A stretch of 64,000 bases of DNA from Lachnospiraceae bacterium (lineage in GTDB: Bacteria; Bacillota; Clostridia; Lachnospirales; Lachnospiraceae), in NCBI GenBank assembly GCA_017521605.1, contig JAFXCD010000023.1, positions 24,326 to 88,325 of the forward strand, read 5' to 3'. A program made the position numbers and the translations under genes. Under the pieces are notes generated by a model that ran no database searches, was not told where the DNA came from, and was given only the letters and a program-made list of their open reading frames with translations. This document shows positions 1-64,000 of this stretch, piece after piece (positions within the stretch are counted from its first letter, which is position 1; each line of letters opens with the position of its first letter).

Positions 1-2
1 GA

Positions 3-167
3 CATTTCTGCCATAGTAAAAAGGTGAGAATTCCCGGTACGGAAGATATGGTGAAAGAATATGAAGACCCATGGTTTCATTTGAGAGGAGCCTGCAAAGG
101 AATTGTATTAGGAGGGATTGTGGCTTTGTTATCCGCAGGATTGATACAATTAATGTTGATTTTTTGA
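3..167 (+). CDS. C-terminal end of an unidentified membrane protein (5' truncated by window)
   Basis: The third frame is open from the window edge to a TGA, giving the last 54 residues. A charged, aromatic stretch (PGTEDMVKEYEDPWFHLRG) is followed by a hydrophobic segment of about 20 residues that runs to the C-terminus, so the protein ends in a membrane helix. I do not recognise the family. A weak inverted repeat (GTTGaaaa...CCAAC) just downstream could act as its terminator but overlaps the promoter region of the sigma gene. Confidence 0.6.
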   Translation, partial: HFCHSKKVRIPGTEDMVKEYEDPWFHLRGACKGIVLGGIVALLSAGLIQLMLIF

Positions 168-193
168 TAAAATAAAAGAAGTTGAAAATTTTT

Positions 194-220
194 CCAACCT
201 TTCCAAAACTCTAGTGTCTA
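194..220 (+). promoter_or_regulatory. ECF-type promoter upstream of the sigma factor gene
   Basis: CCAACCTTT (194-202) and GTGTCTA (214-220) match the usual AAC...CGTC pattern of ECF sigma promoters. The gap is 17 nt between AAC (196-198) and GTC (216-218). It lies 34 bp before the start codon of a sigma factor gene, which suggests autoregulation. The match is by eye. Confidence 0.55.
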
Positions 221-253
221 TATAAGTGAAAGCTTTCAAAGAGGTGAAAACAA

Positions 254-1915
254 ATGAACAAACAAGATGCAGAAAAAGTGATAACAGAATATGTAAAACC
301 GATTTTTGGATTTGCGCTGAAGCGTTGCAAGAGTGAGCAGGATGCAGAAGATTTGGCGCAGGAGATCGTGCTGAAAGCGTTTAAGGCACTTCTTATCAAG
401 GATAGTATCGTGGATGCAGGTAAATTCATCTGGACCATTGCCCATAACACACTTAGTAATTATTACCGTGGTATGGCAAAGGCTATGGTGGGAGTATCTA
501 TCGACGAAGTAGCAGAGACGTTGGCGGACCCTAATACAGTCGAGGATGCAGATGATGACAGGGAAGTAATAGGCAAATTGCAAAAGGAAGTTGCCTACCT
601 TTCCAAGTTGCAGAGACGTATTGTCATTGCGTATTATTTTGAAAATCGGAAGCAGGCGGACATTGCCCGGGAACTGGAAATTCCGGAAGGCACGGTTAAG
701 TGGCACTTGTTTGAGGCAAAGAAAGAGTTGAAAAGAGGTATGGATAAGATGAGAGAAGCAAGTGAATTGAAATTTAACCCTATTAAGTTTGAAGTATATG
801 GTGTGAGTGGTTCTGTTGGAACAAAATCACCGGATGAGTTCTTACGTTCAGCGCTGTCACAAAATATTTGTTACTGTATACGCAAAGAAGCAAAGACCAT
901 AAATGAGATTGCAGAGAATTTAGCTGTTTCGCCGGTGTTTGTAGAAGGGGAAGTGGAGTTTTTAGAGGAGTATGGATTTTTGCTAAAGCAGAAGGACAGG
1001 TATATTGCTAACTTCTTGATTGAAGAGTCTACAGAAGCAGAACTGCTTATGTATAATGATTTGAACAAGCAAGTTGCAGAATTGTTTGCAAATAATCTGT
1101 ATGAAGATCTGATGAACAGTGGCATTTTGGAGGATTCAGGTATCCTTTGCAATCAAACGGACGACTCCATAGGAGCAGGCGAGCTGAAAAAAGCGGATAA
1201 AAATTATCTTCTGTGGACACTGATTCCCTATATTACGGCTTCTTCCGGAAAGTCCTTGATGGATAAGAAGATTTCCTTTGAAGAAGTAGCAACCATACGA
1301 CCGGATGGGGCAGAAAATATCTACCATGCAGAAGTGCTATTAGGGGAAATGAACTTGCCGGAAGAGTTTGCGTTTTTTAAAAGATTTGGCCCTATGTGGA
1401 ATGGGATCGGACAACAGATGATGTGGCAGATGGATTCGCCGTGGTCGGATAGGACCAATCCGATGGAAAGAAATATCCCCGAGGAACAGGAAAGAGTGAT
1501 GGCACTATATAACCAGGAGAAAGAGGATAAGCTGTCAAAGCGAGACTACGCATGGCTCGTTGAGCGTGGATATATCAAGACGAACGGTGATTATGACGGA
1601 GATTTTAAGTCAGCATGGCAGATAGTGATCTTAACCAATCCGGAAATTAAAAACAAGTTACTTTCCGTTGGAGAAAGAATTAAAGAAAAGTATCAGGCAG
1701 AGTTTGAAGCATTGAAGGCTCCTTATGTGGAGGCTGTACTTCGGACCGTTCCTGCACACTTAAGAAAGGTTAAGGAGTTTGAACTGCAGTTCATTTTTCA
1801 TTCCGATGGATGGTTTTTGTTACACTGCATTAATGTCCTGTTGGAGAATGGCAAACTTCAGTTGCCTACAGAAAGTCAGAGGAAGTCCCTGACTACCATA
1901 ATATGTCCGACATAA
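254..1915 (+). CDS. Sigma-70 family (ECF-like) RNA polymerase sigma factor with long C-terminal extension
   Basis: The first ~165 residues hold region 2 (EQDAEDLAQEIVLKAFKAL, then FIWTIAHNTLSNYYRG) and region 4 (LSKLQRRIVIAYYFENRKQADIARELEIPEGTVKWHL, a helix-turn-helix), so it should direct core polymerase to specific promoters. ECF factors are usually under 200 aa. This one has about 385 further residues. The first part of the extension (about 205-255, NEIAENLAVSPVFVEGEVEFLEEYGFL) looks like a winged helix; the rest is unrecognised and has no membrane segment. SD GAGGTG precedes the ATG. No anti-sigma gene is adjacent, so the extension may do the sensing or autoinhibition (inference). Confidence 0.85.
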   Translation: MNKQDAEKVITEYVKPIFGFALKRCKSEQDAEDLAQEIVLKAFKALLIKDSIVDAGKFIWTIAHNTLSNYYRGMAKAMVGVSIDEVAETLADPNTVEDADDDREVIGKLQKEVAYLSKLQRRIVIAYYFENRKQADIARELEIPEGTVKWHLFEAKKELKRGMDKMREASELKFNPIKFEVYGVSGSVGTKSPDEFLRSALSQNICYCIRKEAKTINEIAENLAVSPVFVEGEVEFLEEYGFLLKQKDRYIANFLIEESTEAELLMYNDLNKQVAELFANNLYEDLMNSGILEDSGILCNQTDDSIGAGELKKADKNYLLWTLIPYITASSGKSLMDKKISFEEVATIRPDGAENIYHAEVLLGEMNLPEEFAFFKRFGPMWNGIGQQMMWQMDSPWSDRTNPMERNIPEEQERVMALYNQEKEDKLSKRDYAWLVERGYIKTNGDYDGDFKSAWQIVILTNPEIKNKLLSVGERIKEKYQAEFEALKAPYVEAVLRTVPAHLRKVKEFELQFIFHSDGWFLLHCINVLLENGKLQLPTESQRKSLTTIICPT

Positions 1916-1918
1916 TAT

Positions 1919-1953
1919 AACGGGGCTGTTACACATGGTGTAGCAGCCCCGTT
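1919..1953. terminator. Strong hairpin between convergent genes (bidirectional terminator)
   Basis: A 16-bp stem (1919-1934 with 1938-1953, core CGGGGCTG/CAGCCCCG, one G-U pair) closes a 3-nt loop. It sits between the stops of two convergent genes. Neither strand has a long U-tract, but the stem is very stable. Confidence 0.75.
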
Positions 1954-1959
1954 AAAGTT

Positions 1960-2583
1960 CTATTTTGGTATTACCGTGTAGCTTAAATCACCTGAAAGAT
2001 CGGAAATGATTAAGCCGAAGTCAATGGAGCCTCCTGCCGGTATTTTGGCATTATGGTCTTCGTTGGTAACAATCAGAGTGTCGCCGTCCAGACTGTATTT
2101 TCCGCGCCATCCGCTGTCGATAGCAGTGCCTTCGCCTACTTTGACACGAAGAGTCCAACCGTTTGTCGCGGTGTCTGTATTGTTGGTAAGTACCATGTTC
2201 ATGCGATAAAACTTAGGACTTTCTCCCCAGTTATCATCTGTATTAATGTCCAGGGTAAATGCATCTTTGGGTAATTCCGCAGAGGGAGTATCCGGTGCTT
2301 CGGTAGCAAACGGTTCTGCTGTGGGTGCCTCTGTTGCTGAAGGGGCACTTGTCGCTACCGGAGCTTCTGACTGGGGAGCCTCTGTAGGCTCAGGGGTAAT
2401 GTTCTCCGTAGATGTCTGCAGATTTTCAGAAGTGGCAGGTTCCGGTGTGGATGCAGTAGCAGAAGCATTGTTTGCAGGAGTACTTTTTCCGGCATTCAGA
2501 CCAAACATAAATGCAAGTAAAACGAGAAGAATTACTACTGCTATGGAAAGTATCATAATTATCAAATTCTTTTTGTCTTTCAT
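1960..2583 (-). CDS. Membrane-anchored protein with CBM2-like carbohydrate-binding domain
   Basis: A short basic N-terminus is followed by one membrane helix (about residues 7-29). A low-complexity Ala/Ser/Thr/Pro/Glu linker of ~70 residues leads to a ~100-residue C-terminal domain. That domain carries NNTDTATNGWTLRVKV, then W.GKYSLDGDTLIVTN and IPAGGSIDFGLI, the spacing of CBM2-type cellulose-binding modules (Trp near the N-terminus, Pro-Gly-Gly then FG). It is probably displayed outside the cell. The start is the ATG at 2583, which has GGAGG 5 nt upstream; an in-frame TTG at 2595 lies before that SD. The neighbouring sigma factor recalls RsgI-type sensors (CBM outside, sigma regulation inside), but no RsgI anti-sigma domain is present. 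Confidence 0.65.
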   Translation of the reverse strand: MKDKKNLIIMILSIAVVILLVLLAFMFGLNAGKSTPANNASATASTPEPATSENLQTSTENITPEPTEAPQSEAPVATSAPSATEAPTAEPFATEAPDTPSAELPKDAFTLDINTDDNWGESPKFYRMNMVLTNNTDTATNGWTLRVKVGEGTAIDSGWRGKYSLDGDTLIVTNEDHNAKIPAGGSIDFGLIISDLSGDLSYTVIPK

Positions 2584-2803
2584 AAGTTCCTCCAAAAGAT
2601 AATTGTTGATATAGGTATTATGCTATTCCATAATAGAATAAAATGAAAATTCGTTTTTGGCAATAATATACGATTTATTTTTTAAAATCTTATTCAAAAT
2701 GACAATGATAAAAGCGTAATTTATATGGAAAAAAGCGGTGTATCATGATAAAATAATAATGATGCGTTAGCACCACAGAAAAATAAAAGGATGGGGTATA
2801 TTT

Positions 2804-3751
2804 ATGAAATTAACAAATGAACAATTAAAAGCTATTTATTTCGGGGCATACAGTTTTGCGGAAACAGAGGATGGTTATCTAAAGTCCTTTCAGTACAATC
2901 AGGACCAGATGAATCATTTAAAAGAGGTTTTTGATTTCTGGTTTGAAAGATGTGATGCCGGCAGTGCAAAGACCTTGGAATTTACCACTACAGCTACAAG
3001 CTTTTCTTTTGATTACAAAATCGTATGGATGGGTTCGCCGGATTCCATCGAGCTGGCTGTGGATGGTGTGATTACAGATATCCGCTATGTGGCACAAATT
3101 GATAAAGAGGGTAAGCTTTCTTTTACATTACCGGAAGGGGAGAAGTCAGTAATCCTATATACACCTGCAGATGCTACTATGTGGATTAAGAATTTTGAGA
3201 TTGACGGAGAGTACACACCTGCAGTAAAGGGAGAAAAGGTGCTTTGGCTGGGAGACTCCATAACTCAGGGCTTTGGTCCTCTTCGTTCCGCCCAGACCTA
3301 TGTAAGTGTGGCAAACCGTTTGCTGAATTATGATATTGTAAATCAGGGAATCGGCGGATATATATATGACCCTAAGATTCTGATGAAAATGGAGGGTTAT
3401 ACCCCTGATAAGATTATTGTAGCACTGGGAACCAATCAGTTTGGTACAGAGACCATGGATGACATTGAAGAGTATTATGAGAAGCTGATGGGTATTTATG
3501 GAGATACTCCGGTGCTTTGTATCCTTCCTTTGTGGAGAGGGGATGTGGAAGGCGGCGAACCTACATTGATAGAGTTCTGCGGCAAATTAAAGAAAATTGC
3601 AGAAAAGTACGATAATGTAACTATCGTGGATGGTTTTAAACTGGTTCCCCATTTGGAGGAATATTTCCTGGATAAGCTACACCCCAACTGTCTGGGTTGT
3701 GAGTGGTACGGCCGGAATCTGGTGGAAGAAATTCGTAAGAATGGTTTCTAA
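2804..3751 (+). CDS. SGNH/GDSL-type esterase (carbohydrate esterase-like)
   Basis: Residues 1-140 form a beta-rich N-terminal domain and residues ~143-315 an SGNH hydrolase. The blocks are visible: GDSITQG (block I, nucleophile Ser152), NQGIGG (block II), ALGTNQFG (block III) and DKLHPN near residue 290 (Asp/His of block V). Two-domain SGNH enzymes of this layout usually remove acetyl groups from plant or bacterial polysaccharides. There is no signal peptide, so it may act in the cytoplasm on imported oligosaccharides. It stands alone; the next gene is 46 bp away. Confidence 0.8.
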   Translation: MKLTNEQLKAIYFGAYSFAETEDGYLKSFQYNQDQMNHLKEVFDFWFERCDAGSAKTLEFTTTATSFSFDYKIVWMGSPDSIELAVDGVITDIRYVAQIDKEGKLSFTLPEGEKSVILYTPADATMWIKNFEIDGEYTPAVKGEKVLWLGDSITQGFGPLRSAQTYVSVANRLLNYDIVNQGIGGYIYDPKILMKMEGYTPDKIIVALGTNQFGTETMDDIEEYYEKLMGIYGDTPVLCILPLWRGDVEGGEPTLIEFCGKLKKIAEKYDNVTIVDGFKLVPHLEEYFLDKLHPNCLGCEWYGRNLVEEIRKNGF

Positions 3752-3797
3752 AATATAGATACAAAGGATAAAATGACAGAGTACAAAGGGAAAAAGT

Positions 3798-4445
3798 ATG
3801 GGAGTGTCTATTACCATTTTGAAATATGTGGGCATTATTTTGGCTGGATATATTATTGGTTCTTCCAGTATGTCCTTTTACATATCAAAATTCAAGAAGA
3901 TTAATCTAAAGGAAAAAGGCTCCAAAAATTTAGGAGCTTCCAATACATTAGCCATTATTGGTAAAAAAGCGGCAGCAGCCGTGCTGGTGCATGATGTACT
4001 GAAGTCCTTTTTTGCTATATTGGCAGTGCGCTTGCTTTTTGATATCCCCTACAATAAGGTGGATTGGCTGTTGGCAGCAGTAGGTGTGGCGGCGGTGCTG
4101 GGACATATTTTCCCATTCTATCTGAAATTCAAGGGTGGAAAAGGATTTGCTACATACATAGGATTGATTTTCGGATTGGACTGGCGATTGTTTCTGGCTG
4201 TGGTGGGAATCATTTTCCTGGTGGCTTTTATTACAGATTATATTGTGGCCGGTACCTTTAGTACAATTACTATTGGACCATTATACTATTTGGTGATACA
4301 ACCATCATTAATAGTGGCTGGTATTGTAGCTATCGGCTCACTGGTGATTTTGTGGAAGCATCGTGAAAATATTATAAATCTGAAAAACGGTAGTGAAATG
4401 AAGATTCGCAGTGCGTTTCAAAATAAATACAAACAAGCAAGTTAA
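3798..4445 (+). CDS. plsY: Acyl-phosphate:glycerol-3-phosphate acyltransferase
   Basis: PlsY transfers an acyl group from acyl-phosphate to glycerol-3-phosphate, the first acylation step of phospholipid synthesis, in the cytoplasmic membrane. The family motifs are present: GSKNLGASN (about residues 41-49), GHIFPFYLKFKGGKGFAT (about 102-119) and several membrane helices. Length (215 aa) is normal. A 14-bp gap separates it from the ABC exporter gene, so the two may be co-transcribed. Confidence 0.9.
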   Translation: MGVSITILKYVGIILAGYIIGSSSMSFYISKFKKINLKEKGSKNLGASNTLAIIGKKAAAAVLVHDVLKSFFAILAVRLLFDIPYNKVDWLLAAVGVAAVLGHIFPFYLKFKGGKGFATYIGLIFGLDWRLFLAVVGIIFLVAFITDYIVAGTFSTITIGPLYYLVIQPSLIVAGIVAIGSLVILWKHRENIINLKNGSEMKIRSAFQNKYKQAS

Positions 4446-4459
4446 TAGGAGGAAAGAAC

Positions 4460-6283
4460 ATGGCACCAAGAGGTGGTTCTATGCGAGGGGGATATTTAAC
4501 AGAAGAGGAAAAGGCTAACATGCCAAAGGTTACCTTGCCCTTATTAAAACGCATTTTTTCTTATTTGGCGCCCTACTGGAAGCAGATGGCAGTGGTACTT
4601 ATCTGTATCATTGTTTCTTCCGCATTTGGTTTATTACCCTCCGTACTGACAGGAAAGATTATTGACGAAGGTCTCATTGGGCAGAATATGCGGATGCTGG
4701 TGATTCTGATTATCACATCCTTGGGCGTGACGCTGGGAGCAAATTTGATCCGAGTGGCAGAGAGTTATTTGAATACCTGGATTGCCCAGCATATTACCTA
4801 TGATATGCGTAATAAGATGTATAAGCATTTACAGCAGATGTCACAGGGCTTTTTTACTTCCAATAATCAGGGCGATATTATAACCCGAATGACCAGTGAT
4901 ATTTCCGGTGTGGAAAGGGTAATTACCAGTACCTTTACCAGTATTTTGTCCAACGTAATTACTCTGGTAGTGGCTATGATTATTATGTTTCAAGAAAGCT
5001 GGATACTGGCATTGGTGGGTATGCTGGTGATTCCTTTGTTTACCATTCCCACCAGATGGGCAGGTAAGACCAGATGGACCCTGACTCAGGAATCCCAGGA
5101 ATGCAATGATGAAATCAATGGTATTTTAAATGAAACACTGTCTGTCAGCGGTCAGCTTTTGGTAAAACTGTTTGGCAGGGAGAATTACGAATATGAAAAA
5201 TACCAAAATGCAAATCAGCGGATGATACGCTTGAATATCAAGGAAAGTATGGCCGGACGCTGGTTCATGGTGATTATAAACACATTTTCCAGTGTGGGTC
5301 CCATGTTACTTTATCTGGTAGGCGGTATTCTCATGATGAAGTATAATTCCGACCTGACAGTGGGTGACATTACGGTTTTGGTGACCTTGCTTGGCAGAAT
5401 GTACGGACCGGTAAACTCTCTTCTGAATATGCAAGTGGAATGGATTCGTTCCATGGCCCTGTTTACTCGTATTTTTGAGTATTATGATATGCCTGTTGAG
5501 ATTAAGAATGCAGAGGATGCTATTATACCGAAAAGTACTCAGGGAAATGTGGAATTTAAGCATGTAGAGTTTGCGTACAATGAAGAACGTAAGATTTTAA
5601 AGGATATTAATTTTGAGTTGAAGAGTGGTAACAGTATTGCCATCGTAGGGCCTTCCGGTTCTGGTAAGAGTACCATTGTAAATCTGATTCCCAGATTGTA
5701 TGATGTGTTGGGCGGAGAGGTGACCTTTGATGGCGTGGATGTGCGTAAGCTGGATTTGGAATATCTGCGTAATCAGATAGGTATAGTATCACAGGAAACA
5801 TATCTGTTTAATGGTACAATCCGTGAAAACCTGCTTTATGCAAAGCCGGATGCTACGGAAGAAGAGATGATTGAAGCTTGTAAAAAAGCCAACATCTATG
5901 AGTTCGTACAGAAACAGGAAAAGGGACTGGATGCCATGGTAGGTAACAGAGGTCTGAAGCTGTCCGGTGGTGAAAAACAGCGACTTTCTATAGCTCGTGT
6001 ACTTTTGAAGGACCCTGTTCTGTTTATTTTCGATGAAGCGACGGCATCCTTGGATTCCATCTCTGAAAGTAAGATTCAGGAGGCAATTAATCCGATTATT
6101 GAATCCAGAACCAGTATCCTTATCGCCCATCGTCTGTCCACCATTCTGGCTGCAGATGAAATTTTGGTAATTAAGGATGGTGTAATTGCGGAAAGAGGTG
6201 TACATGAAGAGCTGGTAAAAGCCGGTGGAACCTATACTGAGCTCTATGAAACACAGTTTGGAAAAGCTCTGGAAAAACAGTAA
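4460..6283 (+). CDS. ABC transporter, fused permease and ATP-binding protein (exporter type)
   Basis: This is a half-transporter of the MsbA/LmrA type: six membrane helices (about residues 40-330), then a nucleotide-binding domain. Walker A GPSGSGKST is near residue 397, the signature LSGGEKQR near 500, Walker B VLFIFDEA near 520 and the H-loop AHRLS after it. SD AGGAGG lies 7 nt before the ATG. There is no C39 peptidase domain, so it is not a bacteriocin-processing exporter. The substrate is unknown; drugs or lipids are common. Transcription ends at the terminator at 6368. Confidence 0.88.
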   Translation: MAPRGGSMRGGYLTEEEKANMPKVTLPLLKRIFSYLAPYWKQMAVVLICIIVSSAFGLLPSVLTGKIIDEGLIGQNMRMLVILIITSLGVTLGANLIRVAESYLNTWIAQHITYDMRNKMYKHLQQMSQGFFTSNNQGDIITRMTSDISGVERVITSTFTSILSNVITLVVAMIIMFQESWILALVGMLVIPLFTIPTRWAGKTRWTLTQESQECNDEINGILNETLSVSGQLLVKLFGRENYEYEKYQNANQRMIRLNIKESMAGRWFMVIINTFSSVGPMLLYLVGGILMMKYNSDLTVGDITVLVTLLGRMYGPVNSLLNMQVEWIRSMALFTRIFEYYDMPVEIKNAEDAIIPKSTQGNVEFKHVEFAYNEERKILKDINFELKSGNSIAIVGPSGSGKSTIVNLIPRLYDVLGGEVTFDGVDVRKLDLEYLRNQIGIVSQETYLFNGTIRENLLYAKPDATEEEMIEACKKANIYEFVQKQEKGLDAMVGNRGLKLSGGEKQRLSIARVLLKDPVLFIFDEATASLDSISESKIQEAINPIIESRTSILIAHRLSTILAADEILVIKDGVIAERGVHEELVKAGGTYTELYETQFGKALEKQ

Positions 6284-6367
6284 TTTGTAATTTATCGTTT
6301 TATCAAATTAGTGCGAGTTAGTAAAATGCCTATAAATAAATTGAATCAATGGTAAAATTTGTATAAA

Positions 6368-6399
6368 AGACCGAAATTCAGCTTTCGGTCTTTTTTTTT
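6368..6399 (+). terminator. Rho-independent terminator after the ABC exporter gene
   Basis: A 9-bp stem AGACCGAAA/TTTCGGTCT (6368-6376 with 6383-6391) is followed by an unbroken run of T. It separates the ABC gene from the polysaccharide operon. A TATAAT at 6414-6419 just downstream may be the -10 box of the operon, although no convincing -35 was found. Confidence 0.9.
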
Positions 6400-6473
6400 A
6401 TGTCGATAAATGTTATAATTTAGTTGACAATGGGGTACTATGGGGAAAAAGAGAGAAAAAGGAATTGTAAAAA

Positions 6474-6758
6474 ATGTCGAAAACGATTAAGGAATGGAGC
6501 AAACAATATCAGTTACGTTATGCAGCAGGGCGATTTTATCTGCTGGATATGGAACAGACAGGTGTGCCATATAAACGTCCTATGGAAATGAATGCAATTG
6601 GGACAGAAATATGGAAGATGTTGGTGGAAGGCTATACCACGGAGCAGATTGTACAAAAGCTGGCAAGTGAGTATGAAGCAGATGCGGAAGATATTGGTGA
6701 AGATGTATTACAGTTTCAAAAGAGCTTGATAATGTACGGAGTGAAAATAGGGGAATAA
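6474..6758 (+). CDS. PqqD-like protein (peptide-binding RRE type), first gene of the Pel operon
   Basis: At 94 aa it has the length and pattern of PqqD family proteins: MNAIGTEIWKMLVEGYTTEQIVQKLASEY, then an acidic helix and LIMYGVKI. PqqD folds normally bind the leader of a ribosomally made peptide and deliver it to a modifying enzyme. Here it lies 3 bp before the PelD-like gene, with no peptide or radical SAM gene beside it. The N-terminal domain of the PqqD-HprK fusion at 32106-33272 has the same pattern (NATG..LWKLL...T.EEL...YGIVI), so the two may serve related peptides (inference). Confidence 0.75.
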   Translation: MSKTIKEWSKQYQLRYAAGRFYLLDMEQTGVPYKRPMEMNAIGTEIWKMLVEGYTTEQIVQKLASEYEADAEDIGEDVLQFQKSLIMYGVKIGE

Positions 6759-6761
6759 AGA

Positions 6762-8933
6762 ATGAATATTTTATTAATCGGTGGTTCCGGGAGTTTTATT
6801 AACAACCTGATTATTAAGTTAAATAAAGAGGGACACAGAATTTATCTTTTGACCGGTAGCCGCTATAAACAGGCACCATATCAGAAGGTATTTGAACGCT
6901 ATGATTTTACATATGATTGTGCCTGTCTGGATGAGATATTTAAGAGTATAGATCCGGATTTGACATTATTTATGGGTGCGCATGATACGAATTTCAGGTG
7001 GCAGGAGGAAAAGGATGCGGTTCGTTTTTCTGCCAGTCTGATGAATATTCTTATGGCATATTCCATGAATAATGTGGGTAGATTTATTTATCTGTCATCA
7101 GATGAAGTATATGGTTATGATTATGACAGGTTTATTACAGAGGAAAGTCCTACAGCACCTTCAACATTGCGGGGTATGGTAATAGCACAGGGAGAGGAAT
7201 TATGTAGAAGCTTCCGTATGAACAGAGGACTGGATATTCTGACATTGCGTATTGATAATATTTACAGTATTCCCCAGGAACGAAAGGATGTAAATAACAA
7301 TATATGCGCACGTATGTGTCTTGAGGCATTGGAAAAGGGAACTATATCCATAACCTATGATCATTTAATGTCATTCATGTATGAAACAGACGCTGTAGAG
7401 TTTATTTATCGTTTTGTGCAGGCAGACAGCCAAAAGTATTCCATCTACAATTTGTCCGTGTCAGAAGCAGTTTCCGAACAGGAACTGGCACAGATGGTTC
7501 GTGAAGCGGTAGGTGGTGAAATTGAAATTAAATATTCCGAAAAACTGGGTCAAAGAAGAGTACTTTCCAATAATCGTATGTGTGAGGAATTTAATATTCC
7601 GTTAAACTGTGACTTGGAAGCCATTATTCAAAGAATGGCAGAGCATATGAAGAAGAATAGTCATATTTTTCTTCGTGGAGAGCAGGAAAAGTTACCATGG
7701 TGGAAAAGACTTATGAATAAAGCCGGATGGTTTATTCATGCCATGATTCCATTTGTAGAGAATTTGATTTGTTTTGTGCCATTTTTTATGATTAATAATC
7801 GTACTGCAGACAGTGCATATTTTGCAAATTTGGATTTGTATTTATTATATGTATTATTGTTTGCTATTATTTATGGACAGCAGCAGGCTACATTCTCGGC
7901 AGTGCTTGCTACAGCAGGTTATTGTTTTAGACAAATGTATGAACGTTCCGGCTTTGAATTAATGCTGGATTCCAATACATATATATGGATTGCACAGCTG
8001 TTTATTTTAGGATTGACTATCGGTTATATGAAGGATAAATTAAATATTCTGAAGAGAGAAAGTGAAGAAGAACAGGAATTCTTGTCAGTTCAACTTAGTG
8101 ATATTCAGGATATTAATAATAGTAATGTACGTGTAAAGGATGCTTTGGAAACCCAGATTGTAAATCAGAATGACAGTATTGGTAAAATATATAGTATCAC
8201 ATCATCTCTTGACCAATATAGTGCGGAAGAAGTGTTATTCTATGCAACAGAAATCCTGGTACAGCTATTTGGAAGCAGGGATGTAGCCATTTATACTATT
8301 TCCAATAATGAGTATGCCAGATTGTTTTCTGCTACCTCTCAAACCGCAAGAGGAATGGGGAATTCCATTAAATATGCAGAAATGGGTGAGTTTTATAGAA
8401 CCTTAATGGAAAGGAAAGTTTATATCAATAAGGATTTAGATGAAAAATATCCACTTATGGCCAATGCGATTTTTGAAGGAGAGAAGATGCAGATGATTCT
8501 TTGTATCTGGGGGATTCCATGGGAAAGAATGACATTAAGTCAGGCAAATCAGCTAACAGTTGTCAGCGCTCTGATTCAAAATGCAGTGTTGCGTGCAAAC
8601 AGATATCTTAAGGTTTTGGAAAGCGAGAGATATGTGGCAGGAACGCGTATTATGGAAACTAAAGCATTTTCAGCGTTGTCACATGCATTTATGAATGCAG
8701 AAAGTAAGGGATTGACAGATAGTACTTTGCTAAGAGTAAAGTCGGGGTCTAATGATCCGAAACAGGCAGGTATGTTTTTGGAAGCCAAATTACGAGATAC
8801 AGATTATATTGGTACTTTAGAGGATGGAAAGCTTTACATATTGTTGTCCAATACCAGCAAAGAGCATTCACTACATGTAATTGACAGAATGGCTAATATG
8901 GGTGTGGACATCGAGGTGATGGAGGAAATGTAA
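6762..8933 (+). CDS. pelD: PelD-like c-di-GMP receptor with N-terminal degenerate SDR domain
   Basis: Four parts are visible. Residues 1-~300 are an extended SDR/epimerase fold (GGSGSF nucleotide loop, LSSDEVYG), but the catalytic Tyr-x3-Lys position reads LRGMV, so activity is unlikely. Residues ~320-430 hold four membrane helices. A coiled coil and a GAF domain follow (~430-620). The C-terminus is a degenerate GGDEF with LEDGKLY in place of GGDEF and RDTD (678-681) at the right distance for an inhibitory-site RxxD. PelD in Pseudomonas and Bacillus cereus binds c-di-GMP at RxxD and switches on Pel synthesis, so this should be the c-di-GMP gate of the operon. The SDR domain may help position a sugar nucleotide (inference). 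Confidence 0.85.
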   Translation: MNILLIGGSGSFINNLIIKLNKEGHRIYLLTGSRYKQAPYQKVFERYDFTYDCACLDEIFKSIDPDLTLFMGAHDTNFRWQEEKDAVRFSASLMNILMAYSMNNVGRFIYLSSDEVYGYDYDRFITEESPTAPSTLRGMVIAQGEELCRSFRMNRGLDILTLRIDNIYSIPQERKDVNNNICARMCLEALEKGTISITYDHLMSFMYETDAVEFIYRFVQADSQKYSIYNLSVSEAVSEQELAQMVREAVGGEIEIKYSEKLGQRRVLSNNRMCEEFNIPLNCDLEAIIQRMAEHMKKNSHIFLRGEQEKLPWWKRLMNKAGWFIHAMIPFVENLICFVPFFMINNRTADSAYFANLDLYLLYVLLFAIIYGQQQATFSAVLATAGYCFRQMYERSGFELMLDSNTYIWIAQLFILGLTIGYMKDKLNILKRESEEEQEFLSVQLSDIQDINNSNVRVKDALETQIVNQNDSIGKIYSITSSLDQYSAEEVLFYATEILVQLFGSRDVAIYTISNNEYARLFSATSQTARGMGNSIKYAEMGEFYRTLMERKVYINKDLDEKYPLMANAIFEGEKMQMILCIWGIPWERMTLSQANQLTVVSALIQNAVLRANRYLKVLESERYVAGTRIMETKAFSALSHAFMNAESKGLTDSTLLRVKSGSNDPKQAGMFLEAKLRDTDYIGTLEDGKLYILLSNTSKEHSLHVIDRMANMGVDIEVMEEM

Positions 8934-8937
8934 GAGC

Positions 8938-9828
8938 ATGTTTTGGATAATGCTTATCATTAATTTAATAATTGTAGTCTGTTATCTGATTTGGAATATT
9001 GTGCGTAAAGAGGAAAAACAGAAAGGCTTTATTATTCGTTCGGTTGTGATGTTCTGTTGTCCCATTATCGGTCCCTGTTTCTTTTTGATAAGTCATGTTC
9101 TGTTTTTGGTGGTTTTTTCGGATACGGTGGATTTGGAAGATGTTATCTTTAGTAAGGAGCGTGTAAAAACTTACTTGCACGCAGATGAAGACAGAGAGCG
9201 TAATGTGGTACCCTTGGAAGAAGCTATTGAGATTACGGATAAGGAAAATTTGCGTAATCTTATGATGAACATTGTTCGTGGAGATATACATCAGTCCTTG
9301 GCGAAGGTGGCGATGGCTATGGATGGAGAAGATACGGAAACAGCACATTATGCAGCATCCGTATTACAGGATACACTTAATGATTTCAGAAACAGGGTGC
9401 ATAGTGTCAGAGAAGCTGTTTTAAAGAATGATGAGCATCAGGTTGATTATGCATGTTACCTGATTGAATATATGGATAGCTTTTTGAAGCAGAATGTGCT
9501 TACGGAACTGGAACAAAAGACCTATGTAAATATTATGGATGAAACCTGTGAGCTGATATATGAGAAGGAACCGCTTCGTTTGCTGAATGTTCATTATGAA
9601 ATGGTGGCAATCAGATTACTTGAGGTAAATGAGTTTGAGAAGAGCCAAAAGTGGTGTGAACGTTCCGTGTATCATCACCCCAATACCTTGTCCACTTATA
9701 CCATGCAGCTGAAGTTATATTTTACCAGTAATCAAAAAGAAAAGTTTTTTAGTGTGCTGGATGAGTTGAGAAGTTCATCGGTGGTTATTGATAAAGAGAC
9801 ATTGGAAATGATACGTATATTTTTGTAA
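8938..9828 (+). CDS. pelE: PelE-like membrane protein with TPR-type helical domain
   Basis: Two membrane helices (about residues 3-20 and 32-57) precede a long soluble alpha-helical domain with repeats resembling TPRs, ending in EFEKSQKWCERSVYHHPNTLSTYTMQLKLYF. This layout and its position directly after pelD fit PelE, which links PelD to PelF in the inner-membrane complex. It starts 4 bp after the pelD stop. Identification leans on synteny as much as on sequence. Confidence 0.7.
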   Translation: MFWIMLIINLIIVVCYLIWNIVRKEEKQKGFIIRSVVMFCCPIIGPCFFLISHVLFLVVFSDTVDLEDVIFSKERVKTYLHADEDRERNVVPLEEAIEITDKENLRNLMMNIVRGDIHQSLAKVAMAMDGEDTETAHYAASVLQDTLNDFRNRVHSVREAVLKNDEHQVDYACYLIEYMDSFLKQNVLTELEQKTYVNIMDETCELIYEKEPLRLLNVHYEMVAIRLLEVNEFEKSQKWCERSVYHHPNTLSTYTMQLKLYFTSNQKEKFFSVLDELRSSSVVIDKETLEMIRIFL

Positions 9829-9859
9829 AGACTTATTTGTATGAAAGGGAGATGAGAAT

Positions 9860-12208
9860 ATGTCAATGACAACTTTTATGATATGGCAGATGATTGGCAT
9901 ATTTTGTGCCTATTTTGGAGTGACTCTGATTTTGCCACTGATTGTATTCAGACATCTGTTAAAGGGAAGAACAGTTATTAATCAGATTCTTTTCAGTTTT
10001 TTGATCGGAAATTCTTATATCGTCACAATGGTACAGATATTACAGCTTTTGAAGATTAGTAATGGGGTGACTTTAATTGTATCTACTGTGGTACCGGCAT
10101 ATGTAGTTTGGGTAAAGCTGAATAAGGTGCCGGTAGTGAAGGTGGCAGAAGAAATTGGGACGAATGTTAAGAGAATAACCTTAAAGCGTCTTGGAACAAA
10201 GACTGCAACATATCGTTTGCATAATAGATTTTGGAAGAAAAGTAAGATTGTAGTTAAGAATGTGGGCTATATCATAATGCAGAATATTCTGGAGATAATC
10301 TTGCAGATTATATTATTGCTTGTATTAATCTATGTATATGGTCAGGGAATAATTTCTGTATATGGTTATACAGCTTCAGACATACCTGTTCACAATTATT
10401 GGATTAACGCATTAAGTGATAATAATATATATGTGGCAGGCGTATATCCCCATGGTTTCCATTGTGTAATTTATTATTTACATAAAGTGTTTGGATTTGA
10501 TACATATATTCTATTGTCTCTATTTGCTTTTGTGCAGGTAGTGTGCATTAATTTTGCACTTTTATATTTTTTAAGGCTTTGCTGTAAGCAAAAGTATATT
10601 GCTTATGCCGGCATATTTTTTTATGCAATAGGCGGGATGTATACACAAGGTACATATTGGCGTTTTTCAAGTTCTTTGCCCCAGGAATTTGGCATGATTT
10701 TCATATTACCGGCAATATATTATGGTTTTGAGTTTTTTCAAGAACGTTATAATGAAGTGAAACAGGAGAAAAAGAAGGAAAAATCTCTGTATTCGCTGTA
10801 TGGTTTTGCCATGGCATTCGGATTGACCTTGTCCGCTCATTTCTATAATACAATAATTGCTGCTTTCTTTTGTATAGCTATGGCACTGGCTTATATCTTT
10901 TTATTGGTTAGAAAGCAGTATTTTGGTAATATTGTTATTACCTGTTTGATTAGTGTGTTGGTTGCTATATTACCTATGGGAATTGCATTTGCGACAGGAA
11001 CGCGATTAGAAGGTTCATTATATTGGGCCAGTAATGTTATAAAAGGTTCCATAAGCGAAGAGCCTTCAGCGAGTACAGAGGCGGAAGGAAACATTGATAG
11101 TAGTGTAACGGAAATAACAAGCCCAAATGAATTTGAAATCAGTCATAATGATTCAACTATAAAGCAGGAAAACATACAAGAGAATCATGTAGAAAGAGAA
11201 GACTTGGAGCAAACGCAAAATCAGAATATTGTACAGGGAAAGAAAAAAAGCTTTAATGAACTAGTAGGAGAAATTAGTCTGAAGATAAATACAAAATTAA
11301 CTGTTTTTATATGGAATAGCAATGCTGTGTTACTTAATAGGATATTGTGGCTATCGGTTATTGGTCTTGTGGGAGCGGGTTGTGTATATTATGTTTTGCG
11401 AAAACCTTGTGAGGGTGCAATGCTGTTTACGATATCAATAAGTACAATTATTTTATTGATTGCATTAACGGCAGATACACTTGGATTACCTACTCTATTG
11501 GATTCCAGCAGATGCTGTATATATGTGGCATATACGATTCCGGTTGCATTGACCGGTGCTTTGGATGCGGTCATAACATTGTGTACCGGTGATGGGCGCT
11601 GGCGTTTGGTAGGTAATGTATTATCGTGTTTATGTATTGCACTGGTTTGGATAGCTTTAATCAGTAATGATATTCTTAGAAAACCATATACTCCCAATAT
11701 GTTTGAACGAAATGAATCAATTACTTCTTTAACAAATATATTGAGGAATAACAAGGATTTTACATGGACAATTTGTTCGGCTAACGATGAGTTCCGTATG
11801 TGCGAAAAGAGAGGATATCATTATGAAATAATAACATTATTAAAGCAGTTAGAGAATATGGATGAAGAAACCATAGTTACAATACCGACAGAAAAGGTCT
11901 TCTTTTTTATTGATAAAATACCTTTGGATTATGCTTCTACATATACAATAGGTGAGGAGAAGGTGTCTGAAGAATATGCAAATATGAACTTGTCTTATGC
12001 AGGAGGGCTGGCACCGTATCAAAGTTATGCCCGATTGACAACTATGTCCCGTATGTATTATTGGGCACAGGAGTTTATGCGTAAGTATCCCAATGAAATG
12101 AAGGTTTATTTGGAAACAGACCAGTTTGTTTGTTATGTATTAGAGCAGAATACATATGATTTGTATAATCTGGCGATTGATTACGGTTATAATACGAGGG
12201 ATAAATAA
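9860..12208 (+). CDS. Large polytopic membrane protein of the Pel operon (GT-C-like)
   Basis: The 782-aa protein has N-terminal helices, a helix near 145-170, then many helices interrupted by a hydrophilic, Glu/Ser/Gln-rich loop (about 395-480). It ends in a ~170-residue soluble domain. The loop after the fifth helix reads SDIPVHNYWINALSDNNIY, followed by YPHGFHCVIYYLHKVFG. An Asp/His pair in the first large outside loop before a P-G-H motif is usual for GT-C glycosyltransferases, which use lipid-linked sugars. It has no counterpart in classical pelA-G. Its stop overlaps the next start (TAATG). The function is unproven. Confidence 0.55.
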   Translation: MSMTTFMIWQMIGIFCAYFGVTLILPLIVFRHLLKGRTVINQILFSFLIGNSYIVTMVQILQLLKISNGVTLIVSTVVPAYVVWVKLNKVPVVKVAEEIGTNVKRITLKRLGTKTATYRLHNRFWKKSKIVVKNVGYIIMQNILEIILQIILLLVLIYVYGQGIISVYGYTASDIPVHNYWINALSDNNIYVAGVYPHGFHCVIYYLHKVFGFDTYILLSLFAFVQVVCINFALLYFLRLCCKQKYIAYAGIFFYAIGGMYTQGTYWRFSSSLPQEFGMIFILPAIYYGFEFFQERYNEVKQEKKKEKSLYSLYGFAMAFGLTLSAHFYNTIIAAFFCIAMALAYIFLLVRKQYFGNIVITCLISVLVAILPMGIAFATGTRLEGSLYWASNVIKGSISEEPSASTEAEGNIDSSVTEITSPNEFEISHNDSTIKQENIQENHVEREDLEQTQNQNIVQGKKKSFNELVGEISLKINTKLTVFIWNSNAVLLNRILWLSVIGLVGAGCVYYVLRKPCEGAMLFTISISTIILLIALTADTLGLPTLLDSSRCCIYVAYTIPVALTGALDAVITLCTGDGRWRLVGNVLSCLCIALVWIALISNDILRKPYTPNMFERNESITSLTNILRNNKDFTWTICSANDEFRMCEKRGYHYEIITLLKQLENMDEETIVTIPTEKVFFFIDKIPLDYASTYTIGEEKVSEEYANMNLSYAGGLAPYQSYARLTTMSRMYYWAQEFMRKYPNEMKVYLETDQFVCYVLEQNTYDLYNLAIDYGYNTRDK

Positions 12209-14055
12209 TGGATAGAATGGTATCGCGCAGAAGATTAGTCAGCATGACCATGATAATGCTGGTGCTATTGTTTATGTTCCAGTTTACACAGGTGATTAAA
12301 GATGTTGGCAATGATTATAATGTAAATGAATATGCGGTAGAAACTCCCTTGGACAGAACATCTTCGTGGAAGATGGGAGATATGGGGAGTACTAAGGATT
12401 ATGAGTATGTAGCATTTCTTGGAGATACAGGTACTCAATTAGGCAATATTATAGAACAATGGTGTATGTATACTAAAAGGGAGTTGAAAGAATACTCTTC
12501 GGTGGATGAGCTAAAAATATTAGCAGAGGATAAGCCGGAGGTCTTATTGATTGATTCGGGTTTTGTGGATTTTGGGAAGGATACAAATTCCTTAGGAGCA
12601 TTGACAAATGAAGAAATATCTATGATATTTTGTAATTTGCCGGATGTGAATGTAATTGCTAAAAATGGCAGATTGAGAGAACTACTGGGTATAAAAAGCG
12701 TGGAAGCATATAAGGTAGAATTGACGGGTGTAAAACTATTTGGTGGATTTTTGCTTGGTGGCGATACCATATATGCCGTGGAGGAAGAAGAACAGGCTAA
12801 AAGACAGGATTTAGATTTAAATATTCCATGGTACGCCGTATTCGGTGGCACAAAATCCTATATGGTAGGAATGCTGGAAGAAGAACAGTTGGAAAACTAT
12901 AAGCATAAGAACGAAATGTCTCCTGCTGTTATTTGGAGAAATAGTTATAAAAAAGCTTTTGTTTTTGCTGTAAACGGAGATTATATGAGTGACAGCACTG
13001 GATTAGGGATACTGGATGCTATGATGTCAGAATTACATCCTTATGAGATATATCCGGTAATTAACGCACAAAATCTGACAGTTGCAAATTTCCCGGGATT
13101 TGCAGAAGAGAATACGGAAGAGATTATGCGACTTTACAGCAGGGATCAAAGTGATCTGTTCAGAGATATTATGTGGCCCAGTATTAATGCTACCATGAAG
13201 CGAAACAGATTGCATGAATCTGTGTTTTTTATGGCACAAGCTGATTATTTGGATAATAATGAGCCTAAAGAAGATGAATATGTTTTTTATTTAAAGGAAT
13301 TAAATGAACAAAGAGCAGAAGCAGGAGTTTCCATAAATTGTAGAGAAAAGAATATTTCGCTTTCTGATAAAATGGCACGGGACTGCCAGTTTTATGAGAA
13401 GGCAAACAATGGATATGTTTTTACAGCTGCTTATGCCGATGATTCCGAAAATGTCAGCGAATTAAGAAGAATTATAGAAAAGGAATCGGCATTGAAGGAT
13501 ATAAAAACCATAGTACAGCGATATGATGCTTCTACACCTATAGTATCTTACCTGAATAAGGATATTACATTACAGAATACCATTACAGATGGTGTATATT
13601 ATACCTTTTCACAGGACTTGCGAATGAAGAGTTTGCAGACGGCATTAGGATATTCCAATACGCTTTTGGATATGTATCCTATAGCATGGCCGGAAAGTGA
13701 GAATGATGTATGGGAAAAGATGTATGATGATTACTCCAGAAATGTTGACACCTTCTGGAAAGAGTTTCATGTGTTTGATAATACTACTGCCTCTGAGAGT
13801 GACAGAAGGGTAAGAAGCTTTTTGAGTCTTGATTACGAGCACCAATTAACTGATAATGTTTTGAATTTGCAAGTAAAAAATATGCAGGAAAATGCCTGGT
13901 TCATTTTACGTACCAATGGTCAGAATATTGAAAAGGTTGAAGGTGCTAGTGTTAAAAAGATTGAAGATGAAGCATATTTATTGATGATTAATGAAGCAAA
14001 TGTAAAGATTTACTTAAAGAACATGGATGAATTATATTATTATATGCCTGAATAA
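12208..14055 (+). CDS. Extracytoplasmic protein in the PelA position (deacetylase-like, catalytic motif not seen)
   Basis: An N-terminal signal anchor (about residues 10-28) precedes a ~580-residue extracytoplasmic part. The middle (about 245-425) has the alternating beta/alpha pattern and the FAVNGDYMSDSTG strand expected of polysaccharide deacetylase folds. Gram-positive pel clusters place a PelA deacetylase between pelE and pelF, as here. However, I find no HxxxH motif anywhere in the protein, so a NodB-type metal site is not evident. It may be a non-catalytic relative or belong to another family. It overlaps the upstream gene by one base and ends 47 bp before pelF. Confidence 0.5.
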   Translation: MDRMVSRRRLVSMTMIMLVLLFMFQFTQVIKDVGNDYNVNEYAVETPLDRTSSWKMGDMGSTKDYEYVAFLGDTGTQLGNIIEQWCMYTKRELKEYSSVDELKILAEDKPEVLLIDSGFVDFGKDTNSLGALTNEEISMIFCNLPDVNVIAKNGRLRELLGIKSVEAYKVELTGVKLFGGFLLGGDTIYAVEEEEQAKRQDLDLNIPWYAVFGGTKSYMVGMLEEEQLENYKHKNEMSPAVIWRNSYKKAFVFAVNGDYMSDSTGLGILDAMMSELHPYEIYPVINAQNLTVANFPGFAEENTEEIMRLYSRDQSDLFRDIMWPSINATMKRNRLHESVFFMAQADYLDNNEPKEDEYVFYLKELNEQRAEAGVSINCREKNISLSDKMARDCQFYEKANNGYVFTAAYADDSENVSELRRIIEKESALKDIKTIVQRYDASTPIVSYLNKDITLQNTITDGVYYTFSQDLRMKSLQTALGYSNTLLDMYPIAWPESENDVWEKMYDDYSRNVDTFWKEFHVFDNTTASESDRRVRSFLSLDYEHQLTDNVLNLQVKNMQENAWFILRTNGQNIEKVEGASVKKIEDEAYLLMINEANVKIYLKNMDELYYYMPE

Positions 14056-14102
14056 GTAAGACAAAAGGAATTTTGAATTCCCAAATGTACTGGAGGAAAC
14101 GT

Positions 14103-15554
14103 ATGAGAATCTGTATCGTGGCTGAAGGATGCTATCCTTATGTTATGGGTGGTGTTTCCAGTTGGATTGATAGTATGATAAAGTCATTTCCCAACATAGA
14201 ATTTTGTTTATTGACGATTATCACAGATAGGGAACAGAGCGGTAAATTTCTATATACATTACCGGATAATGTTACGGAAGTATATGAGGCTTATCTGAAT
14301 GATTATGACTGGAGTAAGAAACGGAAATATGGTAGAAGAACAAGGCTGAATAAACAGGAGTACAGAGCTCTGAGAAGTGTAATTCTGAATGAACAGGTGG
14401 ATTGGGATACCCTGTTTGATATGTTTCAGAATAAGAAAATCAGTATAGATGATTTACTTATGGGGGCAGATTTTTTTAATGTGGTACAGGAGTGTTATAA
14501 TTTAAAGTTTCCGCAGATTGTATTTTCGGATTTTTTGTGGACCATACGTTCTATTTATTTACCGCTATTTCTGATAATGCAGACCAATCTTCCCAAAGCA
14601 GATTTTTATCATTGTGTAGCTACAGGATATGCAGGTTTGTTGGGAAGTATGGCGCGGTATAGGTATGGCTGCGGTTTGTTGGTATCAGAGCACGGAATCT
14701 ATACACGTGAACGTGAAGAAGAGATTATTAAAGCTTTTTGGGTAGAAGGAATTTATAAAAATATATGGATAGACCAGTTTAGAAAAATGTCTCGTCTGGC
14801 ATATGAGCGTTCTGATAAGGTGACCAGTTTGTATGAACATGCCAAAGAATTACAGATGGAGTTGGGGTGCCCGGAATCCCGAATTATCATTACTCCCAAC
14901 GGTATTGATATGGAACGTTTTGCTGATTTGCCGGGGAAGACGGATGAAGAGACGGAATGGATTAATATAGGGGCTGTATTACGTGTTACACCTATTAAGG
15001 ATGTAAAAACCATGATTCGAGCATTTTCTTATGCAAAAGAGAAGGTACCTAATATAAAATTATGGATTATGGGTCCTATGGATGAGGATGAGGTATATGC
15101 CAATGAATGTTTTGAATTAGTAGAAACATTGAAAATTACAAATGTATATTTTACCGGCAGAGTTGATGTCAGACAGTATTTAGGAAAAATGGATTTTACC
15201 ATTTTAACCAGTATCAGTGAAGGCATGCCACTGACTATTTTAGAGAGCTATGCTGCTAAGAAGCCGGTAATTGCAACAGATGTGGGTAACTGCAGAGGGC
15301 TTATTTATGGTGAAAGTGATGATTACGGAATGGCAGGTATATTGACACATATTATGAATGTTTCGGAGATTGCAGAAGCAATTGTAAAGCTGGCAGAATC
15401 ATCGGAGTTGCGTGCGACCATGGGTGAAGTTGGTTATAAACGTGTTCAGAAGAATTATCGTATTGAACAGATGAAGGCAACCTATGAGGAGATTTATAGG
15501 GAACTTGGTGAAAAATATGGATGTAAATGGCCAGAAGGGTTGTTTAGAGTGTAA
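14103..15554 (+). CDS. pelF: PelF-type GT4 glycosyltransferase (Pel polymerase)
   Basis: PelF is the cytoplasmic GT4 enzyme that polymerises the GalNAc-rich Pel chain. The protein begins MRICIVAEGCYPYVMGGVSS, the hallmark N-terminus of this family. It has a long insert after the first beta-strands and the GT4 C-terminal block ITPNGIDMERF, ..IMGPMDEDEVY.., SISEGMPLTILE (the E-x7-E region). I chose the ATG at 14103 because GGAGGA lies just upstream; an in-frame TTG at 14073 would add ten residues before that SD. It is followed 21 bp later by pelG. Confidence 0.92.
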   Translation: MRICIVAEGCYPYVMGGVSSWIDSMIKSFPNIEFCLLTIITDREQSGKFLYTLPDNVTEVYEAYLNDYDWSKKRKYGRRTRLNKQEYRALRSVILNEQVDWDTLFDMFQNKKISIDDLLMGADFFNVVQECYNLKFPQIVFSDFLWTIRSIYLPLFLIMQTNLPKADFYHCVATGYAGLLGSMARYRYGCGLLVSEHGIYTREREEEIIKAFWVEGIYKNIWIDQFRKMSRLAYERSDKVTSLYEHAKELQMELGCPESRIIITPNGIDMERFADLPGKTDEETEWINIGAVLRVTPIKDVKTMIRAFSYAKEKVPNIKLWIMGPMDEDEVYANECFELVETLKITNVYFTGRVDVRQYLGKMDFTILTSISEGMPLTILESYAAKKPVIATDVGNCRGLIYGESDDYGMAGILTHIMNVSEIAEAIVKLAESSELRATMGEVGYKRVQKNYRIEQMKATYEEIYRELGEKYGCKWPEGLFRV

Positions 15555-15575
15555 AGATATAGTAAGGAGGCATAT

Positions 15576-17039
15576 ATGGCAGGTATTGGTGTTAATTTAA
15601 ATAAAATATTTTCAAAGAACACAATTACTACCCATATTTATGGTTTTACATATAGTATGGTGGCTACCATCGCACCAATGTTTTTGGTAATCGGGGCGAT
15701 TATCATAATGCAGCTGTTATTAGGATTTTCAAAGGTAGGATATGCTACACGCGAATTATATTCTTGTACAGTTCTTTATATATTTATCTTTGCACTTCTG
15801 ACAGCATCACCCTTTAATGCAGTATTGTCAAAATATATGTCAGATGTAATTTACAATGAGACGTATTCGGATATTCTTCCCTGTTATTATTTTGGATTGA
15901 TTCTTAATGTTGTATTCAGCTGCTTATGGGGAATTCCTTTTTGTATTTGGGAGCATGTAGTAGGGAATGTGCCGATTTACTATGTTTTTACAGGGTATTG
16001 CGGCTATATTTCATTGGTTCTTGTATTTTATTCCATGCTTTATTTATCTATTTGTAAGGATTATAAGAAAATATCCTTGTTTTTTTTCATTGGTATGTCG
16101 ATAACAATAATACTATCATTAATATTAGTTTATTTATTTAAGGTGGAAGTAACCTATGCCATGTTGTTATCTTTGGTAGTAGGCTTTGCTATCATAGCTT
16201 GTTTAGAATTTGCTTTAACAAAAAGTTATTTTAGAGAGAATAGTGGAAAATATAAAGAGGTTTATCAATATTTTAAAAAGTATTGGAAGCTTGTTCTAAC
16301 TAATTTCTTTTATATATTAGGTCTGTATACCCATAATTTTGTGTTTTGGGGAACCGATATGCGGATGGTTGTTGTAGATAGTTTTGTTTGTATGCAACCT
16401 TATGATATGGCGTCATTTATTGCCATGTTTACTAATATTTCAGCAAGTGTATTATTTATAACCAGAGTGGAAATGCATTTTCATGAAAGATATCGTGCAT
16501 ATTCAGAAGCGGTTATCGGTGGTCGGGGAATGGATATTGAAAATGCGAAGAGACGTATGTTTAGACAATTATCAGAAGAATTAATGAACATGGTTCGAAT
16601 TCAGTTCATTTTATCGGTAATAGTCTATTTTATTTGCATTACCTTATTGCCTTATTTGGGATTGGGAGGCTTAGTAATGAAGATTTATCCATGTCTGGCG
16701 GTAGGATATTTTATTCTGTTTACTATGTATGCAGCAATTATTTTCCAGTATTATTATAATGACATGACTGGTGCATTGATGACATCTGTGGCATTTTGGT
16801 TGGCTACGTTATTGGGAAGCATATGGGCTACGCATTTGCAACCTATATGGTTTGGAATAGGTTTGGTAATTGGTGCAATGGTTGGATGGATGGTAGCATA
16901 TGCCAGATTACGATTCATAGAGAATAGTGTGGATACACATATATTCTGTAATGGTAGTATTATGAAGAAAGGTCAGGGTACAAAACCCACCAATATAGTG
17001 TTCAGCAGATATACGATGAAAACAGAACAGAGAAAGTAG
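15576..17039 (+). CDS. pelG: PelG-type polysaccharide transporter (MVF/Wzx-like membrane protein)
   Basis: The 487-aa protein has about 12 membrane helices and begins MAGIGVNLNKIFSKNTITTHIYGFTYS, the conserved N-terminus of PelG. PelG exports the growing Pel chain together with PelD, PelE and PelF. SD AAGGAGG is 6 nt before the ATG. The order D-E-x-A-F-G is that of Gram-positive pel operons with one extra gene. Confidence 0.92.
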   Translation: MAGIGVNLNKIFSKNTITTHIYGFTYSMVATIAPMFLVIGAIIIMQLLLGFSKVGYATRELYSCTVLYIFIFALLTASPFNAVLSKYMSDVIYNETYSDILPCYYFGLILNVVFSCLWGIPFCIWEHVVGNVPIYYVFTGYCGYISLVLVFYSMLYLSICKDYKKISLFFFIGMSITIILSLILVYLFKVEVTYAMLLSLVVGFAIIACLEFALTKSYFRENSGKYKEVYQYFKKYWKLVLTNFFYILGLYTHNFVFWGTDMRMVVVDSFVCMQPYDMASFIAMFTNISASVLFITRVEMHFHERYRAYSEAVIGGRGMDIENAKRRMFRQLSEELMNMVRIQFILSVIVYFICITLLPYLGLGGLVMKIYPCLAVGYFILFTMYAAIIFQYYYNDMTGALMTSVAFWLATLLGSIWATHLQPIWFGIGLVIGAMVGWMVAYARLRFIENSVDTHIFCNGSIMKKGQGTKPTNIVFSRYTMKTEQRK

Positions 17040-17048
17040 GGAAGAAAT

Positions 17049-17447
17049 ATGGAAGTTGCTGATATTTTACGTGCTTGTATCATCTTAGTGGGATTTGCGT
17101 TGTTGTGTATAACAGTTACATCCTTGGCAAAAAGGAGAATGACGGAAACCTTTTGTATTATTTGGGGAGGTGTATCCTTTTTAGTAATACTGGCAGGGAT
17201 TCTGTTAAGACCGGTGCTTTTGAAGAATTATATCAGCATTGCCGGCATGGTGATTTTGTCATTGGCAGGCTTTTGTATTATTTGCGGAGCTTATTTTTTA
17301 TCTACTATGATATCGGATTTGACCAGAAAAAATCGCGAATTGGCAATACAGGTATCTTTATTAAAAAGAGAATGCGAAAAAAACAAAGAGCGATTGGATA
17401 AGTTGGAAGGCAATGTAGCAGATGAAGAAGATATTGATTACAATTAA
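17049..17447 (+). CDS. Small membrane protein, DUF2304-like
   Basis: There are three membrane helices (about residues 5-25, 34-52 and 60-90), the second with FCIIWGGVSFLVILAGI, and then a charged coiled coil to residue 132. This matches DUF2304-type proteins, which commonly sit next to dolichyl-phosphate-mannose synthase-like GT2 genes in cell-surface polysaccharide operons; such a GT2 lies one gene away. The last 26 bases overlap the next gene in another frame. Confidence 0.6.
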   Translation: MEVADILRACIILVGFALLCITVTSLAKRRMTETFCIIWGGVSFLVILAGILLRPVLLKNYISIAGMVILSLAGFCIICGAYFLSTMISDLTRKNRELAIQVSLLKRECEKNKERLDKLEGNVADEEDIDYN

Positions 17448-18627
17448 TACATTAGGACTGGCTGGAGCAGAAGTTGCTTTATTGGGGCTTTTGCAACAAT
17501 TGGATCCTAAAGAATATGAAGTATCTTTGTATGTGATTACCGGTCAGGGAGAACTTCGGGAGAGACTGCCAAAGCATGTAAAACTATTAAATAAATGTTA
17601 CTGTGACAGTTCGGTTTTAAGTGCTGAGGGACGCAAAGCTTTAATGAAAACAGTCTTAAAGGCTTTGATTGCAAAAGGGAAGGGGATTATATTGTTCCCG
17701 TATTTATTGAAACATTTAATGAAGCAGATTACAAGCGGTAAAATCTGTCCGGACAAGCTTTTGTGGAGAGTATTATCTGAAGCGTCAGAACGTTTTGAGG
17801 AGACTTATGACTTGGCAATAGCCTATTTGGAAGGTGGTGCTACTTATTATGTGGCAGACCATGTAAAGGCAAAGAAGAAAGCTACATTTGTACATGTGGA
17901 TTATTCAGAAGCCGGATACAATAGAAGTCTGGATAGAAATTGCTATTTGAAGTTTGATAAAATATTTACTGTGTCTGATGAAGTAAAGACAAGCATTCTG
18001 GCGGTATATCCAGAGTGTAAAGAAAAGACAGAGGTTTTTCATAATATTCTGAATCAGGAGAATATTCGTGATAAAGCAAAGGAACCGGGTGGATTTACGG
18101 ATTTTTATGAAGGATTTCGCATATTAACAGTTGGAAGACTAACTGTTCAAAAAGCCTATGATATATCTATAGAAGCCATGAAGCTGTTGAAGGATAAAGG
18201 GATAGATGCACGTTGGTATGTATTAGGTGAAGGAGACCAAAGAACAATGCTGACTACCAAGATTCAACAGTTGGGGTTGCAAGAGGATTTTTTGCTTTTG
18301 GGTGCAGTGGATAATCCATATCCTTACTATGCACAGACAGATATTTATGTGCATGCTACCCGTTTTGAGGGAAAGAGCATTGCTATTCAGGAAGCACAGA
18401 CTTTAGGGTGTCCTATATTGGTTTCAGATTGTAGTGGAAATCGAGAGCAGGTAACTCACGGTGTGGATGGGCTGTTGTGTGATTTGACCCCGGAGGCTAT
18501 CTGTGACGGAATCAGGAAGCTTTATGAACAGGAAGATAAGCGAAAAGAGTATGGCGTGAATGCTTCTAAGAAAAAGCTTACGAATCCGGAAGAAGTGGAG
18601 AAATTACTGGTATTGATGAAAGAATAA
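17422..18627 (+). CDS. GT4 family glycosyltransferase
   Basis: It has the GT-B fold pattern: N-terminal MKKILITINTLGLAGAEVALL (donor-side glycine loop), then VGRLTVQKAYDISIEAMKLL, YVLGEGDQRTML and FEGKSIAIQEAQTLGCPILVSD, which contains the GT4 E-x7-E motif. It should add a sugar to a lipid-linked or polymeric acceptor at the cytoplasmic face. It overlaps the preceding small membrane protein, indicating translational coupling. The sugar specificity cannot be read. Confidence 0.85.
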   Translation: MKKILITINTLGLAGAEVALLGLLQQLDPKEYEVSLYVITGQGELRERLPKHVKLLNKCYCDSSVLSAEGRKALMKTVLKALIAKGKGIILFPYLLKHLMKQITSGKICPDKLLWRVLSEASERFEETYDLAIAYLEGGATYYVADHVKAKKKATFVHVDYSEAGYNRSLDRNCYLKFDKIFTVSDEVKTSILAVYPECKEKTEVFHNILNQENIRDKAKEPGGFTDFYEGFRILTVGRLTVQKAYDISIEAMKLLKDKGIDARWYVLGEGDQRTMLTTKIQQLGLQEDFLLLGAVDNPYPYYAQTDIYVHATRFEGKSIAIQEAQTLGCPILVSDCSGNREQVTHGVDGLLCDLTPEAICDGIRKLYEQEDKRKEYGVNASKKKLTNPEEVEKLLVLMKE

Positions 18628-18647
18628 AGATACAAGGAGGTTAGGAT

Positions 18648-19427
18648 ATGAAGAACAGAAAGAAAATGTTGATTATTATTCCGGCCTACAATGAAGAAAA
18701 AAATATTGGTGAATTGTTGGATAAGTTAAAGGCGCCATCCATTGCGGAAATAGCTGATGTGTTGATTATGGATGATGCTTCTAAGGATAATACTCGGCGT
18801 ATTGTTTTGGAAAAGGGTATGGAAGTGGTAACCCATGTATTTAATTTGGGGTATGGAAGTGGTTTGCAGGTAGGATACAAATATGCCATACGGAATGATT
18901 ATGACTATATCGTTCAAATGGATGCAGATGGTCAGCATGATGTGTGCAATATATTGAACATATATAATAAATTAACAACACCGGATGTGAATGGAAAGTG
19001 TCCGGATATTGTATTGGGCTCCAGATTTTTGGAAGGCAGCCAGACATTTTCCATATCAAAAGTAAAAAAGATGGCTATTGGAATGTTTCGTTTTTTAATT
19101 AAGTGTGGAACAGGCCAAAAAATCAAGGATCCCACCACGGGATTACAGGGGTTAAGCAGAAGAGCCATTGATTTTTATGCCGGATATAATCAGTTTGATG
19201 ATAAATATCCGGATGCAAATATGATTATGCAAATGATTTTGTTAGGTTACAGAGTAGTGGAGATTCCTGCTGTAATGCATGCCAGGGTAGAAGGGGTTAG
19301 TATGCATTCGGGGTTGAAGCCCATTGTATATATGCTACGAATGATGTTTTCTATTATAGCAGTTTGGATTCGTATCAGAGTGTATAAGGTTGATGTGGGG
19401 GCAGCAGATGAAAACACTGTTACATAG
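18648..19427 (+). CDS. GT2 glycosyltransferase, dolichyl/polyprenyl-phosphate mannose synthase-like
   Basis: The enzyme shows IIIPAYNEEKNIGELL, the first acidic motif VLIMDDASKDNT, and DADGQHD for metal and nucleotide binding. After these comes DPTTGLQGLSRRAI, typical of DPM1-type GT2. These enzymes load a sugar on undecaprenyl phosphate for use by GT-C transferases outside; the 782-aa and 1018-aa polytopic proteins in this window are candidate users (inference). No C-terminal membrane helices beyond one hydrophobic stretch are seen. SD AAGGAGG is well placed. Confidence 0.85.
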   Translation: MKNRKKMLIIIPAYNEEKNIGELLDKLKAPSIAEIADVLIMDDASKDNTRRIVLEKGMEVVTHVFNLGYGSGLQVGYKYAIRNDYDYIVQMDADGQHDVCNILNIYNKLTTPDVNGKCPDIVLGSRFLEGSQTFSISKVKKMAIGMFRFLIKCGTGQKIKDPTTGLQGLSRRAIDFYAGYNQFDDKYPDANMIMQMILLGYRVVEIPAVMHARVEGVSMHSGLKPIVYMLRMMFSIIAVWIRIRVYKVDVGAADENTVT

Positions 19428-20721
19428 ATTCTTTTCAGAAAAAGAAGAGTGGATTTTACGGAAGGCAGATTTGACAGAGACTATAAATAGCTTAGAAAAT
19501 CCCTCCAGAGGCTGGTATCGGATATACACCTTTTTGGCAGAACAAATGCCGGATTTTCAACCTATGCTATGGTGCGATATTGAAGGTGATACATTAGTAA
19601 TGGTGATTATCAATATTGGTGCATATAAGGAAAAAGAATTAGATGAAGCGGCTTTGGAAAATATTCGTACAATTTTACGTTTTTTTGTGAAAAAACATTA
19701 TGAAATAGTACTAAGAATTACCTATGACCATGAAGGAAAGGCGTTGGAAAAGGAACCATTTTTCTTTTCAACAGTAAAAGAGCACTTTCTTCAACTGCTC
19801 CCCGTTATTAATGAGTATGCGGAGCATATTTTTGTATATCAGGGGATGTTGATTGGTAATTGGGGTGAGATGCATACTTCACGTTTTTTACAGCCTACAA
19901 AGCTGAAGGAATTGTGGAGTATTTTAAAAAGTAATCTGGATGACAGGATTTTTACCGCAGTTCGAAGACCTGCCTGCTGGCGTATGCTACACATGAATCA
20001 TGAAACAGACAACATGGGATTGTTTGATGATGCTATATTTGGTTCAGAGAATCACCTGGGAACGTTTGGAAATATGCCCAGAGATTCTGTGAGCTGGGAT
20101 TCATTGTGGTGCAAAACAGATGAATTGAGATTTGAGGATGAATTGTGTCAAAGGGTGCCTAATGGTGGAGAAGCTATTTGCGGGGAACAGTATTTAGCAG
20201 TGGAGAATCCTGGCAGTACAGTGGAAACTTTGAAAAGGATGCATATTACATATTTAAACAAAGAATATGATAAAAAGCTTTTAGGGATTTGGAAAGAGTG
20301 GAAGTGGGAAGGAACGGGAGTATGGCAGGGGTGCAGCCTATATGATTATATAGGAAATCATTTAGGATATCGTTTCCTGGTGAGAGATGTGGAGATTGTT
20401 GCTACTGATAAAAATGTAAAGGAATTAAAACTGGAAATTATAGTGGAAAATGTTGGATTTGCTTATTTTTATGATGATGCAGAAGTGGTTTTAGAGCAAG
20501 TGAATGAACATGGAGATAGAAAAGAAAGAGTAGTTAGCTTAAGTAATCTTAATTGGAATGGAGGTAGTATTGAAAGATATACTATAGATATTTCAATGGA
20601 GAAAAGCAGTTTATATGTATTTATGAGACGAAAAAGGGATATGAGAATTTTGTATTTCGCTAATCACATGAAAGCAGACGGAAAAGTTTGGTTGGGAGAA
20701 ATAGTTCATAGTGAAGTCTGA
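19408..20721 (+). CDS. DUF4874/DUF4832-like protein, probable glycan-active enzyme
   Basis: Near the N-terminus ENPSRGWYRIYTF matches the start of DUF4874. The middle has the (beta/alpha)8-like pattern with VYQGMLIGNWGEMHTSRFL. The C-terminal ~100 residues (VENVGFAYFYDDAEVVLEQ) form a beta-sandwich like DUF4832. Such proteins are often found in extracellular polysaccharide loci and may be glycoside hydrolases, which is an inference. There is no signal peptide. Start at 19408, preceded by a G-rich SD; it overlaps the GT2 gene by 20 bp. Confidence 0.6.
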   Translation: MKTLLHRFFSEKEEWILRKADLTETINSLENPSRGWYRIYTFLAEQMPDFQPMLWCDIEGDTLVMVIINIGAYKEKELDEAALENIRTILRFFVKKHYEIVLRITYDHEGKALEKEPFFFSTVKEHFLQLLPVINEYAEHIFVYQGMLIGNWGEMHTSRFLQPTKLKELWSILKSNLDDRIFTAVRRPACWRMLHMNHETDNMGLFDDAIFGSENHLGTFGNMPRDSVSWDSLWCKTDELRFEDELCQRVPNGGEAICGEQYLAVENPGSTVETLKRMHITYLNKEYDKKLLGIWKEWKWEGTGVWQGCSLYDYIGNHLGYRFLVRDVEIVATDKNVKELKLEIIVENVGFAYFYDDAEVVLEQVNEHGDRKERVVSLSNLNWNGGSIERYTIDISMEKSSLYVFMRRKRDMRILYFANHMKADGKVWLGEIVHSEV

Positions 20722-20737
20722 GAAATGAGGAACCGTT

Positions 20738-21742
20738 ATGGTGGTAAAGAAAAATCAATATATTGATTTGTTAAAGGGAATATCATGCATAATTGTGATT
20801 TGCTTGCATTGTCCATTTCCGGGGGTGGTCGGAGATGGCATTATATATGGGTTGCGATTTTCAGTCCCCGTTTTTTTTATGATATCAGGATATTTCAGTT
20901 ATAGTAAGAGTGAGGACTGGATAATTGATAAGGCCAGATATATTTTGAAGTTGTTGATATTTACAGAATTGTTTTATTGTATTTGGAGATTTATTCAGGG
21001 TTGTTTATTTGAAGGTAATACAGTACATCAAATTTTGAAAGAGAATGTTATTAATAAGAACTTAATTCAGGTGTTATTTTGTGGGACTTTATTTAATGGT
21101 ACCCTGTGGTATTTATATGCAATGTTTTGGACCTGGATAATTATATGGTTTTTTCGAAAGAGAAACCTGTTAAACAAGATGTTTTTTTTAGTTCCTTTAT
21201 TGCTGATTATACAGATATTCGGAAGATATTATGTACAGAATAATTATGATATTAACAGGCTTGTAATATTATTTAGAAATGCGATTACCTTTGGGTTACC
21301 CTTTACTATGTTGGGAATATGGATTGCAAAGAATAAAGAAGAACTTCTGCAGAAAATAAGTGTGCCATGTAATTTGTGTATGGTTTTAGTTGGATTTCTG
21401 CTAATTGTGGTAGAATTTTTTGTGGTTGGACAATATATGGATACACATATTAGTACAGTTATTATTGTAGTTGGCTTGTTTTTATACGCTGTCAGGCAGA
21501 ATAAAGAAGTGAGTAAATATTTGAAAGTATTTATAAGAATAGGTTCTGTTTGGTATGTATGGATTTATCTGTTACATATTTTTGTGATGGAGGTATTGAA
21601 GGTACTATATAGAGTGCTTCAGATAGAAGATAACATACTTGGGCAATATGTATTTCCGATTCTGGTATGTATAGTTAGTTGCATAATTGCTGAGTTAATA
21701 ATAAGATTAATTAATTATTTTAACAGTAACGGGAGAAAATGA
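20738..21742 (+). CDS. Membrane acyltransferase (acyltransferase 3 family)
   Basis: The N-terminus QYIDLLKGISCIIVICLH and FSVPVFFMISGYF carry the family features: R/K.D.LkG..., a His in helix 1, and the F.ISGY motif. About ten membrane helices fill 334 residues. Enzymes of this family O-acetylate or O-acylate surface polysaccharides, so it probably decorates the polymer made by this operon. Its stop overlaps the ATGATG start of the next gene. Confidence 0.85.
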   Translation: MVVKKNQYIDLLKGISCIIVICLHCPFPGVVGDGIIYGLRFSVPVFFMISGYFSYSKSEDWIIDKARYILKLLIFTELFYCIWRFIQGCLFEGNTVHQILKENVINKNLIQVLFCGTLFNGTLWYLYAMFWTWIIIWFFRKRNLLNKMFFLVPLLLIIQIFGRYYVQNNYDINRLVILFRNAITFGLPFTMLGIWIAKNKEELLQKISVPCNLCMVLVGFLLIVVEFFVVGQYMDTHISTVIIVVGLFLYAVRQNKEVSKYLKVFIRIGSVWYVWIYLLHIFVMEVLKVLYRVLQIEDNILGQYVFPILVCIVSCIIAELIIRLINYFNSNGRK

Positions 21743-22827
21743 TGGTCAAAATTTGTTTCTTTTCCGGGGATATAACTAGAAGTGGTGGCACGGAAAGAGT
21801 TTCCACTATGATAGCAAATGAATTGGCAAGGCAGGGACAATTTGAAGTCTGCTTTTTGAGTCTTTGTGAGCAAAAGGATAGCCCCTTTTTTTACATAGAT
21901 GATAATATAAAACAGTATAAATTAGGGGAGCGGTGGATACAACCCGGACTGGCATATTTACCTATCATTCCTAAGTTACGTAGATTTCTAAAGGAAAAGG
22001 CGATAGATATCATTATTGATATTGATATAGTTTTGGATTGTTTATCCATACCGGCTTCAAGGGGACTAAAGATAAAGGTTGTTTCCTGGGAACATTTTAA
22101 CTGTGATTATGAGTTAACAGTTTCATATCGCAGATTTATTTTAAAGAATATTACAAAGCGTGCTGACTATATCATTACACTAACAGAAGGGGACAAAGTC
22201 CGATATGGTCAGGTAATTGGTTGTGCCGAGAAAATAGAAGCGATATACAATCCTATGAAAGAAAGAATTGTTTCATATGAAGGTGAAAAGAAAAAGTGGA
22301 TTGTAACAGCAGTGAGATTGGTTTATGATAAAGGGATTGATTATTTGACAGAGATAGCTTCCAAGGTATTATTAAGATATCCTGATTGGAAATGGTTTGT
22401 ATTGGGTGAGGGAGATGAGAGAAAAAAATTAGAAGCCTGTATTCAAGAGTATGGATTAGAGGGTAGGCTGGTAGTTCCGGGATTGGTAGATTGTGTGGAT
22501 GAGTATTTAAGTAAAGCAAAGTTGTTTGTATTGACATCGCGAGTGGAAGGACTACCAATGTGTTTACTTGAAGCGAAGACTTATAAGCTCCCGTGTATCA
22601 GTTTTAATATACCAACCGGTCCGGATGAAATAATAGAAGACGAAATAAGTGGATATTTGGTGGAACCGTTTGATTGTGAAAAGATGATAAACAGAATCAG
22701 TGAACTTGTGGAAAACGAGGTACTGTTAAGCTCTTTTGCTGATAGAACCAAGAATAATATATATAAGTTTCAGATGACTAGTATCATGGAAAAGTGGAAC
22801 AGGGTGTTAAAGGGTCTATGCGAATAA
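21739..22827 (+). CDS. GT4 family glycosyltransferase
   Basis: This GT-B enzyme has VKICFFSGDITRSGGTERVS at the N-terminus (glycine-rich GGTER loop) and TAVRLVYDKGIDYLTEIA, FVLGEGDERKKL and RVEGLPMCLLEAKTYKLPCISF (E-x7-E) in the C-terminal half. It belongs to the WaaG/RfaB-like GT4 group. It overlaps both neighbours, so the operon is tightly coupled. The first of two adjacent ATG codons is used here; the second at 21742 is equally possible. Confidence 0.85.
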   Translation: MMVKICFFSGDITRSGGTERVSTMIANELARQGQFEVCFLSLCEQKDSPFFYIDDNIKQYKLGERWIQPGLAYLPIIPKLRRFLKEKAIDIIIDIDIVLDCLSIPASRGLKIKVVSWEHFNCDYELTVSYRRFILKNITKRADYIITLTEGDKVRYGQVIGCAEKIEAIYNPMKERIVSYEGEKKKWIVTAVRLVYDKGIDYLTEIASKVLLRYPDWKWFVLGEGDERKKLEACIQEYGLEGRLVVPGLVDCVDEYLSKAKLFVLTSRVEGLPMCLLEAKTYKLPCISFNIPTGPDEIIEDEISGYLVEPFDCEKMINRISELVENEVLLSSFADRTKNNIYKFQMTSIMEKWNRVLKGLCE

Positions 22828-24350
22828 AAAATGCTTTTCGAAATAGCTTCTTTAGTGTTATTTCGCAGATATTATTAATAATAGTGGGGTTCGTCAGTCA
22901 GAGAGTATTAAATCTGAGAATGGGTGAAGAACTGGTAGGTATGAACAGTGTTATATCCAATATTATAGCGCTGCTATCTGTTACGGAGTTGGGTATCTCA
23001 ACAGCGGTGGTTTTTCATTTGTATGGTTATCTGGCGGCTAAGGATGAAGAAAGAATAGCGTCCATAATGAATTTGTACCGGAAGGCTTATAGTATATTTG
23101 CTATTGTTATTTCTCTTTTGGGCTTATGCATTATGCCTTATGTACATTTGTTTTTGAAAGAAAACAGCTTTTCTTTGGATTATATCAGATTAGTATATAT
23201 TTTGTGGCTAATTCGAACGGTATGTTCTTATCTGCTTTCCTATAAAAGGTCGGTGTTAATTGCAGACCAACGGGAATACGTTATAACAATTGGGGTATTG
23301 ATTGCCAGTACAATGAATTATCTTGCCATAATCATAATTGTGGAATTTTGGCAAAATTATGTGTTGGCATTGTCTTTGAATATTGTGATAGAGATTGTTT
23401 TAAATCTGTTGATAGCAAGGTATGTGAACAAAAAATATGCCTTTTTGAAGAAAATGCAAAAGGCTCCGTTACAAAAGGAGATTGTAGATAAGGTTGTATC
23501 AGATGTAAAAAATATTTTTGTTTCACGATTATCACTAAAACTATTAGTGTCAACAGATAGTTTGATTATTTCCGGTTTCATTAGTGTGGGAATAGTAGGA
23601 TTATATGCCAACTATTGTATGATAACTCAGTCAGTGTCCAATATTTTGCTGACGTTATCCGGAACGCTTCAACCGATAGTCGGGAATATGTTTGTAGAGA
23701 AAGATCATGAAAAAGATTATGGAGTGCTTAGACAGATTACTTTTATTTTCTTTTGGTTAGCCTCTTTTTGCAGTTGCGGTTTATTTGCACTAATGACTCC
23801 TTTTGTAACGGATATTTGGTTAGGCACCGAATATAGACTGGATACTACCATTATTTTGTGGTGTGTAATCAACTTTTTTGCCCAGACCATAAGCTTACCA
23901 TTAAGTATGATGCTGGGTGTTACGGGTATGTTTCAGAAGGAAAAGAAAATATCTGTTTTGGCGGCAGTTACAAATTTGGTGATTTCCTTGAGCTTGGTAA
24001 TACCGCTGGGAATTATTGGTGTACTAATAGGAACTTTTTTTTCTCATTTGTTGCAAATAGCATGTCGAATGAAAGTACTTATTTGTGAATATATATGCAA
24101 AGAGTTAAAACAGTATTTAATGGAGATAATTCAATATATTGCGTTAACAGGTATCGAACTGGGTTTGGTTTACAGCATTGGTACACAAATGCTCCATAAT
24201 GGCGGTTGGATATATTTTGTAAAAATGATTTTGGTATGTCTGTTGATACCTAATGCAATCAATCTGCTTATTTATTGCAGGAGCTGGCGTTTTCGTAGTA
24301 TTCTGAATATGGGTCTGGAGTTTATAGGAAAGCCTAAACATCGAACTTAG
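22818..24350 (+). CDS. Oligosaccharide flippase (MATE/MVF-like, Wzx type)
   Basis: The protein of ~510 aa has 12-14 membrane helices, beginning MRIKNAFRNSFFSVISQ and with VGFVSQRVLNLRMGEELVGM, typical of O-unit/teichoic acid flippases. It is a second exporter in the operon besides PelG, so the genes after pelG may make a separate repeat-unit polymer. The ATG at 22818 is preferred over a GTG at 22794 because the GTG would add eight unlikely residues. Its 3' end overlaps the 3' end of the opposite-strand gene by 17 bp. Confidence 0.85.
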   Translation: MRIKNAFRNSFFSVISQILLIIVGFVSQRVLNLRMGEELVGMNSVISNIIALLSVTELGISTAVVFHLYGYLAAKDEERIASIMNLYRKAYSIFAIVISLLGLCIMPYVHLFLKENSFSLDYIRLVYILWLIRTVCSYLLSYKRSVLIADQREYVITIGVLIASTMNYLAIIIIVEFWQNYVLALSLNIVIEIVLNLLIARYVNKKYAFLKKMQKAPLQKEIVDKVVSDVKNIFVSRLSLKLLVSTDSLIISGFISVGIVGLYANYCMITQSVSNILLTLSGTLQPIVGNMFVEKDHEKDYGVLRQITFIFFWLASFCSCGLFALMTPFVTDIWLGTEYRLDTTIILWCVINFFAQTISLPLSMMLGVTGMFQKEKKISVLAAVTNLVISLSLVIPLGIIGVLIGTFFSHLLQIACRMKVLICEYICKELKQYLMEIIQYIALTGIELGLVYSIGTQMLHNGGWIYFVKMILVCLLIPNAINLLIYCRSWRFRSILNMGLEFIGKPKHRT

Positions 24351-25263
24351 TCAGCCAGTGGTAGAAATCATAGCATTGCAGAAGTTCTTTATCATAAGAC
24401 TTAAAAGGTTTTCCCAAAAATTCCTTTATGATAGGAATAAGGGAGTCATCTATGGTTTCGGGTAGTATTAAAATATTATTGGGATGGTAGAAGTCATAGT
24501 TTTTGATGTCCTGATTGTTGGTAATCAGTTTTTTGGACATAAAAACGGATTCTAAGACCCGCATAGTAAGAGCTTGCTGCCCGTTTTGTACAATATCCAA
24601 CAGCAGACCGCAATGTTTAAGTTCCTTTAAGTATTCCTCATAGGAAAGACTGTGAGAGGTTAGGATATCAGAAAATTCCTTTCGGTAGTTGCTATCAGTG
24701 TTTTTGGATAAAATACGGATATCACAATCTAGTCCGCTTTGTGTGAGAAGGTCGTTTAAACGTTTAATGAGTGGTGCCCGGTTTTTGTCAGCACCTAAAA
24801 AGAACAATTGATTATTGTACTGTTCAGAGTAGGTCTGAGCATATTCTATTGGATAAAATATATGATTGTATTTCAGGTTATAGAACCGGCAATCTCCTGG
24901 GTCAGTGGAATATATAGTCGATTTATCAGAAAATATGGTGTGGTTTTTATGTGCAGCATCAGCTTTGTTCCACATGAACAGAAAAACCTTACAGTCAGGA
25001 TTCTTTTTGTGGATGTATTGCTCCATGCCACGTTGATATCCATAATCGAAGATAATTACCCTTTTGGCAGTGGGAATATATTTTTTCCACCCCCCCCAGA
25101 AATAAGAGCAAAGGGGAATACGACATAGATATAGTAGCTTATAAATGATATAGGACAAACTTCTTTCCGATATATCATAGGGTTTAAAGGTGATTGCGCT
25201 ATAATGAGGAAAGAAGTATAAATCCGGTTTTTGAAAGATTAATATAGTCTCTTTGTCTGACAT
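24334..25263 (-). CDS. Glycosyltransferase-like surface polysaccharide protein, opposite strand
   Basis: I recognise a family seen in capsule and LPS loci: a poorly conserved N-terminal half, then LFFLGADKNRAPLIKRLNDLL and, near the C-terminus, QALTMRVLESVFMSKKLITN followed by NYDFYHPNNILIL. The second part resembles the acceptor half of GT-B enzymes (E-x7-K variant). Catalysis is not proven. The ATG at 25263 has GGAGG 5 nt upstream; the longer start at 25275 lies before that SD. It is the only minus-strand gene in the polysaccharide region. Confidence 0.6.
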   Translation of the reverse strand: MSDKETILIFQKPDLYFFPHYSAITFKPYDISERSLSYIIYKLLYLCRIPLCSYFWGGWKKYIPTAKRVIIFDYGYQRGMEQYIHKKNPDCKVFLFMWNKADAAHKNHTIFSDKSTIYSTDPGDCRFYNLKYNHIFYPIEYAQTYSEQYNNQLFFLGADKNRAPLIKRLNDLLTQSGLDCDIRILSKNTDSNYRKEFSDILTSHSLSYEEYLKELKHCGLLLDIVQNGQQALTMRVLESVFMSKKLITNNQDIKNYDFYHPNNILILPETIDDSLIPIIKEFLGKPFKSYDKELLQCYDFYHWLTKFDV

Positions 25264-25371
25264 AACTGCCTCCATTTAACTCATACAGGGAACATTTGGT
25301 TCAAGGTTTTTATGATTGGTTATAGTGTAACAAAGAAAAATAAAAGAAGCAATAAGGAGTTTGGTATTGAA

Positions 25372-26376
25372 ATGAAAGGAAAAGTAAGTATTATTGTACC
25401 GGTATACAAAGCAGAAGCCTATCTTTCAAGATGCTTGGACAGTATTTTAAACCAGACTTATACCAATATTGAAGTTATTTTAATTAATGATGGTTCACCG
25501 GACAAATCAGGAATGATTTGCGATGAATATGCTCAAAAGGATAGTCGAATAAAAGTTATTCATCAGGAAAATAAAGGAGTGTCCAGTGCCAGAAATGCCG
25601 GTTTGAAGATAGCTGGGGGAGAATATATAGGATTTGTAGATTCGGATGATTTTATAGCACCGGAAATGTATGAGCAGATGGTACAAAGTTTGAAAAGCGA
25701 TAGAGATTTGATAATATGTGGGTGTCACCGTTGCAATTCTGATGGGATGAAGCAGATAAAAAAAGCAAAAGCACTTACATATTACGAATTGCAATGCCCG
25801 GAAGAAGCATTGCCAAGTGTGATATATCAACAAGTAACTATGGCTGTATGGAGTAAACTGTTCAGGCGCAATAGGATTTTATCAGAAACCGGAGAAGTTG
25901 AAATTTTTTTTGACGAAAGCCTGAATAATCACGAGGATTTTATTTTTATTTGTGAATACATTTGTAGATGCAAAGGAAGGATTTACTTATTACCGGAACG
26001 TTTGTATTATTATTGTGACCAAAAAGGTAGTTTATCTAATAGTGAAAAGTCTTTTGATAAAATATTGGAAAGCTTGTCAGCAATTCTGGAATTACAACAG
26101 AAATACGATATTGACGAGCTTAAAAGTACAGAACTCTTTTATGTAGAGAACATTTGGAAATATTGGGTTGTAAAGGTAATGCAAGGACAGGAGTACAAAA
26201 AACCAGAGGATTTTAAAGAGCATGAGAAAATCAAAGATGAAATAAAGAAATACGTAAATGTTTATAATGCTTCAAAATATGTACGAAAATATAAGAAAGT
26301 AATTGTTCATATGTTATTAACACATGAACGGATATTATTTTTTGCTACAAGGTTGGCCGGCAAATTATATAAATAA
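25372..26376 (+). CDS. GT2 family glycosyltransferase
   Basis: The GT-A start MKGKVSIIVPVYKAEAYLSR is followed by the acidic motif VILINDGSPDKS, KGVSSARNAGL and FVDSDDFI (the DxD-type metal site). After ~120 residues it becomes helical with no membrane segments. It is a cytoplasmic transferase for a surface glycan. I set the start at 25372 because homologues begin at this strand; AAGGAG is 13 nt upstream. An ATG at 25312 gives a 20-residue extension of unlikely composition. Confidence 0.85.
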   Translation: MKGKVSIIVPVYKAEAYLSRCLDSILNQTYTNIEVILINDGSPDKSGMICDEYAQKDSRIKVIHQENKGVSSARNAGLKIAGGEYIGFVDSDDFIAPEMYEQMVQSLKSDRDLIICGCHRCNSDGMKQIKKAKALTYYELQCPEEALPSVIYQQVTMAVWSKLFRRNRILSETGEVEIFFDESLNNHEDFIFICEYICRCKGRIYLLPERLYYYCDQKGSLSNSEKSFDKILESLSAILELQQKYDIDELKSTELFYVENIWKYWVVKVMQGQEYKKPEDFKEHEKIKDEIKKYVNVYNASKYVRKYKKVIVHMLLTHERILFFATRLAGKLYK

Positions 26377-26395
26377 AACAGGAGAAGATGAAAAG

Positions 26396-27283
26396 ATGAA
26401 TATTGCAGTTTCGGTTAACAATAAATTTGTTATGCCTTTGAAAGTAATGTTGTTTTCATTAGCCCAAAATACGGAGCGGGATTTAGTTATATATTTGTTG
26501 TATTGTGATTTGGATGAGAATAAAAGAATAGAGATTGAAAAATTTGTACAACAATACTGTCATGGAGTAGTTAGGAGTATATTAGTCGAACAAGGTATAT
26601 TCCGGGAACATGATGCTTCTAAGTCAATGTATTCCATAGAGGCATTTTACAGGTTGTTAATTCCTTACATATTACCAAATGATGTAGAACGTGTATTATG
26701 GTTGGATGCAGACATGGTAGTATATGATGAGATTGATGAGTTTTATGATTCCCAATTTGGAACGTCTGGAGAAGCTATGCTTGTAGCATGCTGGAATGAG
26801 AAAGACAAAGTAAGAATCCCGGAGTATAAGGAAAGGTTAGGGATAAAAACAGATTATTATTTTAACAGTGGTGTTATCTTGTTTAATATTCCACAAATAA
26901 GGAAGCACATTTCAAAAGAAGAAATAAATGACTTTTGGATAAAAAACCAAAAGATATTGTATTATCCGGATCAAGATATACTAAATTGTTTAATGGGAGA
27001 GAAGACTGTCTATAAATCAGCAACAGAGTATAATAATCTGAGTCATTTGGAAGAGAATGGGGAAAGAGAATTATTACAGGCCAAAATAATACATTATGCA
27101 TTTTTTATGAAACCCTGGCTTCTGTATTATGAAGGAAAATGCGAGAAGCCCTTTTGGAATTATGCAAAACAATGTGGTTATAAAATGCATTATATTTTCT
27201 ATTGTATAATGCATAAACCAACCCTGTTTGTATATAAAATTTATAAGCGAGTTCGATATGGCGAGAAAATAAAAAAGAGTTAA
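26396..27283 (+). CDS. GT8 family glycosyltransferase (galactosyl/glucosyltransferase type)
   Basis: MNIAVSVNNKFVMPLKVMLFSL is the GT8 start. RVLWLDADMVVYDEIDEFYD carries the DxD site, YFNSGVILFNI the NSG motif, and FPDQDILNC-like YPDQDILNC follows. HYAF.MKPWLLYYEGKCEKPFW completes the fold. GT8 retaining enzymes transfer galactose or glucose onto lipid-linked surface glycans. The start at 26396 is preferred; a longer in-frame start at 26324 lies inside the preceding gene. Confidence 0.88.
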   Translation: MNIAVSVNNKFVMPLKVMLFSLAQNTERDLVIYLLYCDLDENKRIEIEKFVQQYCHGVVRSILVEQGIFREHDASKSMYSIEAFYRLLIPYILPNDVERVLWLDADMVVYDEIDEFYDSQFGTSGEAMLVACWNEKDKVRIPEYKERLGIKTDYYFNSGVILFNIPQIRKHISKEEINDFWIKNQKILYYPDQDILNCLMGEKTVYKSATEYNNLSHLEENGERELLQAKIIHYAFFMKPWLLYYEGKCEKPFWNYAKQCGYKMHYIFYCIMHKPTLFVYKIYKRVRYGEKIKKS

Positions 27284-27328
27284 TAAAGATAATCGGATTA
27301 GTATGCTAATATTAACAAAGGGAGAAAC

Positions 27329-28408
27329 ATGAAAACAAAAATTACAGTAAGTATTATCATTCCTGTTTACAAAACAGAAACTTATCTGGCAGAATGTATG
27401 AATAGTGTTTTGCAACAGGATTATTCTTATATAGAGATTATTCTGGTGGATGATGGGTCTCCGGATAATTGCCCAAGATTATGTGATGAATACGCACAGA
27501 AGTATGAAAAAGTGAAGGTAATACATCAGACCAATCGGGGATTGGGATTATCACGTAACTCTGGTTTGCAGGTGGCAACAGGTAAATACATATTTTTCCT
27601 GGATTCGGATGATTGTTTGGATGGACAAGGAGTGGTTACAACACTGGTAAAATGTGCGGAGGAAAAGAATGCTGATATTGTTACCGGAAGCTTCCGCAGA
27701 TTTAATGAAAAGAGTGTTAGCGAACCAAATGCACATCATTTAGAGGACGGGCCGGTTACAGAAACGGTTGGTTTTCGATTCAAAGGCTTTTATATGTATG
27801 GGCATTTGGCATATAATTGGGGAAAGTTATATAGAAAAGCCTTTTTGGAAGAGAATGAACTTTATTGCAAGGCCTACCCTTTTACGCAGGATAAGGCCCA
27901 CAATATGGCTTGTTGTGCATATAAGCCTAAATATGCTTTTGTGGATGAGAGTGTGTATTTATACAGGGTCAATGAGGAATCTGTAACATTTAAGTACAAA
28001 GCCAATTTTATGCCTGTATGGATTTCAATAGCGGAGGATTTTGAGACATTTCTGAAGGAACGGAATATAAAAGAAGATTATTATGATTTGATGTATTTTC
28101 ACATTTTCTTTGGAAGCTTTTTTCTTGCCAAGCAGGAACTGCAATTTAAAGAAAAGAGAATTCGGGAAGCAGCAAAGGCGTTAAAGGAATATGGTAAGAA
28201 TCCTTTTGTAAAGAAAAGTATGAAAGCATTGGCTAAGGGTAAGTATTTGAAGGAGATTGAAGCACTGTCATGGAAGATAGTAATTAGGGGAGCTTCATTA
28301 TTGTTTACCATGCGTGGTTATTGGCCAATGGCATTAGGAATTGCACTGCTTAGAAAGATGGAAGTAGATAGTAAAATTACGAAATCCAGATATAAGAAGG
28401 AGAAATAA
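27329..28408 (+). CDS. GT2 family glycosyltransferase
   Basis: The layout is the same as the GT2 at 25372: VSIIIPVYKTETYLAECM, ILVDDGSPDNCP, NRGLGLSRNSGL and FFLDSDDCLDG, then a helical C-terminal half with NWGKLYRKAFLEEN. The two GT2 proteins share NxGxxxSRNxGL and similar lengths and may be old duplicates. AAAGGGAG precedes the ATG. The nucleotidyltransferase gene starts 5 bp after its stop. Confidence 0.85.
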   Translation: MKTKITVSIIIPVYKTETYLAECMNSVLQQDYSYIEIILVDDGSPDNCPRLCDEYAQKYEKVKVIHQTNRGLGLSRNSGLQVATGKYIFFLDSDDCLDGQGVVTTLVKCAEEKNADIVTGSFRRFNEKSVSEPNAHHLEDGPVTETVGFRFKGFYMYGHLAYNWGKLYRKAFLEENELYCKAYPFTQDKAHNMACCAYKPKYAFVDESVYLYRVNEESVTFKYKANFMPVWISIAEDFETFLKERNIKEDYYDLMYFHIFFGSFFLAKQELQFKEKRIREAAKALKEYGKNPFVKKSMKALAKGKYLKEIEALSWKIVIRGASLLFTMRGYWPMALGIALLRKMEVDSKITKSRYKKEK

Positions 28409-28413
28409 TCAGC

Positions 28414-29604
28414 GTGAAGGATATGTTTTCAAGAGAAGAGATAGAGCTGATAAATGTCTTAAGAGTTGCTATAAGTAATGTATCAAATCAAAAAGAGATG
28501 TCGATTGAAAATATAAACAGCGCAAATCTGATAAGTATGGCAAGAAGACATGCTGTTTTATCATTGATATATGATGTATTGTGTGAGAATCAACTCTTTT
28601 TAGATAAACAACCCTATATAGAACAGGAAACAAGAAAAATTGTACTACAATCCTATCGTTTACTGTTTCTGACCCGATATGTGGTAGAATTATTAGCGAA
28701 ACACCATATTGAGACAGTTGTTCTAAAGGGAGTAGCAACGGCAGGCTTTTATTCAGTGCCTGAATTGCGTAAATCGGGAGATATAGATTTATTGTTACCG
28801 AATACAGTAGATGAAAAACAGATTACAGAGATTATGAAAGAGGCCGGCTTCCGGATATCAAAAAACCAACATTCAAATCATCATATGGTTTATGTATCTG
28901 CAGAGGGGATTTCCATTGAACTTCATAGTATGCTGGCAGAACCGTTTGCGTATAAGAAGATCAATAAGGCTATGGAAAGACAGATGGAAAGGTGTGCTGT
29001 ACATATACAAAAAGCAGAAATTATGGGGCTGGAACTGCCTGTTTTGGATAAGCCATATCATGCATATGAGTTGTTGTTACATATGTTGCAGCATTTCATG
29101 TATGCGGGTTTTGGTTTAAAGTTATTATGTGACTGGGTAATGATTTGGAAGCAAGACTGGTTAAAGGAAGAGCGTGAGCAGTTCACCATGTTAACAAAAG
29201 AATGCGGTTTAGAGAAGTTTGCAGAAATGCTTTCTGCAGTTTGCATGAAATATTTCGGAATGCCGAAAGATACGTTTGCATGGAAGGTTAAATGTGATGA
29301 GAATACGGATCTATTATTGAGGGAGATTTTAGATTCGGAGGAGTTTGGCAATTCAGATAACAATCGCATGGTGATGATGAATGGCACAGGGCTGATGGCT
29401 TATATTAAGGAGTTTCATCATCAGATGAGGTTGAATTTTCAAAAGGCAGGGAAGTGCTTTTTGTTATGGCCGGTGCTATGGGGAGTGACATTGGTAAGGT
29501 TTTTGAGAAATAATAAGAGAGTGCGTAATACATCAACGGGTGGTGTATTAAAAGAGGCTAGAAGAAGAAGTGAACTGATGAAGGAACTGCGTATTTTTCA
29601 GTAG
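28414..29604 (+). CDS. Nucleotidyltransferase family protein (PF14907 type)
   Basis: VVLKGVATAGFY (about residues 103-113) followed by RKSGDIDLLLP (119-129) gives the G...GDxD signature of the uncharacterised nucleotidyltransferase family PF14907; Asp123 and Asp125 would bind metal. A central VSAEGISIELHSMLAE supplies the third acidic residue. Members occur beside HprK-like kinases and PqqD-like proteins in RiPP clusters, including lasso peptide loci, and such genes follow here. It begins with GTG; an ATG at 28423 would remove three residues. It may belong to the cassette at 29.7-33.9 kb rather than to the glycan operon. Confidence 0.75.
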   Translation: MKDMFSREEIELINVLRVAISNVSNQKEMSIENINSANLISMARRHAVLSLIYDVLCENQLFLDKQPYIEQETRKIVLQSYRLLFLTRYVVELLAKHHIETVVLKGVATAGFYSVPELRKSGDIDLLLPNTVDEKQITEIMKEAGFRISKNQHSNHHMVYVSAEGISIELHSMLAEPFAYKKINKAMERQMERCAVHIQKAEIMGLELPVLDKPYHAYELLLHMLQHFMYAGFGLKLLCDWVMIWKQDWLKEEREQFTMLTKECGLEKFAEMLSAVCMKYFGMPKDTFAWKVKCDENTDLLLREILDSEEFGNSDNNRMVMMNGTGLMAYIKEFHHQMRLNFQKAGKCFLLWPVLWGVTLVRFLRNNKRVRNTSTGGVLKEARRRSELMKELRIFQ

Positions 29605-29719
29605 TGTTGTGCTAAGAAAATGATATCTGATGTATTGATATAAAATGTACAATGAAGAAAGCTGGAAAAATGTTTTTAGTAATATTTTTTACAAAAATAA
29701 CAATAATGTGACGAATCAG

Positions 29720-29748
29720 TTTACAAAAGTGTAAAAATATGGTATGTT
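29720..29748 (+). promoter_or_regulatory. Promoter of the leader-peptide protein gene
   Basis: TTTACA (29720-29725) and TATGTT (29743-29748) are separated by 17 nt, a good housekeeping sigma-A spacing, 44 bp before the ATG of the 156-aa gene. This makes that gene the first of its own transcription unit. Confidence 0.55.
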
Positions 29749-29791
29749 ATTTATGTAAAAGAGTAAGTTTTGCTATAGGGAGGCAAGTATA

Positions 29792-30262
29792 ATGAAAAAG
29801 TATGAGAAACCGGTTGTAATGATAAACGAAGAGTTGGCTGAAGGTGTATACGCAGCGAGCGGAATGATGACGGGACCTACCGGAACACAGGATTGTTGGT
29901 CTTTTGATGTATATCCTGTTCAGGATTGGAATGGTTCACATAGAGTATTTGAAATCAAATTAAGACATCATACCGGGTTGGAGCATATATCAGATGCTTC
30001 TAATGTTAGTGTCACATTTGACAGAGACTTAACAGATGCATATACAGAGTTTGGTGGTGTTTTTGACGGAAGTAGAACAGTATCTGTATCAAGAGTGCTG
30101 TTGGCAGACGCATATAAGGATGGAGATTGGGTTACATATAAGATATGGGCTCAGGCTAGTGATGAGGCAACGACAAGAACTGTTGGTGTAAGTAATGTGA
30201 CAGTAACATGTGATAAATCACTTAATGTTCAAGGTGGCGGAGCAAGTGAGATAAATCCATAA
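29792..30262 (+). CDS. Secreted beta-rich protein precursor with RiPP-like leader
   Basis: The N-terminus MKKYEKPVVMINEELAEGVY, then AASG, looks like a cleavable leader: short basic start, KP, a hydrophobic/acidic helix (E-E-L-A-E-G-V) and a small-residue site, but no hydrophobic signal peptide. Similar leaders (KKYxKPxxxxNEExAEGVxAASG) occur on many short Lachnospiraceae proteins, from memory. The rest (about 28-156) alternates short polar strands, with one early Cys (DCWSF) and one late Cys (VTCDKS) that could pair, which suggests a small beta-sandwich. An ABC exporter follows after a terminator. GGGAGG is 8 nt before the ATG. The function is unknown; a secreted structural or binding protein fits best. 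Confidence 0.65.
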   Translation: MKKYEKPVVMINEELAEGVYAASGMMTGPTGTQDCWSFDVYPVQDWNGSHRVFEIKLRHHTGLEHISDASNVSVTFDRDLTDAYTEFGGVFDGSRTVSVSRVLLADAYKDGDWVTYKIWAQASDEATTRTVGVSNVTVTCDKSLNVQGGGASEINP

Positions 30263-30271
30263 GGTAAATAA

Positions 30272-30303
30272 AACAGCATCATCATTTTGATGATGCTGTT
30301 TTT
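30272..30303 (+). terminator. Intercistronic terminator between precursor and exporter genes
   Basis: A perfect 13-bp stem AACAGCATCATCA/TGATGATGCTGTT (30272-30284 with 30288-30300) with a 3-nt loop is followed by TTT. It sits in the 61-bp gap before the exporter gene. It should make the precursor transcript much more abundant than read-through mRNA for the exporter. Confidence 0.85.
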
Positions 30304-30323
30304 GTGTATGAGGTTGTGGTTAT

Positions 30324-32084
30324 ATGATACATAAGTTAGTGAAAAGAATGCATTTAGTGAATCCTGAAAGGTTGCAAGAAAGATTTAAGCAGATAAAGTG
30401 GATTTATTACTATGCAAAAAAATATTGGATGTCCATGATCCTTTATACTTTAATTGGCATGGCAGGGACTGTTATATCCCTTGTGAGTAGTTGGATTTCA
30501 AAAGATTTAGTTGATATTATTACAGGATATGAAACCGGTCGCTTGGTAACTACGTTTTGTATGATGATAGGCATAAATATTGGAACCGGCTTAATGAGTC
30601 AAATTTCCAATTATGTATCCAGTAAGATTAGCATGAAAGTAGATGCAGATGTTAAAGCAGATATTTTTTCTAAAATTTTGATCACGGATTGGGAATCACT
30701 CAGTAATTATCATACAGGTGATCTGTTGACGCGATGGAGTTCTGATGTTGGTACAATTTCCAGTGGAATATTAAGTTTTGCTCCGAATTTGATTATATAT
30801 GTATTTAGATTTGTTTCGGCTTTTGCTATGGTTATATATTATGATGCCACTTTTGCTATATTTGCATTTATAAGTATGCCTGTTAGTTTGCTGTTATCAA
30901 GAACACTTACAAAACGTATGACCAATAATAATCAGAGAAGTGCTGCAATGGGGGCGAAAATGACGGGATATAATCAAGAAGCGTTTTCAAACCTTCAGAC
31001 TATAAAAGCATTTGATTTGGTAGGTCTGTATATAAATAGATTGAAAGAGATTCAAAAAGAGTATATAGATATGCGTTTGGAATTTCAGAGAATGTCTATA
31101 GGAACTTCGCTGTTACTGAGTACAATAGGCCTTTTGGTTTCATATGCCTCTTATGGTTGGGGGATTTATAGAGTATGGAGCGGAGCAATAAGTTATGGAA
31201 CAATGACCATGTTTTTGGGGCTTTCGGGTACATTGACAGGAACAATTAACGGGTTGACTTCATTAATTCCTACAACTATTAGGCTTGCTACTTCTGCCGG
31301 TCGTCTTATGGATATCGTAGAGATGCCCCGCGAGGATTACAGTAACGATGAATTGGTAAAATCTTTCTATGAAAATAATAAAAATCAAGGTATCAGCTTG
31401 AAGATGTTTGATGTAAATTACTCTTATAAGACTGGAACAGAAGTTTTTGCCGGTGCGTCATTAGAGGTTAATCCTCATGAAATTATTGCTTTGGTGGGAC
31501 CTTCCGGAGAAGGCAAGACGACCATGCTTCGTTTGATCTTGTCGCTTATGCAGACACAGAACGGTACGGCTTATTTAACAGGCGGAGAAGAGTCTGTTCC
31601 GCTTACACCTTCCACTCGTAAACTGTTTTCCTACGTACCACAGGGAAACACCATGTTTTCCGGTACTATCGCTGAGAATATGCGTAATGTAAATCCGGAA
31701 GCTACGGATGAGGATATTATAGAGGCCTTAAAAGGTGCTTGTGCATGGGAGTTTGTGGAGAAATTGCCCGCGGGTATTAATAGTGAAATAAAGGAGCGTG
31801 GAGGAGGATTTTCTGAAGGACAGGCTCAACGTTTGTCCATTGCCAGAGCATTGCTTAGAGATGCACCTATTTTACTTTTGGATGAAGCAACTTCTGCATT
31901 GGATGTTGCTACGGAGAGAAGAGTGTTGCGTAATATCATGCAGGATGAGAAACCACGTACCTGTATTGTAACAACTCACAGACCTACGGTACTAAGTGTA
32001 TGTACCAGAGTTTACGCAATTCGTGATAAGAAGTGTGTAGTGTTAAACGAAAAAGAAATTGATGAGATGGTAAGAGGATTTTAA
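30324..32084 (+). CDS. ABC transporter, fused permease/ATPase, probable exporter of the leader-bearing protein
   Basis: This half-transporter has 5-6 membrane helices in residues ~35-330 and an ATPase domain with Walker A GPSGEGKTT, signature FSEGQAQRLS, Walker B ILLLDEATSALD and the H-loop in TTHRPT. The signature differs from LSGGQ at its first residues (FSEGQ), which is common in peptide and RiPP exporters. No C39 or other peptidase domain is fused, so leader removal would need another enzyme; an S26 peptidase gene lies 1.4 kb downstream. Its position directly after the precursor gene implies that substrate. Confidence 0.82.
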   Translation: MIHKLVKRMHLVNPERLQERFKQIKWIYYYAKKYWMSMILYTLIGMAGTVISLVSSWISKDLVDIITGYETGRLVTTFCMMIGINIGTGLMSQISNYVSSKISMKVDADVKADIFSKILITDWESLSNYHTGDLLTRWSSDVGTISSGILSFAPNLIIYVFRFVSAFAMVIYYDATFAIFAFISMPVSLLLSRTLTKRMTNNNQRSAAMGAKMTGYNQEAFSNLQTIKAFDLVGLYINRLKEIQKEYIDMRLEFQRMSIGTSLLLSTIGLLVSYASYGWGIYRVWSGAISYGTMTMFLGLSGTLTGTINGLTSLIPTTIRLATSAGRLMDIVEMPREDYSNDELVKSFYENNKNQGISLKMFDVNYSYKTGTEVFAGASLEVNPHEIIALVGPSGEGKTTMLRLILSLMQTQNGTAYLTGGEESVPLTPSTRKLFSYVPQGNTMFSGTIAENMRNVNPEATDEDIIEALKGACAWEFVEKLPAGINSEIKERGGGFSEGQAQRLSIARALLRDAPILLLDEATSALDVATERRVLRNIMQDEKPRTCIVTTHRPTVLSVCTRVYAIRDKKCVVLNEKEIDEMVRGF

Positions 32085-32092
32085 GATAAAAG

Positions 32093-32122
32093 AGAAGTCC
32101 GGTATTTAGTCTCCGGACTTCT
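32093..32122. terminator. Bidirectional terminator between exporter and PqqD-HprK genes
   Basis: A 10-bp stem AGAAGTCCGG/CCGGACTTCT (32093-32102 with 32113-32122) is flanked by A-rich and T-rich sequence. It overlaps the last codons of the minus-strand gene and serves the convergent pair. Confidence 0.8.
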
Positions 32123-33272
32123 TTAATTTATCAAGATAACAATCAATATATTTCTTCATAACTTCTGAGGCAGTAGGTTCCTTCGTACAATGGAGCTTGC
32201 ATACCATAATCTTTGAAACAATATCTTTCACAATTTTCATGTTTCGATCAAACAAATCTGTCGTCCAAGCAGGAGAAATCAAGCGTTGGCTTACAAGTAG
32301 CTGTTTCTTATCTTCCGGAAGTTTTTCAATTCTATCAGAAGAGGCCTGATTGAGGAGGATGATACCACCTAAAGCTACCGTCACGGTGGTACAGATTTCA
32401 GAGGTACCGCACCAGGGAATTCCGTGTACTACAGGTTGACCGTTTTCAAAGGCTAACAGATTCAAATCCCCATTTAAAAGAGTAATTTTATAAAGTTTTT
32501 TCCATAGGTTGGTATGGGTGGATTTGCCCATACCGGAATGTCCGGAAAACAGCCACGCTTTTTCTTTGTAGAGCAGAGAGGCAGAATGGAGTGCTACCAT
32601 GCCCTTCTTTTGTGACAGGTAAAGGTAAGTAAGGCGCAGTGCGTGAAAAATATCATAATGAAAATCCTCGTCATAAGGGGGCAGACAGTAACACAGAACC
32701 TTGGAACCATCAAAGCTTAAATGTATTTCCACAATATGTTTGGCCTGTGGAAAAAGTAGGATATAGCCTTCGGAGTTTTCCAGTACCATTAATTCATCAT
32801 TACGAATTAGTAAAGAACCATTTTGACGAGCTGGTGGAAAGCCCGGTTGGAATAATACTTCCTGGTGTATAGCTTCGCAGCCGGCAGCTTCAAAAGGACA
32901 AAACTCCTGTGGAAATGCCTGGGCAGGTCCCAGTAGCTTCACACCTAATCCGGCAATGGAAAGGGTTACGGAATGAAGGTTTGTATTAACATAGGGTTCA
33001 TCGATTACAATACCATAAGAGATCAGTTGTTTTACAAACTGGCGGATGTCATTTTGAAATTCTGTCAAATCCTCTGAGGGAATCTCGTAATATTCCGCAC
33101 TGCATCTGAATAGCTCCTCCATGGTGCACTCCTGCTCCAGCAATTTCCAAAGATAGGCACCGGTAGCATTGACCTGCACGCCATGTTTTCTGTCAGCCAT
33201 CATTTGTCCATAAGGGAGCAGATAGGGGATGTTTGCGATTTCTCTTAATATGAAGCTTTTGTTTTGCCGCAT
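32106..33272 (-). CDS. PqqD domain fused to HprK-like kinase
   Basis: Residues 1-~95 are PqqD-like (VQVNATGAYLWKLLEQECTMEELF, then QLISYGIVID). Residues ~215-388 resemble the C-terminal domain of HPr kinase, with ALHSASLLYKEKAWLFSGHS and the P-loop SGHSGMGKST (about 243-252, Lys250), then LLNGDLNLL. HprK-like kinases in lasso peptide clusters phosphorylate the peptide; here a fused PqqD domain could hold the leader while the kinase acts on the core (inference). The HprK signature and the phosphatase loop are not clear, so it is not a true HprK. It faces the exporter gene and shares its terminator. Confidence 0.72.
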   Translation of the reverse strand: MRQNKSFILREIANIPYLLPYGQMMADRKHGVQVNATGAYLWKLLEQECTMEELFRCSAEYYEIPSEDLTEFQNDIRQFVKQLISYGIVIDEPYVNTNLHSVTLSIAGLGVKLLGPAQAFPQEFCPFEAAGCEAIHQEVLFQPGFPPARQNGSLLIRNDELMVLENSEGYILLFPQAKHIVEIHLSFDGSKVLCYCLPPYDEDFHYDIFHALRLTYLYLSQKKGMVALHSASLLYKEKAWLFSGHSGMGKSTHTNLWKKLYKITLLNGDLNLLAFENGQPVVHGIPWCGTSEICTTVTVALGGIILLNQASSDRIEKLPEDKKQLLVSQRLISPAWTTDLFDRNMKIVKDIVSKIMVCKLHCTKEPTASEVMKKYIDCYLDKLKKSGD

Positions 33273-33460
33273 GGGATTCTCCTTGATTTACTGTAATAGT
33301 TTTAGTAGGTAGAATAGACAGAAAGCCATAATTTCTATCACTTTATTTTCCAGTATATCATTTTATGGAAAAAAAGGCTACTGGAAGGATTATAAAATTG
33401 TCAGTTGAGATTGCATTACAAACTGTTTATAATAGAAACTGTATAAGGAGAGGAGAGACT

Positions 33461-33928
33461 ATGGAAGATAACCGTCAGGATATAGAGCAACTCTTGGAAC
33501 AGGGTAACAATATACAGATAAAGCCCCAGGGGTACAGTATGTATCCTGTATTAGTACCGGGACGGGATGAAGCGGTTGTAGAGCCTGTGGCAGAGAGAAT
33601 ACTTAAACGTGGAGATGTGGTATTGTATCGAAGAGTAGCAGAGAATACAGGGCATATTTTGGTACTTCATCGTATCTGGAAGATAAAGCCGGAGGGGATA
33701 TATCTGGTAGGAGATAATCAGAGGGAAATCGAAGGACCTCTTATGAGGAGTCAGATGAAGGGTATTATGGCTGGTATATACCGTAAGGACAAGTACATAT
33801 CTGTACGGAATCCATGGTATCGATTGTTTACCGGAGGATGGTTATTACTACGCCCCATACGGCCCATTGTAGCAGGCATTGCAGCACGAATAAAGGGAAT
33901 ATTTACTAAGAAAGAGGATAAAGACTAA
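33461..33928 (+). CDS. S26 family signal peptidase-like protein, ER/SipW type (Ser-His)
   Basis: IKPQGYSMYPVL gives the nucleophile Ser26, LHRIW supplies His70 where bacterial type I peptidases have Lys, and LVGDNQ supplies Asp85. That Ser/His/Asp set is the ER-type (S26B) form found in SipW and archaeal peptidases. A hydrophobic stretch near residues 124-144 could insert into the membrane. The start at 33461 follows AGGAGAGG; an in-frame ATG at 33365 adds 32 residues and lacks an SD. It is a candidate for removing the leader of the 156-aa protein. The fruK-like gene begins 2 bp later. Confidence 0.75.
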   Translation: MEDNRQDIEQLLEQGNNIQIKPQGYSMYPVLVPGRDEAVVEPVAERILKRGDVVLYRRVAENTGHILVLHRIWKIKPEGIYLVGDNQREIEGPLMRSQMKGIMAGIYRKDKYISVRNPWYRLFTGGWLLLRPIRPIVAGIAARIKGIFTKKEDKD

Positions 33929-33930
33929 TT

Positions 33931-34848
33931 ATGATATATACAGTTACATTGAATCCTTCCTTGGATTATATGGTGGAGGTGCCTGAATTTCAGTTGGGGA
34001 GAACCAATCGTACAGAATGGGAAGAATTGAAAGTGGGAGGAAAGGGAATAAATGTATCACTACTGCTTAAAAATTTATGCGTGGAAAGTATGGCACTAGG
34101 ATTTGCAGGTGGTTTTACAGGGGATGAGATTTTGCGTCAATTGGAGGATTTCAACATCTGCAACAATTTTATTAAGGTGGCTGAAGGGAATTCCAGAATA
34201 AATGTAAAGCTAGTGAATGAAGAAGGAACGGAAATAAATGGTCAAGGACCTGTGATTTCAGTAGAGGAAGAAGAAAGACTATTGGAACAGTTTAAACAAG
34301 TACAAGCAGGCGATGTTGTGATATTGTCCGGTAGTATTCCTCCATCTTTATCCCGGGATTGGTATTTAAAGGTTATGAAAATATTACAAAAAAGGGAAAT
34401 TTTGGTAGTACTGGATATGGCAGGGGAAGGATTGTTAAAGGCTGCAGAATATGCTCCTTTTCTAATCAAACCCAATCATCATGAGCTGGGCGAATTGTTT
34501 GGGACCAGTTTTAGCAGACGAGGGGAAGTAGTGCCCTATGGGTACAAACTGCAGAAGATGGGCTTTCGTAATGTGTTAATATCACTGGCTGGTGAAGGAG
34601 CAGTTCTTTTAACAGAGGATGGACAATTGTTTTCAGCGGCAGCACCGTCGGGTGTTTTGAAAAACAGTGTGGGGGCTGGAGATGCCATGGTGGCAGGATT
34701 TGTGGCAGGCTGGTTGGAACGACAGGATTATGAGTGGGCATTTTTGATGGCTGTAGCTTCCGGAAGTGCCAGTGCATTTTCAAAGGCATTTGCTACAAGG
34801 CAAGAGATTGAAGAAATGTTAAAAAAGGTGCAAAACTCCAAAGAATAA
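33931..34848 (+). CDS. fruK: 1-phosphofructokinase / hexose-phosphate kinase (PfkB family)
   Basis: The start MIYTVTLNPSLDYMVEVPEF matches FruK/LacC-type kinases, with KVGGKGINVSLLL (PfkB signature 1) and SVGAGDAMVAGFVAGW (signature 2, catalytic Asp of GAGD). It phosphorylates fructose-1-phosphate or tagatose-6-phosphate with ATP. No fructose PTS permease is adjacent, only enzyme I downstream, so the exact substrate is uncertain. Length 305 aa is normal. Confidence 0.85.
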   Translation: MIYTVTLNPSLDYMVEVPEFQLGRTNRTEWEELKVGGKGINVSLLLKNLCVESMALGFAGGFTGDEILRQLEDFNICNNFIKVAEGNSRINVKLVNEEGTEINGQGPVISVEEEERLLEQFKQVQAGDVVILSGSIPPSLSRDWYLKVMKILQKREILVVLDMAGEGLLKAAEYAPFLIKPNHHELGELFGTSFSRRGEVVPYGYKLQKMGFRNVLISLAGEGAVLLTEDGQLFSAAAPSGVLKNSVGAGDAMVAGFVAGWLERQDYEWAFLMAVASGSASAFSKAFATRQEIEEMLKKVQNSKE

Positions 34849-34883
34849 TTAGGGTAGTATTACAGAAGAGGAAGGCGGTTAAC

Positions 34884-36503
34884 ATGCAGATATATCAGGG
34901 GAAAAGTGTATATGAGGGAATTGCCATAGGTAAAATACGTGTCTGTAAAAAAGGGGAGCAACAGGCTAGACGCATTCCTGTTACGGATATCAATGGTGAG
35001 TTGGAACGCTTTCATCAGGCCCAGGAAGCTACTATTGGACAAATAGAGGATTTGTATGGAAAAGCACGAGAAGAGATGGGAGAAGGTAATGCTGCTATCT
35101 TTGAAATCTATGAAGCGATTTTGACAGATGATAACTATGTAAATGATATTACCACACTTATAAAGAAGAATGGTTACAATGCAGAGTATGCGGTGACAGT
35201 AATTAAGGAGAAATATTTGCAAATGTTTGCAGCAATGGATGATGAGTATTTAAAGGCCAGAGCTTTGGATATCAGGGATATTTCAGAAAGATTGCTGGAT
35301 GCTCTGCAGGGGGGAAAGAAATCCCGGATAGAGGATGAGGAATCCATTATTGTATTATCGGAAGAACTGACACCTTCAGAAGCATTGCAGTTGAATTTGG
35401 AGAAAGTGGTGGGTTTCATTACAGTAGAGGGTTCCTTATATAGCCATACGGCCATTTTTGCAAAAACAAGGGGCATTCCTGCGTTGATAAATGTGGATAT
35501 CGGCATGGATACTTCATTGGATGGAAAGCTTGCTATTGTAGATGGTGTAGGAGGCCATTTTTATGTAGAGCCAAAACAGGATGTTTTGCAGGAATGTATG
35601 CAAAAGCTAAGAACAGTGAAAGAAGAAAAACAGATACTTTTAAGTCAGCAAGAGTTGAATAGTATTTATGATAAGTTAAAAATATGTATCTGCGCCAATA
35701 TTGGTAATATAAAAGATGTAGAAGCGCTAAAGGATTTGAATATTAAAGGAATTGGATTACTTCGTAGTGAGTTTCTGTTTTTTGAAAGGAAGGATTTTCC
35801 TACAGAGGAGGAACAATTTGAATGTTACAAGACAGTGTTGGAAGCTATGCAGGGGAAGCATGTTGTGATACGTACACTGGATATAGGAGCGGATAAGCAG
35901 TGCGCATATTTTCACATGGAATCGGAAGAGAATCCGGCATTGGGAATGCGGGGGATTCGCGTCTTATTAGAAAACAGGGAGTTATTCTTAACACAAATAA
36001 AGGCTTTATTACGGGCTTCTGCATATGGCAATCTGGGGATTTTGTATCCTATGATTACTTCTATGGAAGAGATGACGGAAATTAAAGAAGTATTGGAACA
36101 GGCTAAAACAGAGCTTACACGTGAGAAAAATTTATTTGGAACTCCGACGCATGGTATTATGATAGAAACACCGGCAGCAGCATTGATTAGTGATTTGTTG
36201 GCGAAGGAGGTGGATTTTTTCAGTATTGGAACCAATGATTTGACACAATACACCTTAGCAATGGACAGACAAAGCAGTAAGCTGGAAGCTCATTATAATA
36301 AATATCACCCTGCTATTTTGCGTATAATAAGGTTGATTACGGAAAATGCTCATAAAGCCGGCATACCGGTATCTATTTGTGGGGAATTAAGTGCAGATAT
36401 TTCACTAACAGAAGAGTTTATTAAGATGGGTGTGGATGAATTGTCCGTAGCCTTTGGCATGATACCGATTTTACAGAAAAAACTTGTAGAATTAAGTAAA
36501 TGA
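34884..36503 (+). CDS. ptsI: PTS enzyme I (phosphoenolpyruvate-protein phosphotransferase)
   Basis: Enzyme I moves phosphate from PEP to HPr in the cytoplasm and so powers all PTS sugar uptake. YSHTAIFAKTRGIPALIN contains the phosphorylated His (about residue 188). NPALGMRGIRVLL and FSIGTNDLTQYTLAMDR are the PEP-binding signatures. Length 539 aa is slightly below the usual 570. SD GGAAGGCGG precedes the ATG. ptsH is not in the window. Confidence 0.93.
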   Translation: MQIYQGKSVYEGIAIGKIRVCKKGEQQARRIPVTDINGELERFHQAQEATIGQIEDLYGKAREEMGEGNAAIFEIYEAILTDDNYVNDITTLIKKNGYNAEYAVTVIKEKYLQMFAAMDDEYLKARALDIRDISERLLDALQGGKKSRIEDEESIIVLSEELTPSEALQLNLEKVVGFITVEGSLYSHTAIFAKTRGIPALINVDIGMDTSLDGKLAIVDGVGGHFYVEPKQDVLQECMQKLRTVKEEKQILLSQQELNSIYDKLKICICANIGNIKDVEALKDLNIKGIGLLRSEFLFFERKDFPTEEEQFECYKTVLEAMQGKHVVIRTLDIGADKQCAYFHMESEENPALGMRGIRVLLENRELFLTQIKALLRASAYGNLGILYPMITSMEEMTEIKEVLEQAKTELTREKNLFGTPTHGIMIETPAAALISDLLAKEVDFFSIGTNDLTQYTLAMDRQSSKLEAHYNKYHPAILRIIRLITENAHKAGIPVSICGELSADISLTEEFIKMGVDELSVAFGMIPILQKKLVELSK

Positions 36504-36513
36504 GTCATTAAAA

Positions 36514-36545
36514 CACCGGCCCATGATACAGGGTCGGTGCTTTAT
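36514..36545 (+). terminator. Terminator after ptsI
   Basis: A 9-bp stem CACCGGCCC/GGGTCGGTG (36514-36522 with 36531-36539, one G-U pair) precedes CTTTAT. The T-tract is weak. Confidence 0.65.
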
Positions 36546-36572
36546 GGGAAATAAATTTGTTATGTAATAGTC

Positions 36573-36716
36573 TTAATCATATAAGGATTTACCATGTACA
36601 AGCTTTCCAATAAATTTCTGGCAAAGAATTACAATCATATAGCCTATGATTACGATGGAAGTACCTACACCAAGAATAAATAAAAGTCCTACTAATAAAA
36701 TGTTAAAAATGTCCAT
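36573..36716 (-). CDS. Small single-helix membrane protein (47 aa)
   Basis: A short minus-strand frame begins with ATG after the SD-like AGGTGA. It encodes MDIFNILLVGLLFILGVGTS, then IVIIGYMIVILCQKFIGKLV and a short polar tail. The hydrophobic run with GVG and a basic end resembles the gamma subunits of sodium-pump decarboxylases (OadG) and other small membrane subunits, but it is too short to assign. It has clean start and stop signals and lies alone between ptsI and the PMT gene. The remaining 36717-36890 shows nothing I recognise. Confidence 0.5.
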   Translation of the reverse strand: MDIFNILLVGLLFILGVGTSIVIIGYMIVILCQKFIGKLVHGKSLYD

Positions 36717-36890
36717 TGAATGTCACCTCGTTTAAAATTTTGATGATTGTATTTTAACAAGGCATGTTTTACCTTTCAATGGTGGTGGTGGGCTCTTTGC
36801 TATATCTTTGCCATGTGTCAAATGTCTTTTACCACATCTTTGCCGTAAACAATGATTAAGGAAACACCACGGGCTTATATTTCCTATTTG

Positions 36891-39800
36891 TTAGCGGATA
36901 ACAAAGACCCAACTATCCATCCAGCGTAAAAACTTATCAACATACTCATAATGCACTGGCCGGCCTGAAATAACCGGATAGAACATTAAGAATAGTATAA
37001 ATGTTGCAAGTGCATAAGCTGATAATACAATATAAAAACTTCTTTTATGTTTTCTAAACCAAGTCCCTTCTTTTAACTGCATGAAACAGTAGCCTATGCT
37101 TAAAGTAATAAACGGAACACTTGGGAAGTAGTGGTATATAAAGGTACAACGACTAACCAAGGTCCAGGGAAGATACTGGGCTAAAAAGCTTACACACAGG
37201 AACATGGCGGTTTTCTGTTTCTTTATTATGGCTAGATAAACAGTATAAATAAGTGCAGGGATACCAGCCCACCACACTAAAGGGTTACCAAAGGAACTGA
37301 TACCCTGTCGGAGTGTTCCTTCCAGCTTATTGGAATAATAGAAAATAGGTCGCTTCATAATAGGCCATTCTATCCAGGTGGAAGAATAGGGGTGTGTTGC
37401 TTCTAAAGCACTATGATATTTAAACATGGTTTCCTGATTTTTTAGCATCTTTTGGAATAAGCCCGGACGATACGCATCCACAAAGGGGATGTAGGATAGC
37501 AGGTATATAACAAAAGGTATTGCTACAAAGAAAATCATACAAAACAGGATGGTTCGCTTTGTGTGTTGGGGAAAAGTCTTAATAATGTATTTATGGGAAA
37601 TACCATTGGAACTTCCTTTGGATGAACGCTTTGCATAGAGATACTCGCGGTAGCGCAAAAGCAGTTGGGCAAAGAAAATAACGGCTAATCCCGCCCCTGC
37701 GTAGGCACCGGTCCATTTGCTGGCGATTCCAAAACCAAAAGCAATGCCGCAGGCACCCAAAGGAAGCCACGTCTTTTCCAAGGTCTTGTCATAAAAGCTT
37801 ATATGGATATATCTTTCCATAAAATAATACATTACAATAATAAAGAAGGTAACAAATACATCAATGGTAGTCAGTCGTGTCTGAGTAAAATGCATAAAAT
37901 CAAAGGCAAAAAGGAAGCATATAAAGGCTCCTAAAGCCCGATTTCTTGTAATATTTCTGCCTAATAAATACATAAAGGGCAACATTAGCACACCAAATAA
38001 TGCTCCGGCAAAACGAAAACCAAAGGGAGTGGTACCAAAAATTCGGGCACTCCAGGAAATCAGTACTTTACCAAAGGGTGGATGGGTATTTTCATAAGTA
38101 GGTAGTCCGTTAATGTATTCATAAGCTGTCCGAGTGTAATAAATCTCATCAAAATAGCAACCGCTTAAGTGGTTGATGGTATCAGGATAAGTATCAGCCT
38201 CATCAAAAAGAGAAGGATAAGCGGAGGTGTTTTGTACAGGGAGGATTTTACCATTTGCATCCTGAAGTACTAATTCACCTATATTAGCATCATCAGTAAG
38301 ATTTGTAATACGAATGGATTTGGCGGGTTCTGCCAGTTCTAGCTTTCCCCAGCTAAATACACTTTTCATGGTAAAGTCCTGAACATGGACCCATTCATTA
38401 GTAGATTCATTTAAAACAGCCAGTGAAAAGTCATTATCCTGTTCATTTAGCAAGTACCAACTTAAACTATTGATAAGCTCTCCGTTTTCAGTAGTCAAAT
38501 CTAAATAGGTATAATAAGGCATAGTGTATTCTGTCTTGGGAGCAGTGGTATTACCCAACTGATAAAAAGCTATCAGAGCATAGAAGAAGGTAATACCAAG
38601 CATGGCAATCCAGTCCCACTTGTTGAAAGGTATAGAGGGACGAGAGGCTACGGGCTCTTTAGGGCTAAGTAATTTTCCTATATTTTCTCCCTTGTTTAGA
38701 ATTGTATTAGATTGCTTTTGTGGGAGGAGTATGGCAGGAAGCTTACCTGCCCGAATAATGCTGCTATAGTAATAAATTGCCGCAACAATCATGAGAAGAG
38801 ATATCACTATAATAGGTGTTGCTGTTGCGTTGTAATTATGTGGGTCATAATGGTATAGTACATGCCATACATTTAGCAGGTGGCTAAAGGAAAATGCCAA
38901 GTAGCTGTATAACCAGAATTTCTTATGGCTTACAACATAAGCCATAAGAAGTAAAATCATACCCGGAAATAAATAACGTTCATGCATACGAACAGAAAAC
39001 AAGAACATCGTAATGATTAAAAAGCTACCGGTCAAAAAGTAACGTTCAGAATGTTTAATTCTTTTAAGGAATAATACTGCAGAAAGGATGGTAAGTAATA
39101 TAATAATTAAAGTTCCTAATTGGGCAAAGGTCAAAAAAAGGAAACTCTTTTCCTGTGAAGACCAGTTTAATCCCCAAAAACTCCAGAAATTGTAGGCATT
39201 TACAGAGATATATGGGTAAGAGCCCAGGGTGCTGCCATATTGCTTTATTACTTTATCCAGCCCATAAGGCATAGCGGCTAAAAGCATACCGGTTACAGCC
39301 AGCAAGCCATGAAAAAGATTGATGTAAAAAGTCTTCCATTGAAAATCCTTGTGAAAAACATGCTCATAAATACCATATAGGAGTAAGGGCGTAAATACTA
39401 AGGTCTGAGGTTTCAATAGGATGCCTAAAGCAAATACATAGTAGGAAGGAATGGTTTTGCCTTGACTAAGTAATAGACTCATGATGACAATTGTTAAAGT
39501 AAATACGGAGTCTACTTGTCCCCACATGGAAGAGTTGATAAATACGGCAGGATTCAATAAGTATAATGCGGAAAGCAGCAAGGCAGTATAACCAGTAAAA
39601 TGCTTTTTACTTGTCATATATAAGATACATCCGGTTGCAATATCACAGAGAATGGCAGGGAGGCGCAATAAGAGCAGACTGGCACCGGATAGGTATTCCA
39701 GATTAAGCCAATTACTAATAGCGCCCAGTACATAAAGAACATACATATAGCCCGGTGGATAATCGGAGAAAACATCCGGAGAGTAAAAATTACTAAAGCC

Positions 39801-39947
39801 CTCAGAAAAAACTCTGGTTGCCCATGATGAAAAACAGGCTGTATCTGTTAGAAAGCCTTTATATGTATAAGCTAAAATGCATCTCAAAATAAGTGAACCA
39901 AAAAAAATAAAGAAAAAATAAGTATTTATTTGTGATTTGTTTTTCAT
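36891..39947 (-). CDS. Tandem GT-C glycosyltransferase: N-terminal GT-C unit fused to PMT-type unit
   Basis: The 1018-aa polytopic protein has two halves. Residues ~1-400 hold about 10 helices with AYTYKGFLTDTACFSSWA and SDYPPGYMYVLYVLG, a GT-C mannosyltransferase pattern. After a linker, residues ~445-1018 are PMT-like: a beta-rich insert (about 490-600), then YENTHPPFGKVLISW with the conserved HPPF.K motif, GFRFAGALFGVLM and LTTIDVFVTFF. Such enzymes take sugars from polyprenyl phosphate and glycosylate proteins or wall polymers outside the membrane. The GT2 at 18648 could supply the lipid-linked sugar. The double GT-C arrangement is unusual. Confidence 0.82.
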   Translation of the reverse strand: MKNKSQINTYFFFIFFGSLILRCILAYTYKGFLTDTACFSSWATRVFSEGFSNFYSPDVFSDYPPGYMYVLYVLGAISNWLNLEYLSGASLLLLRLPAILCDIATGCILYMTSKKHFTGYTALLLSALYLLNPAVFINSSMWGQVDSVFTLTIVIMSLLLSQGKTIPSYYVFALGILLKPQTLVFTPLLLYGIYEHVFHKDFQWKTFYINLFHGLLAVTGMLLAAMPYGLDKVIKQYGSTLGSYPYISVNAYNFWSFWGLNWSSQEKSFLFLTFAQLGTLIIILLTILSAVLFLKRIKHSERYFLTGSFLIITMFLFSVRMHERYLFPGMILLLMAYVVSHKKFWLYSYLAFSFSHLLNVWHVLYHYDPHNYNATATPIIVISLLMIVAAIYYYSSIIRAGKLPAILLPQKQSNTILNKGENIGKLLSPKEPVASRPSIPFNKWDWIAMLGITFFYALIAFYQLGNTTAPKTEYTMPYYTYLDLTTENGELINSLSWYLLNEQDNDFSLAVLNESTNEWVHVQDFTMKSVFSWGKLELAEPAKSIRITNLTDDANIGELVLQDANGKILPVQNTSAYPSLFDEADTYPDTINHLSGCYFDEIYYTRTAYEYINGLPTYENTHPPFGKVLISWSARIFGTTPFGFRFAGALFGVLMLPFMYLLGRNITRNRALGAFICFLFAFDFMHFTQTRLTTIDVFVTFFIIVMYYFMERYIHISFYDKTLEKTWLPLGACGIAFGFGIASKWTGAYAGAGLAVIFFAQLLLRYREYLYAKRSSKGSSNGISHKYIIKTFPQHTKRTILFCMIFFVAIPFVIYLLSYIPFVDAYRPGLFQKMLKNQETMFKYHSALEATHPYSSTWIEWPIMKRPIFYYSNKLEGTLRQGISSFGNPLVWWAGIPALIYTVYLAIIKKQKTAMFLCVSFLAQYLPWTLVSRCTFIYHYFPSVPFITLSIGYCFMQLKEGTWFRKHKRSFYIVLSAYALATFILFLMFYPVISGRPVHYEYVDKFLRWMDSWVFVIR

Positions 39948-40110
39948 AAAGCCCTCCTAAAAAGCGAATACTATTATTATATCAGAGAATGAGGGGGATA
40001 AAAAGAGAAAAAATGTATTAAGATTAAATTAATTATTAAGAAAGAGCATTGTATATTGAAAATAGAACCCATATAATAAGGGGGGGATAAGGCGAAAGGA
40101 GCGAATAAAA

Positions 40111-41277
40111 ATGGCAGGAACAATTATAGATTATATAAATACATATGGGAACCGCTCTTTTTTGGAAGACCCGGTAAATGAAGTGGACAGTTTGATTTTA
40201 TGTCAGTTTGCCTATTTAAAATTTGACGGTATGGTACCGGATGTAAGAGAAAACAAACCTTCTGTGACAATAAAGCAATTATCTCAGCATAAGGATTATG
40301 AGAAGCTTTTTAAGAACACCTGGTTTGTACGAAATAATAAAAGATTGTTTCAGGCAATGTTAGAAAGTAAACGATATGGCGGTCTGAAAATGAACGGATA
40401 TGTGAACATTGTTGAAACAGAGTATGAAACTCAGTTTTCAGCCATTACTTTCTTTTTGGAAGATAGTACAGTTTATGTGGTTTACCGGGGGACGGACGAA
40501 AGCATAGTGGGGTGGAAGGAAGATTTAAATATGGCTTTTATGGATCCCATACCTGGGCAGGCTTATAGTGTGAAGTATCTGAACATGGTGGCAAGTCAGT
40601 TTCATCGTCCGTTCTATGTTGCAGGACACTCTAAGGGAGGGAATCTTGCAGTTTATGCTGCTATGAACTGCAAGAAAGAAATTCAGAACCGAATTATAAA
40701 GATATACAACATGGATGGTCCCAGTTTTCGACCGGAGGTGTTGGATAAATATGATTACGCTGCAGTGAAGGAACGTACGGTAAAGATTATTCCCCACTCT
40801 TCTTTGGTTGGAATGTTGTTTGAGAATACAATGGATTATCGTGTAGTGAAGAGTAAAGCATTGGGTTTATTGCAACATGATCCTTTTAGCTGGCATGTGC
40901 GATATGGGAGATTGGTGGATATAAAACAGGTTCTGGAGGGGCAGAAGTTTATGGATGATACCCTGAATGAATGGATACTGTCAATGGATGAGAAACAGGT
41001 ACGTACCTTTGTGGATACCTTATATCAGGTGATTAGTTCTACGCAAAAGGATAATTTGATAGATTTTTCCGCTGATTGGAGTAATAGTATTAACTGTATG
41101 ATGTCTGCAGTTAAGGAAGTAGACGATGAAACTAAGAAGATGTTGAAAAAAGTTTTAAAAACCTTATTTTATATGGCACAGTTGCGGGTAAAGGATGAGA
41201 TTACCCGCAAACCGAAACAGATTATGGAAAGTATTACACAAAGGATAGAAAGTATTGAAAAAGGGGAGTTCCGCTGA
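40111..41277 (+). CDS. Lipase-like alpha/beta hydrolase (Mbeg1-like, DUF2974)
   Basis: FYVAGHSKGGNLAVYAAM has the nucleophile elbow GHSKG (Ser174), and VYVVYRGTDESIVGWKEDL is the strand-loop before it, the hallmark of Mbeg1-like (DUF2974) hydrolases in Clostridia. There is no signal peptide, so it probably acts in the cytoplasm. The C-terminal ~120 residues are helical and charged. The last 44 bp overlap the end of the convergent amidotransferase gene. Confidence 0.82.
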   Translation: MAGTIIDYINTYGNRSFLEDPVNEVDSLILCQFAYLKFDGMVPDVRENKPSVTIKQLSQHKDYEKLFKNTWFVRNNKRLFQAMLESKRYGGLKMNGYVNIVETEYETQFSAITFFLEDSTVYVVYRGTDESIVGWKEDLNMAFMDPIPGQAYSVKYLNMVASQFHRPFYVAGHSKGGNLAVYAAMNCKKEIQNRIIKIYNMDGPSFRPEVLDKYDYAAVKERTVKIIPHSSLVGMLFENTMDYRVVKSKALGLLQHDPFSWHVRYGRLVDIKQVLEGQKFMDDTLNEWILSMDEKQVRTFVDTLYQVISSTQKDNLIDFSADWSNSINCMMSAVKEVDDETKKMLKKVLKTLFYMAQLRVKDEITRKPKQIMESITQRIESIEKGEFR

Positions 41278-41866
41278 TAGTCGTAATTGCAGAGTGTAAA
41301 CGTTCCGGATGCCATTGGACTCCGAAAATTGGAAGAGTACAGTGAATTAGAGCTTCAATGCAGGAATCTTGGGGACACCACTGGATAGGAATCAGCTCCT
41401 GACCGAGCCGGTTTACTGACTGGTGGTGTCTGCTGTTAACCACGAATTCCGTAGAGTATAGTTGGTGTAGAAAGGAATCTTCTGCAACATAAGTAATATG
41501 ATACAAATCTTGAGATGGTGAAGTATGAATATCAGAAGTACTCATATGTTGAGTAAGAGTACCGCCTAATCCGATATTGATAAGCTGCATCCCTTTACAA
41601 ATCCCCATAATAGGCAGGGAAGCACGGTAAGCTAAATCAAAGACCCTTAATTGAAGCAGATCCAGCTCAGTATCTATATTTAGAGAACCCTGATTGGACT
41701 GTTGAAACAGTTGGGGGGTAATATCGCCACCCCCGGGAAAAATAAGACCGTCACAGGAACCTAATTCTCCCAAGCTCAATGATGTTACATAGGGTATTTG
41801 CAAATCTTCCAGATATTTCTCATAAGAATGTGTATCTTTGGTTCTGCCTACAATTCCAATTTTCAT
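41234..41866 (-). CDS. Class I glutamine amidotransferase-like / gamma-glutamyl-GABA hydrolase family
   Basis: LIFPGGGDITPQLF, MGICKGMQLINIGLGGTL and FGVQWHPERLH carry the triad Cys90, His186 and Glu188 of the PuuD-like peptidase C26 family. These cytoplasmic enzymes hydrolyse gamma-glutamyl bonds. At 210 aa it is a little shorter than PuuD (~254). It stands alone on the minus strand, so the substrate cannot be inferred from neighbours. Confidence 0.85.
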   Translation of the reverse strand: MKIGIVGRTKDTHSYEKYLEDLQIPYVTSLSLGELGSCDGLIFPGGGDITPQLFQQSNQGSLNIDTELDLLQLRVFDLAYRASLPIMGICKGMQLINIGLGGTLTQHMSTSDIHTSPSQDLYHITYVAEDSFLHQLYSTEFVVNSRHHQSVNRLGQELIPIQWCPQDSCIEALIHCTLPIFGVQWHPERLHSAITTISGTPLFQYFLSFV

Positions 41867-42048
41867 AAGATCCCCTTCTCGGATATATTAGATTCACTTA
41901 ATCAGTATATGCAATTTAAATGGAAAAAGCACAGAAGAGACTTAAGAATTTGACTAACTTAAGTTGTTTCATAGAGAAAAATGTGATATGGTTATTCTAT
42001 GGTTTTTATCAGAAATGAACAGTTTTTTCAGGTATTTGGAGGGGGAGT

Positions 42049-44463
42049 ATGAGTTTATTGTGGTATAGAGAGCCGGCAAAAATGTGGGAAGAGGCCATGC
42101 CTTTGGGAAATGGTCGAATAGGGGCTATGGTTTTTGGAAATCCCTGTAATGAGAGGATTCAGGTGAATGAGGAAAGCATCTGGTATGGGGGACCGGTAAA
42201 TCGTATCAATCCGGATTTAAAAAAATATTTGCCTCAGATTAGGGAATTGATTTTCAAAGGGGAAATCAGTAAAGCAGAGCAATTAATGGTTTTGGCCATG
42301 TCAGGATGTCCCAATAGCGTACATCCCTATCAGACACTGGGGGATATACATATTGATTTTACGGGAATAAAGAATGTAACCAACTATAGGAGACAGTTGG
42401 ATTTGGAAAAAGCCTTATGTACCATTACTTTTTGTGCGGAAGGAATACAATATACAAGGGAACTTTTTGTATCAAAACCGGCGGATTGTATGATTATGCG
42501 TATATCAGCAGACTATAAGGGCATGATTTCCTTTTGTGCAAGTCTGGGAAGAGAACGATTTTATGATGGTGTGTCAGCAGATGGTATGCAGGAAATTACC
42601 CTGTATGGCAATACCGGGAGAGGTGGCCGGGAATTTGCCATGAGGCTTCATGCTCGGGCTATAGGTGGCAGCTTAAAGACGATTGGAGAGCATTTGCAGG
42701 TGGAAAACGCAGATGAAGTGATACTGACCTTTACGGCAGATACAGATTATCATTATAGTGCTGAGGAAAAGGATGCTGCTATCGCAGAATATATGATGAA
42801 ACATTCCGAATTGCCGGAGCTGGTAGGATTAGAAGTGAAGTCAAGTTTTGAAATACAGGAAATAAGGATGCAGCAGGGCTTACAGGAACTGCTCACCAAA
42901 AAGATGCATGAGCGTATTGTACGTAGCAAGCAAAAGACTTTTGAAAAGCTTTTGGAGGAACATATTGCAGATTATAGCTCTATGTTTGGAAGAGTGGAAT
43001 TTACACTGGATACAGAGGAGAGCTTTGGAGATATACCTACAGATGAAAGAATTCGTAATGCTTCAAAGGGCATGAAGGATATTAGTTTATCAAAGGAGTA
43101 TTTTGATTTCGGACGATATCTCTTGATTTCCTGCAGTAGAGAGGATGGTTTGCCGGCAAATTTGCAGGGAATCTGGAATAAGGATATGACTCCGCCATGG
43201 GATAGTAAATACACTATTAACATTAATGCACAGATGAATTATTGGTTGGCAGAAAACTGTAATTTATCAGAGTGCCATATGCCTTTGTTTGACTTGCTGG
43301 AAAAACTGGCAAAGAATGGCAGAAAAGTGGCGAGACAGATGTATGGCTGCCGTGGTACAGTAGCACATCACAATACAGATTATCAGGGAGATGCAGTTAC
43401 ACAGGATATGTGGATTCCGGGTTCTTATTGGGTTATGGGAGTGGCATGGTTATGTACTCATCAGTGGAATCACTATGAATATACAAAGGATTTGAATTTT
43501 TTACAGAAGCAGTTTCCTGTTATGTGTGAAGCAGCTTTGTTTTTCCATGACTTTCTAGTAGAAAAAGATGGGTATCTGGTGACTTGTCCTTCCGTTTCGC
43601 CGGAGAATACATATATTTTGTCATCCGGAGAGATGGGAGCTAACGGTTATGGAGTGACCATGGATAATCAGATTCTACGAGATTTATTTACTCAGTGTGA
43701 GAAGGCATATCAGGTTCTGGTGAATGAGCAGGCATTGTCCGAAGAAGTATTGGGGAACTTAAGTATTGCAGAGATTGAGGACATAGAAGGCTTTATCAAT
43801 AAAACCGTAGAAATCTGTAAAAAGCTGAAAACCACACAAATTAGTAAGAGGGGAACTATTATGGAGTGGCAGGAGGACTACGAAGAAGCAGAGCCCGGAC
43901 ATCGTCATATTTCCCATTTGTATGGTTTGCATCCATCGGAACAGATTACCATGGATAGGACGCCGGAACTTGCAAAGGCTGCAGCAAAGACCTTGGAATA
44001 TCGATTAGCGCATGGTGGCGGACATACCGGCTGGAGCCGGGCATGGATTATAAATCACTATGCAAAGCTGTGGGATGGAGAAAAGGCTTACGAGCATATG
44101 GAGCAATTGCTGGAACATTCTACATACCCCAATATGTTTGATAAGCATCCGCCGTTCCAGATTGATGGTAATTTGGGTGCTACAGCAGCTATGGCAGAAA
44201 TGATTGTGCAGAGTACGGCAGAGAGAGTGGTATTATTACCGGCATTACCCAAAGCATGGAATACAGGTGCTATGAAAGGTCTTTGTATAAAAGGAAATGC
44301 TCGGGTGGATATTTATTGGGAGCAAGGTAAATTGAGTAAGTGTTATATTCGAGCTAATAGTAAATTGAAAACCGACTTACGTTATGGAATGCATAGTATT
44401 CAAATTGCATTAGAGGAAGGGGAGGAAAGAGTGTATACCTCCAAGGATTTTTTGTTAAAGTGA
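42049..44463 (+). CDS. GH95 glycoside hydrolase (alpha-L-fucosidase or galactosidase)
   Basis: The start LWYREPAKMWEEAMPLGNGR, GAMVFGNPCNERIQVNEESIWYGGP, the central NLQGIWNKDMTPPWDSKYTININAQMNYW and C-terminal GHTGWSRAWIINHYAKLWDGEKAY are GH95 signatures. GH95 enzymes are inverting and remove L-fucose or L-galactose from host or plant glycans. No signal peptide is seen, so it would act on imported oligosaccharides. GGAGGGGGAG precedes the ATG. The downstream YfhO-like gene begins 7 bp after it. Confidence 0.92.
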   Translation: MSLLWYREPAKMWEEAMPLGNGRIGAMVFGNPCNERIQVNEESIWYGGPVNRINPDLKKYLPQIRELIFKGEISKAEQLMVLAMSGCPNSVHPYQTLGDIHIDFTGIKNVTNYRRQLDLEKALCTITFCAEGIQYTRELFVSKPADCMIMRISADYKGMISFCASLGRERFYDGVSADGMQEITLYGNTGRGGREFAMRLHARAIGGSLKTIGEHLQVENADEVILTFTADTDYHYSAEEKDAAIAEYMMKHSELPELVGLEVKSSFEIQEIRMQQGLQELLTKKMHERIVRSKQKTFEKLLEEHIADYSSMFGRVEFTLDTEESFGDIPTDERIRNASKGMKDISLSKEYFDFGRYLLISCSREDGLPANLQGIWNKDMTPPWDSKYTININAQMNYWLAENCNLSECHMPLFDLLEKLAKNGRKVARQMYGCRGTVAHHNTDYQGDAVTQDMWIPGSYWVMGVAWLCTHQWNHYEYTKDLNFLQKQFPVMCEAALFFHDFLVEKDGYLVTCPSVSPENTYILSSGEMGANGYGVTMDNQILRDLFTQCEKAYQVLVNEQALSEEVLGNLSIAEIEDIEGFINKTVEICKKLKTTQISKRGTIMEWQEDYEEAEPGHRHISHLYGLHPSEQITMDRTPELAKAAAKTLEYRLAHGGGHTGWSRAWIINHYAKLWDGEKAYEHMEQLLEHSTYPNMFDKHPPFQIDGNLGATAAMAEMIVQSTAERVVLLPALPKAWNTGAMKGLCIKGNARVDIYWEQGKLSKCYIRANSKLKTDLRYGMHSIQIALEEGEERVYTSKDFLLK

Positions 44464-44470
44464 GGATGGA

Positions 44471-47011
44471 ATGATGGAGGCTTGGCAGAAACTGAAAAGG
44501 GGAATCAGAGTACAATGGAATCCTGTTTTGTTTGCAGCATGGGCAATACCTAGTGGTATTATGTTTCTCTTGTTTATTATAAATAGTATATATCCTTTTG
44601 GAGACAGAAGTTTCCTGTTTTCCGATATGTATCATCAGTATATGCCGTTTTTTACAGAATTTGTTGAAAAGGTAAGAGCAGGAGAACCTTTGTATTATTC
44701 CTGGAATGTGGGAATAGGGTCTAATTTTCTGGCACTATATGTATATTATTTGGCAAGTCCCCTACATTGGTTGGCTTTTTTGGTTCCACAGTCTCATTTA
44801 ATGGAGTTTATGAGTTATTTGGTGATTGTGAAGGTGGGATTGTGTGGTTTGACTTTTTGTGCTTATTTAAGAAAGCATTTTCAGACAGAGTCAGTTACGA
44901 CGGTGTTGTTTGCCATATTTTATGCTCTTTCCGGATATATGGCAGCCTATAATTGGAATATTATGTGGCTGGATTGTATCATTTTGTTTCCTCTGATCAT
45001 ATGGGGACTGGAAAAATTGGTAAAAGAAGGGAAGCCTGTTTTATATTGTATTACCTTAGCACTTAGTATTTTTACCAATTTTTATATATCCATTATGATA
45101 TGCATTTTTTTAGTGTTGTATTTTATATCTTTGCTGTTTACAGAGGAACGTTATGTAAAACCATGCTGGCAGTTTGCTTTATATTCATTGTTGGCAGGGG
45201 CATTGGCAGCAGTTTTGCTGATTCCGGAAGTTTGTGCGATTATAGCTACGGATTTTGGCGCAATGGAATTCCCCAAAGAAATCCGTTCTTATTTTTCAAT
45301 TTTGGATGAATTGGCAAGACACCAGATGTGTGTTACTACAGAACGCCAGTTGGAGCATTGGCCCAATATTTATTGTGGTGTGGCAGTGATGTTACTGGTA
45401 CCTTTGTTTGCAATTTGTGATAAAATTGCCATTAAAAGGCGATTTGTAATGCTGGGACTGACGATTGTAATGTTGTTTAGCTTCTCCATAAATATATTGG
45501 ATTTTATCTGGCACGGGTTGAATTATCCGGATTCTCTTCCGGCCAGACAATCCTTTATTTATATTTTTCTGATTTTAGTTATGAGCTTTGAGGCATTTAC
45601 CTATATTCGCGAAATGGACAAGAACAAAATAGTATATTGCTTTATGGGAGCAGTGGCGTTTTTATTGTTTTGTGAGAAATTTGTAGAGGATAAGGATATC
45701 TCTTTGGGCTTGGAAGCCTTGAGTATGGCATTTCTGGCAGTATATGCAATGATTTTGTACTATTATCATCATTATAGAGAGCATGAGTGGCAGAAGGCTT
45801 TATGTGTAGCGGGATTTGTATTGATAGGTGTGGAAGCAGGAATTAATACTTATAATACCAGTATAGGAACAGTAAGCAGAACAGGATATTTGAATCCAAT
45901 TAAAGATTATGAAGTTCTGTATAAATATGCAAAAGAGCAAACGGATGGTTTTTTTCGCATAGAGAAATTTGAACGGAGAACCAAAAATGATGCAATATTG
46001 GCCGGTTATCCCAGTGCCTCTTTGTTTTCTTCCACTATGAATTCTTCCGTGGCGAATCTTTATAAAGCATTAGGTATGCGTCATAGTAAAGTGTATTATG
46101 CTTTTGATGGGGCTACAGCATTGACTTCGGCGATGTTAAACGTAGAGTATATGTTCGGAGATACAGAAAAAGGAATGCAAAACGAAGCATCCAAAGCAGA
46201 GGATAAGCTGTATACGGCCGTAACAGAGAGTGGAGAGGTTACCTTATATCAATGCAATTATACTTTACCGTTTGGATATGTTGTACCTTTGGATTTTGAG
46301 ATGCCGGATACCCAAGGGCGTGATCCTTTGAAGCTTCAGAATGAAATTGTAAAGAAGCTTGGAATCAAAGATAATCTGTTTATCAGAGCCAATACCAAGA
46401 AAGAGAAAGAGGATTTGCTATTGGTAGCGGATAAAACTACTTACTATTATGCGGTAAATGGAAGAGGAAATACAGAGCTGGATTTTAGCGGTGATTACGG
46501 AACTAAGGATTTTAAAGATTTGAAAAATAATAGTGTTATGTATGTGGGATATTTGGAGCAGGGAAGTAAAATACGTATTGAGAATGGTGATGAAGAAGAT
46601 GATACTCCAAGTGTAGATATAGTGGTGTATAGAATGAATCTTAATGTATTGAATGAAGCCCTGAATATGCTTTCACAGCAGCATATGGAAGATGTGAAAT
46701 ATGACAGCAATCATATTTCCGGACGTATCTCAATGGAAAAGCAAGGTAAGCTGTTATTGTCTGTACCCTATGAAGAGGGGTGGACAGCAATGGTGAATGG
46801 TAATGAAGTAGAAATTGAATTATTCGCTGATTGTTTAATAACCATACCATTAGAGCCGGGAGAGTACGAGATTGCTTTGGAGTATGATCCTAAAGGAAGA
46901 AAAGAAGGTATTCTAATCAGTTTTTGTGCATTAGTATTGTTTGGAGCTTTGCTGATAAGGAATAAAAAGACAGGTAATATAGTAGTGGATGAAGAGAGAG
47001 AAACAAAATAA
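44471..47011 (+). CDS. YfhO family membrane protein
   Basis: The protein has about 12 helices in residues ~20-460, with FSDMYHQYMPFFTEFVEKVRAGEPLYYSWNVGIGSNFLALYVYY, the diagnostic YfhO N-terminal loop, then a ~380-residue soluble C-terminal domain and a last helix. YfhO proteins are GT-C-like and glycosylate lipoteichoic acid or other wall polymers from lipid-linked sugars in Bacilli. A second ATG lies one codon downstream. Its link with the GH95 gene is only positional. Confidence 0.85.
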   Translation: MMEAWQKLKRGIRVQWNPVLFAAWAIPSGIMFLLFIINSIYPFGDRSFLFSDMYHQYMPFFTEFVEKVRAGEPLYYSWNVGIGSNFLALYVYYLASPLHWLAFLVPQSHLMEFMSYLVIVKVGLCGLTFCAYLRKHFQTESVTTVLFAIFYALSGYMAAYNWNIMWLDCIILFPLIIWGLEKLVKEGKPVLYCITLALSIFTNFYISIMICIFLVLYFISLLFTEERYVKPCWQFALYSLLAGALAAVLLIPEVCAIIATDFGAMEFPKEIRSYFSILDELARHQMCVTTERQLEHWPNIYCGVAVMLLVPLFAICDKIAIKRRFVMLGLTIVMLFSFSINILDFIWHGLNYPDSLPARQSFIYIFLILVMSFEAFTYIREMDKNKIVYCFMGAVAFLLFCEKFVEDKDISLGLEALSMAFLAVYAMILYYYHHYREHEWQKALCVAGFVLIGVEAGINTYNTSIGTVSRTGYLNPIKDYEVLYKYAKEQTDGFFRIEKFERRTKNDAILAGYPSASLFSSTMNSSVANLYKALGMRHSKVYYAFDGATALTSAMLNVEYMFGDTEKGMQNEASKAEDKLYTAVTESGEVTLYQCNYTLPFGYVVPLDFEMPDTQGRDPLKLQNEIVKKLGIKDNLFIRANTKKEKEDLLLVADKTTYYYAVNGRGNTELDFSGDYGTKDFKDLKNNSVMYVGYLEQGSKIRIENGDEEDDTPSVDIVVYRMNLNVLNEALNMLSQQHMEDVKYDSNHISGRISMEKQGKLLLSVPYEEGWTAMVNGNEVEIELFADCLITIPLEPGEYEIALEYDPKGRKEGILISFCALVLFGALLIRNKKTGNIVVDEERETK

Positions 47012-47026
47012 TTTATGAAAAGAAAT

Positions 47027-47058
47027 ATAATAATCCGGTTGCAAAATCGGATTATTAT
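47027..47058 (+). terminator. Hairpin after the YfhO gene
   Basis: An 11-bp stem ATAATAATCCG/CGGATTATTAT (47027-47037 with 47048-47058) with a 10-nt loop lies 16 bp after the stop. It has no T-tract and overlaps the start of the next promoter. Confidence 0.55.
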
Positions 47059-47081
47059 GCTATAATGTAAGTGCTTACATT
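47059..47081 (+). promoter_or_regulatory. Extended -10 promoter overlapped by a LacI-type palindromic operator
   Basis: TGCTATAAT gives an extended -10 (TATAAT 47061-47066). It is overlapped by the perfect 18-bp palindrome AATGTAAGTGCTTACATT (47064-47081). The core TGTAAG-TG-CTTACA differs from an ideal cre/LacI site (central CG) by one central base. Repression of the KDPG aldolase/KDG kinase operon by a LacI-family protein such as KdgR or CcpA is likely. Confidence 0.6.
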
Positions 47082-47160
47082 TTGAAAGAATGTATATTTT
47101 TTTGTTTGGTGGTAAGAATTAACAAAAGGATATTGTAGAAACAGGATGGAGGATTAGGTA

Positions 47161-48126
47161 ATGAATGCAGTCTTGGAGCAGATTCAAAAGATTGGTATTG
47201 TGCCGGTTGTTGTAATTAATAAGGTGGAAGATGCAGTGCCATTGGCAAAGGCATTATGTGCAGGTGGTCTTCCCTGTGCAGAGGTGACTTTTCGTACAGA
47301 GGCAGCTGCAGGTGCCATAAAAGCCATGACAGAGCAGTTTCCAAATATGTGTGTAGGAGCAGGTACTGTATTAAACGCAGAACAGGTAGATGCAGCAGTG
47401 ACAGCAGGTGCTAAGTTTATTGTAAGTCCCGGTTTGAATCCGAAGACTGTTAAGTATTGTCAGGAGAAGAATGTACCGATCACTCCTGGTACATCCAGTC
47501 CTACTGATATAGAAGCTGCCATTGAGCTTGGCTTGGATGTGGTGAAATTCTTCCCGGCAGAACAGTCCGGTGGTCTTGCTAAGATTAAGGCTATGGCAGC
47601 TCCTTATGTGAATATGAAGTTTATGCCTACCGGTGGTATTAGTGCAAAGAATATTAATGACTATCTGGCATTTCCTAAGATTATTGCTTGTGGTGGTTCC
47701 TGGATGGTTCCGGGAGATCTGATTAGTGCAGGTGAGTGGGACAAGATAGAGGAATTGACAAGAGAAGCAGTTCAGACCATGTTGGGGTTTGAACTGGCAC
47801 ATATAGGTGTTAATGCAGAGAACGAAGAAGAGGCAGTAAAAGTGGCCAAGCGTTTTGCTTTCCTGTTCGGAATGTCTGCAAAAGTGGGAAGTAGCTCTGT
47901 TTTTGCCGGAAGTGCATTAGAGGTGATGAAAGAGCCATATTTAGGCAAGAATGGACATATTGCCATTCGAACTAACTATATAGATAGAGCAGTAAATTAT
48001 ATGAAAACAGTATTAGGAGTAAATTTCAAGGAAGATTCCGCCAAGAAGGATACCAAGGGAGCATTAAAGGCCATATATTTGGATGAGGAAATTGGTGGCT
48101 TTGCGATACATTTGGTACAGAAGTAG
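47161..48126 (+). CDS. KDPG/KHG aldolase fused to a C-terminal glyoxalase-like (VOC) domain
   Basis: Residues 1-~205 are a KDPG aldolase: CAEVTFRT with Glu41, GAGTVLN, and VVKFFPAEQSGG with the Schiff-base Lys129, then FMPTGGIS. It splits 2-keto-3-deoxy-6-phosphogluconate to pyruvate and glyceraldehyde-3-phosphate. Residues ~215-321 (ELAHIGVNAENEEEAVKVAKRFAFLFG ... GGFAIHLVQK) look like a vicinal oxygen chelate/glyoxalase fold. Standard Eda is ~210 aa, so this is a fusion. The KDG kinase gene follows 27 bp later. GGAGG precedes the ATG. Confidence 0.88.
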   Translation: MNAVLEQIQKIGIVPVVVINKVEDAVPLAKALCAGGLPCAEVTFRTEAAAGAIKAMTEQFPNMCVGAGTVLNAEQVDAAVTAGAKFIVSPGLNPKTVKYCQEKNVPITPGTSSPTDIEAAIELGLDVVKFFPAEQSGGLAKIKAMAAPYVNMKFMPTGGISAKNINDYLAFPKIIACGGSWMVPGDLISAGEWDKIEELTREAVQTMLGFELAHIGVNAENEEEAVKVAKRFAFLFGMSAKVGSSSVFAGSALEVMKEPYLGKNGHIAIRTNYIDRAVNYMKTVLGVNFKEDSAKKDTKGALKAIYLDEEIGGFAIHLVQK

Positions 48127-48153
48127 AACAATTGAAAGGTAGGGCACAGAACA

Positions 48154-49185
48154 ATGGCAAAAGTAATTACAATGGGTGAAATCATGTTAAGATTATCAAC
48201 ACCCAATAATGAGAAGTTTATTCAGGCAGACGAGTTTGATGTATGCTATGGAGGCGGCGAAGCCAATGTGGCAGTATCTTTGGCAAATTATGGACATGAG
48301 GCAGAGTTTGTAACAGCGGTTCCGGATAATGAGATTGGCGAATGTGCAGTAGCAGCTCTTAGAAAGTACAATGTAGGTACTAAGTATATTGCAAGATGTG
48401 GAGAAAGACTGGGTATTTATTTTCTGGAGTCCGGTTCAGCAATGAGACCTTCCAAAGTGGTTTATGATAGAGCACATTCTTCTATTTCTACTGCTACAGA
48501 AGCAGAGTTTAACTTTGAGGCTATTTTTAAAGATGCAGACTGGTTCCATTTTACCGGTATTACTCCTGCAGTATCCGATGCAGCAGCAGTACTGACAGAG
48601 AAGGCATTAATTGCAGCTAAGAAGGCAGGAGTAAAGGTTTCAGTAGATTTGAACTTTCGTAAGAAATTGTGGAGCTCTGAAAAAGCACAAAAGGTTATGA
48701 CCAACCTGATGCAGTATGTGGATGTATGTATCGGTAACGAAGAAGATGCAGAATTAGTGCTTGGATTTAAGCCGGGAGAGACAGATGTAACCAGTGGTGA
48801 GTTGGAACTGGCAGGATATAAATCTATTTTTGAGCAGATGGTAGAAAAGTTTAATTTTGAATATTGTGTATCATCCTTGCGTGTGAGTCGTTCTGCGTCT
48901 GACAATGGATGGTCTGCATGTATATATAGTCGCGATACTAAGGAATTTTACCATTCTAAGGAATATACCATTCACCCTATCGTAGACCGTGTAGGAGGTG
49001 GAGATTCCTTTGCAGGTGGTGTCATTTGTGGAATGTTGGATGGTAAAGATTTCAGAAATGCCTTGGAATTTGGTGTGGCAGCTTCCGCATTGAAGCATAC
49101 CATTCCCGGAGATTTCAATTTGGTATCCAGAAAAGAAGTGGAAACTCTGGCAGGAGGAGACGCTTCAGGACGTGTACAAAGATAA
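48154..49185 (+). CDS. kdgK: 2-keto-3-deoxygluconate kinase (PfkB family)
   Basis: MGEIMLRLSTPNNEKFIQADEFDVCYGGGEANVAVSLANYG is typical of KDG kinases. VDRVGGGDSFAGGVICGML is the PfkB signature 2 with the catalytic Asp in GGGDS. It phosphorylates KDG with ATP to give the substrate of the aldolase encoded just upstream. Together they finish uronate (galacturonate or glucuronate) breakdown. Confidence 0.9.
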   Translation: MAKVITMGEIMLRLSTPNNEKFIQADEFDVCYGGGEANVAVSLANYGHEAEFVTAVPDNEIGECAVAALRKYNVGTKYIARCGERLGIYFLESGSAMRPSKVVYDRAHSSISTATEAEFNFEAIFKDADWFHFTGITPAVSDAAAVLTEKALIAAKKAGVKVSVDLNFRKKLWSSEKAQKVMTNLMQYVDVCIGNEEDAELVLGFKPGETDVTSGELELAGYKSIFEQMVEKFNFEYCVSSLRVSRSASDNGWSACIYSRDTKEFYHSKEYTIHPIVDRVGGGDSFAGGVICGMLDGKDFRNALEFGVAASALKHTIPGDFNLVSRKEVETLAGGDASGRVQR

Positions 49186-49195
49186 TTTTTGATAA

Positions 49196-49302
49196 AGAAG
49201 CCAGGAAATAAACCACCGGCACATATATATTCTAATGAGGTACCCCTGGAAGTCGGGTCTGAATAGGATACGAAGGTGCCGGTGGTTATTTTCCTGACTT
49301 CT
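49196..49302. terminator. Long imperfect inverted repeat between convergent kdgK and DtxR-like genes
   Basis: Arms 49196-49222 and 49276-49302 pair over 27 positions with only a few mismatches (core ACCACCGGCAC/GTGCCGGTGGT) around a 53-nt loop. The right arm ends in CTTTT, as expected of a terminator, and the element lies between two convergent genes. The stem is far longer than a normal terminator, and the loop contains GAGGTACCCCTGG, so a structured RNA or small mobile palindrome is possible. Confidence 0.6.
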
Positions 49303-49308
49303 TTTATA

Positions 49309-49674
49309 TTATAGCATTTCTGTATGTGTCTTTATCGCTTCAAAGCTCTCTGTGCTCAATACATGCTCGATTTTGCAGGCATCTTCAGAGGCAATTGCTT
49401 CATCAACGCCTAAGCTTATCAACCATTTGGTTAACAATTCATGGCGTTCATAAATCATTTCTGCAATTTCTTTTCCGGTATCGGTAAGATAGATAAAGCC
49501 TTCTTTCGTAACTGTAATATGTTCCTTTTCCCGTAAGTTTTTCATGGCTACACTGATACTGGACTTTTTGTAACCAAGTTCTTCAGCAATATCAACAGAA
49601 CGCACTACAGGGCGCACCTTGCTCAACATCAATATGGTTTCTAAATAGTTTTCTGCAGATTCGTTTGTGTGCAT
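49309..49674 (-). CDS. Short DtxR/MntR-like metal-dependent transcriptional regulator
   Basis: The N-terminal winged helix is clear: SAENYLETILMLSKVRPVVRSVDIAEELGYKKSSISVAMKNL, then EGFIYLTDTGKEIAEMIYERHELL. It continues with LGVDEAIASEDACKIEHVLSTESFEAI, the metal-binding and dimer region. At 121 aa it lacks the SH3/FeoA C-terminal domain, as MntR does. It should repress metal uptake genes when Mn or Fe is plentiful. The start at 49674 has GGAGG 5 nt upstream; an in-frame ATG at 49686 lies before that SD. Confidence 0.85.
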   Translation of the reverse strand: MHTNESAENYLETILMLSKVRPVVRSVDIAEELGYKKSSISVAMKNLREKEHITVTKEGFIYLTDTGKEIAEMIYERHELLTKWLISLGVDEAIASEDACKIEHVLSTESFEAIKTHTEML

Positions 49675-49801
49675 TTGAACCTCCACTTATGTAAATACGT
49701 AAGATAAGTATGGTTGTTAATAGTACCCTTATGAAAAGAGTATACCATATAACGAAAACATGGTCAATGTAACTGTTCAGAGATATCCTTTACAAAAACG
49801 C

Positions 49802-50107
49802 CTATAAAAACAACTCTACAATCAGTACTGTAGCACAACAGGTGATAGCCACTTTAAATAAGTCAAATCCAAACCAGGCCACCAAAACTCCTAAAAGTAA
49901 TGCTAAAGCACCGGAAGCAGGATTTTGTGTGGCATACAGTATAGCAGGGAAGGTCATAACTGCCAGTGTAACATAAGGGACATAGTACAAAAAGGACTGA
50001 ATGAACTGTTTTTTAATGGGTTTACGGATTAGGGTAAGGGGCAGAACACGGATTGCATAGGTGACTGCTGCCATTATAGTGATATATATATATACATTTT
50101 CTGTCAT
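49802..50107 (-). CDS. azlD: AzlD family branched-chain amino acid transport protein
   Basis: There are four short helices in 101 aa. IMAAVTYAIRVLPLTLIRKPI and SFLYYVPYVTLAVMTFPAI match AzlD, the small partner of AzlC. The two form an exporter of branched-chain amino acids or analogues. Its start overlaps the azlC stop by 4 bp (ATGA), so the two are co-translated. Confidence 0.88.
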   Translation of the reverse strand: MTENVYIYITIMAAVTYAIRVLPLTLIRKPIKKQFIQSFLYYVPYVTLAVMTFPAILYATQNPASGALALLLGVLVAWFGFDLFKVAITCCATVLIVELFL

Positions 50108-50856
50108 GGGGTATTCTCCTGTGTATTGTCATTTGCAACTTCTCTGGGAAAAAGAATGGCAGCGAGGGAAGCAATCACTATTGTAAGGATAATAGTTCGT
50201 GTTCCGTCTGTTCTATCCTTTAACCAGGGAATAAGGGTAGCTGTATAACTGGCTCCAAAACAAACAATGATTAATCCTGCGATAATTTTGTCTTTTTTTG
50301 CAGGAGGAATGATAACTGCAAGAAACATGCCATACAGCGCAACGCTAAAAGCACTTACCAAGCGAGCAGGCAACATATTCCCTGCGATAATCCCAAGGGA
50401 TGTACCCAGTGCCCATGGAAAGGCTGAGGTGATAAAGGCACCATAGCTATAGTAAGGATTTAGGTGTCCCGGACGGGCAATGGCAATACCAAACAGTTCA
50501 TCCGTTATACCAAAGGCCATCAGTAAGCGATGCTTTATGGATAGTTTAGACTCCATGCGCTGACTCAGGGCAGTACTCATTAATAAATAACGGGCATTAG
50601 CGATTAGCGTAGCAATAGCGATTTCCATGTAGGCGGCACTTGCAGCGATTGACAAAAAGCCTACATATTCACCAGCAGATGCCATACAGAGCAGACTTAC
50701 AACAAAGCCCTGCATAGGAGTCAGTCCCGCAGTTTTGGCAGCGATGCCCAGAGAAAAAGAAACTGCTAAGTAGCCTAAACCGATAGGGATACCATCCTTT
50801 AGGCCTTGCATGAAGGCGGTAAGATTGTTTTTCGTTTGTATAGTATCTTGAGTCAT
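50104..50856 (-). CDS. azlC: AzlC family branched-chain amino acid exporter permease
   Basis: GLKDGIPIGLGYLAVSFSLGIAAKTAGLTPMQGFVVSLL and the loop FGITDELFGIA are the AzlC family features; about seven helices. I set the start at the ATG at 50856, which has AAGGA 12 nt upstream, rather than the in-frame TTG at 50877. It leads the azlCD pair. Confidence 0.88.
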   Translation of the reverse strand: MTQDTIQTKNNLTAFMQGLKDGIPIGLGYLAVSFSLGIAAKTAGLTPMQGFVVSLLCMASAGEYVGFLSIAASAAYMEIAIATLIANARYLLMSTALSQRMESKLSIKHRLLMAFGITDELFGIAIARPGHLNPYYSYGAFITSAFPWALGTSLGIIAGNMLPARLVSAFSVALYGMFLAVIIPPAKKDKIIAGLIIVCFGASYTATLIPWLKDRTDGTRTIILTIVIASLAAILFPREVANDNTQENTP

Positions 50857-51016
50857 AAATATAAAATCCTTTATCAAAAATTAACAAGCAACGAAGGTAT
50901 CATATCACCAATATACATATTTTTCAATGTAAAACTTTTAGAAAGCATTTGTATTTCATAAGAATAAAGAGTATACTTGACTTATAGAATAATAAAACTA
51001 TATATGGAGGTTGGTT

Positions 51017-51817
51017 ATGGGATTTTTGAAGGGTAAAACAGCAATCATTACTGGTGCAGGTCGCGCAGTACTCAGTGACGGAAGATGTGGTTCTATCGGA
51101 TATGGTATTGCCACTGCTTATGCAAAGGAAGGTGCAAATTTAGTTATTACAGGACGTAATGTAAAGAAACTGGAGGATGCAAAGGAAGAACTTGAACGTT
51201 TGTATGGTATCAAGGTATTGGTAGTGCAGGCAGATGTAAATGCAGGGGCAGATAATGAAGAAGTAGTAAACAACGTAGTAAAACAGACCATGGACACTTT
51301 TGGCAGAATCGATGTATTGATTAACAATGCTCAGGCGTCAGCTTCCGGTGTGACTTTACATGACCACACAACAGAGCAGTTCGACTTGGCAATGTATTCT
51401 GGATTGTATGCAGCATTCTACTATATGAAGGCATGTTATCCTTATCTGGCAGAGTCTAAGGGGACTGTTGTAAATTTCGCATCCGGTGCAGGTTTGTTTG
51501 GTAACTTTGGTCAGTGTGCATATGCAGCGGCTAAGGAGGGGATCCGTGGATTATCAAGAGTGGCGGCTACCGAATGGGCTAAGGACGGCATTGGTGTATT
51601 CGTGGTATGTCCTTTGGCATGGACTGCACAGCTTGAACAGTTCCAGAACGCTTACCCTGAAGCATTTAAGGCAAATGTAAAGATGCCCCCGGCAGGACAC
51701 TTTGGTGATTCAGAACTGGAGATTGGTCGTGTTTGTGTACAGGTAGCAAACCCTGACTTCAAGTATATGACGGGTGAAACCCTGACTTTGGAAGGTGGTA
51801 TGGGACTGAGACCTTAA
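51017..51817 (+). CDS. SDR family oxidoreductase
   Basis: This is a classical short-chain dehydrogenase. GKTAIITGAGRA opens the Rossmann fold with an unusual insert (VLSDGRCG) before SIGYGIA, NNAQASASG replaces the NNAG motif, and the active site is YAAAK near residue 175. The C-terminal LEGGMGLRP is usual for enzymes acting on small hydroxy compounds. The ATG at 51017 lies 6 nt after GGAGG. The substrate is unknown; a TTGACT upstream suggests its own promoter. Confidence 0.85.
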   Translation: MGFLKGKTAIITGAGRAVLSDGRCGSIGYGIATAYAKEGANLVITGRNVKKLEDAKEELERLYGIKVLVVQADVNAGADNEEVVNNVVKQTMDTFGRIDVLINNAQASASGVTLHDHTTEQFDLAMYSGLYAAFYYMKACYPYLAESKGTVVNFASGAGLFGNFGQCAYAAAKEGIRGLSRVAATEWAKDGIGVFVVCPLAWTAQLEQFQNAYPEAFKANVKMPPAGHFGDSELEIGRVCVQVANPDFKYMTGETLTLEGGMGLRP

Positions 51818-51910
51818 GAAATATGGATAGTAAAAAACTCCGGAGGTAACTGATACCAGTGTTTTTGGTGAATTGTATAAAAAGTAGATACAACTTTTTA
51901 AAAAAAAGCA

Positions 51911-51939
51911 TTGACAATTGTTCCATCAGGTGATATTAT
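51911..51939 (+). promoter_or_regulatory. Consensus promoter of tRNA-Leu
   Basis: A perfect -35 TTGACA (51911-51916) and TATTAT (51934-51939) are separated by exactly 17 nt, 33 bp before the tRNA. Confidence 0.85.
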
Positions 51940-51972
51940 CATATTTGCTTGATAAAGAGCAATTGTTGGTGC

Positions 51973-52056
51973 GCGGAAGTGTCGGAACTGGCAGACGAGC
52001 AAGACTAAGGATCTTGTGGTGGTTACACCGTGTGGGTTCAAGTCCCATCTTCCGCA
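51973..52056 (+). tRNA. tRNA-Leu, anticodon AAG
   Basis: The 84-nt gene folds as a class II tRNA. The acceptor GCGGAAG pairs with CTTCCGC and the discriminator is A. The anticodon stem CAAGA/TCTTG holds the loop CTAAGGA (anticodon AAG). A long variable arm TGGTG-gtta-CACCG and a GTTCAAG T-loop follow. CCA is not encoded. A34 would need deamination to inosine to read CUU and CUC. Its 3' end is duplicated downstream (see repeats). Confidence 0.93.
52037..52056 (+). repeat. Left copy of 20-bp attachment-like repeat (tRNA-Leu 3' end)
   Basis: TTCAAGTCCCATCTTCCGCA covers the T-loop to the acceptor end of the tRNA. The identical 20 bp recur at 60037-60056, exactly 8,000 bp away, without the rest of the tRNA. 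Integrases commonly use the T-arm and 3' end of tRNA genes as attB, so this is a probable att site. Confidence 0.8.
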
Positions 52057-52089
52057 TTACATTGAGCAACGCAAAAAGAGCGTAAAGTG

Positions 52090-52115
52090 AAAAAAGACTG
52101 TTCACAGTCTTTTTT
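52090..52115 (+). terminator. Terminator after tRNA-Leu
   Basis: AAAAAAGACTG-TTCA-CAGTCTTTTTT (52090-52100 with 52105-52115) ends in six T. Confidence 0.88.
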
Positions 52116-52183
52116 ATTTTGCGTTCTTTTTATGTGGCGAAAGTTGCGAGAACGAGGAGTCCCGAAGGGAATTCGAGTGCCGC

Positions 52184-52235
52184 AAGTATCGGTTGCTCAA
52201 TGAATTGCGAACCTAGGGTTTGCTCGCCGATACTT
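52184..52235. repeat. Palindromic element of island module 1
   Basis: An outer stem AAGTATCGG/CCGATACTT (52184-52192 with 52227-52235) encloses an inner stem GCGAACC/GGTTTGC-type (52207-52213 with 52217-52223) around TAG, so the centre reads CCTAGGG. A related palindrome with the same centre lies at the equivalent place in module 2 (60109-60144). Other sequence between the tRNA terminator and 52505 is non-coding apart from a short coding-like tail (EPTGIYKLLSGEYKGI...) ending near 52480. Confidence 0.65.
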
Positions 52236-52290
52236 ATTGTTTGTAAGGAAAATATGATGGAATTGATAATGGCAATGTGGTAAAATGGAG
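52231..52290 (+). repeat. 60-bp direct repeat, copy 1
   Basis: It begins TACTTATTGTTTGTAAGG and ends GTGGTAAAATGGAG; 57 of 60 bases equal the copy at 60203-60262. Each copy directly follows a palindrome and precedes immunity-type genes. Both copies contain a tiny frame (MELxMAMW then stop) behind an SD-like AAGGA, whose meaning is unclear. Confidence 0.8.
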
Positions 52291-52504
52291 ACGCTGGATG
52301 ATTTTGGAAGAAAGAAGAGCAGTTGGAGAATTGGATACTGTTACTACACTGGAACAAATACAGGAAAAGTCTCATACGTCCCCTTTCTTTTTTAGGCAAA
52401 GGAATTAGAGCCAACGGGGATATATAAGCTATTAAGTGGAGAGTACAAAGGTATTGTAAGAAAAGGAAGAACAATTTGAAAGTTGTGGAGAAAAGAGGTA
52501 CAAA

Positions 52505-53218
52505 ATGAGTGAAATAAAGTTTAAATCAAAATGGTTCGAGAAATGTATTAGAGATTATCTTCAAAATTCGGAGGGACCTATTACTCAGGAACAGTTGAAT
52601 GTTATTAAGTATTTTACTGTTGAAACTACTCATAGTCTGACGGTTGAGTTTGGAAACGAAAAGCTTCCGGAGAAGTTTAGCTTTTTGGATGCAGGAGATG
52701 AATGGGATTGCCGTTGCATATCTAATACCGGCAAATATGAAAATGTTGAGAGTTTTATTGATATAAAAGAATTTGGTGATTTTAAATGTTTAGTAATAAA
52801 AGAAGAAGCTCTGGAAGAAGAGGAAGCATTGAAAGAGGAACAGGCAGCAAAGGAAGAGGAAGCAGACCGCAAGAAAACTGCCAAGGAGATGTTCCAGGAG
52901 ATGAAAGAACAAAAAGCGGCCATGAAGGCATTTATGGATACCGTGAAGGAATACTGGGCGAAGGAAGACGATTATGCAGGCGTAGAGGAAGATGAGGCTG
53001 CCTGTAATTCGGGTATGGTTTTCCCGGAGGATTTTGTATATTTGAAAAATGTAGAAGTGTTACGTTTAAAGACATGCGAATGGGATATACATACACTTAG
53101 TTTTTTGAAGGCGTTACCCAATCTGAAGATATTGGAAGTAGGAGAAGTACGCTTGACAGATTTGGATGGCATAGAGAAGTTGGTAGGACTTGATATGCTT
53201 ACGATTTGGGCAAATTAG
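52505..53218 (+). CDS. Leucine-rich-repeat-ended protein of the immunity island
   Basis: The 237-aa acidic protein has an N-terminal domain (residues 1-95) with WDCRCISNTGKYENVESF. A strongly charged coiled coil follows (about 100-150, Glu-Glu and Ala-Ala-Lys-rich). A C-terminal section with two LRR-like units (FVYLKNVEVLRLKTCEWDIH and LPNLKILEVGEVRLTDLDGI) ends abruptly after LTIWAN. LRR proteins of this kind usually have more repeats, so the end may be lost. Position at the front of the poly-immunity array suggests an accessory or immunity role. Confidence 0.5.
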   Translation: MSEIKFKSKWFEKCIRDYLQNSEGPITQEQLNVIKYFTVETTHSLTVEFGNEKLPEKFSFLDAGDEWDCRCISNTGKYENVESFIDIKEFGDFKCLVIKEEALEEEEALKEEQAAKEEEADRKKTAKEMFQEMKEQKAAMKAFMDTVKEYWAKEDDYAGVEEDEAACNSGMVFPEDFVYLKNVEVLRLKTCEWDIHTLSFLKALPNLKILEVGEVRLTDLDGIEKLVGLDMLTIWAN

Positions 53219-53287
53219 TGGGGCACATTATTTAAGAGATATTTAAAAAGTGATTTAGGCGATGTACCGGAATCCTAGGGAGGGAAA

Positions 53288-53743
53288 ATGAATCTATTAG
53301 ATTTGTGCGAACAGGAAAAGTGTAAAGTGGCATTGTTTATAGCAGATATGGTGCTAAATAGTGTGGAAGAACAGGATTTGGATTATGACTACGCAAAGAA
53401 TGCTATAAAATTATGCTGGGATTGGATGGAGAATAAAAAGATATCTAAAATAGAGATTTGTGAAAAAATATCAAGTGATGGTAAGTGTCTGGCAGATATT
53501 GTGCTTGATATTGAGGAGGTTGAAATAGCAAATAAGTATGCATCTATAATGACTTGTATTTCTTATGTGGCATGGCAGGCATATAACTATGATGAGGATT
53601 ATAATTACCCTCAAGATTTAGAATGTATTGATGACGAATACTTTGAAGAGTTAATTATGCAGTTAATTGAGGAAAATTTTATGACTGGTGATGAGTATCA
53701 GAAGATTTTAGCGAGTGCAAAGCAAAGTAGAAGAATATACTGA
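53288..53743 (+). CDS. Alpha-helical immunity-type protein, paralogue 1 (Imm6-like)
   Basis: This 151-aa protein is almost all helix, acidic and cytoplasmic, with AIKLCWDWMENKKIS near residue 40 and YPQDLECIDDEYFEELIMQLIEE near the end. The next three genes share the A..CW.W.E pattern and the PQ.....ID.E.....I block, so they are tandem paralogues. I relate them to Imm6-type immunity proteins of polymorphic toxin systems from memory; no toxin gene is adjacent. SD GGGAGGG precedes the ATG. Confidence 0.55.
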   Translation: MNLLDLCEQEKCKVALFIADMVLNSVEEQDLDYDYAKNAIKLCWDWMENKKISKIEICEKISSDGKCLADIVLDIEEVEIANKYASIMTCISYVAWQAYNYDEDYNYPQDLECIDDEYFEELIMQLIEENFMTGDEYQKILASAKQSRRIY

Positions 53744-53761
53744 GAATATGGGGGAGCAAAT

Positions 53762-54259
53762 ATGCAAATAGAACCAAATAATAAAGAGATTAACAAGGTA
53801 GTTTTGTTGGCTTATATTGGTGAAATAATTGTTAATAAAATAAATAAAAAAGCTGAAAAGTATATCAGAGTCAGAGAGGCTATGAACTTTTGCTGGAAAT
53901 GGATAGAGGATCAAAGTGCAGAGATTTGGGATATTTATGATTTTTTAGATAATGAAGATGAGGATGATTTAGTTAATTACTACGTGACAGCATCAGAAAA
54001 CGAGAAAAAGGAGTATGGAGTTATATTAGGAGTAGTATCTTTTATAGCCTATAATATCATAATAGATAACCAAGAACCAATACCACAATTTTTAGGAGGT
54101 ATTGATGAGGAATATTATAATCAGATAATCGAAGAGGCTATTCAGTTAAATATAATTGATAGTTCAGGAAAGCTTGAAAATGAGATTATTGATTATTGTA
54201 GTAAAATAGAGAACGAGAAACTTGGGTTTGTTAAAACTCAAATTATGAGTTTATGCTAG
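53762..54259 (+). CDS. Alpha-helical immunity-type protein, paralogue 2 (Imm6-like)
   Basis: This 165-aa relative of the preceding gene has AMNFCWKWIEDQSAE at residues ~41-55 and IPQFLGGIDEEYYNQIIEEAIQ near 107-128. SD GGGGAG lies before the ATG and it starts 18 bp after its neighbour. Sequence divergence from paralogue 1 is high apart from these blocks, as expected if each copy neutralises a different toxin variant (inference). Confidence 0.55.
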   Translation: MQIEPNNKEINKVVLLAYIGEIIVNKINKKAEKYIRVREAMNFCWKWIEDQSAEIWDIYDFLDNEDEDDLVNYYVTASENEKKEYGVILGVVSFIAYNIIIDNQEPIPQFLGGIDEEYYNQIIEEAIQLNIIDSSGKLENEIIDYCSKIENEKLGFVKTQIMSLC

Positions 54260-54269
54260 GAGCATTATT

Positions 54270-54791
54270 ATGGAACTGGAAAAATTAAGCGTTGATGTTA
54301 AAGTACTTTTGGCTATTACTATATCTGAAAAGGTCTTTATGGCAATTGATAAATCAGACGAAAGATATTTAGATGGAAGGGAAGCCTTAGATAAGTGTTG
54401 GAAGTGGTGTGAGGATAGAAGTATATCTGGGGATGATTTGTACGAAATCATCGACAATGCAGAATGTGTAGGGATTTCGGAGTTTGCTGAAGCAGAAGAA
54501 GATTTGAGTATTGCAAGATTATGGTCACTATTGGTAGACACGGTGGCATATACAGCGTGGATGGCATATGAGGAAGAAAAAACAATATACTTGCCGCAGA
54601 TGATAGAGGGTATAAGTGAAGAAAGTATATTTGTCATAATTGAAAGTGCAATAAAAACAGGATTTATTACGCAAAGAGAGATTGATGAGGTTGTAGATTT
54701 ATTATTATTAGAGGATGGTCAGAATAGTATAAGTAAGAGCGTCAACAAGGAAAGTATATTGAATCAGATTATTCATACCACAAAAGAGTAA
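54270..54791 (+). CDS. Alpha-helical immunity-type protein, paralogue 3 (Imm6-like)
   Basis: This 173-aa protein has ALDKCWKWCEDRSIS (about residues 40-54) and LPQMIEGISEESIFVIIESAI (about 111-131), the two blocks shared in this array. The spacing from the preceding stop is 10 bp with AGGAG in the gap, so the three paralogues form one operon. Confidence 0.55.
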   Translation: MELEKLSVDVKVLLAITISEKVFMAIDKSDERYLDGREALDKCWKWCEDRSISGDDLYEIIDNAECVGISEFAEAEEDLSIARLWSLLVDTVAYTAWMAYEEEKTIYLPQMIEGISEESIFVIIESAIKTGFITQREIDEVVDLLLLEDGQNSISKSVNKESILNQIIHTTKE

Positions 54792-54826
54792 AGTGATTAT
54801 TCGAAGTTTATGGAGAGATAAAAGAA

Positions 54827-55258
54827 ATGAAAGAAACATTGGAAATACGATTAACAAATCTCGCACAGAAAGTTGCAGATATGTATCAGGCTAGAATTAG
54901 TCAGGAACATTATCAACAATTATGTAATGCTATCAATGTGTGCAAGCAGTATCATAAAAAAGGACAAGGCGATTGGGGAGATATGTATGAGGTTGTTCTT
55001 TGGGAAGATGGAATTTGGGAATACGGAGAAAATCCTTATTTTGAAAAAGATATAAAGAATATGTGGATGTTAGAGACTGATATACTTATTTGCAATTGTT
55101 ATATGGGATGTATTGCAGAACATGATAACACTCCACAGGATATGGAACTTCAAGGGGAGAATATACCTGAATTTGTAGATTTACTGGAAAGTGTTATTGA
55201 AGAAAAAATTGATTATAATAAGATTTTTGTTTTTTGGAAAGAGAAGATGTGCTATTAA
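54827..55258 (+). CDS. Divergent fourth member of the alpha-helical immunity array
   Basis: At 143 aa it keeps AINVCKQYHKKGQGD where the others have the CW.W block and TPQDMELQGENIPEFVDLLESVIEE where they have the PQ...I block. Both tryptophans of the first block are lost. Several Trp residues in the middle (GDWGDMYEVVLWEDGIWEYG) are its own feature. GGAGAG precedes the ATG. Confidence 0.45.
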   Translation: MKETLEIRLTNLAQKVADMYQARISQEHYQQLCNAINVCKQYHKKGQGDWGDMYEVVLWEDGIWEYGENPYFEKDIKNMWMLETDILICNCYMGCIAEHDNTPQDMELQGENIPEFVDLLESVIEEKIDYNKIFVFWKEKMCY

Positions 55259-55330
55259 AAGATTAAGTCTATACACTTTTAGGCTTGTGGAGAGAGTGAA
55301 AGCACGTGAATCTTTGGAGTTGGTAAAGGT

Positions 55331-55537
55331 ATGGTGTCAAAGAAAGGTAAAAGAAAAATAGTATATGAGGGAAAGATATTCTACTGGTTTGTACGAGCTA
55401 ATGATGAGGGAATGTTAAGAATTCATATCATATCTGAAGATAAAAAGACATATTTGGAATACCCTCCATTTGATTCGGAAGTGCCTGTAACACCATCATA
55501 TATTAGGCGACTATTGGATGAGTATTTTTCAGAATAA
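55331..55537 (+). CDS. Small basic/aromatic protein of unknown function (68 aa)
   Basis: The short protein reads as two beta-hairpins: KRKIVYEGKIFYWFVRAND and MLRIHIISEDKKTYLEYPPF, then a helix ending YIRRLLDEYF. The composition is protein-like and there are no membrane segments. I do not recognise a named family with confidence. It lies between the helical paralogues and an SMI1/KNR4-like gene. Confidence 0.45.
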   Translation: MVSKKGKRKIVYEGKIFYWFVRANDEGMLRIHIISEDKKTYLEYPPFDSEVPVTPSYIRRLLDEYFSE

Positions 55538-55639
55538 GTATAATGACGTTGGAGTGCTACTTTAGGTATTTTAATTTCTGGCTTCAGGTGAGTCTGAAAA
55601 TGCAGGAGCATTATCAATAATAACGAAAGGATTATGTAC

Positions 55640-56413
55640 ATGAATAGGTTTTTATCAGGTGATTCGGAAAGTGTAATTGAAAGACTTTGTGCCACGATGA
55701 ATGCAATAGATAATGAATGGAGCAAGAAAATTAAGCCCGCCACCAAAGAACAAATCCAGCGTTTGAAGGATTTAGTTGGTTTTAATGAAAACGGAATTGA
55801 AATCCCCAAAGTGTACATGGATTTTCTTGAGAAAATGGGACAGGATGATGGTGGACTTCTTGAAAATGAATGGGATGGTTTTTCAGAGGTTAATATCGTA
55901 GCAATAATTGATTATTATGCGAGTGTATATGATGATGAATTTGATTATGATCCTAAGACATTATTGCTCTTTTTATCACACTGGTCAGAAGCATATTTGT
56001 ATCTGGATATGTCAAAAGGCGATAATCCTCCGGTTTATTCTTATGAGGAGTTATTTGCGGATACTTTAGAGAGCTATTTATTTCATATGGCATTTAAATA
56101 CATGTACAAAGAAGAATATCATATTAGTGACAATTGGTTGTCATTTACCCAGCAACAGATGGATGATATGATTAGGAAAAAGACGACATTTAATGGAACC
56201 ATGACAGAAAGGATGGAGTATATTTCACAGATTATGAATAGTCTTTCCTTTGAGAAGGCTTGGTTTAGTGACAGTGTTAGAAATTATTATTATAAAGATG
56301 ATATAGTGGTCCTGGTATGTACATATTTTTCTCTTGGAATATTGGTAGTTGGTAAAGATGAAGATAAAGTATTACAGGTAAAAAAACATATTACTAATTT
56401 ATTATATGCGTGA
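55640..56413 (+). CDS. SMI1/KNR4 (SUKH)-like immunity protein with C-terminal extension
   Basis: ATKEQIQRLKDLVGFNENGIEIPKVYMDFLEKMGQDDGGLLENEW is the SUKH N-terminal pattern (helix, IP..Y..F....G..DGG). SUKH proteins act as cytoplasmic antidotes of many nuclease toxins. The first ~130 residues fit one SUKH domain; the last ~120 (SFTQQQMDDMIRKKTTFNG...) are an alpha/beta domain that I cannot name. The ATG at 55640 is better spaced from AAAGGA than the one at 55634. Confidence 0.6.
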   Translation: MNRFLSGDSESVIERLCATMNAIDNEWSKKIKPATKEQIQRLKDLVGFNENGIEIPKVYMDFLEKMGQDDGGLLENEWDGFSEVNIVAIIDYYASVYDDEFDYDPKTLLLFLSHWSEAYLYLDMSKGDNPPVYSYEELFADTLESYLFHMAFKYMYKEEYHISDNWLSFTQQQMDDMIRKKTTFNGTMTERMEYISQIMNSLSFEKAWFSDSVRNYYYKDDIVVLVCTYFSLGILVVGKDEDKVLQVKKHITNLLYA

Positions 56414-56530
56414 GAAAATCGTAAATGAGGTAAGTGTAGGGGCTTGCGAAAAGATTAGAAATAAGGAGAAAATTAGACTTCTAGTGAGCTACAAAGCATG
56501 TGATTATTTGAGCTTTGGAAAGGAATATAT

Positions 56531-56860
56531 ATGGAGGAATTATATAAGCAGGAGATTTTTGAATTAACAGAATTGCTTAATGAAGAATGGGATGATTTGA
56601 AGAGTATACTAATACAAGCTGGAATTGATTTGAGAAGGACAGCATTAGCTTCCTTCATGGAAGACGAGGATGAAAATGAGTATGGAGTCCTTGTAAATAA
56701 AGATTTAAAAATTCTTCAGTACGAAAGAAAAACTCAAGAAGCAAAAAATAATATAGAAAACTTCAAGATGTTTGATATTACTGAAAATGAAGAGGAATTA
56801 ATTAAATATCCCCAAATTGCTGTTGCTATTGATATGATTAAGAACGGGGAGATATTATAA
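56531..56860 (+). CDS. Unknown small acidic protein of the immunity island (109 aa)
   Basis: The protein is helical and acidic (ELTELLNEEWDDLKSILIQAGIDLRRTALASFMEDEDENEYGVLV). It has a strand pair in the middle and ends IAVAIDMIKNGEIL. I do not recognise it. The GGAAAGGA SD, good codon pattern and position suggest a real small gene, probably another immunity protein. Confidence 0.45.
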   Translation: MEELYKQEIFELTELLNEEWDDLKSILIQAGIDLRRTALASFMEDEDENEYGVLVNKDLKILQYERKTQEAKNNIENFKMFDITENEEELIKYPQIAVAIDMIKNGEIL

Positions 56861-56999
56861 TCTATAGTGCCTTTTCTTCTAGGTAAAAAATGTCCTTGAA
56901 TTAGCTATTTTTTTGACTAACGGAATCACTTAGTGTGAAATAGGTGAGCATGTCCGGATAAAATCATATGATTATATAAATTTAACGGTGAGTGTAATT

Positions 57000-57464
57000 A
57001 TGTTAAAAGAACAAAAAGAACTGATTTTAGAATTATTAAAACGTGATTATGATAAAAGAGATTTTAAGAATCATTATTTGCTATCATATAAAGAATTTTT
57101 AGATGTTGATGAAATGTTTACGGATTTTAACTGTGAAAGAGATTTAGGAAAACAGCAGAATATATCATTAATTGAGAAGATAAATGACAAAGATAAAGAT
57201 GCACAGATTTATATTGAAATATATGGTTTTGAAGAAGTGGAAGCTGATGTATGGATTTATGCGGATACCTTGATTATTTTTAGCGTATTGTCTTTTCAAG
57301 ATATCCAAGAATTATTAGACGAATCATCAGACTTATTTCCCAGTGATATTGGCGAAATAGATGATATGTCAAAGGATTATAAGATTATTAAAAATGGACA
57401 GATATATTCAGCGGCGAAAATACATAAGAAGTTAACTAATGTATATTACTGCTGGTGGGATTAG
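57000..57464 (+). CDS. Unknown protein of the immunity island (155 aa)
   Basis: An alpha+beta protein begins MLKEQKELILELLKRDYDKRDF and ends NGQIYSAAKIHKKLTNVYYCWWD. The middle has AQIYIEIYGFEEVEADVWIYADTLIIF. No family is recognised. A GTG at 56988 gives four more residues, but the ATG at 57000 is better placed behind GGTGAG. It may be an immunity protein by context only. Confidence 0.45.
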   Translation: MLKEQKELILELLKRDYDKRDFKNHYLLSYKEFLDVDEMFTDFNCERDLGKQQNISLIEKINDKDKDAQIYIEIYGFEEVEADVWIYADTLIIFSVLSFQDIQELLDESSDLFPSDIGEIDDMSKDYKIIKNGQIYSAAKIHKKLTNVYYCWWD

Positions 57465-57498
57465 TGTTTTTTATGTGTGCTTTTGGAGGCTGAAATAC

Positions 57499-58113
57499 AT
57501 GATAACAGGTGAATTACGCACAAGAATTAAGCAGGCTATCAGAGAGATTTTGGAGGATTTTAGAGCGACTACAAAAGAAGAATTTATGGCTTTGGAGCCT
57601 GATTCAGGTATATATGAGGATTTGAAGGCAGGCGTATTGGAAGAATTTGACCTGAATGATGACGATATAGGCGAATTGTTGGATGAAGTATTAGAGGAAG
57701 AAATCTCAATTGGAAAAGGCTATATAGAGATTACCGATAAGAGAATAGAATGGGTGATTCAGTATTTTTTTGAAGAAGGATTTAGTAAGGTGTGGAAATC
57801 TTTCACTTCGACTGGTATGAAGCCAGTGTATCGTACAATTTTGCTAGACCATTTGGAAAATTTAGTACAGGAACAGAATTATGAATGGGATTTATGGTCG
57901 GAAGGACATTTGTATGCTGTAAAGGATGGAGAGAATTATGTGTTTATGTACGACCGCAGAAACGAGAAGGTGATTCTTTCTATGGAAGAGTACTGGTTGA
58001 TACTGGAAAAAATGTTGAAAATATTTACAGAGCGTTATTTTTGTCTTTCCGCAGATAAAAATAAGTGGATGGAAATGTTAGAAAAGGCGCGGAAGAAGAT
58101 ATGGCAAGAATAG
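57499..58113 (+). CDS. Unknown acidic protein of the immunity island (204 aa)
   Basis: Helices dominate: LRTRIKQAIREILEDFRATTKEEF, LNDDDIGELLDEVLEEEISIG, then YFFEEGFSKVWKSFTSTGMKP and a Trp-rich sheet (YEWDLWSEGHLYAVKDGENYVFMYD). It ends in a basic helix. I do not recognise it. The start at 57499 follows GGAGG by 9 nt; upstream in-frame codons overlap the preceding gene. Confidence 0.45.
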   Translation: MITGELRTRIKQAIREILEDFRATTKEEFMALEPDSGIYEDLKAGVLEEFDLNDDDIGELLDEVLEEEISIGKGYIEITDKRIEWVIQYFFEEGFSKVWKSFTSTGMKPVYRTILLDHLENLVQEQNYEWDLWSEGHLYAVKDGENYVFMYDRRNEKVILSMEEYWLILEKMLKIFTERYFCLSADKNKWMEMLEKARKKIWQE

Positions 58114-58227
58114 GATTAAGTGTAGCCATTTTGCAGGAGGACAAGAAGGATATTCGTAAGTTGCTTTTGCAGATGATTCGTAAGACAGGCGAATATGGTA
58201 GAGTCTTTGATGGAAGGAGAGATGTTT

Positions 58228-58827
58228 ATGAATATTATCGGATTTTTAGAAGAAATGAAAATGAAGTATGGTGCTGGAGTGAGTGTTAAACTGAACAATG
58301 ATAGAAAAGCTATTCCGGAGAATTTACCACAACCATTAAAAGAATTTTATCAGATTTATGACTCTGTAGAGTTACCATTTGGAGAAATATATCCTTTGAA
58401 CATTGCATTAAAAGAAGATGAGCCCTTCAAATCCGAGGGATGGTTATGTTTTGGTTTTGATGGTTATTTTTCTTATTGGTTATGTAAAAAAGAACCTGAT
58501 GAAACAGGAGATATATTTTCATCATGGGACCATGAAATGGATGACGAAATGGAAGCTACACATAATGATTTGGTTGAGTTTTTGAGGGATTTAGAAATGG
58601 AATGGAATCCAGATTGCAGGGTAATACTTGTACAACCTGTTTCGGATATGAAAATAGCGGCAAAAATGAAGAAGGATTTTCTTTCTCCAATTAGTATAAG
58701 TGTGTTTTTAAAATATTGCAGTACGGCTCCTTATATTATTAGCGAAGAATTTGCATACAAAACGGCATTGCAGATAATTTTAGACAACAAGGAGTATAGT
58801 GAGTATATCAAAGTGGAATTAGTATAG
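58228..58827 (+). CDS. SMI1/KNR4-like immunity protein with C-terminal domain
   Basis: IPENLPQPLKEFYQIYDSVELPFGEIYPL, followed by WLCFGFDGYFSYWLCKKEPD and FSSWDHE, matches a SUKH subfamily. The protein at 60461 in island module 2 shares FSYWLCKKEPxExG and the WDH block, so the two are paralogues on either side of the att-like repeat. Here an extra ~75-residue alpha/beta end (VILVQPVSDMKIAAKMKKDFL) is present. The ATG at 58228 has AAGGAG 8 nt upstream. Confidence 0.6.
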   Translation: MNIIGFLEEMKMKYGAGVSVKLNNDRKAIPENLPQPLKEFYQIYDSVELPFGEIYPLNIALKEDEPFKSEGWLCFGFDGYFSYWLCKKEPDETGDIFSSWDHEMDDEMEATHNDLVEFLRDLEMEWNPDCRVILVQPVSDMKIAAKMKKDFLSPISISVFLKYCSTAPYIISEEFAYKTALQIILDNKEYSEYIKVELV

Positions 58828-59001
58828 TTTGATTTTAAGGTCAGAAATTAAAGTGCTTGGGTTCCTTGACGAATCAAAAAATGTAACATATGATATTAAC
58901 AATGATTAGTATTTTGGTATGTTATGCTTTTTGATTAAAATTCACAAAAAGCATTATAAAAGTTTGTGTATTCCGATGATGTCATTTTGATGGAGTTGGG
59001 A

Positions 59002-59268
59002 TATAATATAAATAGGAAATGTAACGTCAATTACATTTCTGTGGCCAAAGAAGGAAACTTCTTTCCGATTAATTTCGGACATCTGCATAAGGAGCGTGCA
59101 GCGGTGTTGACTGGCATCGACAACAACTTTACACAGGCATCAGCAAATGAAGGAAGCATAGCTGTCCGAAATGCCGAGTAGGTGGAAGGCCTACAAACAG
59201 TTGGTAAGCAACTTAATAAACCAGTAAAACATTAACAAAGAGTTGTGGGTTTCCATAACTCTTTGTTG
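59002..59268 (+). ncRNA. Candidate structured RNA (about 255 nt) with own -10 box and terminator
   Basis: TATAAT (59002-59007) is followed within ten bases by a series of perfect stems. P1 is 59016-59024/59031-59039. P2 is AAAGAAG-GAAA-CTTCTTT (59047-59064, GNRA-type loop). P3 is a 10-bp stem ATTTCGGACA/TGTCCGAAAT (59072-59081/59163-59172) that encloses two small hairpins (59083-59101 and 59105-59125). P4 is GTAGG/CCTAC (59178-59194) and P5 AGTTG/CAACT (59199-59213). A 15-bp terminator-like stem closes the RNA (59234-59248/59253-59267). An alternative pairing CCGA/TCGG (59065-59068 with 59075-59078) competes with P3. Local GC is higher than in the neighbouring genes. I cannot name the class. 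The sequence from 58828 to 59001 shows no gene. Confidence 0.65.
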
Positions 59269-59285
59269 ACGTAAGGGGAGAAATA

Positions 59286-59921
59286 TTGGGAACGAATGAT
59301 AAAAAAATAGGCAGTAAAACATTAGCTATTTTACATAATGATATACAACTTTATAATAAAATGAAAGGCAATGATTATCTTATTGCTTTTAAGAAAGGCA
59401 AAAAGGATACTTTAAAATATTGTCAACTTACCTTTCAACATTACAATTTTTGGCATTTGTTAGGATGTAAAATTGATAATGGGGATGCAGAATTAATATA
59501 TAATGAGTGTATGCATAAAAAAGACATATCTGAAAATGTGGTATTTGTTCATAACTTTTCAAATGTAGAAGAAAAACATTGTGTTTTTGAAAAAGTGTTT
59601 GATTTTATTAGCAAAGCAAGAGAAATAACAATTGGATATATAGGGGATTGTCCGGAAAAATATATGATTGCCATGTCTTTAGGTAACGAAAGTGGTTTTG
59701 TTGGTTACGATTATGATAGAGATAACAATAAGTTCATGTTTCCTAAAACAGTTCAAAAAAAGAAAATTAGTATAGTACTTGCCGATATGAACAAGATACA
59801 ATTTATATTAAGTAAACCGCAGGAACAAAAGGAATATGATACGCTAGAATATGAAATAAAAAAAGACATCACAAAAGAATTATTAACAGAAATTCCTGAT
59901 GAATATTGCGTTAAAATATGA
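59286..59921 (+). CDS. Putative PBECR-like nuclease domain protein
   Basis: KGNDYLIAFKKGKKDTLKYCQLTFQHYNFWHLLGCKI (about residues 27-62), with NF.HLLG at 54-60, resembles phage/plasmid BECR-fold nuclease domains (PBECR4 type), which relate to barnase, EndoU, colicin E5/D and RelE. The later GYDYDRDNNKFMFPKTV is the expected strand pair. The match is from memory. It begins with TTG behind GGGGAG, 18 bp after the terminator of the structured RNA, so that RNA may control its expression or activity (inference). It is the only nuclease-like gene in an array of antidote-like genes. Confidence 0.45.
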   Translation: MGTNDKKIGSKTLAILHNDIQLYNKMKGNDYLIAFKKGKKDTLKYCQLTFQHYNFWHLLGCKIDNGDAELIYNECMHKKDISENVVFVHNFSNVEEKHCVFEKVFDFISKAREITIGYIGDCPEKYMIAMSLGNESGFVGYDYDRDNNKFMFPKTVQKKKISIVLADMNKIQFILSKPQEQKEYDTLEYEIKKDITKELLTEIPDEYCVKI

Positions 59922-60036
59922 AAAAGTTGGGTTGTGATTCAAGAAGACAAGATGTATTGCGGATATACCAAGGGTTCCCTTGCGGGAAGCGGTGCCAGAA
60001 CCTCCTTTCTTACGTGGTTTTTTGCTCCGTCCTCAT

Positions 60037-60056
60037 TTCAAGTCCCATCTTCCGCA
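60037..60056 (+). repeat. Right copy of 20-bp attachment-like repeat
   Basis: It is identical to the 3' end of tRNA-Leu (52037-52056) but preceded by unrelated sequence, so it is not a tRNA. It probably marks the junction of an integrated or duplicated island. The flank 59922-60036 holds no gene. Confidence 0.8.
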
Positions 60057-60067
60057 CGAAATAAAAA

Positions 60068-60096
60068 GGCTCAGGATTTATTCCTGAGTCTTTTTT
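60068..60096 (+). terminator. Terminator after the right att-like repeat
   Basis: A stem GGCTCAGGA/TCCTGAGTC (60068-60076 with 60082-60090) is followed by TTTTTT. It occupies the same place relative to the repeat as the terminator after tRNA-Leu, although the sequence differs. Confidence 0.85.
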
Positions 60097-60108
60097 GTTT
60101 CTGCGCCG

Positions 60109-60144
60109 AGGAGTTCCTTGGACCTAGGGTCCAAGGTCTCCTCG
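60109..60144. repeat. Palindromic element of island module 2
   Basis: CGAGGAG/CTCCTCG outer arms and a perfect inner CCTTGGACC-TAG-GGTCCAAGG (60116-60136) share the CCTAGGG centre with the element at 52184-52235. It lies between the att-like repeat and the second 60-bp repeat. Confidence 0.7.
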
Positions 60145-60202
60145 CCATAGAGTGGCTTTGTCGGTTGAACAATGTAAAGTGGTCCCAAGGTTTCTTTGCC
60201 AC

Positions 60203-60262
60203 TACTTATTGTTTGTAAGGAGAATATAATGGAATTGACAATGGCAATGTGGTAAAATGGAG
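60203..60262 (+). repeat. 60-bp direct repeat, copy 2
   Basis: Three substitutions in 60 bases separate it from 52231-52290. It is preceded by a short stem AGTGG/CCACT. The stretch 60263-60460 has no complete gene, only the coding-like tail at 60362-60433. Confidence 0.8.
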
Positions 60263-60361
60263 GAAGTGAATGTTTTGGTAAGGAAGAATTGGAGCGATAG
60301 ATGAAAGCGTTTTGATGTGGTGGACACAATAGACGGAAATAGAGTTACTTAAAGGAGTCAG

Positions 60362-60433
60362 ATTGTTTTTTTGGTATGATTCGGGTGAGGGAAATGTTAT
60401 TTCAGATTATGTAGCACAATTTATTCAAAAATA
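60362..60433 (+). pseudogene. C-terminal remnant of an immunity-like protein
   Basis: One frame reads FFWYDSGEGNVISDYVAQFI and ends QK-stop, a normal protein ending without any upstream start in frame. It resembles the tail of a small immunity protein and suggests a gene lost by recombination just after the 60-bp repeat. Confidence 0.35.
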
Positions 60434-60460
60434 ATATTATTACATAAGGAGCAGAGAAAG

Positions 60461-60871
60461 ATGTTAATGTATTTAAACAAAACAAATGCAGAATATGAAC
60501 TGAATAATGAAGATTCTTTAGATATATCTATTCCTGAAGCTATGAAGGAGTTCTATTCTAGTGTAAAATATGCAGATTTTTCTTTTGGAAGAATTTATGA
60601 TATGGAAGAAGCCTTGAAAATGTCTGAGCGAGCACCATTTAGCCCGGATTGGTTTGTTTTAGGACAAGATAATTACTTTTCCTACTGGTTATGCAAGAAA
60701 GAACCTAATGAAAAAGGAAAGGTATTTACTACTTGGGATCATGCTTCTGGTATCGGAATAGATGAGCCGGTTTGGGATTCGCTTCTGACTTTTTTAGAGA
60801 GAATGGCAGAAGATGCAAGTGAGTATGAAGAATGGGATGATGAGTTCGAAGATGATGAATGGGAGGAATAG
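60461..60871 (+). CDS. SMI1/KNR4-like immunity protein (short)
   Basis: ISIPEAMKEFYSSVKYADFSFGRIYDM followed by WFVLGQDNYFSYWLCKKEPN and FTTWDHASG matches the SUKH-type protein at 58228. The C-terminus is a very acidic tail (EDASEYEEWDDEFEDDEWEE). SD AAGGAG is present. The SMI1 gene at 60878 starts 6 bp after it, so the two are co-transcribed. Confidence 0.6.
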   Translation: MLMYLNKTNAEYELNNEDSLDISIPEAMKEFYSSVKYADFSFGRIYDMEEALKMSERAPFSPDWFVLGQDNYFSYWLCKKEPNEKGKVFTTWDHASGIGIDEPVWDSLLTFLERMAEDASEYEEWDDEFEDDEWEE

Positions 60872-60877
60872 CATAGT

Positions 60878-61450
60878 ATGTTAATATCAAAATTTGACAA
60901 TACCAATATTGAAGAACATATAGCGGCATTTGAAAAGGAAAATAATATCACCTTACCGGAGGAATATAAGAGATTTCTGTTGAAGTATAATGGTGGAAGA
61001 ACGCCAAAGACGAAATTTAAGATTAATAAAGTATCCTCGGATGTGCGTGGATTTTATGGTTTGGGGAATGCTGATGAATATTTTAATTTTCAGAAGTTAA
61101 TAGACAATATGAATATACTGGAAGAATTTATAGAAGATGATATGTTGCCTATAGCTTCTACTGTTTCAGGAGATGATGTTACTATAGGAATTGGGAAAGA
61201 AGAGAATGGTTATGTATTCTTTAGATACCATGACAAAGGAAAGAAATACATAAAACTGACGGATTCGTTGTGTGAGTTTGTGGATAAGTGTAAGAGTGAG
61301 GAGAAGGGGCCTATTCGAACTGTTGAAGAAAAAAAACGAGATATGATTGCTGCTGGATTTGGTAGACGTATAACTGAGGAAAAAATAAAACGTTGGCAAG
61401 CAGAAATTGATGAATATGCAAACATCCACCAGGAAGAGTTTGAGTTGTAG
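60878..61450 (+). CDS. SMI1/KNR4 (SUKH) family immunity protein
   Basis: NIEEHIAAFEKENNITLPEEYKRFLLKYNGGRTP is a textbook SUKH-1 N-terminus, followed by FYGLGNADEYFNFQKL and a strand-rich middle with ASTVSGDDVTIGIGKEENGYVFF. The last ~45 residues are a basic/acidic helix. SUKH proteins neutralise secreted nuclease toxins. GGAGG overlaps the end of the preceding gene. This is the clearest immunity gene in the island. Confidence 0.78.
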   Translation: MLISKFDNTNIEEHIAAFEKENNITLPEEYKRFLLKYNGGRTPKTKFKINKVSSDVRGFYGLGNADEYFNFQKLIDNMNILEEFIEDDMLPIASTVSGDDVTIGIGKEENGYVFFRYHDKGKKYIKLTDSLCEFVDKCKSEEKGPIRTVEEKKRDMIAAGFGRRITEEKIKRWQAEIDEYANIHQEEFEL

Positions 61451-61523
61451 AAGGTATGTTGTTTATGAAAAATTGGGATTTGTTAAAGCAGATGAATGTA
61501 CTATTATAAAAGTTACAGATTAA
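61449..61523 (+). pseudogene. C-terminal remnant of a GNAT acetyltransferase
   Basis: The frame RRYVVYEKLGFVKADECTII, then KVTD and stop, matches the typical GNAT ending (Y.K.GF). No upstream part of the enzyme remains; it overlaps the end of the SMI1 gene. Confidence 0.5.
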
Positions 61524-61598
61524 GTGCTATCAAGTATGCCTAAATTCCAGTCTGATGAAGCGATTGATAGAGAGAAGATTTGAATTTTATGTTGTGAA

Positions 61599-61630
61599 AA
61601 AGATGTCTATTAACTTAGATATCTTTTTTT
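61599..61630 (+). terminator. Terminator at the end of the module 2 immunity operon
   Basis: An 11-bp stem AAAGATGTCTA/TAGATATCTTT (61599-61609 with 61616-61626, one G-U pair) is followed by TTTT. Confidence 0.8.
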
Positions 61631-61727
61631 GTGAAAAAAACTATTGAAATATATTTTTAATTCACTTAGGCTTATTATAGGACGTCCAAATAATATGATT
61701 TTTGCCGCTTTACAGGAGGAAGTTTTA

Positions 61728-62714
61728 ATGAAGAAAGTTTTAGATACTTATTCAAGTATAAACGATATTAATATAAAGCAGATTGTAGCCTATAAAGATA
61801 ACATACTTGAAATTGAAGTGTATAAAGATGGTTTTACAAAAAAAGATACAATGAATGTTATGAGTGTGACAAAATCTGTAACATCATTGTTGGTAGGTAT
61901 TGCTATTGACCAAGGTTTGATAAAAAGTGTAGACGACTTTGTGATGGACTATTACAAAGATACCTACACTCCTAAAAGAGGAGAGCAAACGATATTTAAA
62001 GTTACAATTAAACATTTGCTTACAATGACAGCACCATATAAGGGAAAGAGCGAACCTTGGACAAAGGTTTGCACATCGGAAGATTGGACACTGACAACAT
62101 TGGATGTTTTGGGTGGTCGCAAAGGTATCACTAATGAATTCAGATATCACACTCTTGGTGTTCAAATCCTTTTGGGAATTATCAGAATTACAAGTGGTAT
62201 GAATGTGCTTGACTTTGCTAACGAATATCTTTTTAAACCTTTAGGAATTGCACCAAGAAGCAATGCGGGTTGCGAGAGCAAAGAAGACCAGTTTGAGTAT
62301 TTAATGAACAAAAACGACCATGGAAAGGTTTGGTTTTTGGACCCGACAGGTATGCCAACTGCAGGTTGGGGATTATCTCTTTCAGCTTATGAAATGGCAC
62401 AGATAGGTTTGATGGTGCTTAATAACGGTGTTTATAATAATACTCGTATTATAAGTGAGAATTGGATTGAAATGATGACAAAATCCTACATATCTACCGA
62501 TGAGAAATTTGGAAATCAGGATTATGGTTTTTTGTGGTGGCTTCCTCACAGAACAAGAGAGGTAATTGCCGCTATTGGTGATGGTGGTAATATTATATAT
62601 GTTGATAGAAAAAATCAAATTGTAGTAGCCATAACTGCACATTTTAAGCCTATGGTTTTTGACAGAGTAGAATATATTGAAAAAAACATTGTTGAAGCAT
62701 TAACAGAGAGGTAA
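61728..62714 (+). CDS. Serine hydrolase, beta-lactamase/class C (PBP4-like) family
   Basis: MSVTKSVTSLLVGIAIDQGLIKSVDD carries the SxxK motif (SVTK). FRYHTLGVQILLGII takes the YxN position with Y-H-T, and a GDGGNIIYVD stretch takes the KTG place. Such enzymes are esterases, D-aminopeptidases or transpeptidase relatives. No signal peptide is seen, so it is probably cytoplasmic. The ATG at 61728 follows GGAGG; an earlier in-frame start (61644) has no SD. Confidence 0.8.
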   Translation: MKKVLDTYSSINDINIKQIVAYKDNILEIEVYKDGFTKKDTMNVMSVTKSVTSLLVGIAIDQGLIKSVDDFVMDYYKDTYTPKRGEQTIFKVTIKHLLTMTAPYKGKSEPWTKVCTSEDWTLTTLDVLGGRKGITNEFRYHTLGVQILLGIIRITSGMNVLDFANEYLFKPLGIAPRSNAGCESKEDQFEYLMNKNDHGKVWFLDPTGMPTAGWGLSLSAYEMAQIGLMVLNNGVYNNTRIISENWIEMMTKSYISTDEKFGNQDYGFLWWLPHRTREVIAAIGDGGNIIYVDRKNQIVVAITAHFKPMVFDRVEYIEKNIVEALTER

Positions 62715-62781
62715 ATTTCAGTCTTGTGGAGAGATTGAAAGCAACTGAAGATTTGAATTTGTATGTATGGAGTATATTACT

Positions 62782-63231
62782 ATGGAAATAAAAAAAGCAG
62801 AAATCAAAGATTTAAATATTGTTGTTAAGTTAAAAATGGATATGTTTAAAGAAGTAGGTTCAATAGCTTTGTTACAGGATAATGCCGAAGAACAGATATA
62901 TGAAACATACAAAGAATTATATCAAGAAGAAAAAGGTTGTCATTACCTGGTGTATGAAAATGATAGTGTTATTGCGTGTGGTGGTGCAGTAATTAAGGAA
63001 GATGTTCCATTTTGTTTCTTTAAAACTCCAATGTATGGATATATTATTGATGTGTATTGTATTCCTGAAAAAAGGAGAAACGGTTATTCTACAAAAATAA
63101 TGGAAGAACTACTAAAATGGTTGCAGAGCAAAGGTATTCATACCATAAAATTAAAACCATCAGAAGTAGGAAAGCATTTATATGAAAAGTTTGGTTTTTG
63201 TGATTCTGGGGAAATGGAATTATGGATTTAA
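62782..63231 (+). CDS. GNAT family N-acetyltransferase
   Basis: A standard GNAT fold: IKKAEIKDLNIVVKLKMDMF at the start, DSVIACGGAVI in beta4, then VYCIPEKRRNGYSTKIMEELL with the acetyl-CoA loop R.NGYS, and KPSEVGKHLYEKFGF near the end. It transfers acetyl to an amine of unknown identity. The ATG at 62782 is preferred over 62767 because GGAG lies between them. Confidence 0.85.
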   Translation: MEIKKAEIKDLNIVVKLKMDMFKEVGSIALLQDNAEEQIYETYKELYQEEKGCHYLVYENDSVIACGGAVIKEDVPFCFFKTPMYGYIIDVYCIPEKRRNGYSTKIMEELLKWLQSKGIHTIKLKPSEVGKHLYEKFGFCDSGEMELWI

Positions 63232-63319
63232 TGTTCTATATAGTTATCAATTTGTTGGACACACAAATTCCAATATGTAGAACAGTTAGAAAACTTGAAT
63301 TTTATGGAAGGATACAATA

Positions 63320-63829
63320 ATGAGAATAGAAACAGAAAGAGTAATTATTACCGAATTTGATTTAACTATGGCTGAAAGTGTACATAGAAATTCTTTGGAT
63401 GAGGACACTAGACAATTTGTGCCTGATGAGGTTTTTGAAACAATAGAAGATGCCAAGGAAACGATAGAGTTTCTTATGAGTATGTACGAATCAGCAGAAG
63501 GTCCTTTTGTATATCCGGTATTGCTTAAAAATGGAACTAATGTAGGTTATGTTCAATTGGTATCATTAGCGGAAGGTTTTGAGGTTGGATATCATATTGG
63601 AAAAGAATATACAAAAAATGGATATGCCACAGAAGCATTAACAGCCTTTTTGAATGAAATAATGCCCCAAAAGAATTTAAATCAGGTATATGGAATTTGT
63701 GTGTCAGAAAACATTGCATCTAAAAAAGTCTTGGAAAAGTGTGGCTTTGAAAAGGAATATGAAGGTATAGGCGAGTACCAAGGTGAAAGTAGACAAATTG
63801 CGAAATATGTTTTGAAGAAAGGTCTGTAA
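63320..63829 (+). CDS. GNAT family N-acetyltransferase (RimJ/RimL type)
   Basis: MRIETERVIITEFDLTMAES is the RimJ/RimL-like start. GYHIGKEYTKNGYATEALTAFLN has the CoA loop (KNGYAT) and ENIASKKVLEKCGFEKEYEGIG is the usual final block. These acetylate protein N-termini, amino acids or drugs. It is a second acetyltransferase in a row, but not a close duplicate of the first. Confidence 0.88.
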   Translation: MRIETERVIITEFDLTMAESVHRNSLDEDTRQFVPDEVFETIEDAKETIEFLMSMYESAEGPFVYPVLLKNGTNVGYVQLVSLAEGFEVGYHIGKEYTKNGYATEALTAFLNEIMPQKNLNQVYGICVSENIASKKVLEKCGFEKEYEGIGEYQGESRQIAKYVLKKGL

Positions 63830-63914
63830 ATAAGCAGATGTTAATATGCGTTGCTTGTGGCAACGGCTCTTTTGAATATAGAATTGAGCCATCAAAAACA
63901 AGGAGGCACAGATT

Positions 63915-64000
63915 ATGCTTAATGAAAATATCAAAAGAATTAGAAAGTCAAAAGGGCTATCGCAAGAAGAACTTGCAATCAAACTGAATGTAGTAAGACA
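63915..64000 (+). CDS. XRE-family helix-turn-helix regulator (3' truncated by window)
   Basis: The first 28 residues, MLNENIKRIRKSKGLSQEEL, then AIKLNVVR, are a Cro/CI-type HTH. AGGAGG at 63901 is a strong SD. The rest lies outside the window. Confidence 0.85.
   Translation, partial: MLNENIKRIRKSKGLSQEELAIKLNVVR

Follow-up and report, generated by a model that had tools for sequence, protein, structure and literature searches.

Gene content of the locus

The window considered here is a 64,000-nucleotide stretch from the genome of a gut-type Lachnospiraceae bacterium (GCA_017521605.1, contig JAFXCD010000023.1), in which a Pel exopolysaccharide operon is followed by a cassette of five genes, encoding a PF14907 nucleotidyltransferase, a leader-bearing precursor, an ABC exporter, a PqqD-kinase fusion and an S26 peptidase (Table 1). 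Within the operon, the pelF candidate carries an N-terminal motif that we take to be PelF's. The operon shares with the Gram-positive pelDEADAFG operon an epimerase-domain pelD, pelE, a deacetylase-type gene, pelF, pelG and a DUF4832 accessory gene, and its arrangement can be likened to that of Roseburia, where pel sits inside a larger cluster; the names of the two genes between pelE and pelF are inferred from the published gene order (PMC7112168).

Table 1. Features of the window (LPP, linear polyphosphorylated peptide)
Feature	Position	Strand	Basis and remarks
Free-standing PqqD gene	6474..6758	+	3 bp upstream of pelD
pelD candidate, N-terminal epimerase-like domain	6762..8933	+	Pfam Epimerase; position before pelE; PMC7112168
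pelE candidate	8938..9828	+	Position, homology across Pel loci; no Pfam match
Two Pel-operon genes	9860..14055	+	One of 782 aa without Pfam match; one of 615 aa matching DUF2194, candidate deacetylase
pelF (candidate) and pelG	14073..17039	+	PelG PF16933, E 5.4e-146; pelF adjoins pelG
Polysaccharide flippase	22794..24350	+	Pfam Polysacc_synt; homologue of nucleotidyltransferase-fused domain elsewhere
GT2 glycosyltransferase	27329..28408	+	Pfam Glycos_transf_2; 5 bp upstream of nucleotidyltransferase gene
PF14907 nucleotidyltransferase (LppN-like)	28414..29604	+	Pfam, E 1.5e-36
Leader-bearing precursor (cargo), 156 aa	29792..30262	+	Leader conservation; structure model
Predicted leader, residues 1-22, YEKP at 4-7	29792..29857	+	Conservation; cut by LPP analogy
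Terminator-like hairpin 3' of precursor gene	30270..30302	+	
ABC exporter (MsbA-like, LppD-like), 586 aa	30324..32084	+	Pfam ABC_membrane and ABC_tran
PqqD (~residues 1-89) fused to PEPCK/HprK-superfamily kinase domain (93-386)	32106..33272	-	NGD instead of NDD
S26/SpI-like peptidase (LppS-like)	33365..33928	+	Motifs; likely start codon 33461

A sequence-only reading had singled out these five genes as a possible secretion cassette, and comparison with same-family genomes confirms that the cassette is real and recurrent. The PqqD-kinase fusion was found in 15 of 250 Lachnospiraceae genomes, all 15 of which also carry the exporter and the PF14907 gene; exporter homologues in the 14 other fusion genomes are 54-72% identical. 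Separate class and phylum samples overlap with each other and include some same-family genomes. That reading had also named, as evidence against itself, precursor homologues lying mainly apart from exporter or PqqD genes. The distribution found does not refute the reading: of the 26 strong leader matches in the 250 genomes, 20 have another cassette gene within ~10 kb and six do not. Riboswitch control was set aside, as Rfam yielded just one match above its gathering score across the window, a tRNA, and a promoter scan was uninformative (15 found, 20 expected).

Precursors and processing enzymes

A pattern search gave 54 distinct leader-bearing sequences, the window precursor included, and an HMM recovered 10 further precursors. 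Because the pattern already demands a YxxP-like element and the letters SG, the lack of variation at Y, P, S and G among the 54 is in part a consequence of the search. Leader conservation can be judged independently from the 10 HMM-found precursors, for which Ser was not required and which keep Ser23 in every case and the following Gly in 9/10. One common leader, ending in [VI][YF]AASG, stands on cores from 11 sequence clusters, bearing out the proposal of a RiPP-like leader. The cores are mostly acidic (53 to 147 residues, net charge -16 to 0), with several distinct ones per genome. By analogy with the Px9Fx[T/A] motif of LPP (PMC13381572), the cut would fall after Ala22, before the conserved Ser23, and cleavage near AAS/G is plausible. 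Furthermore, terminator-like hairpins follow 20 of the 54 precursor genes, compared with 31 of 417 other large ORFs.

The core of the window precursor is modelled as a beta-sandwich (mean pLDDT 82.4), in line with the earlier description of a folded, beta-rich cargo. In one relative (locus L057), the precursor core is a CBM2 carbohydrate-binding module above the Pfam curated cut-off, and a second precursor (L054) has a CBM2 match under that cut-off. The window precursor matches no Pfam profile and resembles CBM2 by predicted fold only, tied with other sandwich folds. Profiles of the two main cargo families, run against PDB sequences, matched nothing. The cargo proteins are probably sugar-binding.

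Two familiar export routes were rejected. Across the first 45 residues of the 54 precursors, the highest 19-residue Kyte-Doolittle mean is 1.27, so that there is no hydrophobic signal peptide for Sec/SPase I export, as had been noted for the window precursor. Similarly, Pfam recognises no peptidase domain in the 586-aa exporter, which agrees with the earlier view of a protease-free exporter and, without an N-terminal C39 peptidase, speaks against double-glycine bacteriocin export. The Ser-His character ascribed to the S26 peptidase is supported by 43 distinct homologues, all of which carry GxSMxP and LHR (the latter 41 by strict pattern and two by eye), with GD[NA] in 40; their highest 19-residue hydropathy mean is at most 1.45 in 42 and 1.88 in one. 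Homologue alignment and a ribosome-binding site make 33461 the likely start of the window peptidase.

The fusion of a leader-binding PqqD domain to a kinase, as previously read, was also upheld, and the kinase motif is altered. The first of two adjacent Asp residues is Gly in 55/56 fused kinases and Asp in 37/38 relatives, and a nearby position is Thr in 55/56 compared with Lys in 27/38 (both sets contain some records from one contig fetched twice). The P-loop Lys and the His are conserved in all 56, and the second Asp is intact. Lasso kinases reportedly cannot do without a His-Lys-Asp-Asp set (PMC9266682), to which the missing Asp belongs, and this weakens the suggestion that the precursor is phosphorylated, even though fold and P-loop are kept; the domain probably still binds ATP, with its chemistry altered or lost.

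The nucleotidyltransferase carries a flippase-like or GT2 domain fusion in six relatives. The flippase-like domains (L053, L058, L061 and L089) were found by BLAST against the window flippase, that of L053 having no Pfam match, and GT2 fusions occur in L062 and L081. For the hypothetical nucleotidylation proposed earlier, a point of comparison is PsmN, a homologue in lasso clusters, which has been connected with the attachment of hexose to phosphoserine (PMC9266682). It is possible that Ser23 undergoes phosphorylation or phosphate-linked glycosylation, involving the nucleotidyltransferase and a partner glycosyltransferase or flippase.

Relation to described systems

The RiPP-like parts, the folded cargo and the polysaccharide link of the sequence-only interpretation stand, but the cassette can no longer be called undescribed: its core gene set appeared in print in May 2026 as that of LPP, for which Paenibacillus alginolyticus and other Bacillota carry lpp clusters (PMC13381572). 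Shared with LPP, as reported there, are an SpI-like S26 peptidase, a leader-binding PqqD domain, an HprK-superfamily kinase, an NTP transferase and an MsbA-like exporter, together with precursors of 35-200 aa that have a conserved YxxP leader, a variable C-terminus and polysaccharide genes as neighbors. Among the matches listed in the open-licence literature searched, the LPP paper alone describes the gene set without lasso genes; its main text contains no words beginning 'Pel', 'Clostridi' or 'Lachnospir'.

From this described kind, the cassette departs in three ways. PqqD is fused to a kinase with NGD where relatives have NDD, and a second, discrete PqqD lies in the pel operon, whereas the LPP core cluster has a discrete RRE; the cargo is a folded, carbohydrate-binding-like protein; and the system is tied to Pel. 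The leaders differ as well: between proline and aromatic, those of the cassette have three residues more than Px9Fx[T/A], and, compared with the LPP leader YxxPxVLxHQxIxFETxxS, they combine YxxP with aromatic-x-A before Ser rather than with HQxIxFET (PMC13381572). In the main texts of RRE-Finder and a 2025 RRE survey (PMC7470986, PMC12710340), the word 'kinase' is absent, and the main text of the Gram-positive pel paper (PMC7112168) contains neither 'PqqD' nor 'matrix protein'.

Paeninodin-type lasso clusters (PadeK, PsmN) likewise combine an HprK-like kinase, nucleotidyltransferase, PqqD, ABC exporter and YxxP/WxxP leader (PMC9266682, PMC7533575). A lasso peptide reading was rejected, as the genome (92.9% complete) has no match to PF13471, the B2-type peptidase, and no lasso cyclase was found in it, the sole Asn_synthase match being a 32-position fragment on another contig.

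The Pel link and its interpretation

The polysaccharide association proved to be specifically with Pel: PelG is present in 14 of the 15 cassette genomes and in 28 of the 235 others. Moreover, a second PqqD gene lies upstream of pelD in 13/13 cassette genomes and 0/22 Pel-only genomes, an association with one exception among named loci and small power after kinship correction, obtained with a PqqD HMM trained partly on the same loci. Two cassette genomes were left out, namely G025, whose pelD is cut off, and G096, which has no PelG. Pel-only genomes number 28, including G146, and the regions of 24 were examined; G090, G092, G214, G228 and the second PelG locus of G107 lay outside this examination. 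Besides G146, 22 of the 23 examined had pelD with more than 1 kb upstream, and G163 was left out (L150 has no pelD, and L159 only 160 bp of upstream sequence). In sequence comparison, the free-standing PqqD keeps the equivalents of LppB Asp70 and Asn33.

Our preferred reading, held with moderate confidence, is that the cassette represents LPP maturation in a Lachnospiraceae-type version serving the Pel biofilm, in which the leader guides the trimming and export of proteins for the Pel matrix. As extrapolated from LPP, and with the binding residues kept, the leader YxxP would dock on the PqqD domains, both kinase-fused and pel-operon-encoded. A PqqD domain would present the leader, the S26 peptidase would cut after Ala22 to make Ser23 the first residue, and the protease-free exporter would move the small acidic beta-sandwich protein out, where it may bind carbohydrate as a protein of the Pel exopolysaccharide matrix. 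Phosphorylation is an uncertain element of this reading. In a more speculative and rather doubtful extension, the PqqD encoded before pelD would be a peptide-recognition subunit of the polysaccharide synthase, capturing leader-bearing carbohydrate-binding proteins for the Pel machinery, such that matrix protein and sugar leave as one product; the remodelled kinase and the nucleotidyltransferase might even join the two via Ser23.

The altered kinase could also be a pseudokinase, an ATP-bound scaffold whose PqqD domain hands the precursor to the S26 peptidase and exporter with no modification, which is compatible with our preferred reading. The lost Asp and the nearby K-to-T change make this a reasonable minority possibility, but the P-loop, the His and the second Asp are all retained, and the strict conservation of N-G-D suggests new function rather than decay. 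Alternatively, a plain LPP-type RiPP may be envisaged, in which the fused kinase polyphosphorylates the Ser at the cut, the nucleotidyltransferase adds a sugar, the product is a secreted signal or antagonist, and the Pel link reflects a shared polysaccharide-island neighborhood. The core genes are those of LPP, whose LppK phosphorylates S3 and whose LppS is the cutting enzyme (PMC13381572), and both the retained Ser23 and the conserved P-loop Lys and His fit this idea; we nonetheless consider it unlikely in view of the Asp-to-Gly change and the mostly acidic protein cores of 11 clusters, and mere neighborhood would not predict a PqqD gene within the pel operon that co-occurs with the cassette. 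Bacteriocin-like toxins exported by the cassette would suit the RiPP-like export and the several distinct cores per genome, but acidic cores, the CBM2 match and the Pel link render them very improbable; casual inspection of the surroundings of the precursor genes also showed no gene of immunity type.

For LPP itself, the authors describe the role as unknown and a function in biofilms as tempting but untested (PMC13381572). The variant described here suggests a concrete, testable role, as a supplier of protein components to one defined exopolysaccharide, Pel, in Lachnospiraceae, and its leader-binding gene sits inside the polysaccharide operon itself. We know of no matrix proteins of Gram-positive Pel, for which the cassette precursors are candidates. 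If our preferred reading is true, RiPP leader machinery can also be used to secrete folded proteins.

Recurrence of the cassette and nature of its cargo

A scan with the alignment of the PqqD-kinase fusion, taking one genome per species, returned at least 80 loci, and among the matches listed a close group of 43 (L052-L094) extends to E values of 2e-45. Record titles of 37 of these name Lachnospiraceae or a genus that we assign to it (the others: Erysipelotrichaceae 1, Solobacterium 1, wider names 4). In the fetched flanks, many of which end at contig ends, the exporter is present at 39 of the 43 loci, the S26 peptidase gene at 34, the precursor (BLAST with the window precursor as query) at 33 and the PF14907 nucleotidyltransferase at 20, or 22 counting two GT2 fusions. 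Furthermore, the full-length fusion (E < 1e-90) occurs in 15/250 genomes of the same family, all 15 of which carry the exporter (at least 54% identity) and a PF14907 gene. The five genes form a conserved cassette. In the window, a pfkB-type kinase gene starts 2 bp after the S26 gene, and the gene after it presumably resembles PTS enzyme I, judging by sequence.

Precursors share the leader consensus MKxYEKPxVxxNEELAEGVYAASG and diverge beyond it. A pattern search of the close loci found 54 distinct precursors, all with a single spacing, to which a leader HMM added 10; the cores of the 54 (median length 110 residues, net charge -16 to 0) fall into 11 clusters, the largest two with 30 and 11 members. 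Among the 250 family genomes, the HMM marked 26 places in 15 genomes (E ≤ 1.1e-7), 20 of them near another cassette gene and six not (G022:C55, G029:C51, G034:C75:1892 and three in the incomplete genome G146). At E 1e-5 it found none in 339 class and 347 phylum genomes, the window's genome and one congener apart. Outside the same family the leader is rare, although L079 and L092, whose record titles are Erysipelotrichaceae and Solobacterium, carry it. Five loci (L046, L048, L049, L050, L051) hold leader-bearing precursor genes, with cassette genes absent from the fetched stretch; L050 and L051, from one genome, have a common core, which in L050 gives a sub-cut-off Pfam ubiquitin match (E 0.0015). 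A hairpin with a T run lies within 70 bp 3' of 20/54 precursor genes, compared with 31/417 other large ORFs of the same loci (p = 2.9e-8), an enrichment that fits separate expression, stronger for the cargo than for the exporter.

The predicted structure of the window precursor is a beta-sandwich with strands from residue 30 to 142, preceded by a poorly ordered leader. Its compact matches among solved structures are CBM2-type cellulose/chitin binders, tied with clathrin-adaptor domains, and its best Foldseek E never came down to 0.001, so structure comparison alone proves nothing about the cargo. By profile, however, one precursor of L057 passes the Pfam CBM_2 cut-off and one of L054 falls just short of it. 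The second largest cluster has four invariant cysteines, and its profile matched no PDB sequence.

Association with the Pel operon

An apparently complete operon for the biofilm polysaccharide Pel, whose pelD carries an epimerase domain, precedes the window cassette by 11 kb. PelG (PF16933) occurs in 42/250 family genomes: 14/15 with the fusion versus 28/235 without it (p = 2.4e-11). In 12 of those 14, fusion and PelG share a contig at a distance of 7 to 18 kb, and in G025 and G240 one of the two is no more than about 1 kb away from where a contig ends. More telling than this co-occurrence is a small, free-standing PqqD gene before pelD, present in 13/13 cassette genomes with that site visible, whereas 0/22 Pel-only genomes with visible upstream DNA have an ORF matching the PqqD HMM (E 1e-3) before pelD or elsewhere in the stretch (p = 6.8e-10). 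G146, with leaders and no detected cassette, has this gene too. Of the named loci in which pelD can be seen, L078 duplicates a contig counted above, L064 and L071 have the gene and L086 does not; at that site L086 encodes a Cache, HD and response-regulator protein, a candidate c-di-GMP phosphodiesterase.

Kinship explains part of the association between cassette and PqqD gene. On the PelD tree the cassette label requires four changes, three of them forced by well-supported branches, and after correction for kinship the PqqD gene tracks the cassette in 3/3 independent pairs (p = 0.25, significance being out of reach at n = 3). In G096, the sole cassette genome without PelG, a second PqqD is absent from the fetched stretch and the precursor lacks the YxxP motif. 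Moreover, because the precursors of L174 (from G096) and L085, in which YxxP is degenerate and the end reads AEG[IV][YF]AGSG, occur in fetched stretches where no Pel gene was seen, the Pel-side PqqD may be what keeps YxxP in leaders.

Outside Lachnospiraceae, an Oscillospiraceae MAG (L108) has kinase, PqqD and S26 as separate genes adjoining Pel genes. In the Pel-only genome of L136, the gene immediately upstream of pelD encodes a PF14907-like nucleotidyltransferase with 30% identity to that of the window, without PqqD. The Pel neighbourhood of the window also holds a DUF4874/DUF4832 gene; DUF4832 is among the accessory types described for Pel (PMC7112168). A run of immunity-type genes stands further along.

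Features of the window and of related loci
Feature	Source	Coordinates	Remark
PqqD gene before pelD	window	6474..6758	
pelD to pelG	window	6762 to 17039	
DUF4874/DUF4832 gene	window	19390-20721	
pfkB-type kinase gene and following gene	window	33931-36503	
Immunity-type run	window	53288-62714	
Imm6, two genes	window	53288, 53762	
SUKH/SMI1-KNR4 proteins	window	55634, 58195, 60878; 60461	60461 below cut-off
Beta-lactamase-fold gene	window	61644	after immunity-type run
Cache/HD/response-regulator protein	L086	7146-9131	
Kinase, PqqD, S26 with Pel genes	L108	9660-20134	
PF14907-like nucleotidyltransferase	L136	3841-5100	
Precursor	L174	13681-14169	YxxP degenerate
Precursor	L085	12990-13412	YxxP degenerate
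LPP-like set	L105	6093-12820	Desulfosporosinus
LPP-like set	L107	6147-12667	Ruminiclostridium

Predicted leader recognition, possible modification and likeness to LPP

Linear polyphosphorylated peptides (LPP), whose role is unknown according to their authors, have the same core gene set as the cassette (PMC13381572). In the structure of LppB, their PqqD/RRE, with its leader, the tyrosine of the leader is held by Asp70 and the kink at its proline by Asn33; complex formation drops with D70A and is nearly abolished by N33A (PMC13381572). Placed by the printed PDB match alignment, the Asp70 equivalent is kept in 14/14 Pel-operon and 45/48 fused PqqDs, and that of Asn33 in 11/14 and 45/48. Since these residues are mostly kept, both PqqDs seem capable of binding a YxxP leader. 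In one Paenibacillus LPP cluster, phosphorylation of S3 depends on the kinase and cutting by the peptidase LppS on the RRE (PMC13381572); aligning F-3 E-2 T-1 / A1 Q2 S3 of the LppA precursor with Y20 A21 A22 / S23 would place the cut after residue 22.

The putative kinase appears to have an incomplete catalytic set. The first aspartate of its NDD motif, found in 37/38 relatives at far loci, is glycine (NGD) in 55/56 fused kinases, and a residue nearby changes from lysine (27/38) to threonine (55/56), while a histidine and the P-loop lysine are invariant in both groups. Lasso kinases reportedly require a His-Lys-Asp-Asp set (PMC9266682), the Asp-Asp of which would correspond to the DD of the motif. 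Four loci encode the nucleotidyltransferase as a fusion with a flippase-like domain and two as a fusion with GT2, and in the window 5 bp separate its gene from the end of a preceding GT2 gene; in pseudomycoidin, the addition of a hexose to phosphoserine has been tied to its homologue PsmN (PMC9266682). The enzyme likely takes part in glycan assembly.

LPP-like sets (nucleotidyltransferase, PqqD, NDD kinase, S26, ABC) also occur in L105 and L107, each with two small YxxP-leader peptides and a protein with, by eye, a radical-SAM-type CxxxCxxC stretch, possibly a separate LPP variant.

Unlike LPP, the cassette has neither a discrete RRE within its core set nor the exact leader motif; because of these two differences and the seemingly incomplete kinase, we keep it apart from the LPP members. 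We class it instead as a variant that shares the workings of LPP as far as the modification step, with a gene inventory close to a published kind. Having given weight to the kinship-corrected result, we hold our best reading with slightly lowered confidence, and still lean towards it: what is new would be the apparent service of the cassette, which is to export folded proteins, guided by their leaders, on behalf of a single biofilm polysaccharide.
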